Shown: piece after piece, positions 1-64,000 of the stretch
How the letters are laid out: the number at the start of each line of letters is the position of its first letter
Numbering within the stretch: position 1 is the first letter of the stretch
Assembly (NCBI RefSeq): GCF_003217475.1
Contig: NZ_QJSP01000004.1
Coordinates: 62,001-126,000, forward strand
From: Williamsia limnetica
GTDB taxonomy: Bacteria > Actinomycetota > Actinomycetes > Mycobacteriales > Mycobacteriaceae
Reading direction: 5' to 3'
Length of the DNA stretch: 64,000 bases
The notes under the pieces: generated by a model
What the model saw: only the letters and a program-made list of their open reading frames with translations
Database searches by the model: none
What the model was told of the DNA's origin: nothing
Position numbers and translations under genes: made by a program

Positions 1-341
1 TCGTCCGGGGAGAACAGCGGAACGGCGATGTTGCCCGCATACAGCGACGCGAAGAAGCCGATGACGTACTCCAGCGACTGCGGCGCCAGGATCGCCACCC
101 GGTCGCCCGGTTCGGTGACCTGCTGCAGCCGGGCCGCGATGGCACGCAGCCGCTTGCCGAACTGGGACCACGTCAGGTCTATGGCCTCACCGTCGCGTTC
201 GCGGCTGTAGTCCATGAACCGGTAAGCCAGGGTGTCCGCCTGCTCCGCGACGTTGCGCTCGACGTAGTCGACCAGGGTTGCGTCTTCGGTGAAGAACAGA
301 TTGCCGTCCTCATCCAAAAACTGGTCAAACTCGTTGTTCAT
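1..341 (-). CDS. fadD32: Long-chain fatty-acid-AMP ligase FadD32, N-terminal part (cut by window edge)
   Basis: The gene runs off the left edge; only the first 113 residues are present. FadD32 activates the meromycolic chain as an acyl-adenylate and hands it to Pks13 for the mycolic acid condensation (family knowledge). Seen here: the start MNNEFDQFLDEDGNLFF, a TWSQFGKRLRAIAARLQ helix and the GDRVAILAPQSLEYVIG stretch of the adenylate-forming N-terminal domain. The catalytic core is outside the window. The name rests on this N-terminus plus the neighbours: culp6, two mycolyltransferases and arabinogalactan genes in the same order as beside fadD32 in M. tuberculosis. The ATG is followed directly by matching sequence, so the start is firm. 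Confidence 0.85.
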   Translation of the reverse strand, partial: MNNEFDQFLDEDGNLFFTEDATLVDYVERNVAEQADTLAYRFMDYSRERDGEAIDLTWSQFGKRLRAIAARLQQVTEPGDRVAILAPQSLEYVIGFFASLYAGNIAVPLFSPD

Positions 342-584
342 TCGCACTCCTGATAGCGACTCCGACACCTGCCGAAATACGTGTGGTCACCGGTTCTATA
401 GACGCCTCGACCTCTCAGCGTTCCTTATTCTTCTTATCAAGCCAAATAAGACTCGCAGCCACGTCCATGCCCGAGCCAAATCGTCAACATACTACCGGTC
501 AGTAACTCTCTTTTTGCCAGGTGGTCACCGTCGACGGTCATCCGCGCCGAGGGCCAACCTACGCCACCATGGCACAAATTATGG

Positions 585-1580
585 CTACTCCCCCTTGAGC
601 AGCGGGATGACCGGTGCGAACGCGTCCATCTGCGTGGGGAAAATGCCCACGTACGACATCGTGGTCCGGCGCCGGACCTCACGGATCTGGTCGGCGATCT
701 GCTCGAACGATCCGAACGCGAGGTACGGCGACTGCAGGATGTCCTCCACGGAGAGTTTGACGTCCATCGCGATGTTCGGGGGGTACCCCTGGTCGAGTGC
801 GGCCAGGGCCATCTCCGCGGTGGCCTCCCGGTCGTCGGTGACGACGATGGTGGCGATCGTCCAGTTCAGTTCGATCTCGGCGAACCGGTCACCGGCGGCC
901 TCGCGGATCCGATCGACCCGCTCGATGGTCTTCTCCATCGTCATGTCCGACAGCCGCAGCTTGCCCTCGGCCGTGGTGCCCGTGGCCACAGAGATGATGT
1001 CGGCGTGCTTGGCGGCCAGTGCCAGCATCTTGGGTCCGCCGCCGCCGACCGCGATCGGCGGCCGTGGTCCCTGCCGGGGTCGCGGACTGCCGACGAGGCC
1101 TTTGATGGTGTAGAACTCACCGTCGAAGTTGACCTCTTCGCCACGCAGCAGGCCGTCGAGGATCGTCAGCGATTCATCCAGGCGCCTGATCCGCGCACCC
1201 GGGGACTCGAACTCGATGCCGGCCTTGTCGAACTCTTCCTTCATCCACCCCGCGCCGATGCCGAGTTCCAGGCGCCCCTTCGACAGCACGTCGATGGTCG
1301 TGGCCTCTTTGGCCAGCAGCGCCGGGTGGCGGTAGCCGTTCGCGAGGACGGAGGTGGCCAGCCGGATCTTGTCCGTCGCCTGACTCAGCGCGCCGAGCGC
1401 AGCGAGGGGTCCGACCTGATTGCCGAGGTGGTCGGGCACCGCGAAGGTGTCGAAACCGTACTCCTCGGCGGTCTGCGCGAGTTTGACGAACTTGCGGGCG
1501 CCACCTTCGTCGCGGTTGCCTTCGCCACCCGCCCCGAATCGGAACTTGCGCAGGCCCGAATCGGCATTCGCTGACGTCAT
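585..1580 (-). CDS. LLM-class F420-dependent oxidoreductase
   Basis: A 331-residue luciferase-like monooxygenase-fold protein, probably using coenzyme F420 for hydride transfer; the substrate is unknown. Seen: the TIM-barrel pattern with FDTFAVPDHLGNQVGPL near residue 45, IRLATSVLANGYRHPALLAKE, SKGRLELGIGAGW around residue 105 and PPIAVGGGGPKMLALAAKHAD around residue 175, all typical of the LLM class. An AGGAG lies seven bases before the ATG. It sits between fadD32 and culp6, where M. tuberculosis has no such gene, so it looks like an insertion into the mycolate cluster. A role in lipid metabolism is possible but only by position. Confidence 0.85.
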   Translation of the reverse strand: MTSANADSGLRKFRFGAGGEGNRDEGGARKFVKLAQTAEEYGFDTFAVPDHLGNQVGPLAALGALSQATDKIRLATSVLANGYRHPALLAKEATTIDVLSKGRLELGIGAGWMKEEFDKAGIEFESPGARIRRLDESLTILDGLLRGEEVNFDGEFYTIKGLVGSPRPRQGPRPPIAVGGGGPKMLALAAKHADIISVATGTTAEGKLRLSDMTMEKTIERVDRIREAAGDRFAEIELNWTIATIVVTDDREATAEMALAALDQGYPPNIAMDVKLSVEDILQSPYLAFGSFEQIADQIREVRRRTTMSYVGIFPTQMDAFAPVIPLLKGE

Positions 1581-1624
1581 CTCAGGTCTCCTGTTTCACA
1601 AAGGTCACCCGGCACCGTCGCAGG

Positions 1625-1681
1625 CCGGACTGGGGGTCCGGTCCACCCGGTGTCCCGGTCAGCCAGGGGTTAGCCGGGACA
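1625..1681 (-). terminator. Two GC hairpins downstream of culp6
   Basis: Between the culp6 stop and the LLM gene lie two inverted repeats: CCGGAC/GTCCGG with a 5-base loop (1625-1641) and TGTCCCGG/CCGGGACA with a 15-base loop (1651-1681). Neither has a U-tract, so termination is only suggested by position. Confidence 0.35.
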
Positions 1682-1716
1682 AGGTTACTTCCGGACCCGG
1701 GCCGGGCAAAATGCGA

Positions 1717-2691
1717 TCATTCGTGCTTGGGGAACGGCGCCTTGTCGATCACGCCTCGGGCCCAGTCCGTCATCCAGACGGTCGCCGGCGCTCCGTTGTC
1801 ACTCCAGTAACGCGTGGTGTTGTACATCGCGTGCACCGGGTTGTTGATCGCGCCCATGAGTTTGGTCAGACCCTCGACCGGATTCGCGATCGTCGGCGCA
1901 TCGCAGATCAGATCGCCTGGCGCACAAAGAGAATAGGCACGGTCGGTCAGCTCACCGAACCCACCCGGACGCGGCCCGGTCAGATTGATCCCCGGGATCG
2001 GCAGGATGTCGAGAGCGATCTCCGCCCCGACCCCCGGCGGGTTGGGGCCGGCGTTCCCGACCTGGTTCGGTTGCCTGCGGCCGTCCGCGATCAGCCCGAC
2101 CCCCAGCACCAGATCTTGCGACACCGGACCACGGCCGTTACCGATCTCACCAGCGATGTCCCCGGCGATGACCGCACCCTGCGAGAACCCTGTCAGCACG
2201 AAACCGGTCAGCGGGCACCTCTGATTGACCTCGGCGATCTTCGCCCTGGTCGCGTTGGTGCCCGCGGCACGCGAGGTGTTGTAGTCGACCTGCCGGTCGG
2301 CCAAGTTGGTCGGGTTCTTGAACTGCGCCACGTAGGGCACCGTGTAGACGTCGGCACGGGAGCTGTCGAACTCGTTCGCGAGCGGCGCGGACACCTTGAG
2401 CATCAACGAGTTCGGGTTGGCCGTCGGGTTGTACGGGTCGTCGTCGCTGGCCGATTCCCAGGTACCGGGCACGACGATCACCTGTACGTCGGGGCAGTCC
2501 GCCGGCTGGGCGGTCGGCCGTGGGGCCGAACTCGACGGAGTATCGGGCGGACCGGTGGGACCGTCGGGCTCCGGCTTGAACAGACTGATGATCAAGATCA
2601 CGACGAGAATGATCGCGATGATGCTCAGGATCCCCAGACCGAGGATCGCGAACAGGAGCAATCGTCCTTTATTTCTCTTCTTGGCGCTCAT
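1717..2691 (-). CDS. culp6: Cutinase-family lipase/thioesterase Culp6 (Rv3802c type)
   Basis: A 324-residue membrane-anchored serine esterase. Residues 10-38 form one strongly hydrophobic segment after a basic start, followed by a Pro/Ser-rich linker and the alpha/beta-hydrolase domain. The nucleophile motif is GFSQG with Ser at about 170; the likely partners are Asp264 (LICDAP) and His287 (NPVHAMY). In mycobacteria this cutinase-like protein is essential, has phospholipase and thioesterase activity, and is encoded between fadD32 and the antigen-85 genes, exactly the context seen here. It probably acts on the outer face of the plasma membrane in mycolate or phospholipid turnover. The lipoprotein gene lies 9 bases upstream, so the two are likely co-transcribed. 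Confidence 0.88.
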   Translation of the reverse strand: MSAKKRNKGRLLLFAILGLGILSIIAIILVVILIISLFKPEPDGPTGPPDTPSSSAPRPTAQPADCPDVQVIVVPGTWESASDDDPYNPTANPNSLMLKVSAPLANEFDSSRADVYTVPYVAQFKNPTNLADRQVDYNTSRAAGTNATRAKIAEVNQRCPLTGFVLTGFSQGAVIAGDIAGEIGNGRGPVSQDLVLGVGLIADGRRQPNQVGNAGPNPPGVGAEIALDILPIPGINLTGPRPGGFGELTDRAYSLCAPGDLICDAPTIANPVEGLTKLMGAINNPVHAMYNTTRYWSDNGAPATVWMTDWARGVIDKAPFPKHE

Positions 2692-2700
2692 CTCGGGGCG

Positions 2701-3231
2701 TCAGCAGTACTTCGACTCGGCTGCCTTGATCACCTTGTCGGCGTCGGCATTGGCTTTGGCCTCATCGGTGGTTCCCGATCCCACGAGCGGCACCACGAAG
2801 ATCTTGATGTCGTCGGTGCTCGCGCCCTGCTCCTTGCCGTTGCAGACGGCCTGGGCCGCGCTCAACGCGATCGCGTTGTCGGGGTCGTTGGGAACGCTCA
2901 CGCCCTGCTTCTTCAACTCCGCGAGGTACGCCTCGGTCTTGTTGTCCGACTCGACGCCTTCGGGGACGTCGGCCGGGGCGGGCCCGGTCGCGGGCAGCCC
3001 CTCGGTGTCGTCGGGCTGACCGTCGCTGCTTGCCTCGGTCGAGGTCGCGGCGCTGCTCGATGGAGCGGCTTTGCTGCTCGTGGCGCTGGTGGTGCTCGGC
3101 GCGCTGGTGGTGGAGCTGACCACATCGGTCGGCGCGGAGGCCGTCGAATCGTCACCGCAACCGGTGGCGAGCGCCGCGGTCATCAGCAGCGCGGCCCCGG
3201 CGGTGAGAACCCGGAGGGTGGAGCCTGTCAT
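2701..3231 (-). CDS. DUF732-like secreted lipoprotein
   Basis: A 176-residue exported protein. It starts MTGSTLRVLTAGAALLM, with a lipobox-like ALATGC at the end of the hydrophobic stretch, then a long Ser/Thr/Ala-rich low-complexity region to about residue 85. The folded C-terminal domain has two cysteines, one in AQAVCNGKEQG and one at the very end (ESKYC), as in DUF732 proteins. I chose the ATG at 3231 rather than the longer reading frame at 3249 because AAGGA stands six bases before it. The function of DUF732 is unknown. It precedes culp6 by 9 bases and is probably in the same transcript. Confidence 0.75.
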   Translation of the reverse strand: MTGSTLRVLTAGAALLMTAALATGCGDDSTASAPTDVVSSTTSAPSTTSATSSKAAPSSSAATSTEASSDGQPDDTEGLPATGPAPADVPEGVESDNKTEAYLAELKKQGVSVPNDPDNAIALSAAQAVCNGKEQGASTDDIKIFVVPLVGSGTTDEAKANADADKVIKAAESKYC

Positions 3232-3345
3232 GTCACGTCCTTTTCTCACGCATCACAGAGATGTCGGGCAGGGTGAAGCCCCGCCCGGCTCGGAGAACCG
3301 GTGAGTTCTCGAATGCCCGCAAGGCTACCGAAGCGACCTGAGGAT

Positions 3346-5199
3346 TTACTTGACGGTGACGACGCCGTTCACGACCTCGATCACACCGCGCTCGAAGAGC
3401 ACGCGGGTTCCCCCGGTGATCTCTTGCGCGTCGCTGATCGGATAGCCGAGCTTGCCGTTCTCGTAACCGGCTTTGCCCCAGGCGTCGAAGATCGGACCGG
3501 GAGCGATTGCGTAGGCACCCTTGGCCGCGGTCCAGTAGATGTTGCCGCCGTCGAAGGCAGTGAGCTTGCCGCCGCGGGCGAGACCGACCTCGTTGGTCTT
3601 CGGGAATCCGAGCCAGCCACCCTCGTATCCGAGCGTCGCGTACTTCTCGAAGATCTTGCCCTGCACCGAATGTGCCCCGTTGGTGGGGTTCCAGTAGTAC
3701 GAGCCGACCTGGAAGTCCTGCACGCGGCCCTTGTCGCCGGGCGTGTTGTGCTCGTCGCCTGTCGGGTACTTCAGCGGGCCACGTTCGTAACCGCTCTTGC
3801 CCCAGTCCACGAGGATCGCGCCACCGACCGGGTGCGCGCCCGTCGTCCGGGTCCAGTAGATGTTGCCGTTCTGGAACTTGTTCAAGCGACCGGCCTTGTC
3901 CGGCGTCGCGAGCTCACCGCTGGTCGGGAATCCGAGCCAACCGCCGGGCCCGCCCGCGGCCACGTAGGAGCCGCCGATGGCGCCACCGACGACCTGCGCG
4001 CCGGTCTTGGCCGACCAGATGATGCGGCCGTTACGGAAGTCCTGGGCGCGACCACCGGGCACGTCGTACTCCGGCGTGAGGCATTCACCGAGCGATTTGT
4101 TCGCCTTGTAGACGGGCGCGATGGCGCCGCCCGTGGCACACGCCGGCTTGTCGGCCGCGAGCCCGAGGGCTCCTGCCGCCTGCGGCCAGGCCTGCTCCAT
4201 CTCGAACTGCCAGTACGGCCACGTATGTGTGCCCGACGCCCGGTAGACGGCCTGCGCGCGCACTCCGAGCTGGTTCAGGCGGCTCGCGAACTGCTGCGAT
4301 GTCACCCGGGAGAGGACCTCGAGGCCGACACCCGCGTAGTTGGTGGCGAGACCCGGGATGGTGGACGGGGTGTCGTACTGGCCTACCAGGCCGTTGCCGG
4401 AGGACACGTACAGGCTCGTCCCCCGCAGTTTGTCGGCCAGCACGTAGGGATCGTGCTCTTTCCACGCCGCCGCGGTCGGCGGACCGAACATCTTCGCCGA
4501 GTCGTAGCCACCCGCGTCGTTCTGCGCGAACTGGATTGCCTGCGGCATGCCGAACGAGCTCAGCTGCAGGATGCCCGAGAAGGATGCGGCGAACTTGAAG
4601 AAGCCGGGATTGCGGGCCGAGAGCATCATCGCGGCGCTGCCACCCATCGACAGTCCTTCGACACCACGCACTTCGGTCGACCGCCACTGGCTCTCCATCA
4701 GAGGCGGCAGTTCCTTCGTCAGGAACGTCTCCCACTGGTAGTTCTTGCCGTTGTCGGGCTCGGCCCAGTCGGTGTAGAAACTCGACTCGCCACCGACGGG
4801 CAAGACCACGTTGACGTTCTTGTCCTTGTAGAAGTCCTCGATGTTGGTGTTGAGGATCCAGCCGTTCTGGTCGTCCTGTGCGCGCAGACCGTCGAGCATG
4901 TACATCTGCGGGAACTTGTTCGCGGGACGATAGTTCCAGTCGCGGGCCAGCAGCACCTGCACCTGGATGTTGGTGCCCATCGCGGGTGAATAGACCCACA
5001 TCGCGACCCGACGGTCGGAGTACCAGAAGGTGTTGGTGATCTTGACCCCTGGCACCGCGGCCGGGGCGCTGAACGCGGGGGCCTGCGGGGCGGGGACCAC
5101 GGGTGCGGCCAGGGCGGGCGTCGTCACGCCGAGCACCGTGCACACCGATACCGCGCCGGCCATCAGTCCGAGCGCACCGCGCACAAATTGCTTCCGCAT
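3346..5199 (-). CDS. Antigen-85 mycolyltransferase with C-terminal LGFP repeats
   Basis: A 617-residue secreted esterase/mycolyltransferase. A Sec signal peptide ends near ALA-AP (residue 32). The Ag85 catalytic domain spans about 45-345: nucleophile Ser184 in EGLSMGG and His325 in SGTHTWPYW, with the FYTDWAEP loop near 141. After about residue 365 come roughly five LGFP-type repeats (LGFPTSGE, LGFPKTNE, LGYPISDA and variants), which in corynebacterial mycolyltransferases are thought to bind the cell wall. The family transfers mycolic acid from trehalose monomycolate to another trehalose monomycolate or to arabinogalactan. Mycobacterial Ag85 proteins lack the repeats, so this is the longer architecture of related genera. 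It is separated from the next Ag85 gene by a terminator, so it is probably transcribed on its own. Confidence 0.92.
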   Translation of the reverse strand: MRKQFVRGALGLMAGAVSVCTVLGVTTPALAAPVVPAPQAPAFSAPAAVPGVKITNTFWYSDRRVAMWVYSPAMGTNIQVQVLLARDWNYRPANKFPQMYMLDGLRAQDDQNGWILNTNIEDFYKDKNVNVVLPVGGESSFYTDWAEPDNGKNYQWETFLTKELPPLMESQWRSTEVRGVEGLSMGGSAAMMLSARNPGFFKFAASFSGILQLSSFGMPQAIQFAQNDAGGYDSAKMFGPPTAAAWKEHDPYVLADKLRGTSLYVSSGNGLVGQYDTPSTIPGLATNYAGVGLEVLSRVTSQQFASRLNQLGVRAQAVYRASGTHTWPYWQFEMEQAWPQAAGALGLAADKPACATGGAIAPVYKANKSLGECLTPEYDVPGGRAQDFRNGRIIWSAKTGAQVVGGAIGGSYVAAGGPGGWLGFPTSGELATPDKAGRLNKFQNGNIYWTRTTGAHPVGGAILVDWGKSGYERGPLKYPTGDEHNTPGDKGRVQDFQVGSYYWNPTNGAHSVQGKIFEKYATLGYEGGWLGFPKTNEVGLARGGKLTAFDGGNIYWTAAKGAYAIAPGPIFDAWGKAGYENGKLGYPISDAQEITGGTRVLFERGVIEVVNGVVTVK

Positions 5200-5250
5200 G
5201 TAGATCTACTCCTCAAGTCACACCCAGCAGGCTCCCTGGGGAACCGAACC

Positions 5251-5290
5251 AAAAACAGAACGCTCTACGTGTTGTCTACACGTAGAGCGT
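5251..5290 (-). terminator. Rho-independent terminator after the short Ag85 gene
   Basis: A perfect 12-bp inverted repeat, ACGCTCTACGTG (5260-5271) and its complement (5279-5290), with a 7-base loop. Read on the minus strand it is followed by TCTGTTTTT, a classic U-tract. It ends transcription of the 5358-6329 gene. Confidence 0.85.
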
Positions 5291-5357
5291 CCTGTTGTGA
5301 GGTTGCCACACCTGTGACAGGTGTGAATTTTGTGACTAGAGGGTCACAGGGGACAGA

Positions 5358-6329
5358 TCAGCGGAACCAACCCTGCTGGAGAGCTCGCCACATCATGTCC
5401 TGCCAGTAGCCCCACTTGTGGGTACCGGCGAACGGGTAGTCGGTGGTCAGCTGCACGCGGTTGACGAAGGCCTGGACCTCGAACGCGCGGGTCTGAGCAA
5501 GCGACAGCGTCTCGAGCGGCACGCCCTGGACGATGCTGACCAGGTTTTCGTTCTGGTTGTAGCCACCGGGGATACCGCTGCCCGATGCCACGCGAACCTT
5601 CAGATCGTGCATCTTGGTGATCTGCACGAACGGATCATTGTCGTACCAGCGGGTGCTCCACGGCGGGCCCCACATGCTGTCGGAGTTCCACGGGCCTCCG
5701 TCGGCGTCGAGCAGAGCGACGCGGATGGCCGACTTCATACCGGGAGCCGACAGGTTCAGGTAACCGGACATGGAGAACGCGTGCGAGTAGTACCGCTTGT
5801 TGTTCGCAGCCACCACGAGCGCGGCGTTGCCACCCATCGAGATGCCGGCGATCGCCAGCTTGCCGCTGGGAACCATGTTGCGGGCGTACAGCGCCTGCGG
5901 CAGCGTGTTCGCGATGACGCAGTTCCACTTGTAGGTGTAGGTCTGGCCGTTGAAGTTGCTCGGCGCATTCCAGTCGCTGTAGAAACTCGCGGCACCACCG
6001 ACGGGCATCACGACGTTGACGCCGCGATCGACCATGTTCTGGACGTTGGTCTCGTGCTCCCAGCCGCTGACATCGTTCGTCGCGCGCAGGCCGTCGAGCA
6101 TGACGACGGTCTTGTAGTTGCCGGGCTTGCTCCACGACCGGACCTTGACCCCGCCCGGCATCCCGCAGCCGTCCACTCGGAACTGCTGGAACCCGGTGCC
6201 GGTGCCCCAGGCGCTGGCGGTGCCTGTACCGGCAACAACGCCGATGCCGGCAATGGTCGCCAGTGCGGCGACGGAAGCGACAAGTCGCTTACCGAACCCC
6301 ACTCGCCCAAACGGTGTGCGTACGCGCAT
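5358..6329 (-). CDS. Antigen-85 mycolyltransferase (single-domain)
   Basis: A 323-residue secreted mycolyltransferase of standard Ag85 length, without LGFP repeats. It starts MRVRTPFGRVGFGKR, with a hydrophobic core and an AGTGTASAW cleavage region. The nucleophile lies in IAGISMGGNAA and the catalytic His in AGTHKWGYW. The FYSDWNAP loop and a MLDGLRATNDVSGWEHE block match the family. The ATG at 6329 fits the signal peptide; the longer frame from 6383 would put 18 polar residues in front of it. A GA-rich stretch precedes it as a weak ribosome site. The product moves mycolates to trehalose or arabinogalactan outside the membrane. The 412-base upstream gap suggests its own promoter. Confidence 0.92.
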   Translation of the reverse strand: MRVRTPFGRVGFGKRLVASVAALATIAGIGVVAGTGTASAWGTGTGFQQFRVDGCGMPGGVKVRSWSKPGNYKTVVMLDGLRATNDVSGWEHETNVQNMVDRGVNVVMPVGGAASFYSDWNAPSNFNGQTYTYKWNCVIANTLPQALYARNMVPSGKLAIAGISMGGNAALVVAANNKRYYSHAFSMSGYLNLSAPGMKSAIRVALLDADGGPWNSDSMWGPPWSTRWYDNDPFVQITKMHDLKVRVASGSGIPGGYNQNENLVSIVQGVPLETLSLAQTRAFEVQAFVNRVQLTTDYPFAGTHKWGYWQDMMWRALQQGWFR

Positions 6330-6741
6330 CGAATACAACTCTCTCTCTATCCAGCGGCAACGGCCCGGACTGCAGTTCTGCAAATAACTCTGGCCACGAG
6401 GACACCAAAATCCTCAGGTGTCACACAGCCTCACGGACGCAGGGTGCCGCCCGTTGGCAACGCTCGGAGCCTATTAGATAGGCACCGGTCTGACAAACCC
6501 TGTGATCGGTCACACTGCGCTCCACGACGCCCTCGTGACCTGCCCAAATCGTTCTTCCCCATACGTATCGCGCCTGCAAAACGCCGCGTTACACATTTGA
6601 GACCTTGCGTGTTGCGGACCGGCCGACGCGACGGACAGACCTGCACTGCGTCGCAAAGTTATCAGGTTTTTCTCAGGAAACCGTGCGCGTGTGCTCAGGT
6701 GACTGAGCGTCACGCTCACTTCGAATCCCGTTGCGACATTA
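6330..6741. other. Non-coding gap between aftB and the Ag85 gene
   Basis: A 412-base stretch holding the 3' side of aftB and the upstream region of the Ag85 gene. I see no convincing ORF, RNA or tandem repeat. A near-perfect palindrome TGAGCGT-C-ACGCTCA lies at 6704-6718, too tight to form a useful hairpin. It presumably carries the Ag85 promoter, but no clear -35/-10 pair is visible. Confidence 0.5.
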
Positions 6742-8778
6742 CTAGTTCGGATAGACCGGAGCGGGCATGGGCAACTTGCATCGCTCCAGCTCGTACTCCG
6801 GCACGCGATCGATCCGGTAGGACGTGAACCCCGCGGCCTGCCTCAGGTTGTGCTTGAAGCGCGCGAAGGTCCAGGGCGCCGTGTACGACGCGATCAGATC
6901 CTCTGTCGGCTTGCACGTCAGCGCCACCTGCGCCTGACGCACCCCGTCGGCGCTGAGGAAGGGCGGAAGGACCGGAGTTCGCGGATACGCGCCCGACTCC
7001 GCGATCACCCATTCGGCATCGAGATCCTTGTCATGCCCGATCCGGCCGTCCGGGAGGCGGTCCGAATGTGCTGCGATCGGGTACGCCAAACCCATCTGAT
7101 CGATGACCCGCACATCAAGGGAGGCATTCATGCTCGTCATCCCGAGGTTCAGGTAGTAGACGGTGATCTGCTTGTTCACACCCGGCGGAGGCGGCACCGG
7201 CAGCGGATCGAAGTACCACTCGTCGTAGTTGGGTGAGGGCAACAGCACCCCGCCCGTGTCCTGATGCTTGTTGATCGACGCGACCATCGCCCGGATCCGC
7301 GGGTAATTGAGGTAGTCCTCGGCGGTGATCGGGTGCTCGATGCCGATGTTCTGGATGTAGTAGCGGCGCTCGTCGACGATTCCGCCGCGACCGATCTCGG
7401 TGCCGTTCTTCATGCCGGCGACGTGTGAGGTCGAGATCGCCCACACGACGGTGGTGATCCACAGGCCCGCCATGACCACGGTCCCGGCCCAGCCCACCAC
7501 CAGCGGACGTACGTCCTGCGCGTCGTCGCTGTCGCTGCGCCGTCGCCCGAACCCGGCGGGCAGGGCCACAGGGATCACCATCACCGGCAGCATCAACAGG
7601 AACAGCGGCACGAGCAGCACGCGTGCATGCATGAAGTCGCCGCCCTGGCGTACCCAATAGAACGACTCCAGGAATCCGCAGACGACGATCAAGGTCACCA
7701 CCGCGGCGGGGCTCTGCAGCCTGCGGCTGATGGAACCCGCACGCGTACGCCAGGTCGCGTTCGCGTCACCGTCGTGCTTGACGAGGTCCACAGCCGCGTC
7801 CTGGTCCGCCGCACGGCTGCGCAGAAACCAGGTGAGGCCTGCCGCGATCACCGCGATGATCAGCGGCAGGATCAGGAAGTACGGGCTGAACATGTTGCCC
7901 AGGTACGTCAGCCCCTGATCGAACTTCGATCCCGACGCGTCCTTGGCGACGGCCGTGTTGGGCACCAGCAGGGCGTAGTAACCCATCCGGAAGATCTGAT
8001 AGCCGACCGGCACCACCGCCGCGACGGCCGCGAACGCGACACGCATCTTCCAGCTCATCGGACTGCAGAAGACCAGCAGCAGAGCCAAACCACCGACCAG
8101 GGTCAACTCCGGACGGATCAACGGGGACAGGCCTGCGGTGAAGCCGAGCAACAAGGTGGTCACCACCTGCTTGCGGCCCCACGCGGCGGCAGCCTGATCG
8201 CGCTGACTCCAGGCGATCAGCTGACACCACAGCAACGCGGCCCAAAAAATGCACATCGAGGTCTCGAGCCCGCTGGTCGCGAAATCCCGCGCAGGCGGTA
8301 GCGCGATGTAGACGAGCGCGCCGAGTGGCAGCAGCAGCATCCAACCGGGGTTGATCGGTCCCCGCCCCCGGCCGATGCGGTAGAGGCGGCCGGTGCCGTA
8401 CATCGCCAGCGGGACCGCGGCTATCGACAGCACCAGCGCGATCCACAGCACCACGTACTCGGTCTGGGCATCGGTGACCCAGCTCCAGAACCAGATCAGG
8501 TAGGTCCACAGGGTCGAGGTGTTCGCCTCGACGCGTTCGCCTTCGTTGAACACCGGACCGTTACCGGCCAACAGGTTCCGCACCGTACGGAGGACGATCA
8601 GGCCGTCATCGGCAATCCAGCGACGCTGCCAGGCACCGTAACCGAAGATGGCGCCGACGACGACGGCGCTGATCCACAGGGAGATGGTGGCCGGGTTGAT
8701 CGTGCGGCCGAACACCTGCGGTTGCGCTGATGGCCAGCCCTTCTCAGCTGATGGCCAGCCCTTCTTAGCTGATGGCAT
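6742..8778 (-). CDS. aftB: Terminal beta-(1->2)-arabinofuranosyltransferase AftB
   Basis: A 678-residue polytopic GT-C glycosyltransferase (Rv3805c type) that adds the terminal beta-linked arabinofuranose to arabinan using decaprenyl-phosphoryl-arabinose. Seen: about ten hydrophobic segments in the first 450 residues and a luminal loop with RRWIADDGLIVLRTVRNLL near residue 50. That loop carries the acidic ADD signature of GT-C enzymes. A large extracytoplasmic C-terminal domain follows. The gene starts inside the end of ubiA; the ATG at 8778 overlaps it by 14 bases, and an earlier ATG at 8793 is also possible. The first 20 residues carry a 7-residue repeat, SAKKGWP/SAEKGWP, from a 21-bp tandem repeat. 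It closes the glf operon. Confidence 0.9.
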   Translation of the reverse strand: MPSAKKGWPSAEKGWPSAQPQVFGRTINPATISLWISAVVVGAIFGYGAWQRRWIADDGLIVLRTVRNLLAGNGPVFNEGERVEANTSTLWTYLIWFWSWVTDAQTEYVVLWIALVLSIAAVPLAMYGTGRLYRIGRGRGPINPGWMLLLPLGALVYIALPPARDFATSGLETSMCIFWAALLWCQLIAWSQRDQAAAAWGRKQVVTTLLLGFTAGLSPLIRPELTLVGGLALLLVFCSPMSWKMRVAFAAVAAVVPVGYQIFRMGYYALLVPNTAVAKDASGSKFDQGLTYLGNMFSPYFLILPLIIAVIAAGLTWFLRSRAADQDAAVDLVKHDGDANATWRTRAGSISRRLQSPAAVVTLIVVCGFLESFYWVRQGGDFMHARVLLVPLFLLMLPVMVIPVALPAGFGRRRSDSDDAQDVRPLVVGWAGTVVMAGLWITTVVWAISTSHVAGMKNGTEIGRGGIVDERRYYIQNIGIEHPITAEDYLNYPRIRAMVASINKHQDTGGVLLPSPNYDEWYFDPLPVPPPPGVNKQITVYYLNLGMTSMNASLDVRVIDQMGLAYPIAAHSDRLPDGRIGHDKDLDAEWVIAESGAYPRTPVLPPFLSADGVRQAQVALTCKPTEDLIASYTAPWTFARFKHNLRQAAGFTSYRIDRVPEYELERCKLPMPAPVYPN

Positions 8779-8779
8779 A
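8726..8779. repeat. 21-bp tandem repeat across the ubiA/aftB junction
   Basis: Two near-identical 21-bp units, each with the core GCTGATGGCCAGCCCTTCT, plus a partial third (GCTGATGGCATAG) that covers the ubiA stop and the aftB start. The unit is a multiple of three, so copy-number change keeps aftB in frame and adds or removes a KGWPSA-type heptad. Confidence 0.85.
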
Positions 8780-9691
8780 GACCGCGACACCAACGCATAC
8801 TAACCAGGCGATGGCGAGCAGCTGGAGAACACGGTCACCGAGCGCGATTTCTTCGGGTTCTCCGGCTTGACCACCGTCGACGTCGACGGCGTAGCGAAGG
8901 ATTGCGACGGTGAACGGCACCATCGACAGGGCGTACCAGACGTTCTCGTTGTGTCCACCATCTGTGTCGAACGCCCACATCCCGTAACAGAGCACGACCG
9001 CTGTCGCGGACAGTGTCCAGACGAAACGCAGGTACGTCGTCGTGTAGTACTCGAGACTCTTGCGGATCTTGGCACCGGTGCGTTCAGCGAGCTGCAGCTC
9101 CGCATAACGCTTGCCCGCTGCCATGAACAGCGACCCGAAGGTCATGACGAGCAGGAACCATTTCGAGAGTCCTTCGGGCAACTCGGCCGCGACGCCGCCC
9201 GCGATGGCGCGCAGCAGGAACCCGGACGAGACGATGCAGATGTCGATGACCGGCTCGTGCTTGAGCCCGAAGCAGTAGCCGAGCTGGATGGCCAGGTAGA
9301 CCGCGATGACGACGGCGAGCTGCCAGTTGGCCAGGAAAGAGATACCGAGCGAGGCGATCCCGAGCACCGCGGCCAGCACAAACGCCAGTGACCTGGGAAC
9401 CACCCCCGCGGCGATCGGCCGGAACCGTTTCGTCGGGTGGTTGCGGTCGGCTTCGACGTCGAGCGCGTCGTTCACCAGATAAACGCATGACGCGATCAGG
9501 CAGAACGCCACGAAGGCGACACCTGTACGCCAGAGCACATCCGGTTCGTCGACAGCACCGGCCGCCATCGGCGCTGCCAGCACCAACAGGTTCTTGACCC
9601 ACTGCCGGGGCCTGACCGCCTTGATCAAACCCGTTGCCAGATTCTTGGGCGGGCCGCGCACGACCTCGTGCTCGATCGGCTCCTCGCTCAC
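8765..9691 (-). CDS. ubiA: Decaprenyl-phosphate phosphoribosyltransferase (UbiA family, Rv3806c type)
   Basis: A 308-residue membrane prenyltransferase that joins 5-phosphoribosyl-pyrophosphate to decaprenyl phosphate, the first step toward decaprenyl-phosphoryl-arabinose. Seen: about nine membrane helices and the family's acidic motif NDALDVEADRNHPTKRFRPI near residue 70. That motif supplies the Mg-diphosphate-binding aspartates. A second loop, AGKRYAELQLAERTGA, lies near residue 180. It lies nine bases after the PAP2 gene and overlaps aftB, so translation is probably coupled. It is the direct partner of the PAP2 phosphatase upstream in the same pathway. Confidence 0.92.
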   Translation of the reverse strand: MSEEPIEHEVVRGPPKNLATGLIKAVRPRQWVKNLLVLAAPMAAGAVDEPDVLWRTGVAFVAFCLIASCVYLVNDALDVEADRNHPTKRFRPIAAGVVPRSLAFVLAAVLGIASLGISFLANWQLAVVIAVYLAIQLGYCFGLKHEPVIDICIVSSGFLLRAIAGGVAAELPEGLSKWFLLVMTFGSLFMAAGKRYAELQLAERTGAKIRKSLEYYTTTYLRFVWTLSATAVVLCYGMWAFDTDGGHNENVWYALSMVPFTVAILRYAVDVDGGQAGEPEEIALGDRVLQLLAIAWLVCVGVAVYAIS

Positions 9692-9700
9692 TGCACTCCC

Positions 9701-10282
9701 TCAGTTCTCAGTTCTCGTCAGTCTTTCACCCGCAGTGACCGCGGCTGCACAGGTGGCTCCGATCAGGGCGCCACCGATCACGTCGGACGGGTAGTGCACA
9801 CCCAGCACGAGCCGGGACAGCAACATCGGGGGCACCAGCGCCATGGGCAAGGCTGCGGGAGGCAATCCCGCGGCGCGACCGATGAGGATCGCGGCGGCGG
9901 TGGTCGAGGTCGCATGACTCGAGGGGAAGCTCAGCTTGCTGGGCGTGCCCACCCCGATCGCGATACGCGGGTCGTGTGGTCGGCGGCGGCGCACGATCCG
10001 TTTGATGACCACGGACGCGGCGTGTGCTCCGAACGCGCCCACGCCGGCGGCGACCCACTGCCTGCGGTTCGCCTCGTCCCCGCGCACGTGTGCCGCGGCG
10101 GTACCGATGGCGGCGAGCCCGAGCCAGCCGAGCGAGTGCTCCCCGAAGTGCGAGAGGCCCCGTGCCGCGGCGATGGCGCCGGGCCGGTTTACAAGAGCGT
10201 TCTGGATCGCGACGAGCAGGCGCGCCTCACCATCGAGTGGGCCGAGGTCAACCGACGAGATCTCAATCGATTCCGAAGACAC
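9701..10282 (-). CDS. PAP2-family phosphatase (Rv3807c type), probable decaprenyl-phosphoryl-5-phosphoribose phosphatase
   Basis: A 193-residue membrane phosphatase with the three PAP2 motifs: KRIVRRRRPHDPR, then SFPSSHATSTTAA, then SRLVLGVHYPSDVIGG, which contains the catalytic histidines. Rv3807c sits at the same place in M. tuberculosis and is proposed to remove the 5-phosphate from decaprenyl-phosphoryl-phosphoribose made by UbiA. The start overlaps the end of glfT2 by 20 bases, so the two genes are tightly coupled. The substrate is inferred from the operon; the enzyme class is clear from the motifs. Confidence 0.85.
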   Translation of the reverse strand: MSSESIEISSVDLGPLDGEARLLVAIQNALVNRPGAIAAARGLSHFGEHSLGWLGLAAIGTAAAHVRGDEANRRQWVAAGVGAFGAHAASVVIKRIVRRRRPHDPRIAIGVGTPSKLSFPSSHATSTTAAAILIGRAAGLPPAALPMALVPPMLLSRLVLGVHYPSDVIGGALIGATCAAAVTAGERLTRTEN

Positions 10283-12197
10283 GCTCCCAGCTTTCTTTAC
10301 TGGTCAGCTCAGTGTGTGCGGACCGATACGTTTCACGGAGTTCGGGAAAACGAGCCCGCAGTTCTTTGACCAGCGCTGCGGATTCCTTCGCCAAGGCGAT
10401 CATCTTGTCACGATCACGTTGCCGGTACACCACACCACGGCCGTCGGCGGTGGTGACGGTGACCCCGTCGACGCGGCCGAGGCTGAACCAGCGCGCCTCG
10501 ATGGGCGGGTAGTTCGCCTGCGGCACCTCGTGGTGGCACGGGTCCGCCGGCCGCAGGTTGTTCACCACCGCGGCTCCCAGTGCCCTGATCTTGCTGATCG
10601 GATTTGCGGGGATGTTCACCCCGAGATGCGTTGCCTCACCGGATGTCCGGGGCAGCTCGGTGGCCGAGGGCAGAACGACCGCATCCGGGTACTGCTTGCG
10701 CATCGCCGCGATCTTGGGCAGGGCCGTGGGTAGCAGGTCTCGGATGTGGTCCGGGCCCGCCAGAAAGTCCCGGATGGCCTCGTTCTGAATCGCCACAGTC
10801 GAGTATTCGAGGCAGAGAAGGTGTTTGGCCGTTGCCTTGCCGATCGACTGCAGGATCGGACCGAGCGGGCCGTCGTGGTGGAGGGACGCGACCACCAGGC
10901 GGTTGCGCAGGTGGAAGTAGGCCTGCCAGTCGATGGCGTCGTCCTTGTCGCTCCAGGCCATGTGCCAGATCGCGATGCCGGGGATCGTGGCGGTCGGGTA
11001 GCCGGCTTTGCCCGCACGCAGGGCGTACTCCCAGTCGTCCCATTTGATGAACAGTGGCAGTGGCAACCCGATCTGCTCCGCGGCCACCCGTGGGATCATG
11101 CACATCCACCAGCCGTTGCCCTCGACGTCGATGCGCCGGTGCAGGTTCTTCGAGTTCTCGCGGTCGCGGAGTGGGTATTCGGCGAAATCGTGGTCGTACT
11201 CGACGAACGGTGCGGCCGTCCACATGAAGTTGTTGTGGTCGATGACCTCGCCCATGCAGTGCAGATGACTGCGGTCCTGCAGGTTCAGCATCTGACCACC
11301 GACGAGCATCGGAGCTTTGGCGAAGCGAGACATGGCCAGCGCCCGCAAGATGGAGTCCGGTTCGATGCTGATGTCGTCGTCCATGTAGAGGACGTAGGGG
11401 CTGTCGGTCTGTTTGAGCGCCTCGTACATGATCCGCGAGTAGCCACCGGATCCACCGAGGTTGCCCTGCTTGAACATGTGCAGGCGATCACCCAGGGCGG
11501 CAGCGGCTTCGGCGAATCCGGGTTCGTCCGTGACAAGTTTGGTGCCCTGATCGGGCATCATCACGGCATCGATGACCTCGTCGACGAGCGGATCGGAGGT
11601 CAGGGCCCGTAGAGCGTTCACGGCGTCCGTGGGACGGTTGAAGGTCGGGATGCCGACCGTGACGCGCTTGGTCTCGGGGCCGCTGGGCGCATCGATCGGG
11701 GCGTACCAGCCCGCGGAGACGACCTCCACATCGGTGTCTGTCGTGATGTCGAACCAGATCCAGCCACCGTCCTCGAACGGCTCCAGCCCGACCTCGAATT
11801 CGATGACGCCCCTGCCGCTTTCGTCGGTCGGGACGAGATTGCCGTCCACCGCGATACGGGATCCGTCGATCTTCGACCGATAGACGTCGACGCGGCATGC
11901 GCCCACCACTTCGATGCGCAGGACAACGGACTTCAGGATGCTCCAGCGCCGCCAGTAGGACGCCGCGAAAGCGTTGAAATACGTCAGGAAACTGACCTCG
12001 GACTCCGCGCCGAGCAGCACCGAAGTCCGCGTCGGGGCGTGAGCACGGCGCGAATTGGACTCGGACTCCACGAGATAGAGCGACCGCACATCGAGCGGCT
12101 CACCCTGGCGGGGCAGGATCACCCGCTGCAGCAGCGTCTTGGCCGCGTCGAAGGTCTGCGGGTTCTGCGACTGCTCGGCCGCTGTCGACACCGTCAC
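10263..12197 (-). CDS. glfT2: Galactofuranosyltransferase GlfT2
   Basis: A 644-residue bifunctional processive enzyme that polymerises galactan with alternating beta-(1->5) and beta-(1->6) galactofuranose from UDP-Galf. Domains in order: an N-terminal beta-rich domain (about 1-170), a GT-A/GT2 catalytic domain from VTVGIPTFNRPTDAV (about 180), and the metal-binding DDD at about 273-275 in LYMDDDISIEP. The acceptor-site block NGWWMCMIPR follows at about residue 365, then a helical C-terminal domain. Length and motif order match mycobacterial GlfT2. It starts two bases after the glf stop and acts with Glf, which supplies its donor. Confidence 0.95.
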   Translation of the reverse strand: MTVSTAAEQSQNPQTFDAAKTLLQRVILPRQGEPLDVRSLYLVESESNSRRAHAPTRTSVLLGAESEVSFLTYFNAFAASYWRRWSILKSVVLRIEVVGACRVDVYRSKIDGSRIAVDGNLVPTDESGRGVIEFEVGLEPFEDGGWIWFDITTDTDVEVVSAGWYAPIDAPSGPETKRVTVGIPTFNRPTDAVNALRALTSDPLVDEVIDAVMMPDQGTKLVTDEPGFAEAAAALGDRLHMFKQGNLGGSGGYSRIMYEALKQTDSPYVLYMDDDISIEPDSILRALAMSRFAKAPMLVGGQMLNLQDRSHLHCMGEVIDHNNFMWTAAPFVEYDHDFAEYPLRDRENSKNLHRRIDVEGNGWWMCMIPRVAAEQIGLPLPLFIKWDDWEYALRAGKAGYPTATIPGIAIWHMAWSDKDDAIDWQAYFHLRNRLVVASLHHDGPLGPILQSIGKATAKHLLCLEYSTVAIQNEAIRDFLAGPDHIRDLLPTALPKIAAMRKQYPDAVVLPSATELPRTSGEATHLGVNIPANPISKIRALGAAVVNNLRPADPCHHEVPQANYPPIEARWFSLGRVDGVTVTTADGRGVVYRQRDRDKMIALAKESAALVKELRARFPELRETYRSAHTELTSKESWERVFGID

Positions 12198-12199
12198 GT

Positions 12200-13441
<1,242 letters not shown>

Positions 13442-13488
13442 TCAGGGTAACCGACCCGTGAGTGGGGTCCGACCCACCAGGGAGCATT

Positions 13489-13551
13489 GTGATCCCCCTG
13501 TAGAGATCGGTGATCCCCCTGTAGAGATCGGTGATCCCCCGGTAGAGATTG
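13489..13551. repeat. Three direct 21-bp repeats upstream of glf
   Basis: Unit GTGATCCCCCTGTAGAGATC plus G, at 13489-13509, 13510-13530 and 13531-13551. The first two are identical and the third differs at two positions. They lie in the divergent gap between glf (minus) and the Asp-rich gene (plus). A period of two helical turns would place three sites on one face of the DNA, which suits a protein-binding array; this is inference. Confidence 0.85.
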
Positions 13552-13564
13552 GTGGCAGGCACCG

Positions 13565-13596
13565 GGGAACATTTGCCGGTGCCCGAGACTCCAATG
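13565..13596 (+). promoter_or_regulatory. ECF-type promoter candidate, GGGAAC-N19-TCCAATG
   Basis: GGGAAC (13565-13570), 19 bases, TCCAATG (13590-13596), ending 60 bases before the GTG of the Asp-rich gene. Two other acidic-protein genes, at 25778 and 26856, have the same hexamer, the same spacer length and TCCTATC. GGAAC is the usual -35 core of ECF sigma factors. Confidence 0.6.
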
Positions 13597-13655
13597 ATTG
13601 ACAAACACTCGTCGCACCCACGGTGCAGACGACCACCAACCGGAGGAGACGTACC

Positions 13656-13967
13656 GTGACCAGCCCCGATGACCAGCTCGACTCGATCTTTTCGCAGATC
13701 GGTGCCGAGGACCAGGTCGACCCGGCGGTCTTCGACCAGACCCTCGAAGCCGCATTCGACTACGCAGGTGCCGGACTCGACGAGCTGATCCCCGACGACT
13801 CCGACAGCGCCACCGACTCCGATGGTGACGGAGATGACCTTCTCGGCGGTGATCTCGAGGATGCATTCGATGACTCGGGCGAGCTGGATACCAGCGACTC
13901 GGACACCACCGACTACACCGACCACACCGGCGACGACTACGCACCCGCCGACGACATCGACATCTGA
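13656..13967 (+). CDS. Small Asp-rich protein of unknown function
   Basis: A 103-residue, extremely acidic protein with no signal peptide or membrane segment. The first half (DQLDSIFSQIGAEDQVDP, then FDQTLEAAFDYAGAG) looks helical. The second half is an Asp/Ser/Thr tail containing DSDGDGDD, which could bind cations. GGAGGA stands six bases before the GTG at 13656, which fixes the start. It has no recognised family. Its upstream GGGAAC-N19-TCCAATG element is shared with the DxDxDG genes at 25.8-27.2 kb, so it probably belongs to the same response. A strong palindrome follows the stop codon. Confidence 0.65.
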   Translation: MTSPDDQLDSIFSQIGAEDQVDPAVFDQTLEAAFDYAGAGLDELIPDDSDSATDSDGDGDDLLGGDLEDAFDDSGELDTSDSDTTDYTDHTGDDYAPADDIDI

Positions 13968-13975
13968 TCCCCGAT

Positions 13976-14030
13976 TTTGGTGGGTTGTGGCGGCCTTGAC
14001 CTGGGGCTTTACTCGCCAGAACCCACCAAA
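13976..14030. terminator. Convergent-gene palindrome, copy A
   Basis: Arms 13976-13992 (TTTGGTGGGTTGTGGCG) and 14014-14030, matching at 16 of 17 positions, between two genes that end facing each other. The element is clearly homologous to the one at 33684-33734, so it is a repeated bidirectional terminator-like sequence rather than a chance hairpin. Confidence 0.7.
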
Positions 14031-14045
14031 TTCGGGAGCCGGAGG

Positions 14046-14537
14046 TCAGCGGAGGTGGTCGATCAGGACGTCGGGGTTGCCCTGGGACCAGATGGTGACG
14101 ATGGTCAGGCGCTTGATCCGCCAGGTCTGACCGTCGCGCACCAGCACGGCGTCGTATTTGTTGCCCATCATCACCTGGTCGGTCGTCGTCCTGGAGGGCC
14201 CTTCGCCAGGCCGGTAGTGCTGGGCCATGGCGTAGCAGTTGAGTCGCGCGGTGTCGCCGTCGACGTGAACGCGGAAGTTCGACAGCGCATGCATCGTGTC
14301 CAGTGGGCCCATGGACATCAGCAGCATGCCCACCACCGACTCCCGGCCCTCGATGGCGGGGAATCCACTCTGTTCGTCGCCGACCCGGCTGACGTCGAAC
14401 AGGATGTCCTCGGTGAAGGCCGATTCCAGGATCTCCTTGTCACCGGCATCAAGGCCGAACGCGAAGCGGATCAGCGCATCGGCCGGGTCGGCGGTGGGAG
14501 GTATGACATCGAGCGCGACGGGTATGTCGTCAGGCAT
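14046..14537 (-). CDS. SnoaL/NTF2-like protein coupled to an ECF sigma factor
   Basis: A 163-residue protein of the NTF2-like superfamily (SnoaL type). Seen: DPADALIRFAFGLDAGDKE at the start, ILFDVSRVG, a conserved GRESVVGMLL and a C-terminal WRIKRLTIVTIWSQGN strand, the usual alpha+beta cone layout. Such domains bind small molecules or act as cyclases or hydratases. No catalytic residues can be assigned with certainty. Its start lies 8 bases inside the end of the sigma factor gene, so translation is coupled. In several ECF groups a SnoaL-like domain is fused to the sigma factor C-terminus and controls it; here the same domain may act in trans, which is inference. Confidence 0.75.
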   Translation of the reverse strand: MPDDIPVALDVIPPTADPADALIRFAFGLDAGDKEILESAFTEDILFDVSRVGDEQSGFPAIEGRESVVGMLLMSMGPLDTMHALSNFRVHVDGDTARLNCYAMAQHYRPGEGPSRTTTDQVMMGNKYDAVLVRDGQTWRIKRLTIVTIWSQGNPDVLIDHLR

Positions 14538-15045
14538 CTTGCAGAATCTCCAGCAGTTTGGCGCGAGCCCGGTTGATCCGGCTTTTCACAGTTTGCACGC
14601 CCACCCCCTGCTGGTCTGCGATTTCCTGATACGAGAGGTCACCGAACTCGCGGAGCACGATCGCTTCCCGGAATTCGATCGGCAGAGCGCTCAGCGCGGC
14701 CCGTACCCGCGCCACATCGGTGACCTGGGCATCGATCCGGGGTGCGTTCGACTCGAACTCGGGAGGCCCGTCGGCGGAGGTGTCCAGGCGCTTGCGGATG
14801 ACACCGAGCGCGGCGTTGGACGCGATCCGGTACATCCAGCTCGTGAACTTCGAATCACCACGAAACTTGCCGATGTTCTGCCAGCCGGCGATCAGCGCGT
14901 CCTGCAGCGCATCCTCTGCGTCGTACTTGTTGGCGGTGATCCGTAGACAGATCGCCCAGATCTGATCACGGTTACGGGTGACGAGTTCTCCGAACGCTGC
15001 TCGGTCGCCCTCTTGGCTCCGCAGGACGAGTTCGCGCTCGCTCAT
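14530..15045 (-). CDS. ECF-subfamily RNA polymerase sigma factor
   Basis: A 171-residue sigma-70 family protein with only regions 2 and 4. Region 2: ELVTRNRDQIWAICLRI and DAEDALQDALIAGW, then GKFRGDSKFTSWMYRIASN. Region 4: LPIEFREAIVLREFGDLSYQ and the helix-turn-helix VGVQTVKSRINRARAKL. The ATG at 15045 gives MSERELVLRSQEGDRAAFGE, a typical ECF start; the longer frame to 15192 is Arg-rich non-conserved sequence. No anti-sigma gene is adjacent, and the overlapping SnoaL-like gene is the likely partner. A GGAAC-N18-TCT element 45 bases upstream could be its own promoter. It diverges from the iniA-like gene. Confidence 0.9.
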   Translation of the reverse strand: MSERELVLRSQEGDRAAFGELVTRNRDQIWAICLRITANKYDAEDALQDALIAGWQNIGKFRGDSKFTSWMYRIASNAALGVIRKRLDTSADGPPEFESNAPRIDAQVTDVARVRAALSALPIEFREAIVLREFGDLSYQEIADQQGVGVQTVKSRINRARAKLLEILQDA

Positions 15046-15084
15046 GTCAGTCACTCGATAAATGTCGCAGATGGCAGGGGATGC

Positions 15085-15114
15085 GGCAGAGTAATCGGCA
15101 GCGAAACCGTTCCA
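15085..15114 (-). promoter_or_regulatory. Possible autoregulatory ECF promoter
   Basis: On the minus strand, TGGAAC (15114-15109), 18 bases, then TCTGCC (15090-15085), 45 bases before the sigma factor ATG. It resembles the GGGAAC-N19-TCC elements of the acidic genes with a spacer one base shorter. A weak but plausible match. Confidence 0.4.
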
Positions 15115-15137
15115 TCGACTGACCCTGAGAGGGAGAA

Positions 15138-17027
15138 GTGACCGCAGGTGCCACCGCCGATGCGGCGCAAGCGCTCGCCACCGCGTCCGCAACGCTCCGC
15201 AAGTTCGGCCAGGCCAAGGCAGCGGACCTGGCCGATGCCCGGTTCCACGCCGCCGACACCGCGGGCGCCATCGTCTTCGTCGGTGAGGTCAAGCGGGGCA
15301 AGAGCACGTTGGTCAACGCGCTCATCGGCACGCCCGACCTGGCACCGGTGGGTGTCGACATCACGACCAGTGCCAGCGTCTGGTTCGCACCGCCGGACGA
15401 CACCTTGCCCGCGGGGTCGGCCCGGCTGGTCTACCCCGACTCCACCGAGGTCATCGAGGCAGCAGAGTTGTCCGACTGGGTGACGATGGACGGGCGACAC
15501 GTCCAGGATCCGACCGTGCAGGCACTGCCCACCGAAGCCGTTGTCGCGGTCGACGCGCTGCACCTGCCAGGTCTGACGTTGGTGGACACCCCCGGCGCGG
15601 GCGGTCTCGACCCGCGGCATGCCCGGCTCGCGCTGACCGCCGCGCGCCGGGCCGGCGCCATCGTGATGGTCTGCGACAGCGCAGCGCCACTGACGGCGCC
15701 TGAGATCGAGTTCTTGCGGACCGCGACCGAGACGTCCGGGTCGGTGGTCGTCGCGATGACGAAGATCGACAAGAACCGCCGCCACTGGCGCACCATCGCC
15801 GAGGAGAACCGCTCGATCGTGCGCAGCAGGCTCGGCCGTACGGTCGAGGTGATCGGGGTGTCGGGCGTCCGGGCGTTGACCGCGCTCGAGCAACCGGATG
15901 ACCTGCGTGAGGAGATCCTCACCGCCTCGGGCATTCCCGCGCTGCGAGATGCCATCGACGCGCTCCTGGAGAATGCCGAGATCGCCCCGATGCTCGACGG
16001 ACTTCAGGTGTGTCACAGCGGTATGCACCGGATGAGGGAACGACTCGAGACGGAAATCGCAGTGGTGCAGGGCAACTCGTCAGCCCTCGACGACCTGGCC
16101 GAGAAGAAGGCGGCGCTCAAGGCACTGCGTGAGCACGGGACCGAGTGGGATCAACACCTCTCTCGCGACATCACCCTGGCCCGCCAGCGTGCGGTCTCGG
16201 TGCTCGATACCGATTTCAACAAGATCAAAGAGGACTGGAGCGAGCGCATCAACGGCGAGGGCTGGCGGATCCTGCGCAAGCAACCGCAGGTGTTCACCGC
16301 CGCCATCATGTCGGACCTGCAGGCCGCGACGGCGCGCGCGTTCGAGAGCTTCTCCGCGTCGCTGCACGACATCGTCTCCCGACTGTTCGACGATGACGAG
16401 CACTGGGAGGACATCATGGACGCCGTGGCCGCCGCGATGGTCGCCGAAGACATCAATTCCCCTGAAGTGCAACGCCGATGGAAAGACGTCGTCGATCCCA
16501 GCGCCCTGATGATGGGCTTCATGGGTGCCAACCTGCTGACCGGCGGCATGGTCGGCGGCGCCATCTTCGGCAGCCTTGCAATGGCCGCGGTGTTACCCAT
16601 CGGTCTCGTCGCCGGCGGGGTCTGGTTGTCGGTCAATCTCGGTTACCGGGCCATGCGCAACGGTCGGCAGCACCTGATCACCTGGCTGCGAGAAACCCTG
16701 TCCCTGGCCAACAAATCGACGTTGCGCGTGATCGATCGGACCGTCGCGACCGCGCGTCCCGAGATCGTCGTGGCCTACCGCCGGCATCTGCGCGCTCAGA
16801 CCGACGTGATCACCGATCAGATCAACGCCGGGGCCGAGGCAGCGAAAGAGGACAAGGTGACCCGCGACAAGCGGATCCGAGGACTCAGCAGGAGACTGGC
16901 CGAGATCGTCTCCATCATCGAGCAACTCGACGCCGCGATCACCGGCCTCACAGCAGACGCCCGGTCCCACGGGCCGCTGTCGTTGGGCAAGGATCCCGTC
17001 CTCGACGCCCCGGAGCCCCCTCGGTGA
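15138..17027 (+). CDS. iniA: Dynamin-like GTPase, IniA type
   Basis: A 629-residue bacterial dynamin-like protein. GTPase motifs: P-loop GEVKRGKST (49-57), switch-like DITTSASVW, G3 DTPGAGG (150) and G4 TKID (207). A long helical region follows. A Gly-rich hydrophobic hairpin at about 455-495 (MGFMGANLLTGGMVGGA and AVLPIGLVAGGVWLSV) would insert into or tubulate membrane. IniA of M. tuberculosis (640 residues) is induced by cell-wall inhibitors and can remodel membranes. The GTG start has GAGGGAGA just upstream. The gene overlaps iniC by four bases (GTGA). No IniB-like gene is adjacent; instead it diverges from an ECF sigma gene. Confidence 0.85.
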   Translation: MTAGATADAAQALATASATLRKFGQAKAADLADARFHAADTAGAIVFVGEVKRGKSTLVNALIGTPDLAPVGVDITTSASVWFAPPDDTLPAGSARLVYPDSTEVIEAAELSDWVTMDGRHVQDPTVQALPTEAVVAVDALHLPGLTLVDTPGAGGLDPRHARLALTAARRAGAIVMVCDSAAPLTAPEIEFLRTATETSGSVVVAMTKIDKNRRHWRTIAEENRSIVRSRLGRTVEVIGVSGVRALTALEQPDDLREEILTASGIPALRDAIDALLENAEIAPMLDGLQVCHSGMHRMRERLETEIAVVQGNSSALDDLAEKKAALKALREHGTEWDQHLSRDITLARQRAVSVLDTDFNKIKEDWSERINGEGWRILRKQPQVFTAAIMSDLQAATARAFESFSASLHDIVSRLFDDDEHWEDIMDAVAAAMVAEDINSPEVQRRWKDVVDPSALMMGFMGANLLTGGMVGGAIFGSLAMAAVLPIGLVAGGVWLSVNLGYRAMRNGRQHLITWLRETLSLANKSTLRVIDRTVATARPEIVVAYRRHLRAQTDVITDQINAGAEAAKEDKVTRDKRIRGLSRRLAEIVSIIEQLDAAITGLTADARSHGPLSLGKDPVLDAPEPPR

Positions 17028-18454
17028 GCCAGCCCACCCGGCGGACCCGGCCCCACGCCCTGCGTGATCAGCTGACCGGCGCGCTTGCCGAGATAGCCCG
17101 GATCGACCGCCCTCTGGCCCGCAGTACCGCGCAGATCAGGGACGCACTCTGGGCCCCTCCCCGAGTCGTGGTGGTCGGGCGCGTGAAGGCGGGCAAATCG
17201 ACCCTGGTCAATGCCCTCATCGGAGATCGGGTCGCCGACACCGCAGCCACCGAATGCACCAAGGTGGTTGCGGTCTACCAAGATGGCGCACCATCGCGGG
17301 CTGAGGTCGTCAAGATCGGCGGTGCCCGGCACAGCGTCCGCCTCACCGACGGCCGCGCCACCGAACTCGACTGCCCCACAGATGAAGTGGCCTATCTCGA
17401 TCGCTTCCTGCCCAGCCGGCTGCTCCGGAGCATGGTGCTGATCGACACCCCTGGTCTGGCGACCATCACCACGGGCAACGAACAGGCGACCAGACGTGCG
17501 CTGATCGATGGGTACGGCCAGACCCGGGATGCGTCGGTGAATGCCGATGCCGCGATCTTCCTGTTCGACGCGACCCCACGGGCCGACGAGGTGGAGTTCC
17601 TCCACGATCTCGGTTTCTCCGCCGTGAACACGATCGGCGCTCTGGCGAAGGCGGACACGCTCGGCGAGGGCGCCTTTGGCGACGACGACCCGCTCGTGCA
17701 AGCACGCGCCCAGTCCGAGAAGATCGCCGGAGCGATGTCTGCCGCGCTGCTGACTGTGCAGCCCGTCGCCGGACTACTCGCGCAGACGGCACAGACCGGA
17801 CAGTTCACCGAAGCCGATGCCGACGCACTCGCTGCGTTGGCGGGTCTGTCCGACATGCACCTCGAGCTCTGGCTCGAGGCGCAAACACCGTCGATCGGCA
17901 CCGCGGCCGAACGTGACCGGCTGCTCGATCTGCTGGGCGAGTACGGACTACGCCACGCACGGGCCGTCGCATCCCAGGGCGCCCACGCGGTCAACGCCTG
18001 GCTTCAGCAGCGCTCGGGCGTGGACGAGCTGCGCCACAACATCGACGTCAACCTGACCAGATCCGTGTTGATCACCAGAGCCGTTTCGACCTGCACGCAG
18101 ATCGAGCACCTCGCTCTGACGCACCCTGCAGGCGGCAGGATCCGATCGATCCTGCGACAGGTGCGTCAGACCCCACAGGCGCACACGATGGCTGAGTTCA
18201 AGGCACTGCACTCGCTGACCCGCACCGACCCCGAGTCGCCCTGGGTCGGTGAACTCAGGCAGGTACTCGTGGGTTCCGGCATCACGGGCCGGATCGGGCT
18301 GCCCGCCGGGGCGGACCGGGGCGTCGTCGCCGCCGAACTCGACCAGCGGCTGCGCCGGGTCCACGAGGCCGGGTTGCTGGGCGGGTCCGCCGCCGAAGAG
18401 CAGGCGGTCGCGGTCCTGCTGCACACCTATTCGATGATGCGCCGTTCGATCTGA
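17024..18454 (+). CDS. iniC: Dynamin-like GTPase, IniC type
   Basis: A 476-residue dynamin-family GTPase, the smaller partner of the preceding gene and close to mycobacterial IniC in length (about 490). Seen: P-loop VGRVKAGKST (51-60), a switch region TAATECTKVV, and G3 DTPGLAT (141-147). A following AKADTLGEG takes the place of a TKxD-type G4. The rest is helical with no obvious membrane hairpin. The GTG overlaps the iniA stop, so the two are made together and may form a heteromeric machine. The open frame continues upstream to 16478, but that part is a shadow of iniA. Confidence 0.85.
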   Translation: MSQPTRRTRPHALRDQLTGALAEIARIDRPLARSTAQIRDALWAPPRVVVVGRVKAGKSTLVNALIGDRVADTAATECTKVVAVYQDGAPSRAEVVKIGGARHSVRLTDGRATELDCPTDEVAYLDRFLPSRLLRSMVLIDTPGLATITTGNEQATRRALIDGYGQTRDASVNADAAIFLFDATPRADEVEFLHDLGFSAVNTIGALAKADTLGEGAFGDDDPLVQARAQSEKIAGAMSAALLTVQPVAGLLAQTAQTGQFTEADADALAALAGLSDMHLELWLEAQTPSIGTAAERDRLLDLLGEYGLRHARAVASQGAHAVNAWLQQRSGVDELRHNIDVNLTRSVLITRAVSTCTQIEHLALTHPAGGRIRSILRQVRQTPQAHTMAEFKALHSLTRTDPESPWVGELRQVLVGSGITGRIGLPAGADRGVVAAELDQRLRRVHEAGLLGGSAAEEQAVAVLLHTYSMMRRSI

Positions 18455-18456
18455 TT

Positions 18457-18528
18457 CGCAAACGCGCCAGATATACGGACACGCGCCAGAACCAGGTGTT
18501 GCACCTTCGCAATTCTGGCGCGTTTGCG
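18457..18528. repeat. Long palindrome between iniC and the next gene
   Basis: A perfect 15-bp inverted repeat, CGCAAACGCGCCAGA (18457-18471) and its complement (18514-18528). Inside is a second CGCGCCAGA, so the half-site is doubled. It starts 3 bases after the iniC stop and probably terminates its mRNA. Its layout resembles the element at 56696-56763. Confidence 0.75.
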
Positions 18529-18541
18529 GGATAGTTCGGTC

Positions 18542-19294
18542 ATGGATTACGCAGCCGCTCTCCTCGAACAGACCCGACTTCTCGGTGAGGTCATCCGCGC
18601 GGCGGACCCCACCCTGCCGGTACCGACCTGCCCTGAATGGACCATGCAGCAACTGTTCCGGCATGTCGGACGGGGCGATCGCTGGGCCGCACAGATCGTC
18701 GCCGAGAAGGCCGACGGCCCACGAGACCCTCGGCAGGTACCGGACGGGAAACCTCCGGCGGACATCGACGGCGCGATCGAGTGGTTCCACGGTGGCGTCC
18801 GTACCTTGCTCGACGCGGTCGAGGCGACCGGGCCAGACACTCCCGTGTGGACGTTTGTCGGCCCCCGCCCTGCGGCCTGGTGGATCCGCCGGCGCCTACA
18901 CGAGAGCACGGTGCACCGGGCAGACGCAGAACTCGCGTCAGGGCTCGAGTTCACGATATCGCCAGAGTTGGCCGCCGACTGCATCTCCGAGTGGTTCGCC
19001 CTCTTCGCCGCGGAGCCACCCGGACGACGCACTCCCCCGCTCGACGATCCGAACACCCTGCACCTACACGCGGCCGAGAAGGATCTCGGCTCCGCGGGCG
19101 AGTGGTTTCTCCGGCGTGACGGCGACGCGCTCACCGTCGACCACTCTCACGCCAAGGCGACGACCGCCGTGCGCGGTCGATCGGTGGATCTGATGCTCGC
19201 GCTGACTCGCAGACGCCCGACCGAGGACGCCGGTGTCGAGATCATCGGAGACGCTGGCGTCTGGAACACCTGGCTCGACCGCACCGGCTTCTGA
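18542..19294 (+). CDS. Maleylpyruvate isomerase-family mycothiol-dependent enzyme
   Basis: A 250-residue protein of the DinB-like mycothiol-dependent family. Seen: the N-terminal helix bundle with CPEWTMQQLFRHVGRGDRW near residue 35, a region with WWIRRRLHESTVHRADAEL near residue 120 supplying metal-ligand-like histidines, and a C-terminal domain with RGRSVDLMLALTRRRP. In characterised members a metal and mycothiol support isomerisation or thiol transfer; the substrate here is unknown. The ATG at 18542 begins MDYAAALLEQTRLLGE. It ends 3 bases before the convergent stop of the next gene, so there is no room for a separate terminator. Confidence 0.8.
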   Translation: MDYAAALLEQTRLLGEVIRAADPTLPVPTCPEWTMQQLFRHVGRGDRWAAQIVAEKADGPRDPRQVPDGKPPADIDGAIEWFHGGVRTLLDAVEATGPDTPVWTFVGPRPAAWWIRRRLHESTVHRADAELASGLEFTISPELAADCISEWFALFAAEPPGRRTPPLDDPNTLHLHAAEKDLGSAGEWFLRRDGDALTVDHSHAKATTAVRGRSVDLMLALTRRRPTEDAGVEIIGDAGVWNTWLDRTGF

Positions 19295-19297
19295 TCG

Positions 19298-20272
19298 TCA
19301 CGGCAGGGACCAGAACACCGTCGTGCAGAGGAAGAACACCGCGATCCAGAAGATGTTGACGCCGACGATGATCGCCCAGCCCCGGCTGTTCGTCCATGAC
19401 TGTGTGCGGTCTTCTCGCGGCCACAGCCAGATCTTGAGGAGCTTGTTCACGTAATAGGGCATCGTGAAGTAGCTCATCACGAAGCTCGAGATCAGGTTAC
19501 CGATCAGCAAGCCCAGCCACAGCGGCATCTCAAGCGGCGACAAGGCGAGGGTCAACAGCACGACGGTCGGATACAGACCCACCCAGACCGCGATTGAGGT
19601 CTTGAAATCCGACGGCGGTGGAGCCTCGTTCCCCTTGTCGTCGAAGGCGAACCAGCTCCCGAACGAATTGTCGATGGTGCGGAGTTCGAAGTCGTCGAAC
19701 TTCTTGCCCTCGTCGAGCAGCGCTGTGCGCTCCGGCGAGGTGAGCCACGCGTCGAGATCGGCGGCGCTGTTGTACCGGTAGAGCGCTGTCCACTCGTCCT
19801 GCAGACCCTCGATCGGACGGAACAACTCGGTGCCGCGGAAACCGGCGAAGGAGGTCTCGGCCTCCCGGAGGCGTCCCTGCCAGTCCAGAAAGTCCTCGAC
19901 GTGCTCGGGTTTGACCCGATGGGTGACGACGACCGTCACCAGTGCGTCGGTCGGCTGCGATCCCCCACTGATCACCTGCTGGGTGGCCGGTCCGTCGAAA
20001 TAGTCGCGTCCGAGATCGAGATGCTCTTGGCGTGTCGAACTGTTGATCCAGGCCTGCACATTGGAGATCGAATCGAAGCGGTAGACGACGACCCAGTCGG
20101 GCTGGACATTGGTCGGCTGCGCGGTTTCGGCGGCGATGAAACCCGGATACTTCGCCGCCGCGGCATTCATGTTGTCCTGCCAGATCGCGAAGGCGGACTC
20201 CGCTCCCGGCCGGACCTTCTGACCGATGATCACCGTGGCGGCGTTGTTGGTGGTCGTCGTCTCGGCGCTCAT
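19298..20272 (-). CDS. Membrane protein with two ABM-like (monooxygenase-fold) domains
   Basis: A 324-residue protein with two copies of an antibiotic-biosynthesis-monooxygenase-like ferredoxin fold. Copy one, about 12-100, contains AAKYPGFIAAET and YRFDSISNVQAWI. Copy two, about 112-205, contains AETSFAGFRGTELF and YRYNSAADLDAWL. They are followed by three or four membrane helices (AVWVGLYPTVVLLTLALS, LWLGLLIGNLISSFVMSYF, GWAIIVGVNIFWIAVFFL). The ABM fold often acts in heme or quinone chemistry or as a dimeric sensor. Here a duplicated ABM pair is tethered to the membrane facing the cytoplasm. The start is the second ATG (20272): GTAGGAG would touch the first one. It follows the xanthine-dehydrogenase-like genes and may be co-transcribed with them. 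Confidence 0.75.
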   Translation of the reverse strand: MSAETTTTNNAATVIIGQKVRPGAESAFAIWQDNMNAAAAKYPGFIAAETAQPTNVQPDWVVVYRFDSISNVQAWINSSTRQEHLDLGRDYFDGPATQQVISGGSQPTDALVTVVVTHRVKPEHVEDFLDWQGRLREAETSFAGFRGTELFRPIEGLQDEWTALYRYNSAADLDAWLTSPERTALLDEGKKFDDFELRTIDNSFGSWFAFDDKGNEAPPPSDFKTSIAVWVGLYPTVVLLTLALSPLEMPLWLGLLIGNLISSFVMSYFTMPYYVNKLLKIWLWPREDRTQSWTNSRGWAIIVGVNIFWIAVFFLCTTVFWSLP

Positions 20273-20323
20273 CGCCATCTCCTACTGGTTGCGGAACGTA
20301 CGTCTGGAGGCGGTTGCGACCGC

Positions 20324-23038
20324 TCAGACGACCGGATTCTGCTGCTTGTGCAGCCTGCTGAATATACGGTCTGGGGTGAGCGGAAGCTCACGTATCCGTA
20401 CTCCCGTCGCATCGAAGAGTGCGTTGGCCATCGCCCCGGCGACCGGATTGATACAGCACTCCGCCATACCCTTGGAGCGCATCGGACCCACCGAATCCTC
20501 GGATTCCACCAGGATGACCTCCGTGCGCGGCACATCCGCGTACGTCGGGATCCGGTAGTTTCGCAGATTCGGGTTGACCATCGTCCCTGTGTGATCGACA
20601 TGGTGATCCTCGGTCAGGACGAAGCCAAGGCCCTGTGCGACACCACCTTCGATCTGCCCACGGACCTGCGCCGGGTTGATCACGACGCCCGGATCAGCGG
20701 CCTGGACGCTGTAGAGGACGCGGATCTCACCGGTGATCCTGTTGACCGCGATCCGGAAACCGTGCGTGTTGGAGGTGACGCTGCGCGGAGATCCATACGC
20801 CTTGCGCGCCTCCGTGAAGGTGATCCCCCGTGCCTTGCCTGCCGCGACCACCTCGGCCAGCGTCAGTCTCATGTCACCGCACACGACCCCGTCGTCGTCC
20901 ATCGAGCAGTCGGCCAACGGCACCCCGGCATGCGATGCCGCAAACGCAAGGATTCTCCCTCGGAGCGCGTTCGACGCGTTGAGAACAGCGTTGCCCGCGA
21001 CGAACAGTCCGGCGCTGGCGAAGGCGCCGGTGTCGAAACCCGTTCTATCGGTGTCCGATTGGATCAGTCGGATCCTGGACGGGGTGGTCCCCAGCTGATT
21101 GGCGCAGATCTGCACATGAGCGGTCGAGGTTCCCTCGCCGAACTCCACGGTACCGACCGCCAACTCGTAGACGAGATCCTCACCGAGGGTCGCCCAGGCC
21201 TCAGAGATGTGTTCGGTCGGCGGCGCGGTCTCGTGCACCGAGCTCGCAGTGCCGACGCCCACCGACCATTCGGCTCCTTCTGGCCCATCGATGGTGTTGC
21301 GCGCCAGTGCCGCATCCACGAGATCGAGACAGGCACCGAGGCCGTCCTCGCTGAACATGACGTCGTCGGGCCCATCCCCCAGCGCGATCAGTGCATCTCC
21401 GGGACGGACGATGTTGCGGCGGCGCAACTCGAGCGGATCCATGTCCAGTGCGACCGCCAACTCATGCATGGCCGATTCCACCGCGAACGACGGCTGGGTC
21501 ATCCCGTAGCCGCGCAGGGCGCCACTGGGAACGGTGTTGGTGTAGACCGAGTACGCGTCGTATCTCTTGTTGGCACAACGGTAGATCGCCACGGCCGCTC
21601 CACCGGCGAACAGTGTCTCACCGCCGTGGTTGCCGTACGCCCCGGTATTGGAGATGTTGTGGACGCTCAATGCCGTCAAGGTCCCGTCAGCCTTGGCACC
21701 GAGCTTGATGGTCAACGTCATCGGGTGTCGGGGTGAGGCGGTGCTGAACTCTTCGGTTCGAGTGAATTCGAGACTGACCGGCCTGCCGGTGTCGAGCGTC
21801 GCCAACGACACCAGGTCTTCGACGATCACCTCTTGTTTGCCACCGAATCCGCCGCCGACGCGCTTACAGAAGACGCGGAGCTGGTCCGGCCGCAGATCGA
21901 ACAGGTGGGAGAGTTTGATCTTCGCGATGGACGGTGATTGCGAACTCGTCCGGACGTTGAGCCTTCCGTTGTCCATCCACGCGACTGCGCCGTGGGTCTC
22001 CAGGTGCGCATGCTGCACGCGCGGTGAGGAATACGTGCCCTCATGGATCACGTCGGCCTCGGCGAAGCCGGCGTCGACGTCGCCGACGTGGCCGTGGATC
22101 TCCAGCAGGATGTTGTGTTCGGGGTCGCGGACGAATGGGTCATCGGAGCCGTGCAACGCGGGGGCGCCGTCTTTCATCGCCTCGACGGGGTCGAAGACGG
22201 CAGGCAGCTGCTCGTAGTCCACGGCGACCTGCCTGCAGCCTTCCTCGGCGGCCCCGATGGTGTCGGCAAGTACTGCAACCACCCGCTGGCCCACGAACCG
22301 GACGACGTTGTCGAGCATGTAGGTGTCGTCGGGGTCGACGAGGTGGTCGGTGTGGATGGCCGTCGTGTACAGCTTGCGCGGCACATCTTTCCAGGTGTAG
22401 ACGCGGTGAACGCCAGGCACCGCCAGCGCGGCACTCGTGTCGATCGACAGGATGCGCGCATGCGCGTGTGGCGAATGCAGCAGCTTCAGATGCAGCATTC
22501 CTTCCATCTGGACGTCCATCGTGTACTCGGCCCGGCCTGTCACGATGTCGCGGGCTGCAGGCGCGCCGACACTCGTGCCGACGGCCTGCCCCGGTTTCGC
22601 CTCCTCGATTTCTGCGACACCGTTCACCGCGTCTTCGATCGCGCGATACCCAGTGCACCGGCACAAGTTGCCCTTCAGCGCGCGAGGCAGGTCCTGCTTC
22701 TGCTCCTCGGTGAAGGTCGCGGCGGTCATGATCATGCCTGCGGTGCAGAAGCCGCACTGGAAACCGGGTGCGGCACAGAAGTTCTTCTGCATCGGATGCA
22801 GGCCATCGGGTGTTTCGAGCCCCTCGATGGTGGTGACCTCATGACCGTCCGCCCGGAACGCCGGGGTGATGCAGCTGTGGACTGGATCCCCGTCGAGCCA
22901 GACCGTGCAGGCGCCACAATCACCGCCGTCGCAACCCTTTTTGACGCCGTGATGACCCAGTGCCCGCATGAAGGTGCGCAGACACTGCCCGGGATCGGGT
23001 TCGGCGGAAAATGCCGTGCCGTTCACCGTGTACGTCAT
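20324..23038 (-). CDS. Fused 2Fe-2S / molybdopterin-binding subunit of a xanthine-dehydrogenase-family hydroxylase
   Basis: A 904-residue fusion. Residues 1-160 are a two-cluster 2Fe-2S unit with the plant-ferredoxin pattern CDGGDCGACTVWLDG and the second cluster CGFCTAGMI plus CRCTGY. From about 170 the molybdopterin-binding domain runs to the end (GRAEYTMDVQMEGMLHLKLL, VGGGFGGKQEVIVED, SGALRGYGMTQPSFAVE). The conserved glutamate near the C-terminus lies in SKGMAECC. The enzyme should hydroxylate an aldehyde or N-heterocycle using water, passing electrons to the FAD subunit encoded upstream. Usually these are two separate genes in actinobacteria. No Mo-cofactor sulfurase or XdhC-like gene is nearby. 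The ATGA overlap with the FAD gene shows translational coupling. The substrate is unknown. Confidence 0.88.
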   Translation of the reverse strand: MTYTVNGTAFSAEPDPGQCLRTFMRALGHHGVKKGCDGGDCGACTVWLDGDPVHSCITPAFRADGHEVTTIEGLETPDGLHPMQKNFCAAPGFQCGFCTAGMIMTAATFTEEQKQDLPRALKGNLCRCTGYRAIEDAVNGVAEIEEAKPGQAVGTSVGAPAARDIVTGRAEYTMDVQMEGMLHLKLLHSPHAHARILSIDTSAALAVPGVHRVYTWKDVPRKLYTTAIHTDHLVDPDDTYMLDNVVRFVGQRVVAVLADTIGAAEEGCRQVAVDYEQLPAVFDPVEAMKDGAPALHGSDDPFVRDPEHNILLEIHGHVGDVDAGFAEADVIHEGTYSSPRVQHAHLETHGAVAWMDNGRLNVRTSSQSPSIAKIKLSHLFDLRPDQLRVFCKRVGGGFGGKQEVIVEDLVSLATLDTGRPVSLEFTRTEEFSTASPRHPMTLTIKLGAKADGTLTALSVHNISNTGAYGNHGGETLFAGGAAVAIYRCANKRYDAYSVYTNTVPSGALRGYGMTQPSFAVESAMHELAVALDMDPLELRRRNIVRPGDALIALGDGPDDVMFSEDGLGACLDLVDAALARNTIDGPEGAEWSVGVGTASSVHETAPPTEHISEAWATLGEDLVYELAVGTVEFGEGTSTAHVQICANQLGTTPSRIRLIQSDTDRTGFDTGAFASAGLFVAGNAVLNASNALRGRILAFAASHAGVPLADCSMDDDGVVCGDMRLTLAEVVAAGKARGITFTEARKAYGSPRSVTSNTHGFRIAVNRITGEIRVLYSVQAADPGVVINPAQVRGQIEGGVAQGLGFVLTEDHHVDHTGTMVNPNLRNYRIPTYADVPRTEVILVESEDSVGPMRSKGMAECCINPVAGAMANALFDATGVRIRELPLTPDRIFSRLHKQQNPVV

Positions 23039-23859
23039 GCCACGCCGCCTGTCAGTTCGATGCGGATGTCTTCGGCGAAGTGCCGCGCGAGATGCTGCCG
23101 GTGGTCCGGTGTGCCGTTCGGATCGTCGAACCAGCTGTCGGCGGGTATCGCATCGACGGCGGCCCGCAAGTCCTCGGCGTCCGGCATCGCGTCGAAGGCC
23201 AGCCGGACCGGGTGGGTGGTTCCCGCGGTGATCGTCAGCAGCAGGTCGTCTCTGCCCGGTGTCTGCGTGGCGATCATGAACAGCGTCGACCGCCCCATCT
23301 TGGTGAGGGTGAACCGGCGATGGGTGTAGTTCTTGCGCAGCGCGGTGATCGGGATGTCGATGCGTCGCAGAATCTCACCGGGGGCAAGCACGTTCCGGTT
23401 GTTGGCGGTCACGAAGTCGACTGCGTCGACGGTGCGCTCGGTGCCGTCAGGCGCCCAGACGATGTAGGTCGCCTCCAGCGCAACCGTCATCGTGATCATC
23501 GGGCCTGCGGGCAGCGACATCACGATGTTGCCGCCCACCGTTGCCGAGTTCCAGATCTTGAACGATGCCAAGAACGCCTCGCAACTCGCGCGTAGCAGTG
23601 GCCCGACGGTCCAATCAGCCGGAGCCGCAAACGCGTAGAGCTCGCGAATGGTGCAGGTGGCCCCGATCCGCAAACCCTCGGGACCAGCGGTCAAGGTGTC
23701 CCATCCGAGTGCGGTGAGATCGACCAGCCGACGCAGACGGGGTTGTTCGTCGGAGAACAGCCAGGTTCCCCCGGCCAGCCACGCGTCGCCGTCACGCCAA
23801 TCCTGCCCGGGCCGATCGGACGGATTCCGGATCAGCTCGGTGACCGTGTTGATATCCAT
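23035..23859 (-). CDS. FAD-binding subunit of the xanthine-dehydrogenase-family hydroxylase
   Basis: A 274-residue subunit of the CoxM/XdhB type. Seen: the FAD-binding AGGTWLFSDEQ near residue 30, GLRIGATCTIRELYAF near residue 60, and FKIWNSATVGGNIVMSLPAG near residue 100, the last being the standard isoalloxazine-contact motif. A C-terminal CO-dehydrogenase-flavoprotein domain follows. It carries electrons from the iron-sulfur/molybdenum subunit to an acceptor. The start at 23859 (MDINTVTELIRNP) has GAGGGAGA seven bases before it; the longer frame to 23889 lacks a site. It overlaps the next gene by ATGA. Confidence 0.88.
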   Translation of the reverse strand: MDINTVTELIRNPSDRPGQDWRDGDAWLAGGTWLFSDEQPRLRRLVDLTALGWDTLTAGPEGLRIGATCTIRELYAFAAPADWTVGPLLRASCEAFLASFKIWNSATVGGNIVMSLPAGPMITMTVALEATYIVWAPDGTERTVDAVDFVTANNRNVLAPGEILRRIDIPITALRKNYTHRRFTLTKMGRSTLFMIATQTPGRDDLLLTITAGTTHPVRLAFDAMPDAEDLRAAVDAIPADSWFDDPNGTPDHRQHLARHFAEDIRIELTGGVA

Positions 23860-24051
23860 GAAGTTGTCTCCCTCGGCAGCAGGTGCCACGGCGCGGGCGA
23901 ACCGAACCCGACGTCTGGCGGCACTCCTGCGGGGCGGTCCGAAGAGCTGGACGCGAAGTTCGTGGCGGGAGTAAATCTACGTGACCTGCGACCCCACCGT
24001 GAGGTTTCAGGGCAAACGTCACCGGGGTCGCGGCGCGGAACGGGGAGCGAT

Positions 24052-25617
24052 TCAGCGCACTCGCGACCGCAGGACGTTCTTCTGGATCTTTCCGGTCGAG
24101 GTCTTCGGGAGATCGGTGAACACGATCTCCTTCGGGACCTTGAAACGCGCGAGACGTGTTCTGGCGAAATCGATCAACTCAGCCGCGCTCAGATCACGGC
24201 CCGAACGGATCGTCACGTAGCCGACCGGCACCTCGCCCCATCGATCGTCGGGCCGCCCGACGACAGCCGATTCCACGACGTCGGGGTGGGCATCGAGCAC
24301 TCGTTCCACCTCGACGGAGGCAATGTTCTCACCGCCGGAGATGATGACGTCCTTGCTGCGGTCCCTCAGTTCGACGTAACCGTCGGGATGCATCACCGCG
24401 AGATCACCGGTCCGTAGGCACCCGTCCACCGTGGCCGCGGCTGTCGCGTCCGGGTCCCGGTAGTAGCCCAGCATCACGTCGTTTCCGCTGACCACCAACT
24501 CTCCCATGGTCTTTCCGTCGGCAGGTACATCGAGACCCTCCGGCGTCACCACCCGTGCAGGTCGCGCGACGATGTTCCCGATCCCCTGCCGGGCCTTGAG
24601 AACCGATATCTCGTCCGGGCCGGCTCCATCCCACTCCGGCTGCCACTGGTTGACCATGATGGGCCCGAACGTCTCGGTCATCCCGTACAGATGCGTCACT
24701 TCAAAACCCAGTCGAGACATCCGGGAGAGCAGCGCGGGTGAGGGCGGAGCTCCGCCGGTGCCCACCGCCACCGTGCGCTCGAGTGCCGCCCCCGCGGGAT
24801 CCTCGGCGATCATCGTCAGCACCGTCGGCGCCGCACTGAGGTGGGTGACGCCACCATCGCGCAACAGACGCCAGATCTCTGCGGTGTCGATGGACCGTAG
24901 ACAGACGTGGGTACCCCCGGCCGCGGTGACCGCCCAGGTGAAACACCAGCCGTCGCAATGAAACATCGGCAACGTCCACAGGTAATTCGATGCCGGCTCC
25001 AGCCGGGAATGGTAGGCCATCGCCACGGCCTGCAGGTACGCCCCGCGGTGGTGATACATCACCCCTTTGGGCCGCCCGGTGGTTCCCGACGTGTAATTGA
25101 TGGCGAGCAGCCCACGCTCCCGGGGCTCATGCAGCACCGGCGCCGGCGCGTCCGCCAGTCGCTGTTCGTAGTCACCACCGCCACCGGCGAGTACCCAGCC
25201 GATGCCGGCCGCCCCTGCGACTGCGGCAGCCGTGTCGGCGAACTCCTGCGTCGCGAACAAGATCGTCGCGCCGCTGTGCTTGAGGATGTAGCTGATCTCG
25301 GGGACCGAGAGCCTGGTGTTCAAGGGCACCAGGACAGAACCGTGCAACGGGATCGCGCTGTGTAATTCGAGCATCACATGACTGTTCGCGCACAACGCCG
25401 CCACCCGGTCGCCGGGCCGGACACCCGCTGCGTCGAGAAGTCCGGTGAGCTGGAGTACGCGACGGTGGAACTCGGCGTAGGTGAACGAGAGGTCGCCGTC
25501 GACGATCGCGGTCCGCCCGGCGAAGGCCTGGGCTGCGCGAGTGAGGAAAGCCCCGGGTGACAGCGGAGCGAACGTGAACGGACCCGCCTCTGGGTCCCCG
25601 ATGTCGTTCGATGTCAT
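24052..25617 (-). CDS. Acyl-CoA synthetase / AMP-binding ligase (FadD type)
   Basis: A 521-residue adenylate-forming ligase. Seen: P-loop-like YTSGTTGRPKGVMYHHRG at about 175, the aromatic-Gly motif HLYGMTETFGP at about 310, LRTGDLAVMHPDGYVELRDR with the hinge aspartate at about 405, and the C-terminal lysine in PKTSTGKIQKN. It should activate a carboxylic acid as a CoA thioester. The chain length or ring type cannot be read from sequence; the tight coupling of related genes to redox enzymes suggests an aromatic or fatty acid. It diverges from the DxDxDG cassette and lies about 190 bases upstream of the FAD-subunit gene, so a shared transcript is possible. Confidence 0.85.
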   Translation of the reverse strand: MTSNDIGDPEAGPFTFAPLSPGAFLTRAAQAFAGRTAIVDGDLSFTYAEFHRRVLQLTGLLDAAGVRPGDRVAALCANSHVMLELHSAIPLHGSVLVPLNTRLSVPEISYILKHSGATILFATQEFADTAAAVAGAAGIGWVLAGGGGDYEQRLADAPAPVLHEPRERGLLAINYTSGTTGRPKGVMYHHRGAYLQAVAMAYHSRLEPASNYLWTLPMFHCDGWCFTWAVTAAGGTHVCLRSIDTAEIWRLLRDGGVTHLSAAPTVLTMIAEDPAGAALERTVAVGTGGAPPSPALLSRMSRLGFEVTHLYGMTETFGPIMVNQWQPEWDGAGPDEISVLKARQGIGNIVARPARVVTPEGLDVPADGKTMGELVVSGNDVMLGYYRDPDATAAATVDGCLRTGDLAVMHPDGYVELRDRSKDVIISGGENIASVEVERVLDAHPDVVESAVVGRPDDRWGEVPVGYVTIRSGRDLSAAELIDFARTRLARFKVPKEIVFTDLPKTSTGKIQKNVLRSRVR

Positions 25618-25691
25618 CGCACTCCACTTCCTGCTCGTCTCCGTAGCCCAATGCTATTGGCCGAAACTTTTTCGAAGATTTCTCGGCCCCC

Positions 25692-25723
25692 GGGAACTTT
25701 GTGAGGTCGGCGCCCCTCCTATC
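25692..25723 (+). promoter_or_regulatory. ECF-type promoter candidate, GGGAAC-N19-TCCTATC
   Basis: GGGAAC (25692-25697), exactly 19 bases, TCCTATC (25717-25723), 55 bases before the ATG of the first DxDxDG gene. It is nearly the same as the element at 26781-26812, and the sequence just downstream (CCACAAC...GGCCA against TGCAACC...CGCCA) is also alike, so promoter and leader were duplicated with the gene. Confidence 0.65.
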
Positions 25724-25777
25724 CACAACAACCGGCCACCACAGCTTGCGGCCAACCCCAACGAACAAGGAGAAACC

Positions 25778-26179
25778 ATGTCTGACAACACGATGCCCGA
25801 GATCTCTGAAGACGCCACCGTCCTGGACATCCTCGACGTGGACGGCGACGGAACCGAAGAGTCCGCGCTCGTCGACATCGACGCCGATGGCAAAGGCGAC
25901 GTCATGGTGCAGGACTACGACCAAGACGGTGAAGCCGAATCCATCGCCTTCGACACCGACGGTGACAACCACTACGAGACCGCCGTCTCCGACACCGATC
26001 AGGACGGCGAGGCAGACACCGTCTACTTCGACGAGAATGCCGACGGCACCCACGACATCGCCTTCGTCGACGACGACCAGGACGGCGAGATCGACAGCGC
26101 CTATGTCAATGACGGCACCGGCGAATGGACCGAGATCGACCCCGCGAGCGTCGAGACCCCCGACACCAGCGCCCTGTAG
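25778..26179 (+). CDS. DxDxDG-repeat acidic protein 1
   Basis: A 133-residue cytosol-type protein (no signal peptide or membrane segment) built from about seven 12-13-residue repeats with an Asp-rich loop: DVDGDGTEE, DIDADGKGD, DYDQDGEAE, DTDGDNHYE, DTDQDGEAD, DENADGTHD and DDDQDGEID. The DxDxDG core resembles EF-hand, dockerin and thrombospondin type-3 calcium loops, so calcium binding is likely but unproven. The repeats are separated by short hydrophobic strands such as SALVDI and VMVQDY. It ends GTGEWTEIDPASVE, shared with the next paralog. AAGGAGA lies five bases before the ATG. It is the first gene of a three-paralog cassette leading to a membrane Hsp70. Confidence 0.7.
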   Translation: MSDNTMPEISEDATVLDILDVDGDGTEESALVDIDADGKGDVMVQDYDQDGEAESIAFDTDGDNHYETAVSDTDQDGEADTVYFDENADGTHDIAFVDDDQDGEIDSAYVNDGTGEWTEIDPASVETPDTSAL

Positions 26180-26363
26180 AACCGCCCCCGACCAGACATC
26201 GGAGACCGCGTCGACACCTCACCGGGTGCCGGCGCGGTCTGGCCGTCGTGTGCGGTGCTCTGCGTAACTTTTCTCGGATTCGCACGCGCGTTTCGCGCAA
26301 CCGGAGTGTGCTGTCACCAGAGCTGCGCGCCACGACGGCGGGCACCGAGTCCAAGGAGCCCCG

Positions 26364-26753
26364 ATGACCGATCCCACCAATCCCGAGCCCACTGACGCGG
26401 CAATTGTCGAGATCTTCGACAACGACGGCGACGGCGTCGTCGATTCGGCCCTGGTCGATGTCGACGGCGACGGCGACGGCGACGTCGTGGCCTCCGATGC
26501 CGACCAGGACGGCGCCATCGACACCCTCTCCTACGACACCGACGGCGACAACTACTTCGAGACCGCGGCGGTGGACTCCGACGGCGACGGCATCGCCGAC
26601 ACCGTCTTGGTCGACGAAGACGCCGACGGCAATGCCGACGTCGCATTCGTGGACGTCGACCAGGATGGCGACATCGACAATGCTTACGTGAACGACCCCG
26701 CGACCGGCGAATGGACCGAGGTCGACCCCGGCTCGGGCGACAGCGTCGTCTGA
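26364..26753 (+). CDS. DxDxDG-repeat acidic protein 2
   Basis: A 129-residue paralog of the preceding protein, with the same loop-strand repeat plan: DNDGDGVVD, DVDGDGDGD, DADQDGAID, DTDGDNYFE, DSDGDGIAD, DEDADGNAD and DVDQDGDID. It has the same C-terminal TGEWTEVDPG. There is no export signal. AAGGAG lies five bases before the ATG. Unlike its neighbours it has no clear GGGAAC element upstream, only a loose GCGTAAC at 26262-26268, so it may depend on readthrough from the first gene. Function unknown; a calcium-dependent folding or sensing role is suggested by the loops. Confidence 0.7.
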   Translation: MTDPTNPEPTDAAIVEIFDNDGDGVVDSALVDVDGDGDGDVVASDADQDGAIDTLSYDTDGDNYFETAAVDSDGDGIADTVLVDEDADGNADVAFVDVDQDGDIDNAYVNDPATGEWTEVDPGSGDSVV

Positions 26754-26780
26754 CCGACCGACACCGAAAGGACCATCTGC

Positions 26781-26812
26781 GGGAACATTTCAGCCCCGGC
26801 TGCCCTCCTATC
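26781..26812 (+). promoter_or_regulatory. ECF-type promoter candidate, GGGAAC-N19-TCCTATC (second copy)
   Basis: GGGAAC (26781-26786), 19 bases, TCCTATC (26806-26812), 44 bases before the third DxDxDG gene. Hexamer, spacer length and -10-like heptamer are identical to the copy at 25692 although the spacer sequence differs, as expected for two independently maintained sites of one sigma factor. Confidence 0.65.
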
Positions 26813-26855
26813 TGCAACCAACTCGCCATCGCAGAGCCACCGAGGAGCACCGATC

Positions 26856-27221
26856 ATGTCCGATTCCGTAACGTCCGACCCTTCGACCACCGAAACTCCT
26901 GACACGACCGAAACCGCAGGCCCCACAGTCATCGAGTACGCCGACTTCGATGGCAACGGATATGACGAGTCCGTCCTGCTCGACACCGACGGGGACGGTG
27001 CCGGCGACACGATCGTCCAGGACTTCACCGAGGACGGCGAGGTCGAGACCATTGCCTACGACGCCGATGGCGACGGTTTCAGCGAGACGAGCATGTCCGA
27101 CCTCGACCAGGACGGGACCGCGGACACGGTGTTCGCAGACATCGACCAGGACGGGTCCCACGACTTCGTACTGTCCGACGTCGATCAGAACGGCATCCCC
27201 GACGGGTTCGGGCTGCTCTAG
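26856..27221 (+). CDS. DxDxDG-repeat acidic protein 3
   Basis: A 121-residue member of the cassette. After an acidic Thr-rich lead (TETPDTTETAGP) it has about six repeats: DFDGNGYDE, DTDGDGAGD, DFTEDGEVE, DADGDGFSE, DLDQDGTAD, DIDQDGSHD and a final DVDQNGIPDG. It ends FGLL and lacks the GEWTE tail of the other two. No signal peptide. GAGGAG stands five to seven bases before the ATG. It has its own GGGAAC promoter candidate and lies 156 bases before the Hsp70-like gene, with no terminator between, so that promoter probably drives both. Confidence 0.7.
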   Translation: MSDSVTSDPSTTETPDTTETAGPTVIEYADFDGNGYDESVLLDTDGDGAGDTIVQDFTEDGEVETIAYDADGDGFSETSMSDLDQDGTADTVFADIDQDGSHDFVLSDVDQNGIPDGFGLL

Positions 27222-27377
27222 CCGGCCGGCCGGCGTCCGCCCGCAGGACAGGTCGGCTGCCGTCAGCGTCAGCATGAACTACGTTGGCCACGCACCAACT
27301 ACGTGGCAGCGGCCTGCTCCCGTCGCCACCCCTGGCTCAACCGAACGACTCACCACAAGACGAAAGGAACCACACCG

Positions 27378-29420
27378 ATGTCGATGCACTGGTGGCTGGC
27401 GATCGACTTCGGCACGTCCAACACGGCGGCCGCCTCCTATGAGCCGGGTGCCGGTGCCCCGCAGGTCGTGCCCCTGTCCCACACCAGCGACATCATGTCG
27501 TCTTCGGTGTACGCCGATTCGTACCGCAACATCGTCGTCGGGGAGGCGGCGGTGAACCAGGCGACCAACAACCCGGCCGCCTTCATCACCCACCCCAAAC
27601 GCCACATCGCCGCCGGCACGGTACCCGTCGGCAATCTCGACCTGCCGCTCGAGAACCTCATTGCCGCGGTGCTCAACTCCGCCCTCACCCGCGCCGCCGA
27701 CCGACGCGGTGGCACCCGACCCGCCCGGTTGATCCTGACCCATCCGGTCGCGTGGTCACCGGAGGAGATCGATGTCCTGACCCGCGCCGCCGAACTGATC
27801 GGTTTCGACCGGAGTACGGTCACGCTGATCTCCGAACCGCGCGCCGCCATCGCCCACTACACGCGGGTGACGGCGGAGTCGGGCTCGACCATCGAATCGA
27901 AGCCCGGCCAAACGGTCGCGGTGGTCGACTACGGCGGTGGCACATGTGACGTCGCCGTAGTCAAGATCTCCTCGCCCGGTGCAGCTTCCGGCAATGCCGG
28001 CCCCATCGACCTCATCGCTCACGACGGCAACAACGGCCTCGGCGGCAAGAACCTGGACGCCATGATCCGGCGCTGGGTGGACAAGCAGTTGACCTCGCGA
28101 TCACCAGAACTGCTCGAGTACCTGCGCACCAGCGCCAATTTGACCACCAAGCGCTCCGTGGACGACAACATCCGGCGGGCAAAAGAGCTCCTCTCGGAAT
28201 CGCCTCGCGCAGTGATCAACATCAGTGCGGGTGGCCACGAGGCGATCCTCGAACTCACCCGCGGAGAGTTCGAGCAACTCATCGCCCACAACGTCGACTC
28301 CGTGGTCGACCTGACCACCCGCACACTGGCGCGGGCAGGTGCGGGCAAAGACGTGCAGATCTACCTGACCGGCGGATCGTCCAGGGTGCCGCTCGTGCAC
28401 CAAAAGCTCGGCGAACTCGGCACAGTCGCCACTCTCGACAACCCGAAAACCGTTGTGGCACTGGGTGCGCTCGAGGCAATTGTGAGTGAGGGCGCTGCGG
28501 CGCCCTCGGTTCCGGCCGCCGTCGTACCGCTGTCGAAGCCCACACCACCGCCGCAGGCCCCCTGGGGAGCGCCGACACCACCACCTACCCCCGCACCGAG
28601 TGCGCAGGCCTGGGGAGGGCCGAACACGCCGCCGCCGATGCCACCGCCGGCGGGATACGGTCAGCAACCCTCGTACGCATCCGGCCCGCAACCCCAGTAC
28701 GCCGGAGGACCCCCGTATGCCGGAGAACCTCAGTACGCCGGAGCATCGCAGTACGCTGCCGGGGCGCAACCGAAGCCGCCCAACCCGAACCGCAATCGAA
28801 ACCTCGCGATCATCGCGATCGGCGCCGTGGTGGTGTTGATCGTTACCGGCATATTCGGAGTCGCTCTGGCGAGCTCGGGGGACGACAGCCCCAAGGCCGC
28901 CCCCACCGAGTCGTCCGCGCCATCGACGTCGTCCTCCGCGACGACGACCGAACGGGTCGAGCCGACCACCGACACCTCGACCGCGAACGCGTCATTGAAC
29001 TCGGACGAGCAGGCGCTGGCCGACGCCAACGTCGACCTCGTCGACACCGACACCTGTGCCTCCATCGACAGCATCGATTACGCGCTCGCCAGCATCTTCT
29101 GCGAGCCGACGCCATCCGTTGTCAGCCAGGGCACCACCGGAGATCCCGCCAGCGCGATCGGACTCATCGAGGTCGTCGCCGACACCGACATCGCAGCGCT
29201 CGCCGCGGACGAGCATGCCGCGAGCAATACCTCACAGCTGTTTTCACAGGTGGTCGATGGCGACACGACATACGCCTACTTCGACACCTTCGACGACGGC
29301 ACGGTCGCATACATCGTGTACTCACCGGCCAACGGCACCGTCACCTGGTGGATGACCGACAGCACCGATCAGCCGGCGTTCGCCGAGTGGCTCAAGTCAG
29401 CCGGACTCTGCCTCTGCTGA
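27378..29420 (+). CDS. Membrane-spanning Hsp70-like protein
   Basis: A 680-residue protein with an actin-like Hsp70 ATPase domain at about 5-370: phosphate-1 loop DFGTSNTAAAS (10), phosphate-2 DYGGGTCDVAV (184) and the adenosine motif LTGGSSRVP (330). The usual Hsp70 substrate-binding domain is missing. Instead there is a Pro-rich linker (380-470) with YAGGPPYAGEPQYAG-type repeats, one transmembrane helix (about 475-498), a Ser/Thr stalk and an outer domain (about 545-680) with four cysteines, two of them in the final LCLC. So ATP binding is inside and a disulfide-prone domain outside. GAAAGGAA precedes the ATG at 27378. It follows the DxDxDG genes and probably works with them. The role is unknown; envelope sensing or assembly are options. 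Confidence 0.8.
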   Translation: MSMHWWLAIDFGTSNTAAASYEPGAGAPQVVPLSHTSDIMSSSVYADSYRNIVVGEAAVNQATNNPAAFITHPKRHIAAGTVPVGNLDLPLENLIAAVLNSALTRAADRRGGTRPARLILTHPVAWSPEEIDVLTRAAELIGFDRSTVTLISEPRAAIAHYTRVTAESGSTIESKPGQTVAVVDYGGGTCDVAVVKISSPGAASGNAGPIDLIAHDGNNGLGGKNLDAMIRRWVDKQLTSRSPELLEYLRTSANLTTKRSVDDNIRRAKELLSESPRAVINISAGGHEAILELTRGEFEQLIAHNVDSVVDLTTRTLARAGAGKDVQIYLTGGSSRVPLVHQKLGELGTVATLDNPKTVVALGALEAIVSEGAAAPSVPAAVVPLSKPTPPPQAPWGAPTPPPTPAPSAQAWGGPNTPPPMPPPAGYGQQPSYASGPQPQYAGGPPYAGEPQYAGASQYAAGAQPKPPNPNRNRNLAIIAIGAVVVLIVTGIFGVALASSGDDSPKAAPTESSAPSTSSSATTTERVEPTTDTSTANASLNSDEQALADANVDLVDTDTCASIDSIDYALASIFCEPTPSVVSQGTTGDPASAIGLIEVVADTDIAALAADEHAASNTSQLFSQVVDGDTTYAYFDTFDDGTVAYIVYSPANGTVTWWMTDSTDQPAFAEWLKSAGLCLC

Positions 29421-29481
29421 GGTGGTCGTCGGCGATTGTCTGCGCGCCGCGTTCAGCACCAGATTCATCCCCTGACGGCAC

Positions 29482-29506
29482 CGCCGAGGGAGCATCGCCC
29501 TCGGCG
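29482..29506. terminator. Hairpin between convergent Hsp70 and SpoIID genes
   Basis: A perfect 9-bp stem, CGCCGAGGG (29482-29490) and CCCTCGGCG (29498-29506), with a 7-base loop and no U-tract, in the gap between two convergent genes. Confidence 0.5.
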
Positions 29507-29535
29507 CCATCCCACGGGACAGGATGTGGTGCGGA

Positions 29536-31209
29536 CTACCTGCGGGTGGCCAGTCCGGTGGTCGGATCGACCTCGAGGATGCCTTTCACGAAACGGCTTT
29601 GGAAGATGTCGGTCAGCGGTCCGGCAAGGGTGCTCAGCGAATCCTCGAGCGGAAGACCGAGCACACTTTCGCCGCCTTGGAGGACGAAGTTGAGCAGGGA
29701 CAGGCCACCGAGTGCATGGGCCCCACTCTCCGGACTGAAGAAGACCGACCCGTTCTGGAACTGTTGCACCGCACCGGTTCCCGAGGGTGTCGCCTCAACC
29801 GGTCCCAGTGCAGCACCGAGAAGGCCCGAGCTCCCGCCCAATTCAGAGAACTTTCCGCCGATGGCTGCCTCTGCGAGGGCGAGCAGCTGGCTCACGACGT
29901 CGCCGGTGGCGCCCGGGGTGGACGGGGCGGTCAGCGGGGGAACACCCGGGATCGCCACGGCCGGCGCTCCGGTCCCGACTCCTGCCGGAGGTGCCACGAT
30001 CGCCGGCTTGGACTCCTGCCCCTGCACCGAGAAGAAGGACGATCGGAGTTGGAGTTTGGTGCGCACTTCCTGCGCGGGGACGTCGACGGTACCGCCGGTG
30101 CCACTGATGCGAACCGTGGCGGCACGTCCGTTCTCGGCGCCCATTCCGTAGGCCTCGATCACCTCGAACCCGGTGAGAGAGCCGACCCCGAAGGTGGATG
30201 CGATGCTGTCGGAGGAGACCGCGGCCGTCCAGTCGTGGAACGGCGAGATCGCGTCGCCGTCGTCGATCACCGCCGGGAAATCGCGGCCATCGGTGGCACC
30301 GCCGGTGGACGAGGAGAACTCGGTGAAAGCCGGCTTGCCGTCCGGCTTGTTCAGGACGATGCCTGCAGTCGCGTCGACCGCCGCGTTGGAGCGTGGGTCC
30401 TCGCCGCCGAAGCCGCCGTAGACCTGGGAGTTCTGGGTGTCGTCGATCGGTTTGCTGATGTCGATGGACGCGAGTGCATAGGTGCGAGCCGCGACGGCTT
30501 GTGCTTTCAGCGCCTCGGCACCTCCCTCGTCTGCCCAGTTGAGGTAGATCTCCTTGGGCAACACGCCTTTGACGTAGTCGTCGAGCGGGAGTGCGTTGAT
30601 CACCCGGCCGCCATCGAGTCCCAGCGAGCCACGGAAGGTCGCGTTCGATCCGCACATCTTGAGAAGTTCTGGGTTCGGGCGCCCAGGCCCCGGCGTGATC
30701 GGCGAGACCATGGGTTTCGGCAGCTCCACCGATTGCACGGCTCCGCCGCCGCATCCGGTGGTGATGGTGGCGGTGGAGCCCGACAGACTCACGGCCTGTC
30801 CGGGCGCCACCACCACATCACCAACTTTCAATCCGGCGTCCGCGAAGACATTGACCGACGTCTCACCTGTGAGAATGACCGAGACATCGACGTTGTCCAC
30901 CTTCCCCGCGGTGGTGCCGCCGTAGTAGTGACTCAATATCTGAGTCGAGGTCCAGCCTTGTTTTGCATAGCCGAACGCTCCCCACTGACCCATTCCGCGA
31001 CCGTGCCCGTTGCCATGCCCGATCAGCGTGACCTCACCACCGACGGTGAGAGACACGTCCGACTCGGCGGCCTGGGGTACGGCCCAGACGGCTGCTCCCG
31101 CTGCGAGAATCAGAGCCACCCCGGCGGCAGCCGGTCTGCGCAGCCGAGCACCGTACGCAGCCCGGCCCCCGATGGGTCGAGTTGTGTACAGCCCTGGAAT
31201 ACGCGGCAT
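29536..31209 (-). CDS. SpoIID/LytB-domain secreted protein
   Basis: A 557-residue exported protein. After a basic start comes a hydrophobic segment (AGVALILAAGAAVWAVP). GHGNGHGRGMGQWGAFGYA near residue 65 and LPLDDYVKGVLPKEIYLNWADE near residue 210 mark a SpoIID/LytB domain. In SpoIID this fold is a lytic transglycosylase acting on denuded glycan; in other homologs it is a cell-wall amidase enhancer. The C-terminal part is Pro/Ala-rich and ends in an LGFP-like module (FQNGSVFFSPESGAHAL, VLGLPLEDS), which may hold it to the wall. I prefer the ATG at 31209 over the GTG at 31233 because GAGAGG is placed for it. It diverges from the amidase gene; the two probably act together on peptidoglycan. 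Confidence 0.82.
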   Translation of the reverse strand: MPRIPGLYTTRPIGGRAAYGARLRRPAAAGVALILAAGAAVWAVPQAAESDVSLTVGGEVTLIGHGNGHGRGMGQWGAFGYAKQGWTSTQILSHYYGGTTAGKVDNVDVSVILTGETSVNVFADAGLKVGDVVVAPGQAVSLSGSTATITTGCGGGAVQSVELPKPMVSPITPGPGRPNPELLKMCGSNATFRGSLGLDGGRVINALPLDDYVKGVLPKEIYLNWADEGGAEALKAQAVAARTYALASIDISKPIDDTQNSQVYGGFGGEDPRSNAAVDATAGIVLNKPDGKPAFTEFSSSTGGATDGRDFPAVIDDGDAISPFHDWTAAVSSDSIASTFGVGSLTGFEVIEAYGMGAENGRAATVRISGTGGTVDVPAQEVRTKLQLRSSFFSVQGQESKPAIVAPPAGVGTGAPAVAIPGVPPLTAPSTPGATGDVVSQLLALAEAAIGGKFSELGGSSGLLGAALGPVEATPSGTGAVQQFQNGSVFFSPESGAHALGGLSLLNFVLQGGESVLGLPLEDSLSTLAGPLTDIFQSRFVKGILEVDPTTGLATRR

Positions 31210-31260
31210 GGGTGTCCTCTCGTCCTCGCCCACGGTCGATGCACGCAGGCGGCAGCCGCG

Positions 31261-31314
31261 TTATGTGACTAGTGGGACTCAAGTGACAGTAGTGGCTCAA
31301 TATGAGTCACATAA
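31261..31314. promoter_or_regulatory. Inverted repeat between the SpoIID and amidase genes
   Basis: Perfect 10-bp arms TTATGTGACT (31261-31270) and AGTCACATAA (31305-31314). Inside the right side sits a near-palindrome, GTGGCTCAATATGAGTCAC. It lies in the only AT-rich part of the divergent gap (31210-31516), 52 bases from the SpoIID start, and is a candidate operator for both genes. The rest of the gap shows no gene. Confidence 0.5.
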
Positions 31315-31516
31315 GCCCCACCCGATAACAACCGCATCACAAGTTTCACGCCACGCCGAGTGCGGTCGTGGACTTCAGGGCTCGCAGCGGACACGCTTTC
31401 GAAGTCTGACAAGTCGATGGGGAAGTCGACATCTGCCCGGACGCCTCCTTTGGCGTGCCCGGCCGATGCCGGTGAAGACCATGAACCACCAGGTGCGACA
31501 AATCAAGGAGAACCAC

Positions 31517-33676
31517 GTGCGCTACCGCCGACCGAAGCCGTCGATCATCCTTGGCACGGTTGCCGCCGTAGTGGTCGCGAGCCCACTCGCGGTCCTGATC
31601 GGCGGCAGCGCGCCGACGATTGCCGTTGATCCGAGCGAGCCACCTGCGCCTGTGGTGTCAGCGACCACCATCAATCAGGTCAGCCTCGAGGACGTCCCGA
31701 CAATCGTCCTCAACCTCATCAAATCGGGTCTCGCGGACGCGGGTGTGACGCTGCCTCCCGTCGATGTCTCCGGCATCGATCTCCCGGACATCCCCCTGCA
31801 GATCCCGCCGGGCCTCATCCCGTCCGGACTCATCCCCTCCGAGGAGGCGCCTTCCACCACCGCTCCCGGCACCGGCGGTTCCGAGTCCTCCGCAACCACC
31901 CCGAGTGGCACGTCCACCCCGCCCGCCCCCGGGCAACCGGGCGCAGGCACTCCCGAGGGCGCTGTGGTCAAGGAGGTCAGCCAGGACACCCCGTTCTCGA
32001 TGGTCGGCCTGACCTGGGAAGGGCTCTCCAACAGCACAGCCCATATTCGCGCCAAGCAACCGAACGGCCAGTGGGGACCCTGGGTGTCTGCGGACGCGGC
32101 GCACGGCCCCGGAAACAAGGACCCGCTCAAGCAGGGCACCGAACCCGTCTGGGTCGGCAACACGACCGCCGTTCAGATCGCCGTCACGAGCGCCGAAGGT
32201 GTCGCGACCCCTGGCGGTACCGCTGATCCGGCGACCACCGATCCCGCGACCACCGATCCGTCGGCCGCACAGACACCGACGTCCACCACGTTCACCACTC
32301 CCCCGGTACCCAAGCGCACCGAGACGTCGATCCCGACCTCCACGGTGACCTCCGGAGAAGTGGCCCCGCGTGCATTCACGCCGAAACAGGAACCGATGCT
32401 CACCACCACCGGGGCGCCGGGCGCCGATCCGGTGCAGCAGATCGTGTCGTCGTTGAGCGCCGCGCTGATCACGCCGGGTACCGGGTCTGTTGATCCGGCC
32501 ACCGGATCAGTCGGGAGTGCGCAAGATCCCCAGGCAGCACCGCCGATTCCGGGTGACGCCACCGACCCCGCGGCTCCGGTGAACCCGGCCCTGCCCGCGC
32601 CGATCCTGCCGGCGCCGAGTACCGAACCCCAGGTCATCACCCGCGCGCAGTGGGGAGCCGACGAGGGTATGCGCTGCTCGGAGCCACAGTATGACGACAC
32701 CCTGAAAGAGGCGATCGTTCACCACACCGCGGGCAGCAACGATTACACCCGCGAGCAGTCGGCCGAGATCGTGCGTGGAATCTACGCCTACCACGCACAA
32801 ACTCTCGGCTGGTGCGACATCGGCTACAACGTCCTCGTCGACAAGTACGGTCAGATCTTCGAGGGCCGGGCCGGTGGACTCGACCGCAACGTCCAGGGTG
32901 CGCACACCGGTGGCTTCAACGAGGACACGGTCGGCCTGGCGATGATGGGCGACCTCAACCAGATCGCCCCGACCCCCGAGATGGTGCAGTCGGTGGGCAA
33001 CTTCCTCGGCTGGCGACTGAAGGTCGCGCAGCTCGATCCACGCGGCCAGGGCACGCTGGTATCGCAGTACTTCGACGGAAGTCGTTACGGCGCCGGCGAA
33101 GCGGTCACGATGCCGACCATCAGCGGTCACCGCGACTTCGGCAACACCGAATGCCCGGGCACCTACGGCTACGAGGCACTGCCGCAGATCCGCGACATCG
33201 CAGCCGGCGGCGGCAGCGCGATCCCGGCGGCACCCGCCCCTGTCCCCGAGGTCCTCTCGACCACGGATCAAGGCGCCATCGCCCAGCAATGGGTCGCGAC
33301 CGGCGGACCCACCGGTACCCTCGGCAACGCCACCACCGTCGAGCAGACCACCCCGGACGGCACCGCGAAGTACGCCGACTTCGAGAACGGCAAGATCTAC
33401 TGGTCCGAGGCAACCGGCGCTCAGGTCGTCCAGGGCGCCATCGCAAAAGCCTGGGCTGCAATGGGATTCGAGAACTCCTCGCTCGGGTTGCCGACCTCGC
33501 CGGAAACCACCGGGCCCGAAGGTGTGAGCCAGACGTTCCAGGGCGGAACGCTGTTCTTCAACCTCATCACCGGAATCGTCCAGGTGCTGCGGACCTACAT
33601 CGACGAGTTCACCAACAGCTACAACGAACAGCGTGGCACCCCGGCACCGGCACCCACCACGGCACCCGCCGGCTGA
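31517..33676 (+). CDS. N-acetylmuramoyl-L-alanine amidase (PGRP type) with LGFP repeats
   Basis: A 719-residue secreted protein. A signal peptide (SIILGTVAAVVVASPLAVLIGG) is followed by low-complexity Pro/Thr/Ala sequence and beta-rich parts (about 30-360). The amidase_2/PGRP domain lies at about 370-570: AIVHHTAGSNDY with the first zinc His, GYNVLVDKYGQIFEGR, and SGHRDFGNTECPG with the second His and the Cys ligand. At least two LGFP-type repeats follow (TGGPTGTLGNATTVEQ, LGLPTSPETTGPEG). It should cleave the lactoyl-alanine bond in peptidoglycan. The M. tuberculosis counterpart by position is Rv3811. AAGGAG six bases before the GTG at 31517 fixes the start. The gene ends in a repeated palindrome. 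Confidence 0.9.
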   Translation: MRYRRPKPSIILGTVAAVVVASPLAVLIGGSAPTIAVDPSEPPAPVVSATTINQVSLEDVPTIVLNLIKSGLADAGVTLPPVDVSGIDLPDIPLQIPPGLIPSGLIPSEEAPSTTAPGTGGSESSATTPSGTSTPPAPGQPGAGTPEGAVVKEVSQDTPFSMVGLTWEGLSNSTAHIRAKQPNGQWGPWVSADAAHGPGNKDPLKQGTEPVWVGNTTAVQIAVTSAEGVATPGGTADPATTDPATTDPSAAQTPTSTTFTTPPVPKRTETSIPTSTVTSGEVAPRAFTPKQEPMLTTTGAPGADPVQQIVSSLSAALITPGTGSVDPATGSVGSAQDPQAAPPIPGDATDPAAPVNPALPAPILPAPSTEPQVITRAQWGADEGMRCSEPQYDDTLKEAIVHHTAGSNDYTREQSAEIVRGIYAYHAQTLGWCDIGYNVLVDKYGQIFEGRAGGLDRNVQGAHTGGFNEDTVGLAMMGDLNQIAPTPEMVQSVGNFLGWRLKVAQLDPRGQGTLVSQYFDGSRYGAGEAVTMPTISGHRDFGNTECPGTYGYEALPQIRDIAAGGGSAIPAAPAPVPEVLSTTDQGAIAQQWVATGGPTGTLGNATTVEQTTPDGTAKYADFENGKIYWSEATGAQVVQGAIAKAWAAMGFENSSLGLPTSPETTGPEGVSQTFQGGTLFFNLITGIVQVLRTYIDEFTNSYNEQRGTPAPAPTTAPAG

Positions 33677-33683
33677 CCGATCT

Positions 33684-33734
33684 TGGTGGCTTCTGGCGAG
33701 CCCGACCTGCGGGTTTGCTCGCCAGAACCCACCA
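33684..33734. terminator. Convergent-gene palindrome, copy B
   Basis: Arms 33684-33701 (TGGTGGCTTCTGGCGAGC) and 33717-33734, matching at 17 of 18 positions, between convergent genes. Aligned end to end with copy A at 13976-14030 the two share about four bases in five, including the loop GACCTG and the flank CCGAT/TTCGGG. Confidence 0.7.
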
Positions 33735-33756
33735 TTTTCGGGTGAGGACCAGCGGG

Positions 33757-34587
33757 TCAGAACCAGCGGGAGAGAACCTGCCCGACGCCGCCTTCGTTGT
33801 TGCCCGGAGCGATCTCATCGGCTGCGGCGAGCGCGGCGGGGTGACCGTGCGCCATCGCGAAACCTCGCGTGGCCCAACGCAACATCTCGACATCGTTGGG
33901 CATGTCCCCGAACGCGACCGACGCGTCCACGGGTAGGTCTCGCAGTTCGGCCAGGGTGGCCAGACCGTGGGCCTTGCTGACACCGGGCGCCGAGAGCTCG
34001 ATCAAGCCGTTGTCGGTCGAAAAGGTCACGTCGGCAATGTCGCCGACCACCGCGGTCAGTCGCCGCGCCATCTCATCGCTGCTCATGCCGGGTTGCCGCA
34101 CCAACATCTTGACGGCGTTCTCCGACAACACATCTGCCTCGTTCATCTCGATGTGGTCGGGATTGAGCCAGGCATGCTGATAACCCGCGGTCGCGACAAA
34201 CGGTGGGGTCGCCGCGTCATGTGCGCTGCGGCCGACGCGTTCGACGGCCAGGCCGCAACCGGGAATCTGTTCGTAAGCCAGTTCGGCGAGCTTGGTGAGC
34301 ACCTGCGGACCCAGCGTCGCCGAATGCAGGATGGTGTCGTTCTCCGTGTCGTAGACGATGGCCCCGTTGGCGCAGACCGCGAACGGCCGGATGTCGATCT
34401 GATCGGTGATCTCCGCGATCCACCGCGGTGGGCGTCCCGTCGCGATCACGAACGTCGCGCCGGCGGCACTCGCTCGGTTGATCATGGTGCGTACCAGTTC
34501 GGGCACGACGTTGTTGTCGTCGATCAGCGTGCCGTCGACGTCACTGGCGATCAGCGTTGGTGGCCCGACGAGTTCTGGTTGCGACAT
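33757..34587 (-). CDS. HAD-superfamily Cof-type phosphatase (Rv3813c type)
   Basis: A 276-residue HAD hydrolase with a type-IIB cap. Motif I ASDVDGTLID near residue 13 supplies the nucleophilic aspartate; motif II is FVIATGRPP near residue 45. The C-terminal KAHGLATLAELRDLP and VAFGDMPNDVEMLRWA contain the lysine and the acidic metal ligands. It is a small-molecule phosphatase of unknown substrate. The ATG at 34587 follows the previous gene's TGA by one base, so they form an operon; an ATG three codons earlier overlaps that stop and is possible too. The much longer open frame upstream is a shadow. Confidence 0.85.
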   Translation of the reverse strand: MSQPELVGPPTLIASDVDGTLIDDNNVVPELVRTMINRASAAGATFVIATGRPPRWIAEITDQIDIRPFAVCANGAIVYDTENDTILHSATLGPQVLTKLAELAYEQIPGCGLAVERVGRSAHDAATPPFVATAGYQHAWLNPDHIEMNEADVLSENAVKMLVRQPGMSSDEMARRLTAVVGDIADVTFSTDNGLIELSAPGVSKAHGLATLAELRDLPVDASVAFGDMPNDVEMLRWATRGFAMAHGHPAALAAADEIAPGNNEGGVGQVLSRWF

Positions 34588-34588
34588 T

Positions 34589-35347
34589 TCACCCATCTTG
34601 CCGTTTGGCGCGTCGTGAAGCCGCATCGGCCACATCGAGGGCGTCCGCCTCGGCAAGTGTCGGGGCGCCACCACCGAGGCGTGACGGAACCCAGAACGCT
34701 CCTGCCGGGTGTTCACCGTACTGGTGCTGCACCTCGAGCAGCAGCTGTTGCATGGTTGTGCGCAGGCGTTTCGTGAGCTCCACCGCGTCGTCGCCCGCCC
34801 CGGGATGCGGCCGGATCGGGTCGCCGAACCGGACGATGATCGGGGTCTTGGTGCGACCCAGATGACGGGGCCCGCCCTTGGTGGCGATCCGCTGGGCACC
34901 CCAGACGATGACCGGAACGATGGGGACCTCGGCATCGAGTGCCATCCGCGCGGCACCGGTCTTGAAGTCCTTGATCTCGAAACTGCGGCTGATCGTGGCC
35001 TCGGGATAGACACCGACCACCTCGCGGCTGCGCAGTGTCTCCACGGCGAGCAGGTACGCGTGCGCGCCGGCAGTGCGGTCGACCGGCACCGTGCGAGTGT
35101 GTTTGATCAGGAACCGCATGATCGCGATCTTCTGCATCTCGGCCTTGATCATGAACCTGACCCGCCGGCCCCGCCGGTGAACGGCGAGCGCTGCAGGCAG
35201 GAAATCCAGATAGCCGGTGTGGTTGATCGCCAACACGACTCCGCCGGCCGCGGGCAACTTGTCCACGTCGATGAAGGTGATCTTCAGCCCCTGCGCCTTG
35301 GTCAGCGCGTGGGCGGTGATCTCCAAAGCCCGGAAGACGGGTTCCAT
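34589..35347 (-). CDS. 1-acyl-glycerol-3-phosphate acyltransferase family protein (first paralog)
   Basis: A 252-residue PlsC-family acyltransferase. The catalytic motif NHTGYLDF (HX4D) is near residue 43; the glycerol-phosphate-binding motif VGVYPEATISRSFE is near 118, and PIVPVIVWGAQRI near 150. It should esterify a lysophospholipid or related acceptor at the membrane. M. tuberculosis has three such genes in a row at this place (Rv3814c-Rv3816c); here two remain visible, the other at 37276-38043. The ATG at 35347 gives MEPVFRALEI, parallel to MEPVYDTVIA of the paralog, which decides the start. Confidence 0.85.
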   Translation of the reverse strand: MEPVFRALEITAHALTKAQGLKITFIDVDKLPAAGGVVLAINHTGYLDFLPAALAVHRRGRRVRFMIKAEMQKIAIMRFLIKHTRTVPVDRTAGAHAYLLAVETLRSREVVGVYPEATISRSFEIKDFKTGAARMALDAEVPIVPVIVWGAQRIATKGGPRHLGRTKTPIIVRFGDPIRPHPGAGDDAVELTKRLRTTMQQLLLEVQHQYGEHPAGAFWVPSRLGGGAPTLAEADALDVADAASRRAKRQDG

Positions 35348-35553
35348 ACCGATGAGCCTAGTTCGTGGATGATCCTGGTTCGGCGGCACGGAACCCGTCT
35401 CGGGCACTCAGACTGTGCTCAGGTGGACATGACCTCGGCCCACCAGTCCTGCAGGGGACTCGGATCAGGCCAGACCACGGTGGAATTCTCTTCCAATCGT
35501 TCACCTCCTATCGAACCCGAAAACTCCGAAGGCCAACAGCTTCGACGCCGAGA

Positions 35554-36006
35554 TCAATCAGGCGAGGTCGACACCGGGTCGATGGACCTCATCGTGTCGG
35601 CGTGTTCGATCGAGATGCGACGCGGCTTGGCTCGCTCGGCGACCGGGATGGTCACCGTCAGCACACCGTTCTCGTAACCGGCTTTGATGCCCGCGGTGTC
35701 GATGTTGTCCCCGAGCGTGAGTTGACGCCGATACGAGCCGTAGAAGCGCTCGCTGGAGAGCCACTCGACCGAATCCTCGGATCTCGACGAGCGGTGGGCG
35801 GTCAGGGTCAAGGTTCCGTTGTCAACGCTCACATCCACCGAACCCGGATCGACTCCGGGCAGGTCAGCGGTCAGAACGTAGTGGTCTTCGACCTTGTACA
35901 GATCCATCGGCATGAAACGGGGCGTCCTCGTCGAGCCGACCTGCTGACCGGCCAGCAGACCTCGGGCGAGGGAATCCACATCACTGAACGGGTCGAAACG
36001 CAGCAC
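35554..36006 (-). CDS. Small heat-shock protein (Hsp20/alpha-crystallin)
   Basis: A 150-residue holdase chaperone. Seen: N-terminal LRFDPFSDVDSLARGLL, an alpha-crystallin domain at about 40-130 (DLYKVEDHYVLTADLPGVDP, TLTLTAHRSSRS, FYGSYRRQLTLGDNID) and the AGYENGVLTVTIPV strand that ends the domain. GGAGG lies nine bases before the GTG at 36006; the frame extends upstream only as Arg/Trp-rich noise. A CIRCE-like inverted repeat about 75 bases upstream suggests control by HrcA. It sits between two acyltransferase paralogs, next to a divergent STAS/RsbW pair. Confidence 0.9.
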   Translation of the reverse strand: MLRFDPFSDVDSLARGLLAGQQVGSTRTPRFMPMDLYKVEDHYVLTADLPGVDPGSVDVSVDNGTLTLTAHRSSRSEDSVEWLSSERFYGSYRRQLTLGDNIDTAGIKAGYENGVLTVTIPVAERAKPRRISIEHADTMRSIDPVSTSPD

Positions 36007-36078
36007 AGCAACCCACCTCCATCTCCTCACTCGGGCCCGCCACCCTGGCGGGCGATCAATCACTGTGCGATTTCATTT

Positions 36079-36105
36079 TTAGCACTCTCCCCCTTCGACT
36101 GCCAA
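36079..36105 (-). promoter_or_regulatory. CIRCE-like operator upstream of hsp20
   Basis: TTAGCACTC (36079-36087), nine bases, GACTGCCAA (36097-36105). The first arm is the exact CIRCE half-site; the second matches GAGTGCTAA at 7 of 9. The 9-base spacing is also exact. HrcA is the expected repressor. It lies within the 342-base gene-free gap 36007-36348, in which nothing else is recognisable apart from the divergent starts. Confidence 0.7.
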
Positions 36106-36348
36106 TAGTTTTCTCCACATTTTTTCTGGCCAGTTATCTACTCGCACAGCAGCTTCGAGGGATCTCCGCGTTGCCGAGACCGCGCCGACGCTGCCTTCAC
36201 TTCATCTTCCGACGCCAAAGACGACCATCTGGTCGGCGCACCGTGAAAATGTGCAAATATAGAGCGTCGGTTCAACTAGCAGCCGCATGCGTGCGCCGGC
36301 TCCATCGGTGTACGTGTTGTGTCTCCACCAGCCGAGCAGGGGGAATCG

Positions 36349-36771
36349 ATGGAATCGATCGACGGGCTCTCACCACTGACCCGCGACAACAAGGACGTTC
36401 CGGGCAGCGGCCTGACCATCGCAGCCGACCGAAAAGGTGGACTGGTAGTACTGACCGTCCGCGGCAGCATCGACATACTCACGGTTCCGCAGTTGGCCGA
36501 TGCGGTTCGAGAAGCCATGAGTGGGGTCCCGGCGGGGCTCATCATCGACATCACGGCGGTCGACTTCCTGTCGTCGGCCGGCATGGCTGCCCTGGTCACC
36601 GCCCACGAGAACATCGCACCCACGAGCCGGTTCGGCGTCGTCGCCGACGGGCCGGCCACCGCGCGCCCCATGCGCCTGGTCGGTTTGGATGAAACGATCA
36701 TGATGTATTCGAGCGTGGATGACGCTGCTGCTGATCTCGCCGACGAACGCAACGATCCGTACTCCGCATAA
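36349..36771 (+). CDS. STAS-domain anti-sigma factor antagonist
   Basis: A 140-residue SpoIIAA/RsbV-like protein. Seen: LVVLTVRGSIDILTVPQLADA, then GLIIDITAVDFLSSAGMAALV near residue 70, which holds the phosphorylatable serine of the DFLSSAG motif, and a C-terminal MYSSVDDAAADLAD helix. The unphosphorylated form would bind the RsbW-like kinase encoded downstream and free a sigma factor. GCAGGGGGA just before the ATG at 36349 favours this start over the GTG at 36319. Its sigma factor is not in this island; SigF at 45 kb is the obvious candidate in this window. Confidence 0.88.
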   Translation: MESIDGLSPLTRDNKDVPGSGLTIAADRKGGLVVLTVRGSIDILTVPQLADAVREAMSGVPAGLIIDITAVDFLSSAGMAALVTAHENIAPTSRFGVVADGPATARPMRLVGLDETIMMYSSVDDAAADLADERNDPYSA

Positions 36772-36783
36772 AAGGAGCCGCTC

Positions 36784-36816
36784 ATGGGTAACAGTGGGGC
36801 GTGGGTGCCGATTTAA
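36784..36816 (+). CDS. Ten-codon leader ORF with strong ribosome site
   Basis: ATG at 36784, read MGNSGAWVPI and stop TAA at 36814-36816. AAAAGGAG stands five bases before the ATG, the best ribosome site in the neighbourhood. The next gene's ATG (36819) follows the stop by two bases and has no site of its own. The simplest reading is a translated leader that feeds ribosomes to the RsbW-like gene by termination-reinitiation. Confidence 0.5.
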   Translation: MGNSGAWVPI

Positions 36817-36818
36817 TC

Positions 36819-37253
36819 ATGACCAACACGCCGACCGAAGGCCTGCAACTCACGTATTCCGACGTGAGTGCGGACCCGATGGCGGCTACGCAACTGCGCC
36901 AGCTTCTCGCGGAGTGGCTGGCCGAGCACGTTCCCAACGCCGGCGACCGCGCCGATGCGATCACCCTCGCCGCCTACGAAGCGCTGGCGAACGCAGTCGA
37001 GCATGCATACGCAGACCGTGATTCACCGGGCACCATGACGCTTCGCGCCACGTACCACCCCGCTGACCAGCAACTCCACGTCACCGTGCAGGACCAGGGC
37101 CGCTGGCAGGAACCGACCCCGACCACCAACCGTTTGCGTGGACGCGGAATCCCGCTGATGCAGGCGCTGGCCGATCATCCACGGATCAAGCCCGGCCCGG
37201 ACGGCACCATCGTCAACCTCGAATGGAACCTCGCCCAGCCTGCCGAGGACTGA
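36819..37253 (+). CDS. RsbW-like anti-sigma factor / serine kinase (HATPase_c)
   Basis: A 144-residue GHKL-type ATP-binding protein. Seen: the N-box ITLAAYEALANAVEHAY near residue 52, the G1-type VQDQGRW near 92, and the G2-type RGRGIPLMQALADH near 110. These are the marks of SpoIIAB/RsbW kinases, which bind a sigma factor and phosphorylate a STAS antagonist. The partner is the STAS protein just upstream. The start is taken as the ATG at 36819, right behind the leader ORF; a GTG at 36801 is in frame but lies inside that leader and lacks a site. Confidence 0.85.
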   Translation: MTNTPTEGLQLTYSDVSADPMAATQLRQLLAEWLAEHVPNAGDRADAITLAAYEALANAVEHAYADRDSPGTMTLRATYHPADQQLHVTVQDQGRWQEPTPTTNRLRGRGIPLMQALADHPRIKPGPDGTIVNLEWNLAQPAED

Positions 37254-37275
37254 GCGCGACCGATCGACCCGAGGC

Positions 37276-38043
37276 TCAGCCCGCTTGCTGGCCCTTCTGC
37301 GCCGCACGCTTCGCGGCCTTCTCCGCCTGCTCGTCGGCATCCATCCGATTGGCCTCTTCGAGGGTCGGCGCTCCGCCACCGAGGCGCGCCGGGACCCAGA
37401 ATTCTCCGGGTGGGTAAGGGCCGTAGGTCTCTTGCAGAGTGCGAAGTTGCTCACTCATCACCTGATGCAGGCGCATTGTCACATCGGTCGGGTCTCCGGT
37501 TGACTCCACCGGCTCGGCGACCCCGATCGAGATCGGGATGTTCGTCCGCCCCAGCCGTTTGGGATGACCTTTGGTCCACACCCGCTGCGCACCCCAGATC
37601 ACGGTCGGGATGATCGGTACGCCCGCCTCCTGCGCCATCCGGGCGGCCCCGGACTTGAAATCCTTGATCTCGAAGCTCCGACTGATGGTCGCCTCGGGAT
37701 AAACACCGACCAGCTCGCCACGCTGCAGGTATTCGACGGCGGCGCGGTAACTGTCGGCTCCGGCACCGCGGTCGACGGGGATGTGTTTGAGGCTGCGCAT
37801 GATCGGACCGCTGATCTTGTTGTCGAAGACCTCCTTCTTCGCCATGAACCGGACCTTGCGTTTGCCCTGGAGAAACGCGGGTAATCCGGCATAGGTGAAG
37901 TCGAGGTATCCGGTGTGGTTCACCGCGATCACCGCGCCTCCGGTCTTCGGTACATTCTCGACACCGGACACCGTGAATTTCAGTCCCTCGGCCGCCCACA
38001 GCGAACGTGCAAGGGCGATGACAGTGTCGTAGACCGGTTCCAT
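37276..38043 (-). CDS. 1-acyl-glycerol-3-phosphate acyltransferase family protein (second paralog)
   Basis: A 255-residue PlsC-family enzyme, clearly paralogous to 34589-35347 (shared NHTGYLDF, VGVYPEATISRSFEIKDF, GAARMA and VPARLGGGAPTLEEA). It has HX4D at about residue 42 and the PEATIS motif at about 117, with a Lys/Ala-rich tail. It probably acylates a lysophospholipid-type acceptor at the inner membrane face. The pair would be adjacent as in M. tuberculosis Rv3814c-Rv3816c but for the hsp20/STAS/RsbW island between them. Confidence 0.85.
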   Translation of the reverse strand: MEPVYDTVIALARSLWAAEGLKFTVSGVENVPKTGGAVIAVNHTGYLDFTYAGLPAFLQGKRKVRFMAKKEVFDNKISGPIMRSLKHIPVDRGAGADSYRAAVEYLQRGELVGVYPEATISRSFEIKDFKSGAARMAQEAGVPIIPTVIWGAQRVWTKGHPKRLGRTNIPISIGVAEPVESTGDPTDVTMRLHQVMSEQLRTLQETYGPYPPGEFWVPARLGGGAPTLEEANRMDADEQAEKAAKRAAQKGQQAG

Positions 38044-38135
38044 GCAGCGAGCTTAGCGTTGGCTGACACCCGACTCCCCTCAACTGGTCGATACTCTGGT
38101 GGACGTTCTAGGCACCACAATTTTGGAGGCAACAC

Positions 38136-39698
38136 GTGCAGGTCACGAGCGTTGGGCACGCGGGATTCCACATCCAGACAGCTGCAGGGTCAATTCTGTG
38201 CGACCCGTGGGTGAACCCTGCGTACTTCGCGTCGTGGGTGCCTTTTCCCGACAACACCGAACTCGACTGGACGTCGCTGGGCAACTGCGACTACCTCTAC
38301 GTCAGTCACCTGCATCGCGACCACTTCGACGAGCAGAACCTGCGCGAGTTCGTCAACAAGGACGCCACCGTCTTGTTGCCCGACTACCCGGTCCCCGACC
38401 TCAAACGTGAGCTCGAAAAGCTCGGGTTCCACAAGTTCGTGGAGACCGAGGATTCGGTGAAGACGACGGTCACAGGTGACAAGGGCAGCCTCGAGATCAT
38501 GATCGTCGCGCTGCGGGCGCCCGCCGACGGACCCATCGGCGACAGCGGCCTGGTGGTCAGCGACGGTGAGACCACCGTCTTCAACATGAACGACGCCCGG
38601 CCCGTCGATCTGGACGTGATCGCCGAGCAGTTCGGCCACATCGACATCCACCTGCTGCAGTACTCGGGCGCCATCTGGTACCCGATGGTCTACGACATCC
38701 CGAAGCGATCGAAAGCCAACTTCGCCGCGCAGAAGCGGCAGCGCGGCATGGACCGTGCGCGGTCGTACATCGAGCAGGTCGGCGCCACCTGGGTCGTGCC
38801 CTCGGCAGGCCCGCCGATGTTCCTCGACGACGAACTGCGCTACCTCAATGACATCGAGAACGATCCCACCTGCATCTTCCCTGACCAGGAGACCTTCCTG
38901 GATCAGATGAAGGAACATGGCACCGATGATGGCGTGAAGCATCGCGGGCTGATGATGGTGTCGGGTTCGACGGTGGATCTGACCGGCTCGCAACTCAATG
39001 AGATCTCGCACCCGTATCCGCCAGAGCAGGTATTCGGGGAGAACAAGGCCGCGTATCTGGAGAAGATGGCGCAGAAGTTCGCGCCGATCATCGCCGCGCA
39101 GAAGGCGACGTGGGCGCCCGCGCAGGGCGAGCCACTGCTGGCGCCTCTCAAGGAGCTGTTCGAGCCGATCATGGCGCAGAGCGACCTGATCTGTGACGGC
39201 ATCGGCTACCCCGTCGGGCTGGTGATGGGAGACGAGACCGTGGTCCTCGACTTCCCCAATCGCACCGTGCGCGAGCCGAAGGAGAAGGAGGGCAAGTATC
39301 GGTACGGCTTCCGGATCGCTCCCGAGCTGGTCCGAACGGTGTTGCGTGACAACGAACCCGACTGGGTCAACACGATCTTCCTGTCGACCCGTTTCACCAC
39401 GTGGCGTATCGGCGGTTACAACGAGTTCCTCTACACATTCTTCAAATGCCTGACCGACGAGCGAATTGCGTACGCGGACGGCTGGTTCAGCGAGGCACAC
39501 GATGATTCGTCGTCGATCGAATCCGGCGGCTGGAAGATCCAGCGCCGGTGTCCGCACCTGAAGGCCGACCTGAGCAAGTTCGGGGTGATCGAAGGCGACA
39601 AGCTCACGTGCAACCTGCACGGCTGGTCGTGGGATCTCGCCAGCGGACGCTGCCTGACGTCCAAGGGTCACGAGCTCCGCAGCGCCAAGATCGACTGA
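38136..39698 (+). CDS. MBL-fold hydrolase fused to a Rieske 2Fe-2S domain (Rv3818 type)
   Basis: A 520-residue two-domain protein. The N-terminal metallo-beta-lactamase fold has VSHLHRDHFDEQN near residue 50, the HxHxDH metal site. The middle holds LLQYSGAIWYPMVYD and TWVVPSAGPPMFLDDE. The C-terminal Rieske domain (about 465-515) has CPHL and CNLHGWSWDLASG, the CxH...CxxH ligands of a 2Fe-2S cluster. The combination resembles CMP-Neu5Ac-hydroxylase-like and N-acyl-phosphatidylethanolamine hydrolase-like MBL proteins, but the reaction is unknown. GGAGG lies eight bases before the GTG. It stands as a single gene after the acyltransferases, ending in a palindrome. Confidence 0.82.
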   Translation: MQVTSVGHAGFHIQTAAGSILCDPWVNPAYFASWVPFPDNTELDWTSLGNCDYLYVSHLHRDHFDEQNLREFVNKDATVLLPDYPVPDLKRELEKLGFHKFVETEDSVKTTVTGDKGSLEIMIVALRAPADGPIGDSGLVVSDGETTVFNMNDARPVDLDVIAEQFGHIDIHLLQYSGAIWYPMVYDIPKRSKANFAAQKRQRGMDRARSYIEQVGATWVVPSAGPPMFLDDELRYLNDIENDPTCIFPDQETFLDQMKEHGTDDGVKHRGLMMVSGSTVDLTGSQLNEISHPYPPEQVFGENKAAYLEKMAQKFAPIIAAQKATWAPAQGEPLLAPLKELFEPIMAQSDLICDGIGYPVGLVMGDETVVLDFPNRTVREPKEKEGKYRYGFRIAPELVRTVLRDNEPDWVNTIFLSTRFTTWRIGGYNEFLYTFFKCLTDERIAYADGWFSEAHDDSSSIESGGWKIQRRCPHLKADLSKFGVIEGDKLTCNLHGWSWDLASGRCLTSKGHELRSAKID

Positions 39699-39705
39699 GA
39701 CCCAC

Positions 39706-39771
39706 AAACCCACTCACTCCAGGCACAACCAGTGGTTGCAACACGTGGGTGTGCCTGCACGGCATGGGTTT
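39706..39771. terminator. Nested palindromes between convergent genes
   Basis: Outer arms AAACCCA (39706-39712) and TGGGTTT (39765-39771), middle arms AGGCACA (39721-39727) and TGTGCCT (39750-39756), and an inner CAACCA-G-TGGTTG (39726-39738). It lies between the Rieske gene and the convergent SRPBCC gene and probably serves both as terminator. Confidence 0.6.
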
Positions 39772-40210
39772 ATGAGCTGGCGGCGCCGTTTTCGGCGAGA
39801 AAGGCGAGTCGGGTGAGGCACTCCCGCAGCCGCGGCGATGTGGCCACGCGCTGGGCGTTGGTCGGAACCCACGCGAAGGGCGGGGTCTCGGCGAACTCGT
39901 CCATCGTCAGCAGCGAGCCGTTGTCGGATTTTTCGACGTGCAGCCTCACACGGGCCGTGCCGACGGGCCAACCGTGGGCAGACAATTCGAGGTGACCCGC
40001 CGAGGACTGAAGTGAGACTGTCTCGTCGTTGAGCAGTAGGGGCCAGACCCCGACCGAGTGATGGATCTTGGAACCCACCTGGGGCCAATTGCTGTCCACC
40101 GCACGGATTCGGGACGCCCCGACGACCCAGGACGAGTACAGCCACCCGTTGGAAAGCACCGACCACACCTGGGCAGGAGTGGCGGAGGTCTCGTGCGTCA
40201 CGCCGATCAT
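39770..40210 (-). CDS. SRPBCC (START/Bet v1-fold) family protein
   Basis: A 146-residue protein of the polyketide cyclase/START-like superfamily. Seen: the typical opening THETSATPAQVWSVLSNGW, then YSSWVVGASRIRAVD, WPQVGSKIHHSVGVWP near residue 45, and a long C-terminal helix (RLRECLTRLAFLAE). The fold makes a hydrophobic pocket for lipids or polyketides; no catalytic residues can be named. It lies 14 bases downstream of the FAD oxidoreductase gene and is very probably co-transcribed, so the two may act on the same isoprenoid or lipid. Confidence 0.82.
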   Translation of the reverse strand: MIGVTHETSATPAQVWSVLSNGWLYSSWVVGASRIRAVDSNWPQVGSKIHHSVGVWPLLLNDETVSLQSSAGHLELSAHGWPVGTARVRLHVEKSDNGSLLTMDEFAETPPFAWVPTNAQRVATSPRLRECLTRLAFLAENGAASS

Positions 40211-40224
40211 GAGATGTCCCTTCG

Positions 40225-41811
40225 TCAGTGGTTGAGCAGATCGATCGTCTTGCCGGTGATGAACCGGCGCGGTAAGCCGCGCACACCGTGGGATGCAAGC
40301 GTGGCGCGGGCGGCGTTGCGACCGCAGGTCCCGTGCACCCCTCCACCCGGATGCGCCGACGCGCCACCCAGGAAGAGCTGCCCCACCGGCGTTTCGGCGC
40401 GGCCGAGTCCGGGTGACGGGCGAAAGATGAGTTGTTGGTACAACTGCGACGTGCCGCCGTTCACCGCGCCCGCGAAAAGGTTCTCGTCTGCGGCGGTGAG
40501 GTCGGCCGGCGTTTGCAGATGCCGCCCGACGAGCAGGTCGCCGAAGCCGGGCGCATGGGCCTCCAACACCGCATCAATGCGGTCGGCAAGCACTTCGGCA
40601 GATTCCCGATCGGCGACGTCGCGGGGCAGATGGGTGTAGGCCCAGGCACTTTCGGTTCCGTCCGGGGATCGACTCGGGTCGGACGTCGTCATCTGACCGA
40701 AGAGCAGAAACGGCGTCTGCGGGACGACGCCGGTGTTGAGGTCGGCCATCCACTGGATCATCCCGCGCCGATCGGCACCGAGGTGAACAGTGCCGGTGCG
40801 CCCGAGATCTGTTGATTTCCAAGGGATCTTGCCGCCCACGGCGTAGTTCACCTTCACCACCGGTGCATCCCACTCGAACTTCTCGAGATCGGTCAGTACC
40901 TGAGCGGGCACCGCATCCGCGGGAAGAAGTTCTCGGTACAGGGTGGGTGCCGCCACGTCGGCGATCACTGCGTTCCGTGCACTCCAACGCCCGCCATCGG
41001 CAGTCCGCACCCCTGTTGCCTTTCCGGAACTCACGTCGATCCCGGTCGCGCGGCAATCGGTCACGATCCGTACACCGCCTGCCTCACATCTGCGGACCAG
41101 CGCATCGGTGAGCGCCCCGGCACCACCCACCGGCACCGGGAACCCCGTGTCCTGGGCCAGCATGGTGAGCAGATAACCCATCACACCGCTGCCGGGCGCA
41201 TCGAGTGGGATGTCCGCGTGCATCGCGTTCCCGAGGATGGCGAGGCGAGCCTGTTCGCTGTGGAACAGCTCCGTGACCATCCGGTTCGCGGGCAACAGCA
41301 AAAAGCGCGCGTAGCGCAGCGAGCCCCCGACACCGAGGGCACGCAGCAGCGACGCCGGGCCACGCACCGGCGGGAACGGTCCGAACAGGGTGTTGATGAC
41401 CGCGGCCCGGACCGTGTTCCATTCCTCGACGAGCTGCAGCCACGTCTGGCCGTCGCGCTTGTCGTACTGCGCGAAGTGCGCGGCCGTGTCCTGCACCGCG
41501 GGGTGCACCACCACGGCGTCCCTGTCGTCGGGGCCGGACGGGTGGCCGAACGGGATCGGAGCGTGACTCCACCGCAGCCCATGCGACTCGAGGTCCAGTT
41601 CCCGAAACGCCGGCGACGAGACCGCCAGGGGATGGAACGCGCTGAACAAATCGCTCGTGTATCCGGGGAAGAGCTCAGCGCTGCGAACAGCTCCCCCGAC
41701 GTGCGGCTGCGCCTCGAGGACGGTGACATCCCACCCGGCGTCGGCAAGGTTGGCTGCGGCCACCAGCCCGTTGTGCCCGGCACCGATGATCACGGCGTCT
41801 GAGGTTGTCAT
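40225..41811 (-). CDS. NAD(P)/FAD-dependent oxidoreductase, phytoene-desaturase type (Rv3829c type)
   Basis: A 528-residue flavoprotein. The N-terminal dinucleotide-binding motif is AVIIGAGHNGLVAAANLADAG, then VLEAQPHVGGAVRS. The middle has VGGAGALTDALVRRCEAGG near residue 235 and the C-terminal GTCGRNAARATLA motif region with FLGGASAHPGGGVHG, as in carotenoid desaturases and isomerases. The start at 41811 (MTTSDAVII) is followed directly by the Rossmann motif; the open frame continues to 42927 but is shadow. The substrate is probably an isoprenoid or other long hydrophobic chain; exact identity unknown. The SRPBCC gene follows. Confidence 0.85.
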   Translation of the reverse strand: MTTSDAVIIGAGHNGLVAAANLADAGWDVTVLEAQPHVGGAVRSAELFPGYTSDLFSAFHPLAVSSPAFRELDLESHGLRWSHAPIPFGHPSGPDDRDAVVVHPAVQDTAAHFAQYDKRDGQTWLQLVEEWNTVRAAVINTLFGPFPPVRGPASLLRALGVGGSLRYARFLLLPANRMVTELFHSEQARLAILGNAMHADIPLDAPGSGVMGYLLTMLAQDTGFPVPVGGAGALTDALVRRCEAGGVRIVTDCRATGIDVSSGKATGVRTADGGRWSARNAVIADVAAPTLYRELLPADAVPAQVLTDLEKFEWDAPVVKVNYAVGGKIPWKSTDLGRTGTVHLGADRRGMIQWMADLNTGVVPQTPFLLFGQMTTSDPSRSPDGTESAWAYTHLPRDVADRESAEVLADRIDAVLEAHAPGFGDLLVGRHLQTPADLTAADENLFAGAVNGGTSQLYQQLIFRPSPGLGRAETPVGQLFLGGASAHPGGGVHGTCGRNAARATLASHGVRGLPRRFITGKTIDLLNH

Positions 41812-41943
41812 ACCTGCCTGTGTAGCCGAGAGTGCGCCGATTAAACACCGAAGTTCCGATTCTGTGGCTGCTGTGACCAGATCGGAAGCCCCCGGGCCTG
41901 CGGTTCCGGCGTGGCGCCACCGAACGCTGGGTACCTGACGACC

Positions 41944-42816
41944 ATGCTTCGTCACCGAACCCCGACCCCTGCACGCATCTTGTTCTATGACCAGATCGTG
42001 GTCGTCACCGGCGCAGCGTCGGGGATGGGCAGGTCCCTTGCGCAGGAACTGGCGTCCTCGGGTGCGGCGCTCGCTCTCTGCGACATCGACCCCGACGGCC
42101 TCGCGGACACAGCGGAGCGGTGCCGGTCCACCGCGAGACAGGTGAGCACGACCGTGGTCGACGTCGCCGATCGGCGTGCCGTGACGACCTTCGCCGACGA
42201 TGTGGTGGCCACGATGGGGATCCCGTTCGCCGTCTTCAACAACGCCGGCAGGACGGCGGTGATCGATGTGGCGTCTGAACCACACGAGGTCGGCAAACGC
42301 GTCTTCGACGTGAACTTCGGCGGGGTACTCCATGGGACCAAGGCGTTCCTGCCGTACCTGCACCGCCGCGACCGCGGCCACATCGTCAACACCTCGAGCG
42401 CCTTCGGACTCGTCGCGTCGCCGATGCAGAGTTCCTATGCGGCGTCGAAGTTCGCGGTGCGCGGATTCACCGAGGCCCTGCAACACGAACTCGCGATCTC
42501 CGGATCGGGAGTCCATGCACACCTGGTGTATCCGGGTGCGGTCAACACCGCCATCGCCAGGGACGCCATATATCCGGATACGCAGGTACAACGTTGGGTG
42601 ACAAGAGCTTTCGAAGACATCTTGCCCGCATCGAGCCCGGAGGGTGCTGCGCGAGCCATTCTTGCCGGGGTCGCGGCGGATCGCCGCCGGATCGTGGTCG
42701 GTCTCGACGGCAGGCTCATCGACCTCACCTGGAGACTCACCGGCGGCGCCTACCAGCAGATCGGCGGCCTCGTCCTGAAGCCGCTGCTGTCGCGGATCAT
42801 GGGCCGCGGAGAATGA
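41944..42816 (+). CDS. Short-chain dehydrogenase/reductase
   Basis: A 290-residue classical SDR. Seen: the cofactor motif VVVTGAASGMGRSLA near residue 20, VFNNAGRTAV near residue 90, Ser in IVNTSSAFG near residue 140, and the catalytic YAASK near residue 155. The Asp after the second beta strand (LALCDIDPDG) suggests NAD. The C-terminal tail (GAYQQIGGLVLKPLLSRI) resembles that of SDRs acting on lipids at membranes. The start at 41944 is the first ATG close to the fold; the longer frame to 41911 lacks a ribosome site. Substrate unknown. It diverges from the phytoene-desaturase-like gene. Confidence 0.82.
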   Translation: MLRHRTPTPARILFYDQIVVVTGAASGMGRSLAQELASSGAALALCDIDPDGLADTAERCRSTARQVSTTVVDVADRRAVTTFADDVVATMGIPFAVFNNAGRTAVIDVASEPHEVGKRVFDVNFGGVLHGTKAFLPYLHRRDRGHIVNTSSAFGLVASPMQSSYAASKFAVRGFTEALQHELAISGSGVHAHLVYPGAVNTAIARDAIYPDTQVQRWVTRAFEDILPASSPEGAARAILAGVAADRRRIVVGLDGRLIDLTWRLTGGAYQQIGGLVLKPLLSRIMGRGE

Positions 42817-42846
42817 GCGGATGCCGCCGCATGGGCTGATCTGCGC

Positions 42847-42872
42847 GTTTGGCTGCCGGCCCAGGAGGGTAT
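42847..42872 (+). promoter_or_regulatory. SigF-type promoter before the FAD/Rieske gene
   Basis: GTTT (42847-42850), 16 bases, GGGTAT (42867-42872): an exact match to the actinobacterial SigF/SigB consensus GTTT-N15-17-GGGTAT. The predicted start of transcription falls at or next to the GTG at 42882, so the mRNA may be leaderless. The AGGAGGG that overlaps the -10 is therefore unlikely to be a ribosome site. Confidence 0.75.
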
Positions 42873-42881
42873 TGAGCGGTC

Positions 42882-44371
42882 GTGTCTGCATTGTGGTCTG
42901 CCCGGGTCCCCGTTGAATCCCCGCCACGCCCGGCCGAGGATTCCCACTACGAGTGCGTCGTCGTCGGAGGCGGGATCACCGGCGCGACGACAGCGGTACT
43001 GCTGGCCCGAGCGGGCATTCGGGTCGGGTTGCTCGAAGCCCGCCACATCGGGGCCGCCACGACAGGCAACTCGACCGCAAAGCTGAGCGTGCTGCAAGGG
43101 ACGCGGTTGTCGACGATCTCGCGTAAGCAGTCGGCCGACACCGTCAGGGCCTACGTCGACGCGAACCTCGAGGGACAAAGCTGGCTACTCGCCTTTCTCC
43201 GCGAGCACGCAGTCGCTCACCAGGTGCAGACTGCGTACACCTACGCCCAGTCCGGCAGGGGCGGCAAGGCCGTCGACGAGGAGTTGCGGGCCGCGCGCCG
43301 CGCAGGCCTACCGGTGCGATACATCGACCAACTCGACGTTCCGTTCCGGCGCGCTGCGCGGTGGCGCTCGACGACCAGGCCCAGTTCGATCCCATGGACG
43401 TGCTCGCCGCGCTGATTGCGGACGCCACCGCTCACGGTGCCGACGTGTACGAGAACACCCGGGTGGTCTCTGTGCGACGCAAGGACGGTGACCAGGTCCT
43501 CCGGACCGCGCGGGGTGAGGTGCGCGCACGGTCGATAGTCCTTGCCACCGGCACACCGATCCTCGACCGCGGTGCATTCTTTGCCAGACTCCATCCGCAG
43601 CGTTCGTACGCCGCGGCATTCGATGTCTCCGAACCACTCGCGGACGGCATGTACCTGGCCGTGGATGAACCGTCACGATCCATCCGCACCGCGCCCGGCG
43701 AGCACGGACCGATGCTCCTGACCGGTGGGGCCGGCCACACAGTGGGCCGGGCGCAGTCGGAGCGCGCGCTTGTCGACGACCTCATAGGTTGGACCACAAC
43801 ACATTTCCCGACAGCGCAGCTGCGGGCTCGGTGGTCTGCGCAGGACTACATCCCCATCGATGAGTTGCCTTATGCCGGTCAGCTGGCGCCGGGGTATGGC
43901 GACATCCAGGTCGCGACCGGATTTGCCAAGTGGGGCCTGACCAATGGTGTCGCCGCGGCATTGGCGATGTCCGGACGCCTCCTCGGCAGCGTGCCCGAGT
44001 GGGCCCGGGTCTACGACACCTCGCGTCCACAACAGGTGCCAGGCCTACCGACCGCAGCAAAGATCAACGGTGAGGTCGGCTTCGAACTCGCCAAGGGTTG
44101 GACCGGCGCTGCTCTTCGATCGGTGCTGCCGGCGACCGAGCCGGCAGAGGGCGAAGGTGTGGTACGGAGACAAGGCGCTCGCCCGATGGGGATCTGCACG
44201 GTCGACGGTACGCAGCACCGCGTTTCGGCGATCTGCCCGCATCTGTTCGGGATCCTGGAATGGAACGACGCCGAGAGGAGTTGGGACTGCCCCCTACACG
44301 GTTCCCGGTTCAACTACGACGGCGCGCTACTCGAGGGCCCGACCACCCGGTCGCTGGATCGGCTCGACTGA
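42882..44371 (+). pseudogene. FAD-dependent oxidoreductase with C-terminal Rieske domain, frameshifted
   Basis: Two overlapping frames make one protein of about 496 residues. Part one (42882-about 43346) has YECVVVGGGITGATTAVLLA (FAD binding), GAATTGNSTAKLSVLQGTRL and a DAO-type fold. Part two (about 43347-44371) continues ALDDQAQFDPMDVLAAL, LPYAGQLAPGYGDIQVATGF and ends in a Rieske domain with CPHLFG and CPLHGSRFNYDG. The frames join perfectly if one C is added in TTCCGG near 43346, which reads DVPFPARCAVALDDQ. So a single-base deletion, real or a sequencing error, breaks the gene. It has a consensus SigF promoter. Intact homologs are stress-associated Rieske oxidoreductases of unknown substrate. 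Confidence 0.8.
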
Positions 44372-44398
44372 GCCGATCGGGGTGACGCCTGGCGAAGG

Positions 44399-44806
44399 CT
44401 ACTTCGACAGTTCGATGGCGACCAGACGCCCGTTTTGCTGTGCTTCACCCTCGTGCACCGCGACCAGAGAGGTCAGCGTCTGGAGCACGTGCCAACCAAA
44501 ACCCTTCTGCACCAACGAACTATCCGCGGGAAACCACGACTGGATGATCGCGTGGAACTTCTCGTCCGATGCGGTGAAGGCAACCGTCAACTCGGCGTCC
44601 GGCGACGCACCACCGATGATGGACATGGCAGCCTCATCAACCGCCAACTTGATGTCGGCGACCTCGTCGAGCGAGAAATCCGCGAGGACTGCGAGAGTCT
44701 CGGCGATGGCCCTGATCATCGGAACCTGCGACCTGTCGGCCGGGACACGAATGTTCACCGGTGCCACTGCGGCCTCGTCGATATGCATCACACCACCCAT
44801 CACCAC
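44399..44806 (-). CDS. rsbW: Anti-sigma factor RsbW-like, downstream of sigF
   Basis: A 135-residue GHKL-type protein. The N-box lies in FSLDEVADIKLAVDEAAMS near residue 48, and the region SLVQKGFGWHVLQTLTS near residue 100 is a degenerate G2 box. It most resembles UsfX/RsbW, the anti-sigma factor of SigF. It lies 159 bases downstream of sigF in the same direction; in M. tuberculosis the order is usfX then sigF, so the order here is reversed. Several start codons compete (GTG 44806, ATG 44800, ATG 44788); AAGGGGGA is best placed for 44806. It should bind and inhibit SigF, released by a STAS protein such as that at 36.4 kb. Confidence 0.82.
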   Translation of the reverse strand: MVMGGVMHIDEAAVAPVNIRVPADRSQVPMIRAIAETLAVLADFSLDEVADIKLAVDEAAMSIIGGASPDAELTVAFTASDEKFHAIIQSWFPADSSLVQKGFGWHVLQTLTSLVAVHEGEAQQNGRLVAIELSK

Positions 44807-44965
44807 TTCGGTCCCCCTTCAGCGGGCAGAATACCTTGCCGCATCCACCGCTCATCGGCCATGATCGACATACACTCGACCCTCTCGTTGTGCGGTCTTC
44901 GGACGTGTACCCCACGGCCCCTGGCTCTAAGCACCCCACGCCGAGTCGCGTGGGCGCCGGCCGCG

Positions 44966-45781
44966 TCACTGCAGAAAGACATTGGCATCACCCGACGCGT
45001 CGGTCCCCAACTCGTCTCGTAGCTTCGCCAGGGTGCTCGAGAGAATGCGGGAGACATGCATCTGTGAGATGCCCATCTGCTTGGCGATCTCGGTCTGCGT
45101 CTGCGATCCGAAGAAGCGCAGCACCAGGATTCGGCGCTCGCGCTCGCCGAGTTTCGCCAGCGCAGGCCTGATCGCCACATAGCTCTCGACGTGGTCGTAC
45201 TCGGGATCCTCCGCGCCGAGCGTCTCGAGCAGCGGGGCGCCGATCTCGTCGTCGGCAGCGCCGGAGTCGGTCGACAGCGCCTGGTACGCACCGCGGGCGA
45301 GCAACCCTTCCGTCACCTCGGCGACATCGAGATCGAGTTCCGTGGCGATCTCGCTGGCCGACGGAGAACGACCCAGCCGTTGGGACAGATTTTCGGACGC
45401 GTCGCTGATCGACTTGTGCAGTTCTTTGAGACGACGGGGAACGCGAGTCGCCCAGGCGGCATCTCTGAAGTGCCGTCGGACCTCGCCCATGATCGTCGGC
45501 ACGGCGAACGACACGAACTCCGAGCCATGCGCCGGATCGAAACGATCGACGGCGTTGACGAGCCCGAGCCGCGCCACCTGGACCAGGTCGTCGTGATTTT
45601 CTCCGCGGCCGCTGAAACGCCGTGCGATGTTCTCTGCCAAGGGCAGGCACCTGGTGATGACCTCTTCGCGCAGCCGTTCGCTCTTCGCGCTGCCCTTCGG
45701 CAACTCGCGCAGCCGTCCGATGGTCGCGACCACGTCCGAGTAGTCGTCGGAGACCCGTGACCTGGGTTTCGCTCGCTCCAA
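44966..45781 (-). CDS. sigF: Stress-response sigma factor SigF/SigB family
   Basis: A 271-residue group-3 sigma factor with regions 2 to 4. Region 2: LPLAENIARRFSGRGENHDDL and ARLGLVNAVDRFDPAHG, then VSFAVPTIMGEVRRHFRD and WATRVPRRLKEL. Region 3: LSQRLGRSPSASEIA. Region 4: LGERERRILVLRFF and the helix-turn-helix QTEIAKQMGISQMHVSRIL. It is close to M. tuberculosis SigF over its whole length. The frame extends to a TTG at 45829, but a SigF-type -10 overlaps that codon, so the start must lie downstream; the TTG at 45781, behind GGGACCGAG, is my best choice, though a GTG at 45733 is possible. RsbW is encoded next. It should autoactivate. Confidence 0.88.
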   Translation of the reverse strand: MERAKPRSRVSDDYSDVVATIGRLRELPKGSAKSERLREEVITRCLPLAENIARRFSGRGENHDDLVQVARLGLVNAVDRFDPAHGSEFVSFAVPTIMGEVRRHFRDAAWATRVPRRLKELHKSISDASENLSQRLGRSPSASEIATELDLDVAEVTEGLLARGAYQALSTDSGAADDEIGAPLLETLGAEDPEYDHVESYVAIRPALAKLGERERRILVLRFFGSQTQTEIAKQMGISQMHVSRILSSTLAKLRDELGTDASGDANVFLQ

Positions 45782-45821
45782 CTCGGTCCCATCTGCGCGT
45801 AGTGAATCTGGCCTGCCGGGG

Positions 45822-45847
45822 TTACCCAACCCGTGGGTGTCTCAAAC
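45822..45847 (-). promoter_or_regulatory. SigF-type promoter of sigF
   Basis: On the minus strand GTTT (45847-45844), 16 bases, GGGTAA (45827-45822), just before sigF. One mismatch to GTTT-N15-17-GGGTAT. It implies positive autoregulation and rules out the TTG at 45829 as start codon. Confidence 0.7.
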
Positions 45848-45885
45848 ATCACCTTGCCACGGATCCATCAACATCCGCGCACATG

Positions 45886-45910
45886 GTTGTCACCACAGGC
45901 GTGTGGGTAT
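45886..45910 (+). promoter_or_regulatory. SigF-type promoter of the alcohol dehydrogenase gene
   Basis: GTTG (45886-45889, preceded by G), 15 bases, GGGTAT (45905-45910), 39 bases before the ATG. It faces away from the sigF promoter, so the divergent gap holds two back-to-back SigF-type sites. Confidence 0.65.
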
Positions 45911-45948
45911 CTCGACCACAGCAATCACCCACGTGGAAGGGACGCAGA

Positions 45949-47127
45949 ATGCGAGCACTTACCTGGCAGGGAAAGCGTGACGTCAGGGTCGAGACCGTAC
46001 CCGATCCTAAGATCCAAGAACCCACAGACGCCATCATCGAGGTCACCACGACCAACATCTGTGGCTCCGATCTCCATCTGTACGAGGTCTTCGGGCCCTT
46101 CATGAGCCCCGGCGACATCCTCGGCCACGAACCGATGGGAAGAGTCGTCGAGGTCGGGTCGGCCATCAAAAATCTATCGGTCGGCGACCGGGTGGTCATA
46201 CCGTTCCAGATCGCCTGCGGCACTTGTCACATGTGCCAACATCAACTGCCCACCCAGTGCGAGACGACGCAGGTGCAGTCCGAGCACAGAGGCGCGGCCC
46301 TGTTCGGGTATTCACAGCTGTACGGTCAGGTCCCCGGCGGACAAGCCGGTCTGCTGCGAGTACCTCACGCCGACTTCACCCATATCAAAGTCCCTGAGGG
46401 ACCTAACGATTCGCGGTTCGTGTATCTCTCCGATGTCTTGCCCACTGCATGGCAGGCGGTGCAGTACGCGGACATCCCGGACGGCGGTTCGGTGACCGTA
46501 CTCGGGCTCGGCCCGATCGGTGACATGGCAGCCCGTATCGCAGCCCATCAGGGATATCAGGTGACCGCCGTCGATCTCGTCCCGGAACGACTCGAACGTG
46601 CCCGCGCCCGAGGCATCGACACCATCGACCTCACGGAGAACGAGGACATCGGCGCAATCATGCGCGACCGCACCGAAGGCCGCGGACCCGACTCCGTCAT
46701 CGACGCGGTCGGCACCGAGGCGCACGGATCCGCGGGCGCCAAGGTGGTGCAGGCAATGGCCGGGTTGCTACCCGACGCACTGGCCCAGCCGGTGTTCAAG
46801 TCGGCGGGGGTCGACCGGCTCAGCGCCCTCTACACCGCCCTCGACACGGTTCGGCGTGGCGGCACCGTGTCGCTGAGCGGTGTGTACGCCGGCGATATGG
46901 ATCCCATGCCCATGGGCACCATGTTCGACAAGCAGATCCGGCTGCACATGGGGCAGGCCAACGTGAAGCGGTGGGCCGACGACATCATGCCGCTGCTGAC
47001 CGACTCCGACCCCTTGGGCGTCGATACGTTCGCCACCCACGAGATGTCGCTCGAAGAGGCTCCACACGGCTACGACATCTTCCAGAAGAAGCAGGACGGC
47101 GCGGTGAAGATCCTGCTCCACCCCTGA
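45949..47127 (+). CDS. Zinc-dependent alcohol dehydrogenase (MDR family)
   Basis: A 392-residue medium-chain dehydrogenase. Catalytic zinc ligands lie in TNICGSDLHLYEV (Cys) and LGHEPMGRVVEVG (His-Glu). The structural zinc site is CGTCHMCQHQLPTQC near residue 95, and the cofactor motif is VLGLGPIGDMAARIAA near residue 185. The long insert after the cofactor domain (AMAGLLPDALAQPVFKSAG) is typical of the formaldehyde-dehydrogenase-like branch that does not need glutathione. It probably oxidises an alcohol or aldehyde in stress or desiccation. The ATG at 45949 gives MRALTWQGKRDV, the family start. A SigF-type promoter precedes it and a strong terminator follows. Confidence 0.88.
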   Translation: MRALTWQGKRDVRVETVPDPKIQEPTDAIIEVTTTNICGSDLHLYEVFGPFMSPGDILGHEPMGRVVEVGSAIKNLSVGDRVVIPFQIACGTCHMCQHQLPTQCETTQVQSEHRGAALFGYSQLYGQVPGGQAGLLRVPHADFTHIKVPEGPNDSRFVYLSDVLPTAWQAVQYADIPDGGSVTVLGLGPIGDMAARIAAHQGYQVTAVDLVPERLERARARGIDTIDLTENEDIGAIMRDRTEGRGPDSVIDAVGTEAHGSAGAKVVQAMAGLLPDALAQPVFKSAGVDRLSALYTALDTVRRGGTVSLSGVYAGDMDPMPMGTMFDKQIRLHMGQANVKRWADDIMPLLTDSDPLGVDTFATHEMSLEEAPHGYDIFQKKQDGAVKILLHP

Positions 47128-47135
47128 CCCCTCAG

Positions 47136-47169
47136 CCGCCCGCAACCCTCAGCGGTTGCGGGCGGTTTT
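47136..47169 (+). terminator. Rho-independent terminator overlapping the chaB 3' end
   Basis: Perfect 12-bp stem CCGCCCGCAACC (47136-47147) and GGTTGCGGGCGG (47154-47165), 6-base loop, then TTTTC. It ends the alcohol dehydrogenase mRNA. The right arm and loop lie inside the last codons and stop of chaB on the other strand. Confidence 0.88.
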
Positions 47170-47568
47170 CTTGCGGTTCGCCTTCTTGATCGCGGTCACC
47201 AGCTCCTTCTTCTTCATATCCGACCGGCCTTTGACGTCGAGGCGGCGGGCAACGTCGAGCAGGTGCTTCTTGCTGGCATTGGCGTCGACGCCCTCGGCGC
47301 TCTTGCCCTTTGCATCGGGCCCACCGCTCTTCGCCCGCTCGTCGGACGGACCGCGTTTGTCCTTGGGCTCCCAGTGATCGCCGACCTTTTCAAAGCTGTG
47401 TTTCAGGGCGGCGAAGGCGACCCGATGGGCGCGCTTGGTGTCGTTGTACTCGTCCATTGCCGAGTCGTACGTCTTCGTGAAGGTGCGCTGCGCCTTCTTC
47501 TTCGACTTCAGCAGGGTGCTCGGCAGTTCGCTCTTCTTCGGTGCACCTGACTTGGTGGTCTTCGGCAT
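47149..47568 (-). CDS. ChaB-domain protein with Rho-N-like C-terminus
   Basis: A 139-residue, strongly basic, soluble protein. The first half is a ChaB domain (ELPSTLLKSKKKAQRTFTK, YDSAMDEYNDTKRAHRVAF, WEPKDKRG). A Gly/Ser-rich linker follows. The last 45 residues (KKHLLDVARRLDVKGRSDM, KKELVTAIKKANRK) resemble the SAP/Rho N-terminal helix pair that binds nucleic acid. Such proteins are common stress proteins in actinobacteria, of unknown action. AGGAGGGAACAAC precedes the ATG. A SigF-type promoter (GTTG-N15-GGGTAA) lies upstream, back to back with that of the SDR gene. Confidence 0.82.
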   Translation of the reverse strand: MPKTTKSGAPKKSELPSTLLKSKKKAQRTFTKTYDSAMDEYNDTKRAHRVAFAALKHSFEKVGDHWEPKDKRGPSDERAKSGGPDAKGKSAEGVDANASKKHLLDVARRLDVKGRSDMKKKELVTAIKKANRKKTARNR

Positions 47569-47610
47569 GTTGTTCCCTCCTGCTCGCTTACGGGTAGTGC
47601 CTCGGCTTGT

Positions 47611-47635
47611 TTACCCCATTGCCCGCCGCACCAAC
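47611..47635 (-). promoter_or_regulatory. SigF-type promoter of chaB
   Basis: On the minus strand GTTG (47635-47632, preceded by G), 15 bases, GGGTAA (47616-47611), 43 bases before the chaB ATG. Confidence 0.6.
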
Positions 47636-47640
47636 CAGAT

Positions 47641-47667
47641 GTTTGTCGCCTGTCGTCACGCGGGTAC
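47641..47667 (+). promoter_or_regulatory. SigF-type promoter of the SDR gene
   Basis: GTTT (47641-47644), 17 bases, GGGTAC (47662-47667), 30 bases before the ATG at 47697. Five bases separate it from the oppositely oriented chaB promoter. Confidence 0.62.
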
Positions 47668-47696
47668 CAGTACATAAACAGTCGATCGGAGGAAGA

Positions 47697-48545
47697 ATGA
47701 GCGAACACAAGGCGGAGACCATCGAATACCCCGGGCGCACAGGCGATATGGCCGAGAAGCCGAATGATGAGATGCGGTCGTACCGGGGTCGCGATCTACT
47801 CCTGGACAAGCGTGCACTGATCACCGGCGGCGACTCGGGCATCGGACGAGCGGTCGCTGTCGCGTTCGCCAAAGAGGGCGCGGATGTCGCGATCGCGTAC
47901 CTGTCGGAATCCGACGACGCCGAACACACCAAGAAGATGGTGGAGGAGCAGGGTCGCAGGTGCTTCACCTACGCCGGCGACCTGGGAGATCCGGAACACT
48001 GCCGCGACGTGGTGGACAGGGCTGCCTCCGATCTCGGTGGACTGGAGCTGTTGGTCAACAATGTGGCCTACCAACAACCGGTCGACGATTTCGCCGAGAT
48101 CTCGCCCGAGCAGTGGCGACGTACGTTCAGCGTGAACATCGACAGCTTCTATCACGTCACCCACGCGGCCTTGCAGTACCTCGGACGCGGCGCAGCGATC
48201 GTCAACACCGGTTCGATCAACGGTCTCCGCGGGAACAAGTCGTTGATCGACTACTCGGCTACCAAGGGCGCTGTCACCGCATTGACGTACGCGCTCGCCC
48301 AGAACCTCCTCGACCGTGGAATCCGCGTGAATTGCGTTGCCCCCGGACCGGTCTGGACACCACTGATCCCTGCGACCATGCCCGCGGAAAAGGTTGCCGA
48401 ATTCGGCGAGCAGGTGCCCTACGGCCGCGCGGCGCAACCGGACGAGATCGCCCCGTCGTACGTGTTCTTCGCCTCCGACATCATGTCGTCGTACTACAGC
48501 GGTGAAGTGCTCGCACCGATCGGCGGCGAGACGTTGCCCGGCTGA
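47697..48545 (+). CDS. SDR-family oxidoreductase, general-stress type (YhdF/YdaD-like)
   Basis: A 282-residue SDR with the extended N-terminus found in stress-induced members (KAETIEYPGRTGDMAEKPND). Seen: the cofactor motif ALITGGDSGIGRAVA near residue 45, LLVNNVAYQQ near residue 120, catalytic Ser in IVNTGSINGL and the YSATKGA active site near residue 190, and a C-terminal FFASDIMSSYYSGEVLAP. In Bacillus, similar enzymes belong to the SigB regulon, which fits the SigF-type promoter 30 bases upstream. CGGAGGAAG precedes the ATG. The glycosylase-like gene follows 44 bases later and is probably in the same mRNA. Substrate unknown. Confidence 0.85.
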   Translation: MSEHKAETIEYPGRTGDMAEKPNDEMRSYRGRDLLLDKRALITGGDSGIGRAVAVAFAKEGADVAIAYLSESDDAEHTKKMVEEQGRRCFTYAGDLGDPEHCRDVVDRAASDLGGLELLVNNVAYQQPVDDFAEISPEQWRRTFSVNIDSFYHVTHAALQYLGRGAAIVNTGSINGLRGNKSLIDYSATKGAVTALTYALAQNLLDRGIRVNCVAPGPVWTPLIPATMPAEKVAEFGEQVPYGRAAQPDEIAPSYVFFASDIMSSYYSGEVLAPIGGETLPG

Positions 48546-48589
48546 CCTGGCCAGACAAGAGGCACCTTCAGACCGCCGAAAGGAAGACC

Positions 48590-49249
48590 GTGAGTACCGA
48601 GAAACACAGATCTGTGGTCGCAGAACTCGACAAGCGGGCCGGCCGGACATACGCCGACGAGGCCGGGATCACGTTGCGAGACACTCCGGTACCGCTGTTC
48701 GAACTCCTCGTGCTGTCGATGCTGTTGAGCGCAAGGATTTCTGCAGAGATCGCCGTCGGCACTGCTCGAGAACTCTTCGACGCAGGGCTGCGCAACCCAA
48801 AGGCAGTGTTGGATGCAGACCGGTCGACAATTATTGCGGCCCTCGGTCGTGGTCACTATGCCCGTTACGACGAGAGCACGGCAACCCGCCTCAACGAGGG
48901 CTCGCAGCTGTTGATCGACACCTACAACGGAGATCTGCGCAACCTCGCGTCGGAGGCCGACGGCGATACGCACAAGGCGCACCGACTCCTGCAAGAGTTC
49001 AAAGGCATTGGGCCAGTGGGGGCTGACATCTTCTTGCGCGAGGTGCAAGACGTGTGGCCCTGGGTGGCACCGTTCTACGACTCCAAATCCATCGACTCCG
49101 CGAAGGACCTGGGGCTACCCGAGAACCCCCTACAACTCGCCGACCTGGCACCCGGGTCCAATGCAACGTTCGCTGCTTCACTCATTCGCGCCTCCCTGGA
49201 CAACGAGCTCGTCAACCTTGGGTTGACGAGAGGCGATTCGTCAACCTAG
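48590..49249 (+). CDS. Helix-hairpin-helix endonuclease III-like protein
   Basis: A 219-residue protein with the fold of HhH-GPD DNA glycosylases. Seen: LFELLVLSMLLSARISAEIA near residue 45 (the Nth-type start helices) and the helix-hairpin-helix EFKGIGPVGADIFLREVQD near residue 140, followed by a candidate catalytic Asp in FYDSKSID. There is no Cys cluster for a 4Fe-4S centre, and the usual catalytic Lys is not evident, so activity may be monofunctional or lost. GGAAG lies before the GTG. It follows the SigF-controlled SDR gene, fitting DNA repair in stationary phase. The last codons overlap the operator of the next gene. Confidence 0.75.
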   Translation: MSTEKHRSVVAELDKRAGRTYADEAGITLRDTPVPLFELLVLSMLLSARISAEIAVGTARELFDAGLRNPKAVLDADRSTIIAALGRGHYARYDESTATRLNEGSQLLIDTYNGDLRNLASEADGDTHKAHRLLQEFKGIGPVGADIFLREVQDVWPWVAPFYDSKSIDSAKDLGLPENPLQLADLAPGSNATFAASLIRASLDNELVNLGLTRGDSST

Positions 49250-49258
49250 TGTTGACGA
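49211..49258 (+). promoter_or_regulatory. Four TTGACGA half-sites before the ClpN/HTH gene
   Basis: GTCAACC (49211-49217), GGTTGACGA (49221-49229), TCGTCAACC (49238-49246), GTTGACGA (49251-49258). The two central ones form a perfect 9-bp inverted repeat with an 8-base spacer. TTGACG at 49223 and TAGTGT at 49247 are spaced by 18, a plausible promoter inside the operator, which would give a leaderless mRNA starting at the ATG 49260. Confidence 0.65.
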
Positions 49259-49259
49259 C

Positions 49260-49982
49260 ATGACCACTCCTACACCCATCAAGCACGTCCGCCTCGACGA
49301 CCTGATCGAGGCCATCACCACCGTGCACAGCGATGCCCTCGAACAGCTGTCCACCGCAGTACTCACCGCCGATCATCTCGGCGACATCGCCGATCACCTG
49401 ATCGGGCACTTCGTCGACCAGGCACGACGGTCCGGTGCGTCCTGGACCGACATCGGCGCGAGCATGGGCGTGAGCAAGCAGGCTGCGCAGAAACGCTTCG
49501 TTCCCAAGCCCGCGTCCACACCAGCCCTCGACTCCAGCCAGGGGTTCAACCGGTTCACTGCGCGTGCCCGGAACGTCGTCGTGGCGTCTCAGGAACAATC
49601 GCGCACCGCCGGCCACGCTCAGATCACCACGGGCCACCTGACTCAGGGCCTCGTCGATGACCCCGACTCCACCGCCGCGGCAATCATTCTCGGGCTGGAC
49701 GTATCGCTCGACGCCGTCCGCGCCGCGGCGGAAGGCACACTCCCCGAACAGTCATCGGACTTACCGGCCCTCATACCCTTCGACACTTCAGCAAAAAAGG
49801 TCCTCGAGCTGACCTTCCGAGAAGCCCTGCGCCTGGGCGCCGACAACGTCGGGACCGAACACATCCTGCTCGCACTGCTGGAGCACGAGAACGGCGCCGG
49901 TCCGCTGACCGGACTCGGGATGTCAAAGGGCACTGCCGAGGCACACCTGGCGACCCTGCCGCCTTCGCAGGGATCCCACTGA
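49260..49982 (+). CDS. HTH plus Clp N-domain protein
   Basis: A 240-residue protein. The N-terminal half has a helix-turn-helix of the kind seen in AsnC/sigma-like small regulators (ARRSGASWTDIGASMGVSKQAAQKRF near residues 55-80). The C-terminal half holds two Clp R-domain repeats (FTARARNVVVASQEQSRTAGH, then FDTSAKKVLELTFREALRLG and NVGTEHILLALLEHENG). It lacks any ATPase domain, so it is not a Clp ATPase. It could be a regulator or a Clp adaptor that reads protein damage. The four-part TTGACGA operator directly before it suggests that it controls its own gene. Function otherwise unknown. Confidence 0.8.
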   Translation: MTTPTPIKHVRLDDLIEAITTVHSDALEQLSTAVLTADHLGDIADHLIGHFVDQARRSGASWTDIGASMGVSKQAAQKRFVPKPASTPALDSSQGFNRFTARARNVVVASQEQSRTAGHAQITTGHLTQGLVDDPDSTAAAIILGLDVSLDAVRAAAEGTLPEQSSDLPALIPFDTSAKKVLELTFREALRLGADNVGTEHILLALLEHENGAGPLTGLGMSKGTAEAHLATLPPSQGSH

Positions 49983-50001
49983 GCCAGCGGCCAGTACGCC
50001 G

Positions 50002-50583
50002 TCAGTTTCCGCGGGCCGATGCGGTCTGCCGTGCGACCTCCACGAGGGCTTCGACGGAAGCCACCATCAGCGCTCGATGCGTTCGCAACCGACTCTTGGA
50101 CCACGGCGACTGGGAAGCGTGTGAGCGCAGCGCAGGCGATGCCGCGGGCCAGGCAGTGACCAATCCGAGCAATAGGGCCAAGACGTCGGCCCCACTTCGG
50201 TCGTACTTCTCGTTGAGCCCCACGACCTTCGGCTCGTAAGTTTGGAACTCTGCGTCGGTGGCGTCGGGACGCTCGAGGCCCGCCCACGTGATCAGACGCA
50301 ACACGGCCGGCGTGGCCATCAGATAGTCGAACAATGCACCGGCATAACCGGGTAGGTCGTCTGCAGTGAACGGTACGTCCTCTGACATGGCAGACAGGGT
50401 TCGTGCCACCACGAGATCGAACAATTCTTCCTTTGGCCCGAAGTGGACATAGATCGAGCGCTTGTTCACCTTTGCGCGGTCGGCGATTCGATCGATACGA
50501 GCACCGGCCAGCCCGAACTCCGAGAACTCGTCACCAGCAGCGAGGAGGATCCTTCGCTTGGTATCGGTGGCATCAGGCGGCAT
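50002..50583 (-). CDS. TetR/AcrR-family transcriptional regulator
   Basis: A 193-residue repressor. The HTH domain is at about 8-55: TKRRILLAAGDEFSEFGLAG, ARIDRIADRAKVNKRSIYVHF, the standard TetR pattern. The C-terminal ligand domain is helical (YAGALFDYLMATPAVLRLITW). It is divergent from an SDR gene, with two inverted repeats in the 107-base gap between them, so it probably represses itself and the SDR/GlcG operon. Ligand unknown, possibly the SDR substrate. Confidence 0.9.
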   Translation of the reverse strand: MPPDATDTKRRILLAAGDEFSEFGLAGARIDRIADRAKVNKRSIYVHFGPKEELFDLVVARTLSAMSEDVPFTADDLPGYAGALFDYLMATPAVLRLITWAGLERPDATDAEFQTYEPKVVGLNEKYDRSGADVLALLLGLVTAWPAASPALRSHASQSPWSKSRLRTHRALMVASVEALVEVARQTASARGN

Positions 50584-50600
50584 ACCTCTCAGAATACAAC

Positions 50601-50675
50601 GTAACTATCCGGTTATTGACAGCTCGGATCGGGAGTGCCACACTTCGGTAGGTAAGCATCCAGATAGTTACCTAC
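50601..50675. promoter_or_regulatory. Inverted repeats between tetR and SDR genes
   Basis: GTAACTATC (50601-50609) is the complement of GATAGTTAC (50663-50671). The latter overlaps a second palindrome, GTAGGTAA (50648-50655) with TTACCTAC (50668-50675), spacer 12. A TTGACA lies at 50616-50621. Probable operator sites of the adjacent TetR protein. Confidence 0.6.
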
Positions 50676-50690
50676 AACGAATGAGGACAT

Positions 50691-51467
50691 ATGCCCCAAA
50701 GGATCTTGATCACCGGCGCCTCCAGCGGTTTCGGACGCGGAACCGCCCTCGAACTGGCTCGCCAGGGCCATGACGTGATAGCCACCGGCGAAACGTGGCC
50801 TCAGGTGCGGAGCCTGCGCGCGGACGCTCGAGACGCGGGCGTCACGCTCGAGGTCATCAAACTCAATTTGCTCGACAGCATCGATCTCGACCACGCGGGA
50901 TCATTTGATGTCGATGTGCTGGTACTCAACGCCGGCGTGATGGAAGGAGGTGCAGTCGTTGACATCCCGCTTCAGCGGGTCCGTGAATCCTTCGACATCA
51001 ACGTCTTCGGGCATTTGCAGCTTGTCCAGGCCATCGTGCCGAAGATGATTGCCCGCAAGAGCGGAAAGATCGTGTGGACTTCGTCGATGGGCGGCATCCT
51101 TGTCGTTCCATTCTTGGGTGCGTACTGCGCCACCAAGCACGCCATCGAAGCCCTTGCCGGATCCATGAAGGCCGAGCTCGAACAGTTCGGCATCAAGGTT
51201 GCCACCGTCAATCCCGGCGTCTTCGGGACCGGATTCAACGACACCGGCGCCGAGAGCTACGTGCAGTGGTACGACCCCGAGACCGCTCAGGTCCCCATGC
51301 CCGACTTCGGTCCGTCCCTGGCCGACCAGTACGACCCTGCGGAGATGATCGATGCCATGGTCGAGATCATCCCCGCTGACGACCATCTCTACCGAACAAT
51401 GCGGCCGCTTGCCACGGTCGACGCCGCGAAGGACTGGCAGAACACCGAGTGGACTCAAAAAGCCTGA
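50691..51467 (+). CDS. Short-chain dehydrogenase under TetR control
   Basis: A 258-residue SDR. Seen: the cofactor motif ILITGASSGFGRGTALELA at residues 4-22, VLVLNAGVMEGGAV near residue 80, Ser in IVWTSSMGGIL near residue 125, and the catalytic YCATKHAIEAL near residue 145. The insert NDTGAESYVQWYDPETAQ before the C-terminus is usual in the SDR subgroup annotated as oxidoreductases of ketones. The ATG lies 15 bases after the operator palindrome, with GAGGA just before it. It is co-transcribed with the GlcG-like gene 21 bases downstream. Confidence 0.85.
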   Translation: MPQRILITGASSGFGRGTALELARQGHDVIATGETWPQVRSLRADARDAGVTLEVIKLNLLDSIDLDHAGSFDVDVLVLNAGVMEGGAVVDIPLQRVRESFDINVFGHLQLVQAIVPKMIARKSGKIVWTSSMGGILVVPFLGAYCATKHAIEALAGSMKAELEQFGIKVATVNPGVFGTGFNDTGAESYVQWYDPETAQVPMPDFGPSLADQYDPAEMIDAMVEIIPADDHLYRTMRPLATVDAAKDWQNTEWTQKA

Positions 51468-51488
51468 ATCAGAAGGGAGTACAAGAAG

Positions 51489-51890
51489 ATGTCACATCCC
51501 ACCATCACTCTGGACAACGCGCGGAAGGCCATCGCCCAAGGACAGACCAAAGCCGATGAACTCGGGCTGCGGGCGGTATTCGCCGTCCTGGACGCCGGCG
51601 CGAACCTCGTCGCCTTCGACCGCATGGACGGCGCATGGCTGGCATCAAACGATCTCGCCATCACCAAAGCTCGGACTTCGGTCATGTTCGAAGCACCGAG
51701 CGAAGCTCTGAACATGCCACTCAAGCTCGACGAACCAGTCCCACACTTCGACCACACCAACGGTGGCCTGCTCCTCATGGGCGGCGGCGTCCCGATCTTC
51801 GACAACACCGGGACCCTGATCGGCGCGATCGGAGCATCTGGCGGCACACCAGAGCAAGACGCCGAGATGGCCCGGGCTGCCATCAACTGA
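51489..51890 (+). CDS. GlcG/HbpS-family heme-binding-like protein
   Basis: A 133-residue protein of the GlcG/HbpS fold. Seen: TLDNARKAIAQGQTKADELG, then FAVLDAGANLVAFDRMDGA, ITKARTSVMFEAPSEAL and the Gly-rich loop GGLLLMGGGVPIFDN with IGAIGASGGTPEQDAEMA, all hallmarks of the family. HbpS of Streptomyces binds heme and signals redox stress; other members have unknown cofactors. No signal peptide is present, so it is cytosolic. AAGGGAG stands upstream of the ATG. As second gene of the SDR operon it may support the oxidoreductase. Confidence 0.85.
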   Translation: MSHPTITLDNARKAIAQGQTKADELGLRAVFAVLDAGANLVAFDRMDGAWLASNDLAITKARTSVMFEAPSEALNMPLKLDEPVPHFDHTNGGLLLMGGGVPIFDNTGTLIGAIGASGGTPEQDAEMARAAIN

Positions 51891-51905
51891 CCTCGGCCCG
51901 CGGAG

Positions 51906-51971
51906 TTGCCGGCGAACACCGTTCCCTCGGAGTTCCTACCCCGGATCTGCGAGGGAACGGGCGCCCGGCAA
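51906..51971. terminator. Long hairpin between convergent genes
   Basis: Perfect 10-bp arms CGTTCCCTCG (51920-51929) and CGAGGGAACG (51950-51959), extended outside by TTGCCGG (51906-51912) and CCGGCAA (51965-51971). It separates the GlcG-like gene from the convergent hypothetical gene; no U-tract. Confidence 0.6.
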
Positions 51972-52005
51972 AGTTGCTGGTGGCCAGCTGAAATCGACCT
52001 GAAGA

Positions 52006-52512
52006 TCAGGGGTTCTTTGCGTCGGTGATCGCAGCCCTGATCGCCTCCGCGCACTCGGCGCCCGCCGGTTCCGTCCCGAGCCCGATGTAGAAGGTGCCGG
52101 ACTTTCCGTGGTCGCCCGGGAAGCCGCCCAGCGTGAAGCCTGCGTCCTCCACGGCGGAGAAGGTGTTCTCCAGCGCGCTCCCGACCCTGATGGTCGCGTG
52201 CGCGATCGGCAGCGACAGCGCCGATGTGCCGCGCTTCTCACCGGAGGTCACGATGATCACGTGGCTGGTGTGCAACACCACCAGCACGTCGTGTTCCTTG
52301 TCGCGGTCGGTCCGATTCGCCTTGAAGCCGAGCAATTTACCGAGCATCGACTGGGATGGCAGGTTCACACTGTGGGTCAGCCAGGCCGGCATGTCGTCCG
52401 TGAGCACCAGCTGCCTGCTCTCGGCGTGCTCTGCCAGTGCCTGCGTCATGGGCATCGACAGTTCCTTGAACCGGACCATCCTGGTCGATCGTTCGTACAT
52501 CGGAACGTTCAT
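52006..52512 (-). CDS. Conserved hypothetical protein
   Basis: A 168-residue soluble protein I do not recognise. It has no signal peptide or membrane helix. Visible: MYERSTRMVRFKELSMPM at the start, then ADRESRQL-like charged helix, and alternating beta-strand segments (HDVLVVLHTSHVIIVTSG, ALSLPIAHATIRVG). A Gly-rich part reads AGFTLGGFPGDHGKSGTFYI, and a final helix AECAEAIRAAITDA. The pattern suggests a pleckstrin-like or Bet-v1-like beta sandwich, but this is a guess. It overlaps the transporter gene by ATGA, so the two are translationally coupled and the protein may act with the transporter. Confidence 0.6.
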   Translation of the reverse strand: MNVPMYERSTRMVRFKELSMPMTQALAEHAESRQLVLTDDMPAWLTHSVNLPSQSMLGKLLGFKANRTDRDKEHDVLVVLHTSHVIIVTSGEKRGTSALSLPIAHATIRVGSALENTFSAVEDAGFTLGGFPGDHGKSGTFYIGLGTEPAGAECAEAIRAAITDAKNP

Positions 52513-53444
52513 GCTGTTGTCTTCTTCCCGCCGTCGGCAACCTTGTCGTGCCCACCTGCTTCTGCCTGCGCGCTGGCCTCCACTGCTCCGGACCAGGCCA
52601 CCGCGATCGCGCCTGCGACCGCAAAAACGAAGCCTAGTACGGCCAGCCAGGTGCGACCCGGCAGCGCGTTGTCACCGAGCCAGATGATGCCAACCAAACC
52701 CGGCACCACAGTCTCCCCGACCACCAGCGCAGCGGTCGCACCGTTCACCGAACCCAGTTGCAGCGCAACGGTATGGAGGTAGAAGCCACCGATGCCCGAG
52801 ATCACCAGGGCATACGCGGCGGGGTCGGCCAGGATCTGTGCGACGTCGAAATCGGTGATCCCGTGCATGACCCGGACCGAGATCGCGACCGCGCCGAACA
52901 TGGCGCCTGCGCACAGCCCGGCCGCGATCGCCGCCCGCGACCCCAGCCACTGGATGAGACCGATCGACAGCGCCAGCAGTGCCAGCGTGACCAGGAGCAA
53001 AGCCCAGTGGAACCAGTCGGCGTCGTGCCCGGTCCCTTCAGAGTCGGCCGAGATCCCCAGTGCGAAAAGGGCTATCACCACCACGGCGATCGCCAACCAG
53101 TCGCGGCGGTGGAGGTTGATGCCGAGGACGAAGATTCCCAGGATCGCGGTGATGATGAGGTTCGCACTGACGATCGTCTGGGACAGGAAGAGCGGGATGA
53201 GCCGAGCCGAGACCGCACTCCCGGCAAAACCGACCACGTCGAGCATCGTGCCGATGATGAAGGCTGCCGTGAGCGCCGCCGCGATCGTCGACTTCATCGT
53301 CGGAGCGCCGGTCTCGGTCTCGAATCCTGCCTCGCCCCGCTCGGCCGCCGCCTGCTTGGACTTTCGCGCGCCGTAAGCCTGCATCACAGACGAGACGCCG
53401 TACGCCACACACGCAAAGAGCGCGGCGAGGATACCGATGATCAT
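52509..53444 (-). CDS. DMT-superfamily membrane transporter
   Basis: A 311-residue protein with about nine to ten hydrophobic helices in the arrangement of the drug/metabolite transporter superfamily (EamA-like halves). The first helix is MIIGILAALFACVAYGVSSV; later ones include LIITAILGIFVLGINL, LAIAVVVIALFALGIS, FHWALLLVTLALLALSIGL and TWLAVLGFVFAVAGAIAVAW. A charged loop after helix one (GARKSKQAAAERGEAG) lies in the cytoplasm. The substrate is not predictable. It lies 7 bases downstream of serS and overlaps the hypothetical gene, forming a small operon. Confidence 0.75.
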   Translation of the reverse strand: MIIGILAALFACVAYGVSSVMQAYGARKSKQAAAERGEAGFETETGAPTMKSTIAAALTAAFIIGTMLDVVGFAGSAVSARLIPLFLSQTIVSANLIITAILGIFVLGINLHRRDWLAIAVVVIALFALGISADSEGTGHDADWFHWALLLVTLALLALSIGLIQWLGSRAAIAAGLCAGAMFGAVAISVRVMHGITDFDVAQILADPAAYALVISGIGGFYLHTVALQLGSVNGATAALVVGETVVPGLVGIIWLGDNALPGRTWLAVLGFVFAVAGAIAVAWSGAVEASAQAEAGGHDKVADGGKKTTA

Positions 53445-53451
53445 GAGGGGA

Positions 53452-54708
53452 TTATGTCGGTGTCAGAACATCTGTGCCGACGAACGGCACCAACGCCGCC
53501 GGAACCCGCACACTGCCGTCGGGCTGCTGATGGTTCTCCAGGATGGCGACGATCCACCGCGTGGTGGCCAGGGTGCCATTGAGGGTGGCCGCGACCTGCG
53601 GCTTTCCGTTCTCGCCCCGATACCGGACCTGCAACCGGCGTGCCTGGTAGGTGGTGCAATTGGACGTCGACGTCAGCTCGCGATAGGTGTTCTGGGTGGG
53701 AACCCAGGCCTCGCAATCGAACTTGCGGGCCGCAGATGATCCGAGATCGCCACCGGCGACATCGATCACCCGGTAGGGCACGTCGATCGCGGCCAGCATC
53801 TCTTTCTGCCAGCCGAGCAGTTTCTCGTGCTCCGCCTCGGCGTCTTCCGGTCGGCAGTAGATGAATCCCTCGACCTTGTCGAACTGGTGGACCCGGATGA
53901 TTCCCCGAGTGTCTTTGCCATAGCTGCCCGCTTCTCGGCGGAAACAGCTCGACCAGCCCGCATACCGTTTGGGTCCTGCAGACAGGTCCAGGATCTCGTT
54001 CATGTGATAGCCGGCCATCGGTACCTCGGAGGTCCCCACGAGGAACAGGTCGTCATCCGGCAGGTGGTAGACCTCTGCCGCATGGGCGCCCAGGAATCCG
54101 GTGCCCTCCATGACCTCTCGGCGCACGAGCACCGGGGGAATCATGACCGTGAATCCGTTGGCGGTCGCCTTCTGCGCAGCGAGCTGCAGGAGCCCGAGTT
54201 GGAGCATGGCGCCGGCTCCGGTGAGGAAGTAGAACCTCGACCCCGACACCTTCGCACCGCGCTCCATGTCCAGCAGTCCTAGGCTCTCGCCGAGTTCGAG
54301 GTGGTCCTTCGGATTCTCGATGTCGGCCGGTTCGCCGATGGTCTCGAGCAGGTTGAAGTCCTGCTCACCGCCGGCGGGCGCCTGTGGCGCCACGATGTTG
54401 TTGATCGCCCGGTGCGCCGCGTTCATCTGCTCGTCGGCAGCCGACTCACGCGCGTTCGCGGCCTTGACCTGGTCAGAGAGCTCCTTGCCCTTCGCTAGGA
54501 GGGCCTGCTTCTCATCGGCCGGGGCCTTACCGATCAGTTTGCCGAGATCTTTTTGTTGCGACCTCAGTTGATCGGCCTCCACGATCGCGGCGCGACGGAC
54601 GGAGTCTGCTTCGAGCAGCACATCCACCAACGCGGGGTCCTCGCCGCGGGTCCGCTGAGACGAGCGGACCAGATCAGGGTCATCACGCAAAATCTTCAGG
54701 TCGATCAC
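53452..54708 (-). CDS. serS: Seryl-tRNA synthetase
   Basis: A 418-residue class II synthetase that charges tRNA-Ser. Seen: the N-terminal coiled-coil arm (about 30-105, [29 protein letters not shown]) that grips the tRNA, and motif 1 around [19 protein letters not shown]. Motif 2 is in [18 protein letters not shown], and motif 3 in [16 protein letters not shown]. Length is normal for bacteria. The M. tuberculosis gene is Rv3834c, again in syntenic order with the following septum-formation and zincin genes. The ATG at 54708 begins [17 protein letters not shown], the standard start. Confidence 0.97.
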
Positions 54709-54718
54709 GGAAGAAACC

Positions 54719-55135
54719 CTACTTGTCTAGCAAACCCAGGTAGTCCTCGCGCCCGAACATCGACGCCGCATCACGCGCCGTCGGGTGACCGGCGTCGGGA
54801 TCCGCGCCCGCCGCGATGAGCGCCGCCACCACGTCGTCGTGCGACTTGAACACCGCGCCCGCCAGTGGGGTCTGGCCCTTGTCGTTGGGCCGGTTGACGT
54901 CGGCACCCAGCTCGATCAGCCCCGACACCACCGGCGCGTGACCGTGGTAGGCCGAGAGCATCAGGATGGTGTCGCCCGCCTGATTGGTCAGATTTGCCGG
55001 CACGCCGGCCTTCACATAGTCGATCAGCGCCGAGTCCCCGGCGCGGGCCATCTCGAACATCCGGCCCGCGAGTTCTGCGACATCCTCGCCAGGGGTGTTC
55101 GTCTCTGGGATCTCGCCTGTGCCGTCGACTGCCAT
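54719..55135 (-). CDS. Ankyrin-repeat protein
   Basis: A 138-residue cytosolic protein. After an acidic lead ([21 protein letters not shown]) it has three ankyrin repeats: [40 protein letters not shown] with [10 protein letters not shown], and [20 protein letters not shown] with GADPDAGH. Such small ankyrin proteins bind protein partners. It ends 10 bases upstream of serS and is probably co-transcribed. The start at 55135 ([11 protein letters not shown]) is chosen because upstream frame sequence is not conserved-looking. Confidence 0.85.
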
Positions 55136-55238
55136 GGTCCGACGATAACGCCGAGCGCCGACTGATACGAGTGTCGACTGGAGGACACGTGGGGCCATCT
55201 CGCCATCGGGGCGCGGTGCCAGGGCATTATGGAGGCCG

Positions 55239-56336
55239 ATGGTTGACAGTGGAGGACAGCGAAAACGCCTGGCCGTGGCGGCAGCGCAGCACCCGGTGCG
55301 CGTGTTGCTCGCCGCGGTGCTGGTGGGCGCGGTGATCTGCGCCGGAGTGGTCGCACTCGTCGGAGGCTTCAACGACGCCGGGACGGTCAAAGGCGATGAG
55401 ATCGGCGACGCCAAGGCGTCGGCCAAGTCCACGCCGTTCACCGAATCCGCGGCGGGCGATTGTCTCACCTGGCCCGAAGAACTCCCGGCGAGTCAATCGT
55501 TGGTCGACTGCACCCAAGAGCACATGTTCGAGGTGGCCGGCGCGCTCGACACCGCGGCGTACCCGGGCGTCCAGTTCGGCGAGGACGCACCCTGGCCCGG
55601 GCCGCAGCAGTTCACGACCATCCGGGACGAGCACTGCCCCGCGGTGGTCAGCAGCTACCTCGGCGGCAAGCTCGACCCGGCCGGCCGGTTCTCGATCGGG
55701 TTGATGTACCCCTCCGCCGAACAGTGGGCAGACGGTGAGCGCACCCTGCGATGCGGCCTGCAGCTGTCCGGCACCACCGGCACGTTGAAGCCCTTCCTCG
55801 GTCACGTCCGCGACCAGGACCAATCCCAGCAGTGGCCTTCGGGGACCTGTATCGGGATCGACCTGGAAACCCGTAAGCCGACCGACCCGGTCGATTGCAC
55901 CGAACCGCACTCGTTCCAGGTGACCGCGGTCATCGACCTCGGCCTCAAGTACGGACCTGCGGGTTCGCCCTGGCCGAACGTCGAGGAGCAGAACACCTAC
56001 CTGCAGTCGACCTGCCCCGGCGTCACCGACCAGTTCCTCGGCGGCAACGACAAACTGGCGCAGACCACGCTCAACCTGCAGTGGTCGACCCTGACCGAGC
56101 CGAGTTGGCTCGCCGGAAGCCGAAAAGTGGTGTGCTACATCGGCCTTCCTGATCAGGGTGGGTTCGCGACGCTCGTCGGCGACGCGAAGGGGAACCTGCT
56201 GATCAACGGCGTCGTACCCACCCCACCGCCGGCCGAGCCGCCGGGCAGGCTCAATCCGACCCCGGTACCGCTTCCGCCCGGCGTCGAGCCCAATCCCCTC
56301 GAGACGCCGGCCCCCGCCGGCGGCGGTGGAGGCTGA
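55239..56336 (+). CDS. Septum-formation-family membrane protein (Rv3835 type)
   Basis: A 365-residue protein anchored by one N-terminal helix (VRVLLAAVLVGAVICAGVVALVG is at about 20-42), with the rest outside. It carries two copies of the septum-formation domain: one with AGDCLTWPEELPASQSLVDC and TQEHMFEVAG, the other with SGTCIGIDLETRKPTDPVDC and TEPHSFQVTA. Each has paired cysteines, probably disulfides. The C-terminus is a Pro-rich tail. In related genera the domain is linked to cell division, but its action is unknown. GGAGG lies before the ATG. The zincin gene follows three bases after the stop, as Rv3836 follows Rv3835. Confidence 0.85.
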   Translation: MVDSGGQRKRLAVAAAQHPVRVLLAAVLVGAVICAGVVALVGGFNDAGTVKGDEIGDAKASAKSTPFTESAAGDCLTWPEELPASQSLVDCTQEHMFEVAGALDTAAYPGVQFGEDAPWPGPQQFTTIRDEHCPAVVSSYLGGKLDPAGRFSIGLMYPSAEQWADGERTLRCGLQLSGTTGTLKPFLGHVRDQDQSQQWPSGTCIGIDLETRKPTDPVDCTEPHSFQVTAVIDLGLKYGPAGSPWPNVEEQNTYLQSTCPGVTDQFLGGNDKLAQTTLNLQWSTLTEPSWLAGSRKVVCYIGLPDQGGFATLVGDAKGNLLINGVVPTPPPAEPPGRLNPTPVPLPPGVEPNPLETPAPAGGGGG

Positions 56337-56339
56337 TCG

Positions 56340-56690
56340 ATGCCGGTTGCCATGTCGGACACCGCGTTCGACGAGCTGGTCTCCGACGCGCTCGACACCA
56401 TCCCCGAAGAGCTCGCCGCGGCGATGAACAACGTCGTGATCCTGGTGGAACCCCACAACGAGGAGGAGCCCGATCTACTCGGGCTCTACTTCGGCATCGC
56501 GCTGACCGAACGCGACAGCCACTACGGCGGCACGTTGCCCGACACCATCACGATCTACCGCGAACCGATCCTCGACATGTGCGACGACGAAGAGCAGGTG
56601 GTCTCGGAGGTGGCGATCACCGTGGTGCACGAGATCGCACACCACTTCGGGATCTCCGACGACTGGTTGCACGCAAACGGCTGGGGCTGA
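56340..56690 (+). CDS. Zincin-like metallopeptidase-family protein (Rv3836 type)
   Basis: A 116-residue small zincin-like protein. The zinc motif HEIAHHFGI is near residue 100, within VAITVVHEIAHHFGISDDW, and a conserved LLGLYFGIALTERDSHYGG lies near residue 45. This matches the short metallopeptidase family in which the HExxH zinc site lies near the end. Substrate unknown. Translation starts 3 bases after the septum-formation gene's stop, so the two are co-translated and probably co-function at the envelope or division site. A second methionine (MSDTAFDEL) could also start the protein. Confidence 0.85.
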   Translation: MPVAMSDTAFDELVSDALDTIPEELAAAMNNVVILVEPHNEEEPDLLGLYFGIALTERDSHYGGTLPDTITIYREPILDMCDDEEQVVSEVAITVVHEIAHHFGISDDWLHANGWG

Positions 56691-56695
56691 GCTCG

Positions 56696-56763
56696 CAAAC
56701 GCTCCACAAATATAAAGGCGCTCCACATATTTGTGGCGCGTCTTTGTATTTGTGGAGCGTTTG
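56696..56763. repeat. Long palindrome between convergent genes
   Basis: Perfect 17-bp arms CAAACGCTCCACAAATA (56696-56712) and its complement (56747-56763), with an inner CCACA...TGTGG. It starts CGCAAACGC like the element at 18457 and, like it, repeats the half-site GCGCTCCACA. Between two convergent genes, so a terminator role is likely. Confidence 0.75.
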
Positions 56764-56779
56764 TGGGGAGGAGCGGGGC

Positions 56780-57442
56780 TCAGCCCATCGGATCGCGGGC
56801 GAACTCCGGCTCGTCGTCGGTGTGGAACGGGGGCAGCTCATTGCCCCAGCGACGGCAGGTCCAGCCGTCGGGGGTGCGGGTGAGCTCGATGGAACCGGTG
56901 TTCTTCAGATGATGGGCCAGCGCGAATTCCGCGGGCATCCCGACCAGGCGCGCCGCAATCAGTCTGATCGCGGCGCCATGGCTGACCAGGTGCACGTCGC
57001 GGGCGTCCGGACCCGCCAGGTGTTTCTCCGCGATCGCGTCGATCACCGGCAGATAGCGGGCATAGACGTCGTCGAGCGACTCGCCACCCGGTATCCGCAC
57101 CGCGGTGTCACCGGAGAACCAACTGCGGACCGTGGTCGAGAAGATCTCGTGGGCACCTTCGGAGGTCTGGTCCTCCAAGTCGCCCACCTGCACCTCGAAC
57201 AGCCCATCCCGCACCTCGTTGGTCACGCCCCACACGGATCCGATGAGTTCTGCGGTCTGCTGCGCCCGGCGCGCCGCCGACGAGATGAGGATCGGGGTGC
57301 CGGCGTCGGGACGCTCGAGAGCGTAACGTGCGGCCTGTCGCGCCCCGAAGTCGGTGAGTCCGGCACCCGGCAATGCCGTATCCAGACGCTGCAACACATT
57401 CGACGTCGTCTCACCGTGTCGTACCAAGTGCAGTGTGCTCAT
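56780..57442 (-). CDS. Histidine phosphatase / phosphoglycerate mutase-like protein (Rv3837c type)
   Basis: A 220-residue member of the histidine phosphatase superfamily. The catalytic RHG is at residues 8-10 in HLVRHGETTSN; a second His lies in HLVSHGAAIRLIA near residue 155. SSAARRAQQTAELIG (residue 55) and LFEVQVGDLEDQTSEG (residue 80) are typical side motifs. It removes phosphate from an unknown small molecule or acts as a mutase. The ATG at 57442 shares ATGA with the pheA stop, so pheA and this gene are translated in order; the longer frame to 57475 is inside pheA. Confidence 0.87.
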   Translation of the reverse strand: MSTLHLVRHGETTSNVLQRLDTALPGAGLTDFGARQAARYALERPDAGTPILISSAARRAQQTAELIGSVWGVTNEVRDGLFEVQVGDLEDQTSEGAHEIFSTTVRSWFSGDTAVRIPGGESLDDVYARYLPVIDAIAEKHLAGPDARDVHLVSHGAAIRLIAARLVGMPAEFALAHHLKNTGSIELTRTPDGWTCRRWGNELPPFHTDDEPEFARDPMG

Positions 57443-58359
57443 CGGTCTTTCCCCAACCGGATCGATTCGAGCCACTTGTCGGACTCGTCATGGCGGGGCG
57501 GCGGGGTCCCGTTCGGGCGAGCCGATGGCCACGACCCCAGAAAGTGCATCGCGGTGGCACGACGGTGCAGGGCGCCGAGCGCCTCGGCGATGGGCGGATC
57601 GTCGAGGTGGCCGACGACGTCGAGGTTGAAGAAGAACCCGCCGGCACGCCGGGGGCGGGACTCGATTCGCGTGAGATCGATGTTGCGCGTGGCGAATTCG
57701 TACATCGCCGACATCAGCGATCCCGGGATGTTGGGCAGGTCCAACGTGACCGAGGTGCGATCCTGACCCGTACGGGGTGGGACCGGTCCCGGACTGCCGA
57801 CGAGCACGAAGCGGGTGTTGGCGTCGGATGCATCGGCGAGACCTGTTGCCAGCTCCTGCAAATCGTACAAACGAGCCGCCAATGCCGTGGTCAGAGCTGC
57901 GTCGGCGCGGCCGGCCGCCACGTCCTGAGCGGCCGCGGCATTGGAGGCGCTGGTGATGACCTGCGCGTCCGGATAGCGCCCCTCGAGCGTCTCGCGGACC
58001 TGGGCCGAGGCCACCGGATACGCCGCGATGGTCGCGATGTCGGACGCCTCGATCTGCTCACGGGCAGCAAGGGTGAATGCGATGTCCAGGACGGTCTCCG
58101 CGAAGATCTGCACTCGAGACCCCTTGATCAAGGCATCCAGTGTCGCAGGCACCGACCCCTCGATGGAGCTCTCGATCGGCACGCATCCGTAGTCGGCGCG
58201 ACCCTCGCGGACAAGGGTCAAGGTCGCGGCAGGACTGCTGGCACTGATCCGCTCGACGGCGCCCTGATCGGTCAGCCACGAGTTCTGGGTCAGCAACTGA
58301 TCGAGCGCCATCTCGGTGAACGTTCCGGATGGTCCGAAGTAGGCGATGGCAGGCACCAT
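57439..58359 (-). CDS. pheA: Prephenate dehydratase
   Basis: A 306-residue monofunctional dehydratase making phenylpyruvate for phenylalanine. Catalytic part (1-185): AYFGPSGTFTEMALDQLL, VPIESSIEGSVPATLDAL, and the TRF motif in ANTRFVLVGSPGP. The regulatory ACT domain follows (about 195-275) with IPGSLMSAMYEFATRNIDLT and the ESRP phenylalanine-binding motif. Feedback inhibition by phenylalanine is expected. Length and order match the mycobacterial gene (Rv3838c). The final residues are a polar tail. It overlaps the phosphatase gene by four bases. Confidence 0.96.
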   Translation of the reverse strand: MVPAIAYFGPSGTFTEMALDQLLTQNSWLTDQGAVERISASSPAATLTLVREGRADYGCVPIESSIEGSVPATLDALIKGSRVQIFAETVLDIAFTLAAREQIEASDIATIAAYPVASAQVRETLEGRYPDAQVITSASNAAAAQDVAAGRADAALTTALAARLYDLQELATGLADASDANTRFVLVGSPGPVPPRTGQDRTSVTLDLPNIPGSLMSAMYEFATRNIDLTRIESRPRRAGGFFFNLDVVGHLDDPPIAEALGALHRRATAMHFLGSWPSARPNGTPPPRHDESDKWLESIRLGKDR

Positions 58360-58418
58360 CCGAGATTACGGCAGCGACCGATGTCGGTTCGAGGGTTGCC
58401 AACTCACCGCCGAGAGGT

Positions 58419-58437
58419 TTAGGTTAGGGTTACCTAC
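58419..58437 (+). promoter_or_regulatory. IdeR/DtxR-type iron box
   Basis: TTAGGTTAGGGTTACCTAC matches the IdeR consensus TTAGGTTAGGCTAACCTAA at 16 of 19 positions and lies 31 bases before the ATG of the DUF2470 gene. With iron, IdeR should bind and repress. Rv3839 at the same place in M. tuberculosis is, as I recall, iron-regulated too. Confidence 0.82.
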
Positions 58438-58468
58438 AAAGGCTCCCCTAACCACCGCGAGGACCGAG

Positions 58469-59233
58469 ATGCAGAAAACCGCGATCGATCGACCGTCCGA
58501 CGCCGAGTCGGTTCGCACCGCCTGCATGCGGGTGACCGATGCGATGCTCGCCATCGAAGGCAGCGAACCCTCACCGGTGACCATGGTGCATCTGTATGAC
58601 TCGCAGGCGTTCGTGCTCGTGCCCACCGACAGCGTGGCCAGCGCACTGGCGTGGCAGGCCGGATCGAGCGGCCTGCCTGCGATGGTCGAGGTCACCGACG
58701 TGGCACCCATCGATCTGCGCGAACAGGTCCGCTCACTGATCTGGCTCAACGGCACCCTGCATTCGGTCCCGTCGGATCTCGAACGCGACCTCGCCTGCGA
58801 GATCGCCACCGATCATCCGTGCCCCGGCCTGCTCGACATCGGCCACGGTTACTCCCTGCTCCGCCTGGGTCTGACCTCGGCGGTTCTGGCGAACAGCGGT
58901 GGCGCAGCGTCGGTCAGTTCGGGTGAACTCGCCGAGGCCGTACCGGATCCCTTCTGGGAATTCGAGGCCGACTGGGTCGCCCACATGGATTCCGATCACG
59001 CGGACCTGATCACCGCACTGAGCAACCGGCTGCCCACCGAACTCCGCGACGGCCGGGTTCGGCCGCTCGGTATCGATCGCTTCGGTATCCGCTTCCGGAT
59101 CGAGGGTCCCGAGAGCGACTCCGACGTGCGACTGCCGTTCCCGCGGCCCGTCGGCGACGTCATGGAATTGTCGAAGGCGCTCCGTACCCTGGCAGGTTGC
59201 CCGTTCCTGAACAGCCTCCCCGGTCACAGCTGA
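58469..59233 (+). CDS. DUF2470-domain protein (Rv3839 type), iron-regulated
   Basis: A 254-residue cytosolic protein. The C-terminal part (about 165-250) with ADWVAHMDSDHADLITALSN and RFRIEGPESDSDVRLPFPRP is the DUF2470 domain found next to or fused with split-barrel pyridoxamine-phosphate-oxidase-like and heme-degrading proteins. The N-terminal half (SPVTMVHLYDSQAFVLVPTD, MVEVTDVAPIDLREQVRSLI) looks like the preceding split-barrel-type fold. DUF2470/HugZ-type proteins act on heme. An iron box 31 bases upstream places it under IdeR, consistent with a role in heme use when iron is short. The ATG at 58469 (MQKTAIDRPSDAE) has GAGGA before it. Confidence 0.8.
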   Translation: MQKTAIDRPSDAESVRTACMRVTDAMLAIEGSEPSPVTMVHLYDSQAFVLVPTDSVASALAWQAGSSGLPAMVEVTDVAPIDLREQVRSLIWLNGTLHSVPSDLERDLACEIATDHPCPGLLDIGHGYSLLRLGLTSAVLANSGGAASVSSGELAEAVPDPFWEFEADWVAHMDSDHADLITALSNRLPTELRDGRVRPLGIDRFGIRFRIEGPESDSDVRLPFPRPVGDVMELSKALRTLAGCPFLNSLPGHS

Positions 59234-59269
59234 GAACGGTCCACATACTCGATCAGTAACCTCTGACGG

Positions 59270-60076
59270 GTGAACCTGCGCCCGTGGTTACAGCCGACTC
59301 GTCCGGCGCAGATCGAGGTCGTCACCGATCGGGTGGGACGCCGCGCCATCGGTGTCGAGATCGCGATCGTCCTGACCCTCACGTTCGGCCTCTCGGCCGC
59401 GTCGTCCCTGCTCTCGATCATCGAGGACCTGTTGTCCGCGGAGGGGCTCGCGGGCGCCAGCGTCGCCCTGAACTCGAGCTCGTCCGACCTGGGCCTCATC
59501 GACTTCTTCCAGCAGTTGCTCTCTGCCACCAAACTTTTCGCTGTCGCGGCACTGGCGATCTACCTGATCTGGCGCGCGGGGGTTCCACTGGCCCGCATCG
59601 GTTTCCCGAAACTCAGGGCCAAGTTCGACATCGGTCTGGGCGTCGGTCTCGCCGCGCTCATCGGCATCCCCGGGCTCGGTCTCTATCTGGTGGCCCGCGC
59701 CCTCGACCTCAACGTCCAGGTATTGCCGTCGAACCTCGACGAGACGTTCTGGCGTCTTCCGATGCTCGTGTTCTCTGCGATCGCCAACTCTGCTGCCGAA
59801 GAGTTCTTGGTCGTCGCCTACCTCATCACCCGGCTACGGCAGCTCGGCTGGAGCGAGAATCGCAGTCTGCTGTTCTCGGCGGTCCTGCGCGGCAGTTACC
59901 ACCTGTACCAGGGATTCGGCGGCGGCCTCGGCAACATCATCATGGGCCTGGTCTACGGCAGGGTCTTCCAGCGCACCGGCCGGATATGGCCGCTGGTCAT
60001 CGGACATGCGCTCATCGACACCGTCGCCTTCGTCGGCTTCGCGCTCCTGAGGGACCATCTCAGCTGGCTTCGCTAA
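59270..60076 (+). CDS. CPBP/Abi-family intramembrane protease
   Basis: A 268-residue polytopic protein with about eight hydrophobic helices. The CPBP motifs are present: NSAAEEFLVVAYLITRL (EExxx type, residue 175), RGSYHLYQGFGGG (first His, residue 205) and VIGHALIDTVAF (second His, residue 245). These build the glutamate/histidine active site of Rce1-like proteases. Possible substrates are membrane proteins or, as in immunity proteins, unknown. The GTG at 59270 is the only start near the first helix. The LCP gene follows 30 bases later and may be co-transcribed. Confidence 0.85.
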   Translation: MNLRPWLQPTRPAQIEVVTDRVGRRAIGVEIAIVLTLTFGLSAASSLLSIIEDLLSAEGLAGASVALNSSSSDLGLIDFFQQLLSATKLFAVAALAIYLIWRAGVPLARIGFPKLRAKFDIGLGVGLAALIGIPGLGLYLVARALDLNVQVLPSNLDETFWRLPMLVFSAIANSAAEEFLVVAYLITRLRQLGWSENRSLLFSAVLRGSYHLYQGFGGGLGNIIMGLVYGRVFQRTGRIWPLVIGHALIDTVAFVGFALLRDHLSWLR

Positions 60077-60106
60077 AGTCTGTGCAATGACAACTGGGGA
60101 GATGCG

Positions 60107-61471
60107 ATGAGCGACCGGGAAGAGCCGTTCATCCGCCGCCCCCGTCAGGGGCCGCCGCAACAGGGGCCGCCGCAACAGGGATCGCCGCAACAGGGGCCGC
60201 CGCGACACGGTCGTCGGCCCCAGCAGAACCCACAGCAACCGTACCGGCCGTATCCCCCGCAACAGGGGCGTTCGGCGGGCCCGCCCCCTCCGATGACCCG
60301 CAGAGGAGCGCCGCCGGGTCAGCCCGGCTATCAGTCCCCGCGCGCCTGGTCACAGTCCGATGCACCGGAAACCCGCACCGGCCGGCCACCGCAGCAGGCG
60401 CCGCGGCAGAGTCCGCCGCCGCCGATCGTCGCCTACAACCGGCCCCGCCCTCCCGAACCGCCGCGGGATCGACCGCCCCGGCCCGCTGATCGCTTCGCAT
60501 CGCCTCCCCCCTCTCGAACGCGGCGCAGACGCCGCATCCCGATCCTGCGCACTGTCCTGATCCTGCTGCTGGTGATGGTGCTCGGCACCGTCGGCCTGTT
60601 CGTGTACTTCGACACCAAGCTGAACCGGGTCGACGCGCTGTCCAACTACGAGGGACGAGTCGCCGGAACCCCAGGCACAAATTGGCTGTTGGTCGGTTCC
60701 GACTCGCGAGCCGACCTCAGTGCGGAAGAACGCGCTGCGCTGGCCACCGGAGACAGCGAGGGTTCGCGGACCGACACCATCATGCTCGTCCACTTCGGGT
60801 CGGGCGGTAAACCGATGATCATCTCGATCCCCCGCGACCTCTTCGTCGACGTCCCCGGCAATGGTGCGCACAAGATCAACGCCGCCTTCAGCATCGGCGG
60901 ACCGGAGCTGCTGGTGCAGACGATCGAGACGAATACCGGTGTGCACATCGACCACTACGCCGAGATCGGATTCGGCGGCTTCGACAAACTCGTCGACGCC
61001 GTCGGCGGCATCGAGATGTGCCTCGATGCACCCATCAACGATCCGCTCGCCGGCATCGACCTGCAAGCCGGATGCCAGACGCTGAACGGTAAAGAAGCTC
61101 TCGGCTTCGTCCGTACCCGAGCCTTCGCGAATGCCGACCTCGATCGGGTGGTGAATCAGCGTAAGTTCATGGCCGCGCTCATGCAGAAGGCCACCAGCTT
61201 CTCGACGATCTTGAACCCATTCCGGTTCTGGCCGTTGGTCAGCGGGACCGTGGGGTCGCTCACCGTCGACAACGGTGATCACATCTGGCATCTGGCGCGG
61301 CTCGCCTGGGCCCTGCGTAGCGACCCCGTCACGGTCACCACCCCCAATGGGGGTTCGGTTTTCACCGACGACGGCGACTCACTTGCCTGGGGTGACAACA
61401 CCACTGCGTTCTTCGCCGCGATCGCCGACGGCAAGGAAGTACCGCCGGAGCTCATTCAAACCGGCGGCTGA
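60107..61471 (+). CDS. LytR-CpsA-Psr (LCP) family wall-polymer ligase
   Basis: A 454-residue membrane enzyme. The first 145 residues are a Pro/Gln/Arg-rich cytoplasmic tail. One transmembrane helix follows (ILRTVLILLLVMVLGTVGLFVYF is at about 146-168), then the extracellular LCP domain (about 190-360). The domain has NWLLVGSDSRADLSAEE, TDTIMLVHFG, IISIPRDLFVDVPGNG, HKINAAFSIGG and GFVRTRAFANADLDRVVNQR, whose arginines and aspartates bind the pyrophosphate of lipid-linked substrate. LCP enzymes attach arabinogalactan or teichoic acids to peptidoglycan, so this gene links to the glf/aftB cluster at the left. It ends 4 bases before a convergent gene. Confidence 0.9.
   Translation: MSDREEPFIRRPRQGPPQQGPPQQGSPQQGPPRHGRRPQQNPQQPYRPYPPQQGRSAGPPPPMTRRGAPPGQPGYQSPRAWSQSDAPETRTGRPPQQAPRQSPPPPIVAYNRPRPPEPPRDRPPRPADRFASPPPSRTRRRRRIPILRTVLILLLVMVLGTVGLFVYFDTKLNRVDALSNYEGRVAGTPGTNWLLVGSDSRADLSAEERAALATGDSEGSRTDTIMLVHFGSGGKPMIISIPRDLFVDVPGNGAHKINAAFSIGGPELLVQTIETNTGVHIDHYAEIGFGGFDKLVDAVGGIEMCLDAPINDPLAGIDLQAGCQTLNGKEALGFVRTRAFANADLDRVVNQRKFMAALMQKATSFSTILNPFRFWPLVSGTVGSLTVDNGDHIWHLARLAWALRSDPVTVTTPNGGSVFTDDGDSLAWGDNTTAFFAAIADGKEVPPELIQTGG
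60148..60204 (+). repeat. 15-bp tandem repeat in the LCP gene tail
   Basis: About four units of GGGCCGCCGCAACAG encoding the pentapeptide GPPQQ (third unit GSPQQ) in the cytoplasmic tail. The unit keeps frame, so copy number can vary without breaking the gene. Confidence 0.8.
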
Positions 61472-61475
61472 CTTC

Positions 61476-62183
61476 TCACGCGTCGGTCGCTGCGGTTCGC
61501 ACGTACCGGTGGCCGGCCATCGTCACCACCAGCGACATCACGGCGGCCAGGGTCAGCGTCACCGCGACGCCCCCTGCGGACAGGATCAGCGCGCCGAGCA
61601 CAGCGCCGAGAAAGATCGTGGCGATCGCCCCGAGTCTGCGATTCCACAGGGCCTCTCGCCCACCCCGCGTCCAGGTCTCTGCGGCCAGCGACGTCAAAGT
61701 CGAGGTGACCACCACCGTCGTCATGTCGGCGATCGCCACCTTGCGTGCGACGCACGCCTGAACGCCCATAGCGGCGGCAGTGGCGGCAGCGACCGCGATC
61801 TGGGCGCCCCCGCCTGTGACATCTGTCAGCGCAGCGGCCAGGGCCGCGCCGAACAGAATCGCCGAGCCCAGCGCCAGACACCAGGTCACTGCAGTCGTCC
61901 ACCCTTGTGCTCTGGTGCGCAACACCATTCCCGCGACGAACGCTCCGACGACGAACGTCCCGAGCGCCACCGCCGGCCCCAGGACAGGCAGTTCATCAGC
62001 GCCCGCGACACCCATTCCGAGGATGACGATGTTGCCGGTCATGTTCCCGACGAATACCCGATCGAGGCCGAGGAAGCCGACCGCGTCGACCACACCCGTG
62101 ACAAAGGTCAACGCGAGCATCAAGAGCAGTCCGCGCTTCTGGACGCTCTGGCGGAGGGCAACTCCGGGTGCCGGCTTTGTCAT
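61476..62183 (-). CDS. DUF1275 (YoaK-like) membrane protein
   Basis: A 235-residue protein with about six to seven hydrophobic helices. Seen: LTFVTGVVDAVGFLGLDRVF and FVGNMTGNIVILGMGVAG near the start, the hallmark of DUF1275 (YoaK), and later GVQACVARKVAIADMTTVVV and TLTSLAAETW. The family has no known function; some members are linked to transport or membrane stress. The ATG at 62183 overlaps the stop of the DapA-like gene by four bases (ATGA), so it is the second cistron of that operon. Confidence 0.82.
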   Translation of the reverse strand: MTKPAPGVALRQSVQKRGLLLMLALTFVTGVVDAVGFLGLDRVFVGNMTGNIVILGMGVAGADELPVLGPAVALGTFVVGAFVAGMVLRTRAQGWTTAVTWCLALGSAILFGAALAAALTDVTGGGAQIAVAAATAAAMGVQACVARKVAIADMTTVVVTSTLTSLAAETWTRGGREALWNRRLGAIATIFLGAVLGALILSAGGVAVTLTLAAVMSLVVTMAGHRYVRTAATDA

Positions 62184-63069
62184 GCTGCCTCGAATCCGAG
62201 TCGTTCGCTGTGTTCGTTCAGCGCAGGGTCGTAGGGCGTGGCCGGCGGCCTGACCGTGCAGCTCTCGATCACTCCCTGTCTGCGCCAGTGCTCTTTGCGG
62301 ATCCCGATACTGGTGCCGGCCTGGGTTTCGAACGCGATCAGCGCCGACACCGCGGCGATGGCATCCTGCGCGCGGAGCGGGTCCCCCGCGCTCAAGAGGT
62401 TCATGGCGTCGACGATCGCCTCCGGGCGTGAGATCCCCGCGGCGGCCCACTGCGCACCAGCCAGGTGATCGTCGACCAACCCGATGCCCCCGCCTCCTGC
62501 CATGATCGTCACCGGTATCTCGCTGCGGAGCCGCCGGATCCGCGAAAAGGTCGGTGGCGCCTCCGATTTCACCGCCCATACCGTCTGGTCCAGACCCTCG
62601 AGCGCCACCAGCAGATCCTCGATAACGTGTGGACCCCGGTGGCCGATGGCAGGTCCTGGACCAGCACAGGCAGCCCGCTCCGGGCATGAGCCCGCAGAAC
62701 AGATCGACGGAGCGTCTGCGGATCGGGCGATGACACAGGGACCATGACCGCGGTGATCAAACTCCCGAACGCATTCGAGAGCGTCGTGATCTCGTCGAGT
62801 GCGACCTGTTCGTCGAGTGACATCACCGCGGCGACGACAGGGGCATCGCCGGACTCCTCGAGCACCGCCTCGACGACCGACATCTTCTCTGCAGCGGACA
62901 ACGCCGCCGGCTCCCCGATCACGCCCAGTGCGATCGAACCCGTACAACCTCTACCGAGCAGCTCACGGGTGACCGCTCGGACCGACCGCTGACAGACCTC
63001 GCTCCCGTCGCTCGTGAACGGTGTGGGCACCATCCCCCACACGGCGGCGGTGTACTCAGTAGCATTCAT
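62180..63069 (-). pseudogene. DapA-family aldolase/synthase-like gene, frameshifted
   Basis: Two frames form one protein of about 296 residues, typical of the DapA/N-acetylneuraminate lyase family. Part one (63069-about 62628): MVPTPFTSDGSEV, the GSIALGVIGEPAALSAAEK loop, and PVLVQDLPSATGVH. Part two (about 62627-62180): VIEDLLVALEGLDQTVWAVK with the Schiff-base lysine, then PVTIMAGGGGIGLVDDHLAG. The break lies in GTCCACACGTTATC; adding one base (or removing AC) restores GVH...VIEDLL. So the gene is a recent pseudogene or carries a sequence error. A GntR regulator diverges from it and probably controls it. Natural substrate unknown. Confidence 0.8.
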
Positions 63070-63108
63070 CTGGATCCAATCTTTGTAGATACCCGCGGAA
63101 GGAACTCG

Positions 63109-63852
63109 ATGACAGACGGCCCCGATGGGCACCGACTTCGCGGCACGGGCGGCGCGGATCCGGTCGGCACCACGTCGCCGCTGGTGCAGCAGCTCGCCGA
63201 CACCATCGCAGAACGGATCAGCCGCGGTGACTACAACTTCGGCACCTGGATCCGACAGGAATCGCTCGCCAAGGAACTCGGAGTCAGCAGGATGCCGATC
63301 CGCGAGGCCCTCGGGCAGCTGCAGGCCCTCGGGATCGTCGAGATGGTGCCGAACCGTGGGGCGCGCCCGCGGCAGCCGTCCCTGCGAGAGCTGACCGAGG
63401 TCTTCGAGGTCCGGGCCCTGCTGGAAGGTCACGCAGCGCATGAGGCGGCCCGCCTCATCACCCACGCGCAACTGCAGGTCCTCTACGCGACGGTCGAAGA
63501 TTTCCGGGGGATCGTGGCCGATGCGCTCACCGGCGAGTTCGAGCCCGCCGAACTGCGTCGCCGCTGGGTGCAGGCCAATTCGACTTTCCACGACACCATT
63601 CTCGAGGCGGGCGGCAACACCCAGCTGCGGGCGACCGTGTCCTCGCTCCACCACCGGATCCCGCGGAACCTCACCTGGACGGCCCTGGACGCCGATCCCC
63701 GCCTCCTCGCCGAGAACGCGGACGCACACGAGGCGATCGCCAAGGCCATCGACCGTCGGGACGGCGAAGCCGCGCGAGCGCAGATGATCGAGCATTCTCG
63801 CCGGGCCCGGGAGTTGATCACCAGCCGGTCGCAGGACTCGTTCGCGCCCTGA
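63109..63852 (+). CDS. GntR-family transcriptional regulator (FadR/FCD type)
   Basis: A 247-residue regulator. The winged HTH domain is at about 24-95: LVQQLADTIAERISRGDYNF, then RQESLAKELGVSRMPIREAL and GIVEMVPNRGARPR. The FCD ligand domain follows with EVFEVRALLEGHAAHEAARL and later HDTILEAGGN and DAHEAIAKAIDRRDGE, the last holding a metal-binding His-like position. FCD regulators usually bind small carboxylates. It diverges by 39 bases from the DapA-like gene and most likely senses that pathway's substrate. The start is the ATG at 63109. Confidence 0.88.
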   Translation: MTDGPDGHRLRGTGGADPVGTTSPLVQQLADTIAERISRGDYNFGTWIRQESLAKELGVSRMPIREALGQLQALGIVEMVPNRGARPRQPSLRELTEVFEVRALLEGHAAHEAARLITHAQLQVLYATVEDFRGIVADALTGEFEPAELRRRWVQANSTFHDTILEAGGNTQLRATVSSLHHRIPRNLTWTALDADPRLLAENADAHEAIAKAIDRRDGEAARAQMIEHSRRARELITSRSQDSFAP

Positions 63853-63863
63853 CGGACACGACG

Positions 63864-64000
63864 TCATCGGCCTACCGCATAACCCTGCGCTCCGCGGGGG
63901 TTGGCCGCCGCGCCCAGGACGCCCGTCGCCGGGTCGCGGGTGACCGCGCTCAGACGTCCGAGTGCCCAGTCACCCGCCCTGGTCACCCGATGTCCGCGAG
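63864..64000 (-). CDS. ggt: Gamma-glutamyltransferase, C-terminal end (cut by window edge)
   Basis: The last 45 codons of a minus-strand gene that runs off the right edge. Visible: GHRVTRAGDWALGRLSAVTR, then DPATGVLGAAANPRGAQGYA and the final VGR. The ANPRG-QGYAVG ending is typical of gamma-glutamyltranspeptidase-type Ntn hydrolases, which break down glutathione-like gamma-glutamyl compounds. The catalytic Thr and the large subunit are outside the window. It is convergent with the GntR gene, 11 bases apart. Confidence 0.75.
   Translation of the reverse strand, partial: RGHRVTRAGDWALGRLSAVTRDPATGVLGAAANPRGAQGYAVGR

Follow-up and report, generated by a model that had tools for sequence, protein, structure and literature searches.

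The 64,000-nucleotide stretch of Williamsia limnetica DNA that we analyzed, hereafter the window, contains three copies of the element GGGAAC-N19-TCCWAT, each lying shortly before a gene for an acidic protein, which raises the question of whether these copies are promoters and, if so, what reads them. The first-pass annotation attributed them to an ECF sigma factor, perhaps the one encoded at 14530-15045, controlling a regulon of acidic loop proteins and a membrane Hsp70. The best explanation overall, to which we assign a probability of roughly 0.88, is that the element serves as the promoter for a clade of ECF sigma factors that has a regulon of its own, and that the 14530-15045 factor reads it. 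The features on which the argument draws are as follows.

13565..13596, + strand: predicted promoter element 1, GGGAACATTT-N15-CTCCAATG; 60 nt 5' of GTG 13656
13656..13967, + strand: small acidic partner protein, 103 aa; 35 Asp plus Glu; no Lys, Arg or Cys
14046..14537, - strand: SnoaL-like (SnoaL_4) gene, overlapping the end of the ECF gene; Pfam PF13577, E=2e-22
14530..15045, - strand: ECF sigma factor, 171 aa, sigma2 and sigma4 only; Pfam Sigma70_r2 3e-16, Sigma70_r4_2 7e-16
15138..17027, + strand: dynamin-like GTPase 1 (IniA-like); Dynamin_N 2e-15; IniA 6j72 E=7e-18, residues 32-268
17024..18454, + strand: dynamin-like GTPase 2; Dynamin_N 1.5e-10; GTG start overlaps the stop of GTPase 1
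25692..25723, + strand: predicted promoter element 2; 55 nt 5' of ATG 25778
25778..26179, + strand: Asp-rich DxDxDG repeat protein, 133 aa; FG-GAP_3 E=0.0023, below the family cut-off
26364..26753, + strand: Asp-rich DxDxDG repeat protein, 129 aa; without an element of its own
26781..26812, + strand: predicted promoter element 3; 44 nt 5' of ATG 26856
26856..27221, + strand: Asp-rich DxDxDG repeat protein, 121 aa; predicted 13-residue beta repeats (pLDDT 80, pTM 0.63)
27378..29420, + strand: Hsp70-like protein; Pfam HSP70 1.4e-22; a single, strongly hydrophobic stretch near residue 477; without an element of its own

The three matches, all on the + strand, occupy positions 13565-13595, 25692-25722 and 26781-26811 and are followed directly by G, C and C, respectively. 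Counted from the last T of TCCWAT, the distances to the start codons are those given above, which bears out the placement and spacing described in the first-pass annotation. With spacers of 17 to 21 permitted, 100 shuffles of the window gave a mean of 0.01 matches versus the three observed, and a chance origin of the three elements is excluded. A window match at 4910, with two mismatches, was not counted as a fourth element: it falls within a 617-aa coding frame (3346-5199), in antisense orientation, and is probably a coincidence of the coding sequence. The product of that frame looks esterase-like by eye.

A genome-wide search for GGGAAC-N18-20-TCCWAT, the check that the first reading had suggested, returned six matches in the 6.35-Mb draft genome, five of them with N19, versus one for the control. 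The fourth clear match (C20:72618) precedes another Asp-rich DxDxDG gene, while the fifth N19 match (C13, GGGAACCGG...) has no TT following GGGAAC and stands 5' of an unrelated gene, and the sixth (C16, N18) falls within a coding frame. Permitting one mismatch added three matches, of which two (C3:266051 and C5:33288) stand 5' of further DxDxDG genes and one (C5:334769) does not fit the regulon pattern. All three full-length DxDxDG copies found outside the window in this genome carry the element, and a fourth, stop-broken copy has none.

The element was present in all nine Williamsia genomes searched, with 38 matches versus 1 control match. Most inspected sites sit 30-63 nt 5' of start codons, and 22 of the 31 inspected precede genes whose products contain at least 24% Asp plus Glu. 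The site of element 2, with the same gene behind it, recurs in three genomes (G004, G006 and G007), which also hold relatives of element 3 about 1.1 kb from element 2; CGGAAC variants of element 2 occur in G001, G002, G003, G005 and G008, with the downstream gene confirmed in G001 and G008.

Several Williamsia matches look unlike the regulon: a match within an esterase-like coding sequence in three genomes, matches with a PE/WXG-like gene downstream in two genomes, and four matches 5' of a desaturase-like gene. Sites of the form GGGAACCGG...GCGTCCWAT (L004 and L042, in two genomes), which lie 5' of a gene that appears PE/WXG-like by eye, lack the TT and were excluded. A further exception is a good element at one locus of G001 (L034), which is followed by no gene, acidic or otherwise; about 100 nt on, what looks by eye like a hairpin with a T run can be seen.

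The product of 14530-15045 has the domain make-up of an ECF factor, sigma2 and sigma4 only, with overlapping sigma models also matching, and its orthologs form one clade (support 99/97). Searching around these orthologs in relatives yielded 34 relaxed matches in 18 of 29 named ortholog loci, compared with 2 matches in 2 of 51 loci of other ECF genes. A tighter form gave 25 matches in 12 of the 29 ortholog loci versus none in the 51, and the reversed control gave zero in all of these counts. The locus DNA examined held no element in 11 of the 29 named ortholog loci. Some of the 34 relaxed matches (L121, L133, L134 and L136) look spurious. When only the -35 was anchored (56 anchors in 52 ortholog loci), a -10 fell 19 bases on in 24 cases, 20 bases on in eight, and elsewhere twice. 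The genes behind the element in other genera encode Asp-rich repeat, Hsp70-like and dynamin-like proteins, and the same sigma factor, element and gene set recur together in other actinobacteria. Moreover, at 12 of the 52 loci, two of which are apparent second copies of one locus, the element lies on the same strand within 1.6 kb 5' of the ECF gene itself; these loci include C. xerosis, Aldersonia, Rhodococcus and Gordonia, and the arrangement would fit the autoregulation expected of many ECF factors.

Of the 301 family genomes examined, 14 have the strict element (control 0) and 71 have an ortholog of the 14530-15045 factor, the latter a count that may miss a few orthologs, as the search scored at most 11 candidates per genome. 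The strict element was found in 14 of the 71 genomes with the ortholog versus 0 of the 230 without it (p=6e-10), and in 5 of 62 versus 0 of 230 once Williamsia was removed (p=4e-4). Such p values overstate independence given the kinship of the genomes; counted by genus, the figures are 6 of 15 versus 0 of 16 (p=0.007). The strict element is absent from 57 of the 71 ortholog genomes. In a matched comparison within six genera, with genomes chosen by hand and 10 of the 21 ortholog genomes already known to carry a site, the relaxed element occurred in 16 of 21 genomes with the ortholog (35 matches) versus 3 of 19 without (3 matches, one per genome; control 0; p=2e-4), leaving five ortholog genomes in which it was not found. 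Among the remaining ortholog genomes of this comparison, the counts were 6 of 11 versus the same 3 of 19 (p=0.04). Together with the ortholog loci, where sites also stand 5' of the sigma operon in other genera, these counts support the original guess that this sigma factor controls an acidic-protein regulon.

It is also conceivable, although improbable, that the element is an ECF-type promoter read by another ECF factor of the genome, the adjacent sigma gene being a passenger of the cluster. The genome has 19 genes with sigma region 2, and GGAAC is the usual, common -35 core of ECF sigma factors. This alternative gains from the fact that no element lies 5' of the sigma gene 14530-15045 in the window's genome, an absence that speaks against direct autoregulation there. 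However, scoring of the sigma loci (L007-L025) gave a value near those of the true sites at the 14530 locus alone (29.6, the next being 10.0 and 8.2); the element tracks the 14530-15045 ortholog across genera and precedes its operon in some of them, and it is nearly absent around the 51 other ECF genes.

We give still less credence to the element being the binding site of an activator or repressor. Counted from GGAAC, the spacer is long for an ECF promoter, and the right half is TCCWAT rather than CGT, the -10 of classical ECF promoters; yet the two halves show no dyad or direct repeat, their near-fixed spacing and their position 30-63 nt before most start codons fit a promoter, and they co-occur with an ECF factor. 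According to excerpts of PMC8103513, ECF promoters have AAC in the -35, and the defining features of ECF factors were later narrowed to domain make-up. GGGAAC supplies that AAC at all three sites, if they are promoters of the 14530-15045 factor, and in place of the CGT of the early definition they have TCCWAT/TCYHAY. Positive autoregulation and an anti-sigma factor transcribed together with the sigma gene were usual traits under that early definition; the sequences examined here show a site 5' of the ECF operon at 12 of 52 loci of other genera but not in the window's genome, and the small acidic family near the sigma gene at 39 of 52.

Element 1 also stands 5' of the orthologous gene in nine other Williamsia loci, two of them identical. 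The Asp-rich genes are mutually paralogous (43-50% identity), but it is scarcely credible that the sites are functionless remnants left by duplication of a single ancestral acidic gene together with its leader, since the elements of eight orthologous Williamsia promoters are 96% identical and their spacers 66%, as the first-pass annotation had anticipated in arguing from differing spacer bases against a copied block, and since unrelated genes, among them the acidic partner, Hsp70-like and dynamin-like genes, have the element in front of them as well.

These computations directly show that the element exists, how it is spaced and placed, and that it co-occurs with the sigma gene, and from them we infer that the 14530-15045 factor is the reader. 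Very probably, the three elements serve as promoters for a single small sigma factor of the stress type, whose gene lies beside the first of them, and control of all three by this factor is well supported, by computation rather than experiment. The factor would bind RNA polymerase core, its sigma4 recognizing GGGAACWTTY and its sigma2 a -10 of the form (C/A)TC(C/T)(A/T)A(T/C), 19 bases on (20 in some lineages). Its targets would be the acidic partner gene at 13656, the DxDxDG genes at 25778-27221 and, outside the window, three or more additional DxDxDG genes; the Hsp70-like gene behind the DxDxDG genes would probably be expressed by read-through. As to the proposed inclusion of the membrane Hsp70 in the regulon, this gene could at best be reached from 26781, while in other genera Hsp70-like genes do have the element in front of them. 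A terminator scan of 25600-29700 was uninformative (3 weak matches versus 2.4 expected).

All three genes behind the elements encode acidic proteins, as first proposed, but the 13656 product is not a loop-repeat protein and belongs to a separate family of small, very acidic, cysteine-free proteins that flanks the ECF gene (HMM E=2e-11, with the sequence itself in the training set). Members lie near the sigma gene in 39 of 52 ortholog loci and beside none of the 51 other ECF genes. The 13656 protein has no Pfam or NCBIfam match, and the members tried matched no Pfam family. The predicted structure of the partner (pLDDT 65, pTM 0.28) is of too low confidence to show an anti-sigma fold. An IniB-like label for the 13656 protein, suggested by resemblance, was dropped.

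More tentatively, the partner may hold the sigma factor inactive. A fuller reading, which we consider doubtful, makes it a soluble anti-sigma factor of a new type, forming with the sigma factor a switch, widely kept in actinobacteria, for a membrane-repair module. Having no cysteines, zinc site or membrane segment, the partner would combine a short head of conserved sequence (SLxxxLGxxx...PDDVWxxxLxxAxDPxTPxxDxxLVP) with a long, probably disordered acidic tail that would mask the DNA-binding faces of the sigma factor as a DNA mimic. The switch would turn on the membrane-anchored Hsp70, the paired dynamins and intracellular Asp-rich beta-repeat proteins, which perhaps bind calcium.

We also compared the locus with known systems. 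SigM (NCBIfam NF007225) is the best NCBIfam match of the window's ECF factor (E=2e-38), but at 132.2 bits against a curated cut-off of 190 the factor is not a member. A paralog encoded elsewhere in this genome (L014) clusters with sequences from Mycobacterium. ECF41 (SigJ) factors carry a SnoaL domain fused at the C terminus, whereas the SnoaL-like gene here (14046-14537) is separate and lies beside the sigma gene; it adjoins the ECF gene in seven of eight other Williamsia genomes (it is absent beside it in G001), and the window's SnoaL probe found such a gene in only 1 of the 29 named ortholog loci, itself Williamsia. Sigma C of Corynebacterium glutamicum shares the -35, GGGAACT there, but its -10 is CGACTA rather than TCCWAT/TCYHAY, and the reference cited for it concerns, by its title, a branched quinol pathway and not acidic proteins (excerpts of PMC5483222).

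A further comparison is with the mycobacterial iniBAC operon. The locus has a pair of dynamin-like GTPases, one of which has IniA (6j72) as its nearest solved structure (E=7e-18 over 237 residues); the second had no PDB sequence match at E<=0.001, and the predicted fold of the DxDxDG protein had no PDB match under E=0.001. Excerpts of two papers describe IniA as remodeling membranes (PMC6715688) and report control of iniBAC by IniR (PMC5760070). In the window, by contrast, the GTPase pair is accompanied by an ECF sigma factor, Asp-rich repeats and an Hsp70-like protein. Because a membrane-anchored Hsp70-like protein and the two dynamin-like GTPases accompany the regulon, it may be a membrane or envelope stress module.

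Searches of the open-access PMC literature turned up no paper tying an ECF sigma factor to dynamin and Hsp70 genes, and none on the promoter GGGAAC-N19-TCCWAT or its ECF clade, which may already have a group number in the main ECF reclassification. The dynamin pair, membrane Hsp70 and Asp-rich repeats were not connected in the papers searched. For this widespread gene set there is now a promoter code, together with a candidate sigma factor and a list of genes, so that its induction and function become directly testable. In addition, one sigma clade has a protein family linked to it that matches nothing in Pfam or NCBIfam and may represent a new kind of sigma regulator.

A pattern search of the window recovered the three elements described in the first-pass annotation, together with their distances of 44-60 bases from the start codons that follow:

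13565, + strand: element 1, GGGAAC-N19-TCCAAT, 60 bases to the start codon
25692, + strand: element 2, GGGAAC-N19-TCCTAT, 55 bases to the start codon
26781, + strand: element 3, GGGAAC-N19-TCCTAT, 44 bases to the start codon

The shuffled window gave a mean of 0.01 matches with spacers of 17-21 bases allowed, versus these three. The element is real; in all likelihood it is an ECF-type promoter, most likely read by the window's own ECF factor (probability about 0.88). The three genes behind the elements had been described as one Asp-rich acidic class, and they are indeed acidic, although the gene at 13656 belongs to a separate small family rather than to the DxDxDG genes. A 21-base tandem repeat in three copies (GTGATCCCCCTGTAGAGATCG) occupies 13489-13554, ending 10 bases ahead of the first element; inspection of nine other Williamsia loci revealed no 21-base tandem repeats.

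The genome-wide motif search that the annotation had called for was run on the 6.35-Mb draft genome (52 contigs, window included) and gave six matches with spacers of 18-20 bases, the window's three included, versus one for the reversed control. Behind the element at C20:72618 lies the gene of an Asp-rich protein of 72 aa, built of DTNADG/DTDGDG repeats. The match on contig C13 has no TT after GGGAAC and a PE/WXG-like gene (by eye) behind it, and that on C16, with a spacer of 18, lies inside a coding frame. Allowing one mismatch added three matches: sites with TCTTAT and TCTTAC precede two more Asp-rich repeat proteins (72 aa and 71 aa), whereas the third, on C5, does not fit. A reverse search of the genome with the 71-aa protein matched nine stretches. 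It recovered the three repeat genes of the window, the three element-bearing ones located elsewhere and a broken DxDxDG copy with an internal stop (L216, G000:C16:107655), at which the element pattern was not found.

Within the genus, where the window's ECF factor is 98% identical to that of Williamsia sp. 1135, the element is present in all nine genomes (38 matches, versus one with the reversed pattern). We read the genes behind 31 sites, assigning names by eye. Genes with at least 24% Asp+Glu follow 22 of them, comprising the 13656 family, DxDxDG genes, the 72-aa protein and a C39-peptidase-like acidic protein; four sites precede a cytochrome-b5/desaturase-like gene, two a PE/WXG-like gene and one a Tyr/Ser-rich small gene, while one is antisense in a coding frame and one has no convincing gene. 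A comparison of eight orthologous promoters from Williamsia gave an identity of 96% for the elements and 66% for the spacer. At loci L004 and L042, from two Williamsia genomes, GGGAACCGG...TAGGCGTCCWAT stands ahead of what looks by eye like a PE/WXG-like gene; these sites perhaps represent a related promoter class. Locus L034 (G001:C5:205522) has a good element and no convincing gene, with a hairpin and T run about 100 nt downstream (by eye); the site may belong to a small RNA or to a gene since lost.

The own genome holds 19 genes with sigma region 2. In the genus loci inspected, an ortholog of the ECF gene at 14530-15045 adjoins the gene behind element 1. We searched an even sample of 301 family genomes with the strict pattern GGGAACWTT-N16-TCCWAT and found it in 14 (control pattern, 0/301): all nine genus genomes, with 32 matches, and 5 of 292 others, with one match each. 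Two of these five sites precede Asp-rich or Asp/Gly-rich genes, and no placement was obtained for the genes behind the other three. ECF orthologs (E <= 1e-38, with scoring limited to 11 candidates in each genome) occur in 71 of the 301 genomes, including all 14 with the element, and none of the 230 genomes lacking an ortholog contains it (p=6e-10). Excluding the genus left 5/62 versus 0/230 (p=4e-4), and counting by genus gave 6/15 versus 0/16 (p=0.007). The annotation's guess that the ECF factor at 14530-15045 would govern the element is thus favored by the distribution of the strict pattern, which is confined to ortholog genomes (14/71 versus 0/230). In a matched test of 40 hand-chosen genomes from six genera having both kinds, the relaxed element GGGAACHTT-N16/17-TCYHAY was present in 16/21 genomes with the ortholog (35 matches) versus 3/19 without (3 matches; control 0/40). 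This choice was not blind, as 10 of the 21 were already known to have a site; without those ten, the comparison was 6/11 versus 3/19 (p=0.04). In genome G016, the ECF ortholog is interrupted by two stops (loci L080 and L102, G016:C1:2025011-2025463), and the surrounding 19.5 kb contains no site scoring >=12, possibly reflecting decay of the whole switch.

A scan of named genomes provided at least 80 ECF loci, the first 29 being orthologs (>=48% identity in the best segment) and the other 51 serving for comparison. In a tree, the 29 loci, the window sequence and further orthologs formed one clade of 42 rows, some duplicates, with support 99/97. The relaxed element gave 34 matches in 18/29 ortholog loci, a few of which (in L121, L133, L134 and L136) appear spurious, versus 2 in 2/51 other-ECF loci; a tighter form gave 25 in 12/29 versus 0/51, and the reversed control gave none in either set with either form. 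Both other-ECF matches (L144 10547 and L145 1498) are from Clostridia MAGs, with an 18-base spacer, just downstream of an unrelated ECF gene. Using only GGGAAC(A/C/T)TT as anchor (56 anchors, 52 ortholog loci), we found TCYHAY with a 19-base spacing 24 times, with a 20-base spacing eight times and at other distances twice. Conservation well outside the window thus applies to the spacing and not to the spacer itself.

The small acidic protein near the sigma gene, about 100-185 aa, combines a conserved head with an acidic tail; most often its gene directly precedes the sigma gene in the same orientation. Eighteen aligned members contain no cysteine and no strongly hydrophobic segment. A model built from their heads matched 28/35 ortholog loci, 16 of them sources of the training set and two (L123, L128) doubtful. 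It also matched 15/17 further ortholog loci, versus 0/51 other-ECF loci; since four or more of these 17 duplicate training loci exactly or nearly so, the independent figure is smaller. Pfam gave no family match for the members tried, nor NCBIfam for the 13656 protein, and the structure model was of low confidence. We propose that the family is a putative anti-sigma factor. In 12/52 ortholog loci, two of which seem second copies (L190 of L110, L200 of L112), the 1.6 kb ahead of the sigma gene contain a same-strand element; in 10 of these 12 loci a member of the acidic family lies in between or overlaps that stretch. This is how positive autoregulation would look; the window's genome has no such site upstream of the sigma gene itself.

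Genes behind elements in other genera encode the small acidic protein, DxDxDG proteins (Gulosibacter, three in a row; Gordonia desulfuricans; Corynebacterium xerosis), Hsp70-like proteins (Smaragdicoccus and genome G053) and a dynamin-like protein (Rhodococcus sp. ARC_M6). In several genera (L094, L095, L097, L098, L100), relaxed elements are followed by lipoprotein-like genes that have LDTGSYPTTP-like segments and may belong to DUF7373. Window-protein probes of the 29 named ortholog loci (3.6-20.5 kb each) detected dynamin-like genes in 24, Hsp70-like in 19 and DxDxDG in 19, versus 0, 0 and 3 of the 51 other-ECF loci. The genera include Corynebacterium, Dietzia, Gordonia, Rhodococcus, Skermania, Hoyosella, Smaragdicoccus, Pseudonocardia, Actinoplanes, Spirilliplanes, Gulosibacter, [Zimmermannella] alba and an Aeromicrobium MAG, and not every member of the set is in each genus.

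AlphaFold2 predicted regular short strands every 13 residues for the DxDxDG protein (pLDDT 80, pTM 0.63), a fold that matched no solved structure at E <= 0.001. Since no signal peptide or hydrophobic segment was seen, these proteins would be intracellular, an unusual location for DxDxDG-type repeats; from the repeat pattern, we guess that they may bind calcium. The closest solved structure to the window's dynamin 1 is IniA, which is reported to deform and cut membranes (PMC6715688), and this activity is why our guess is that the regulon would have a role in membrane stress.
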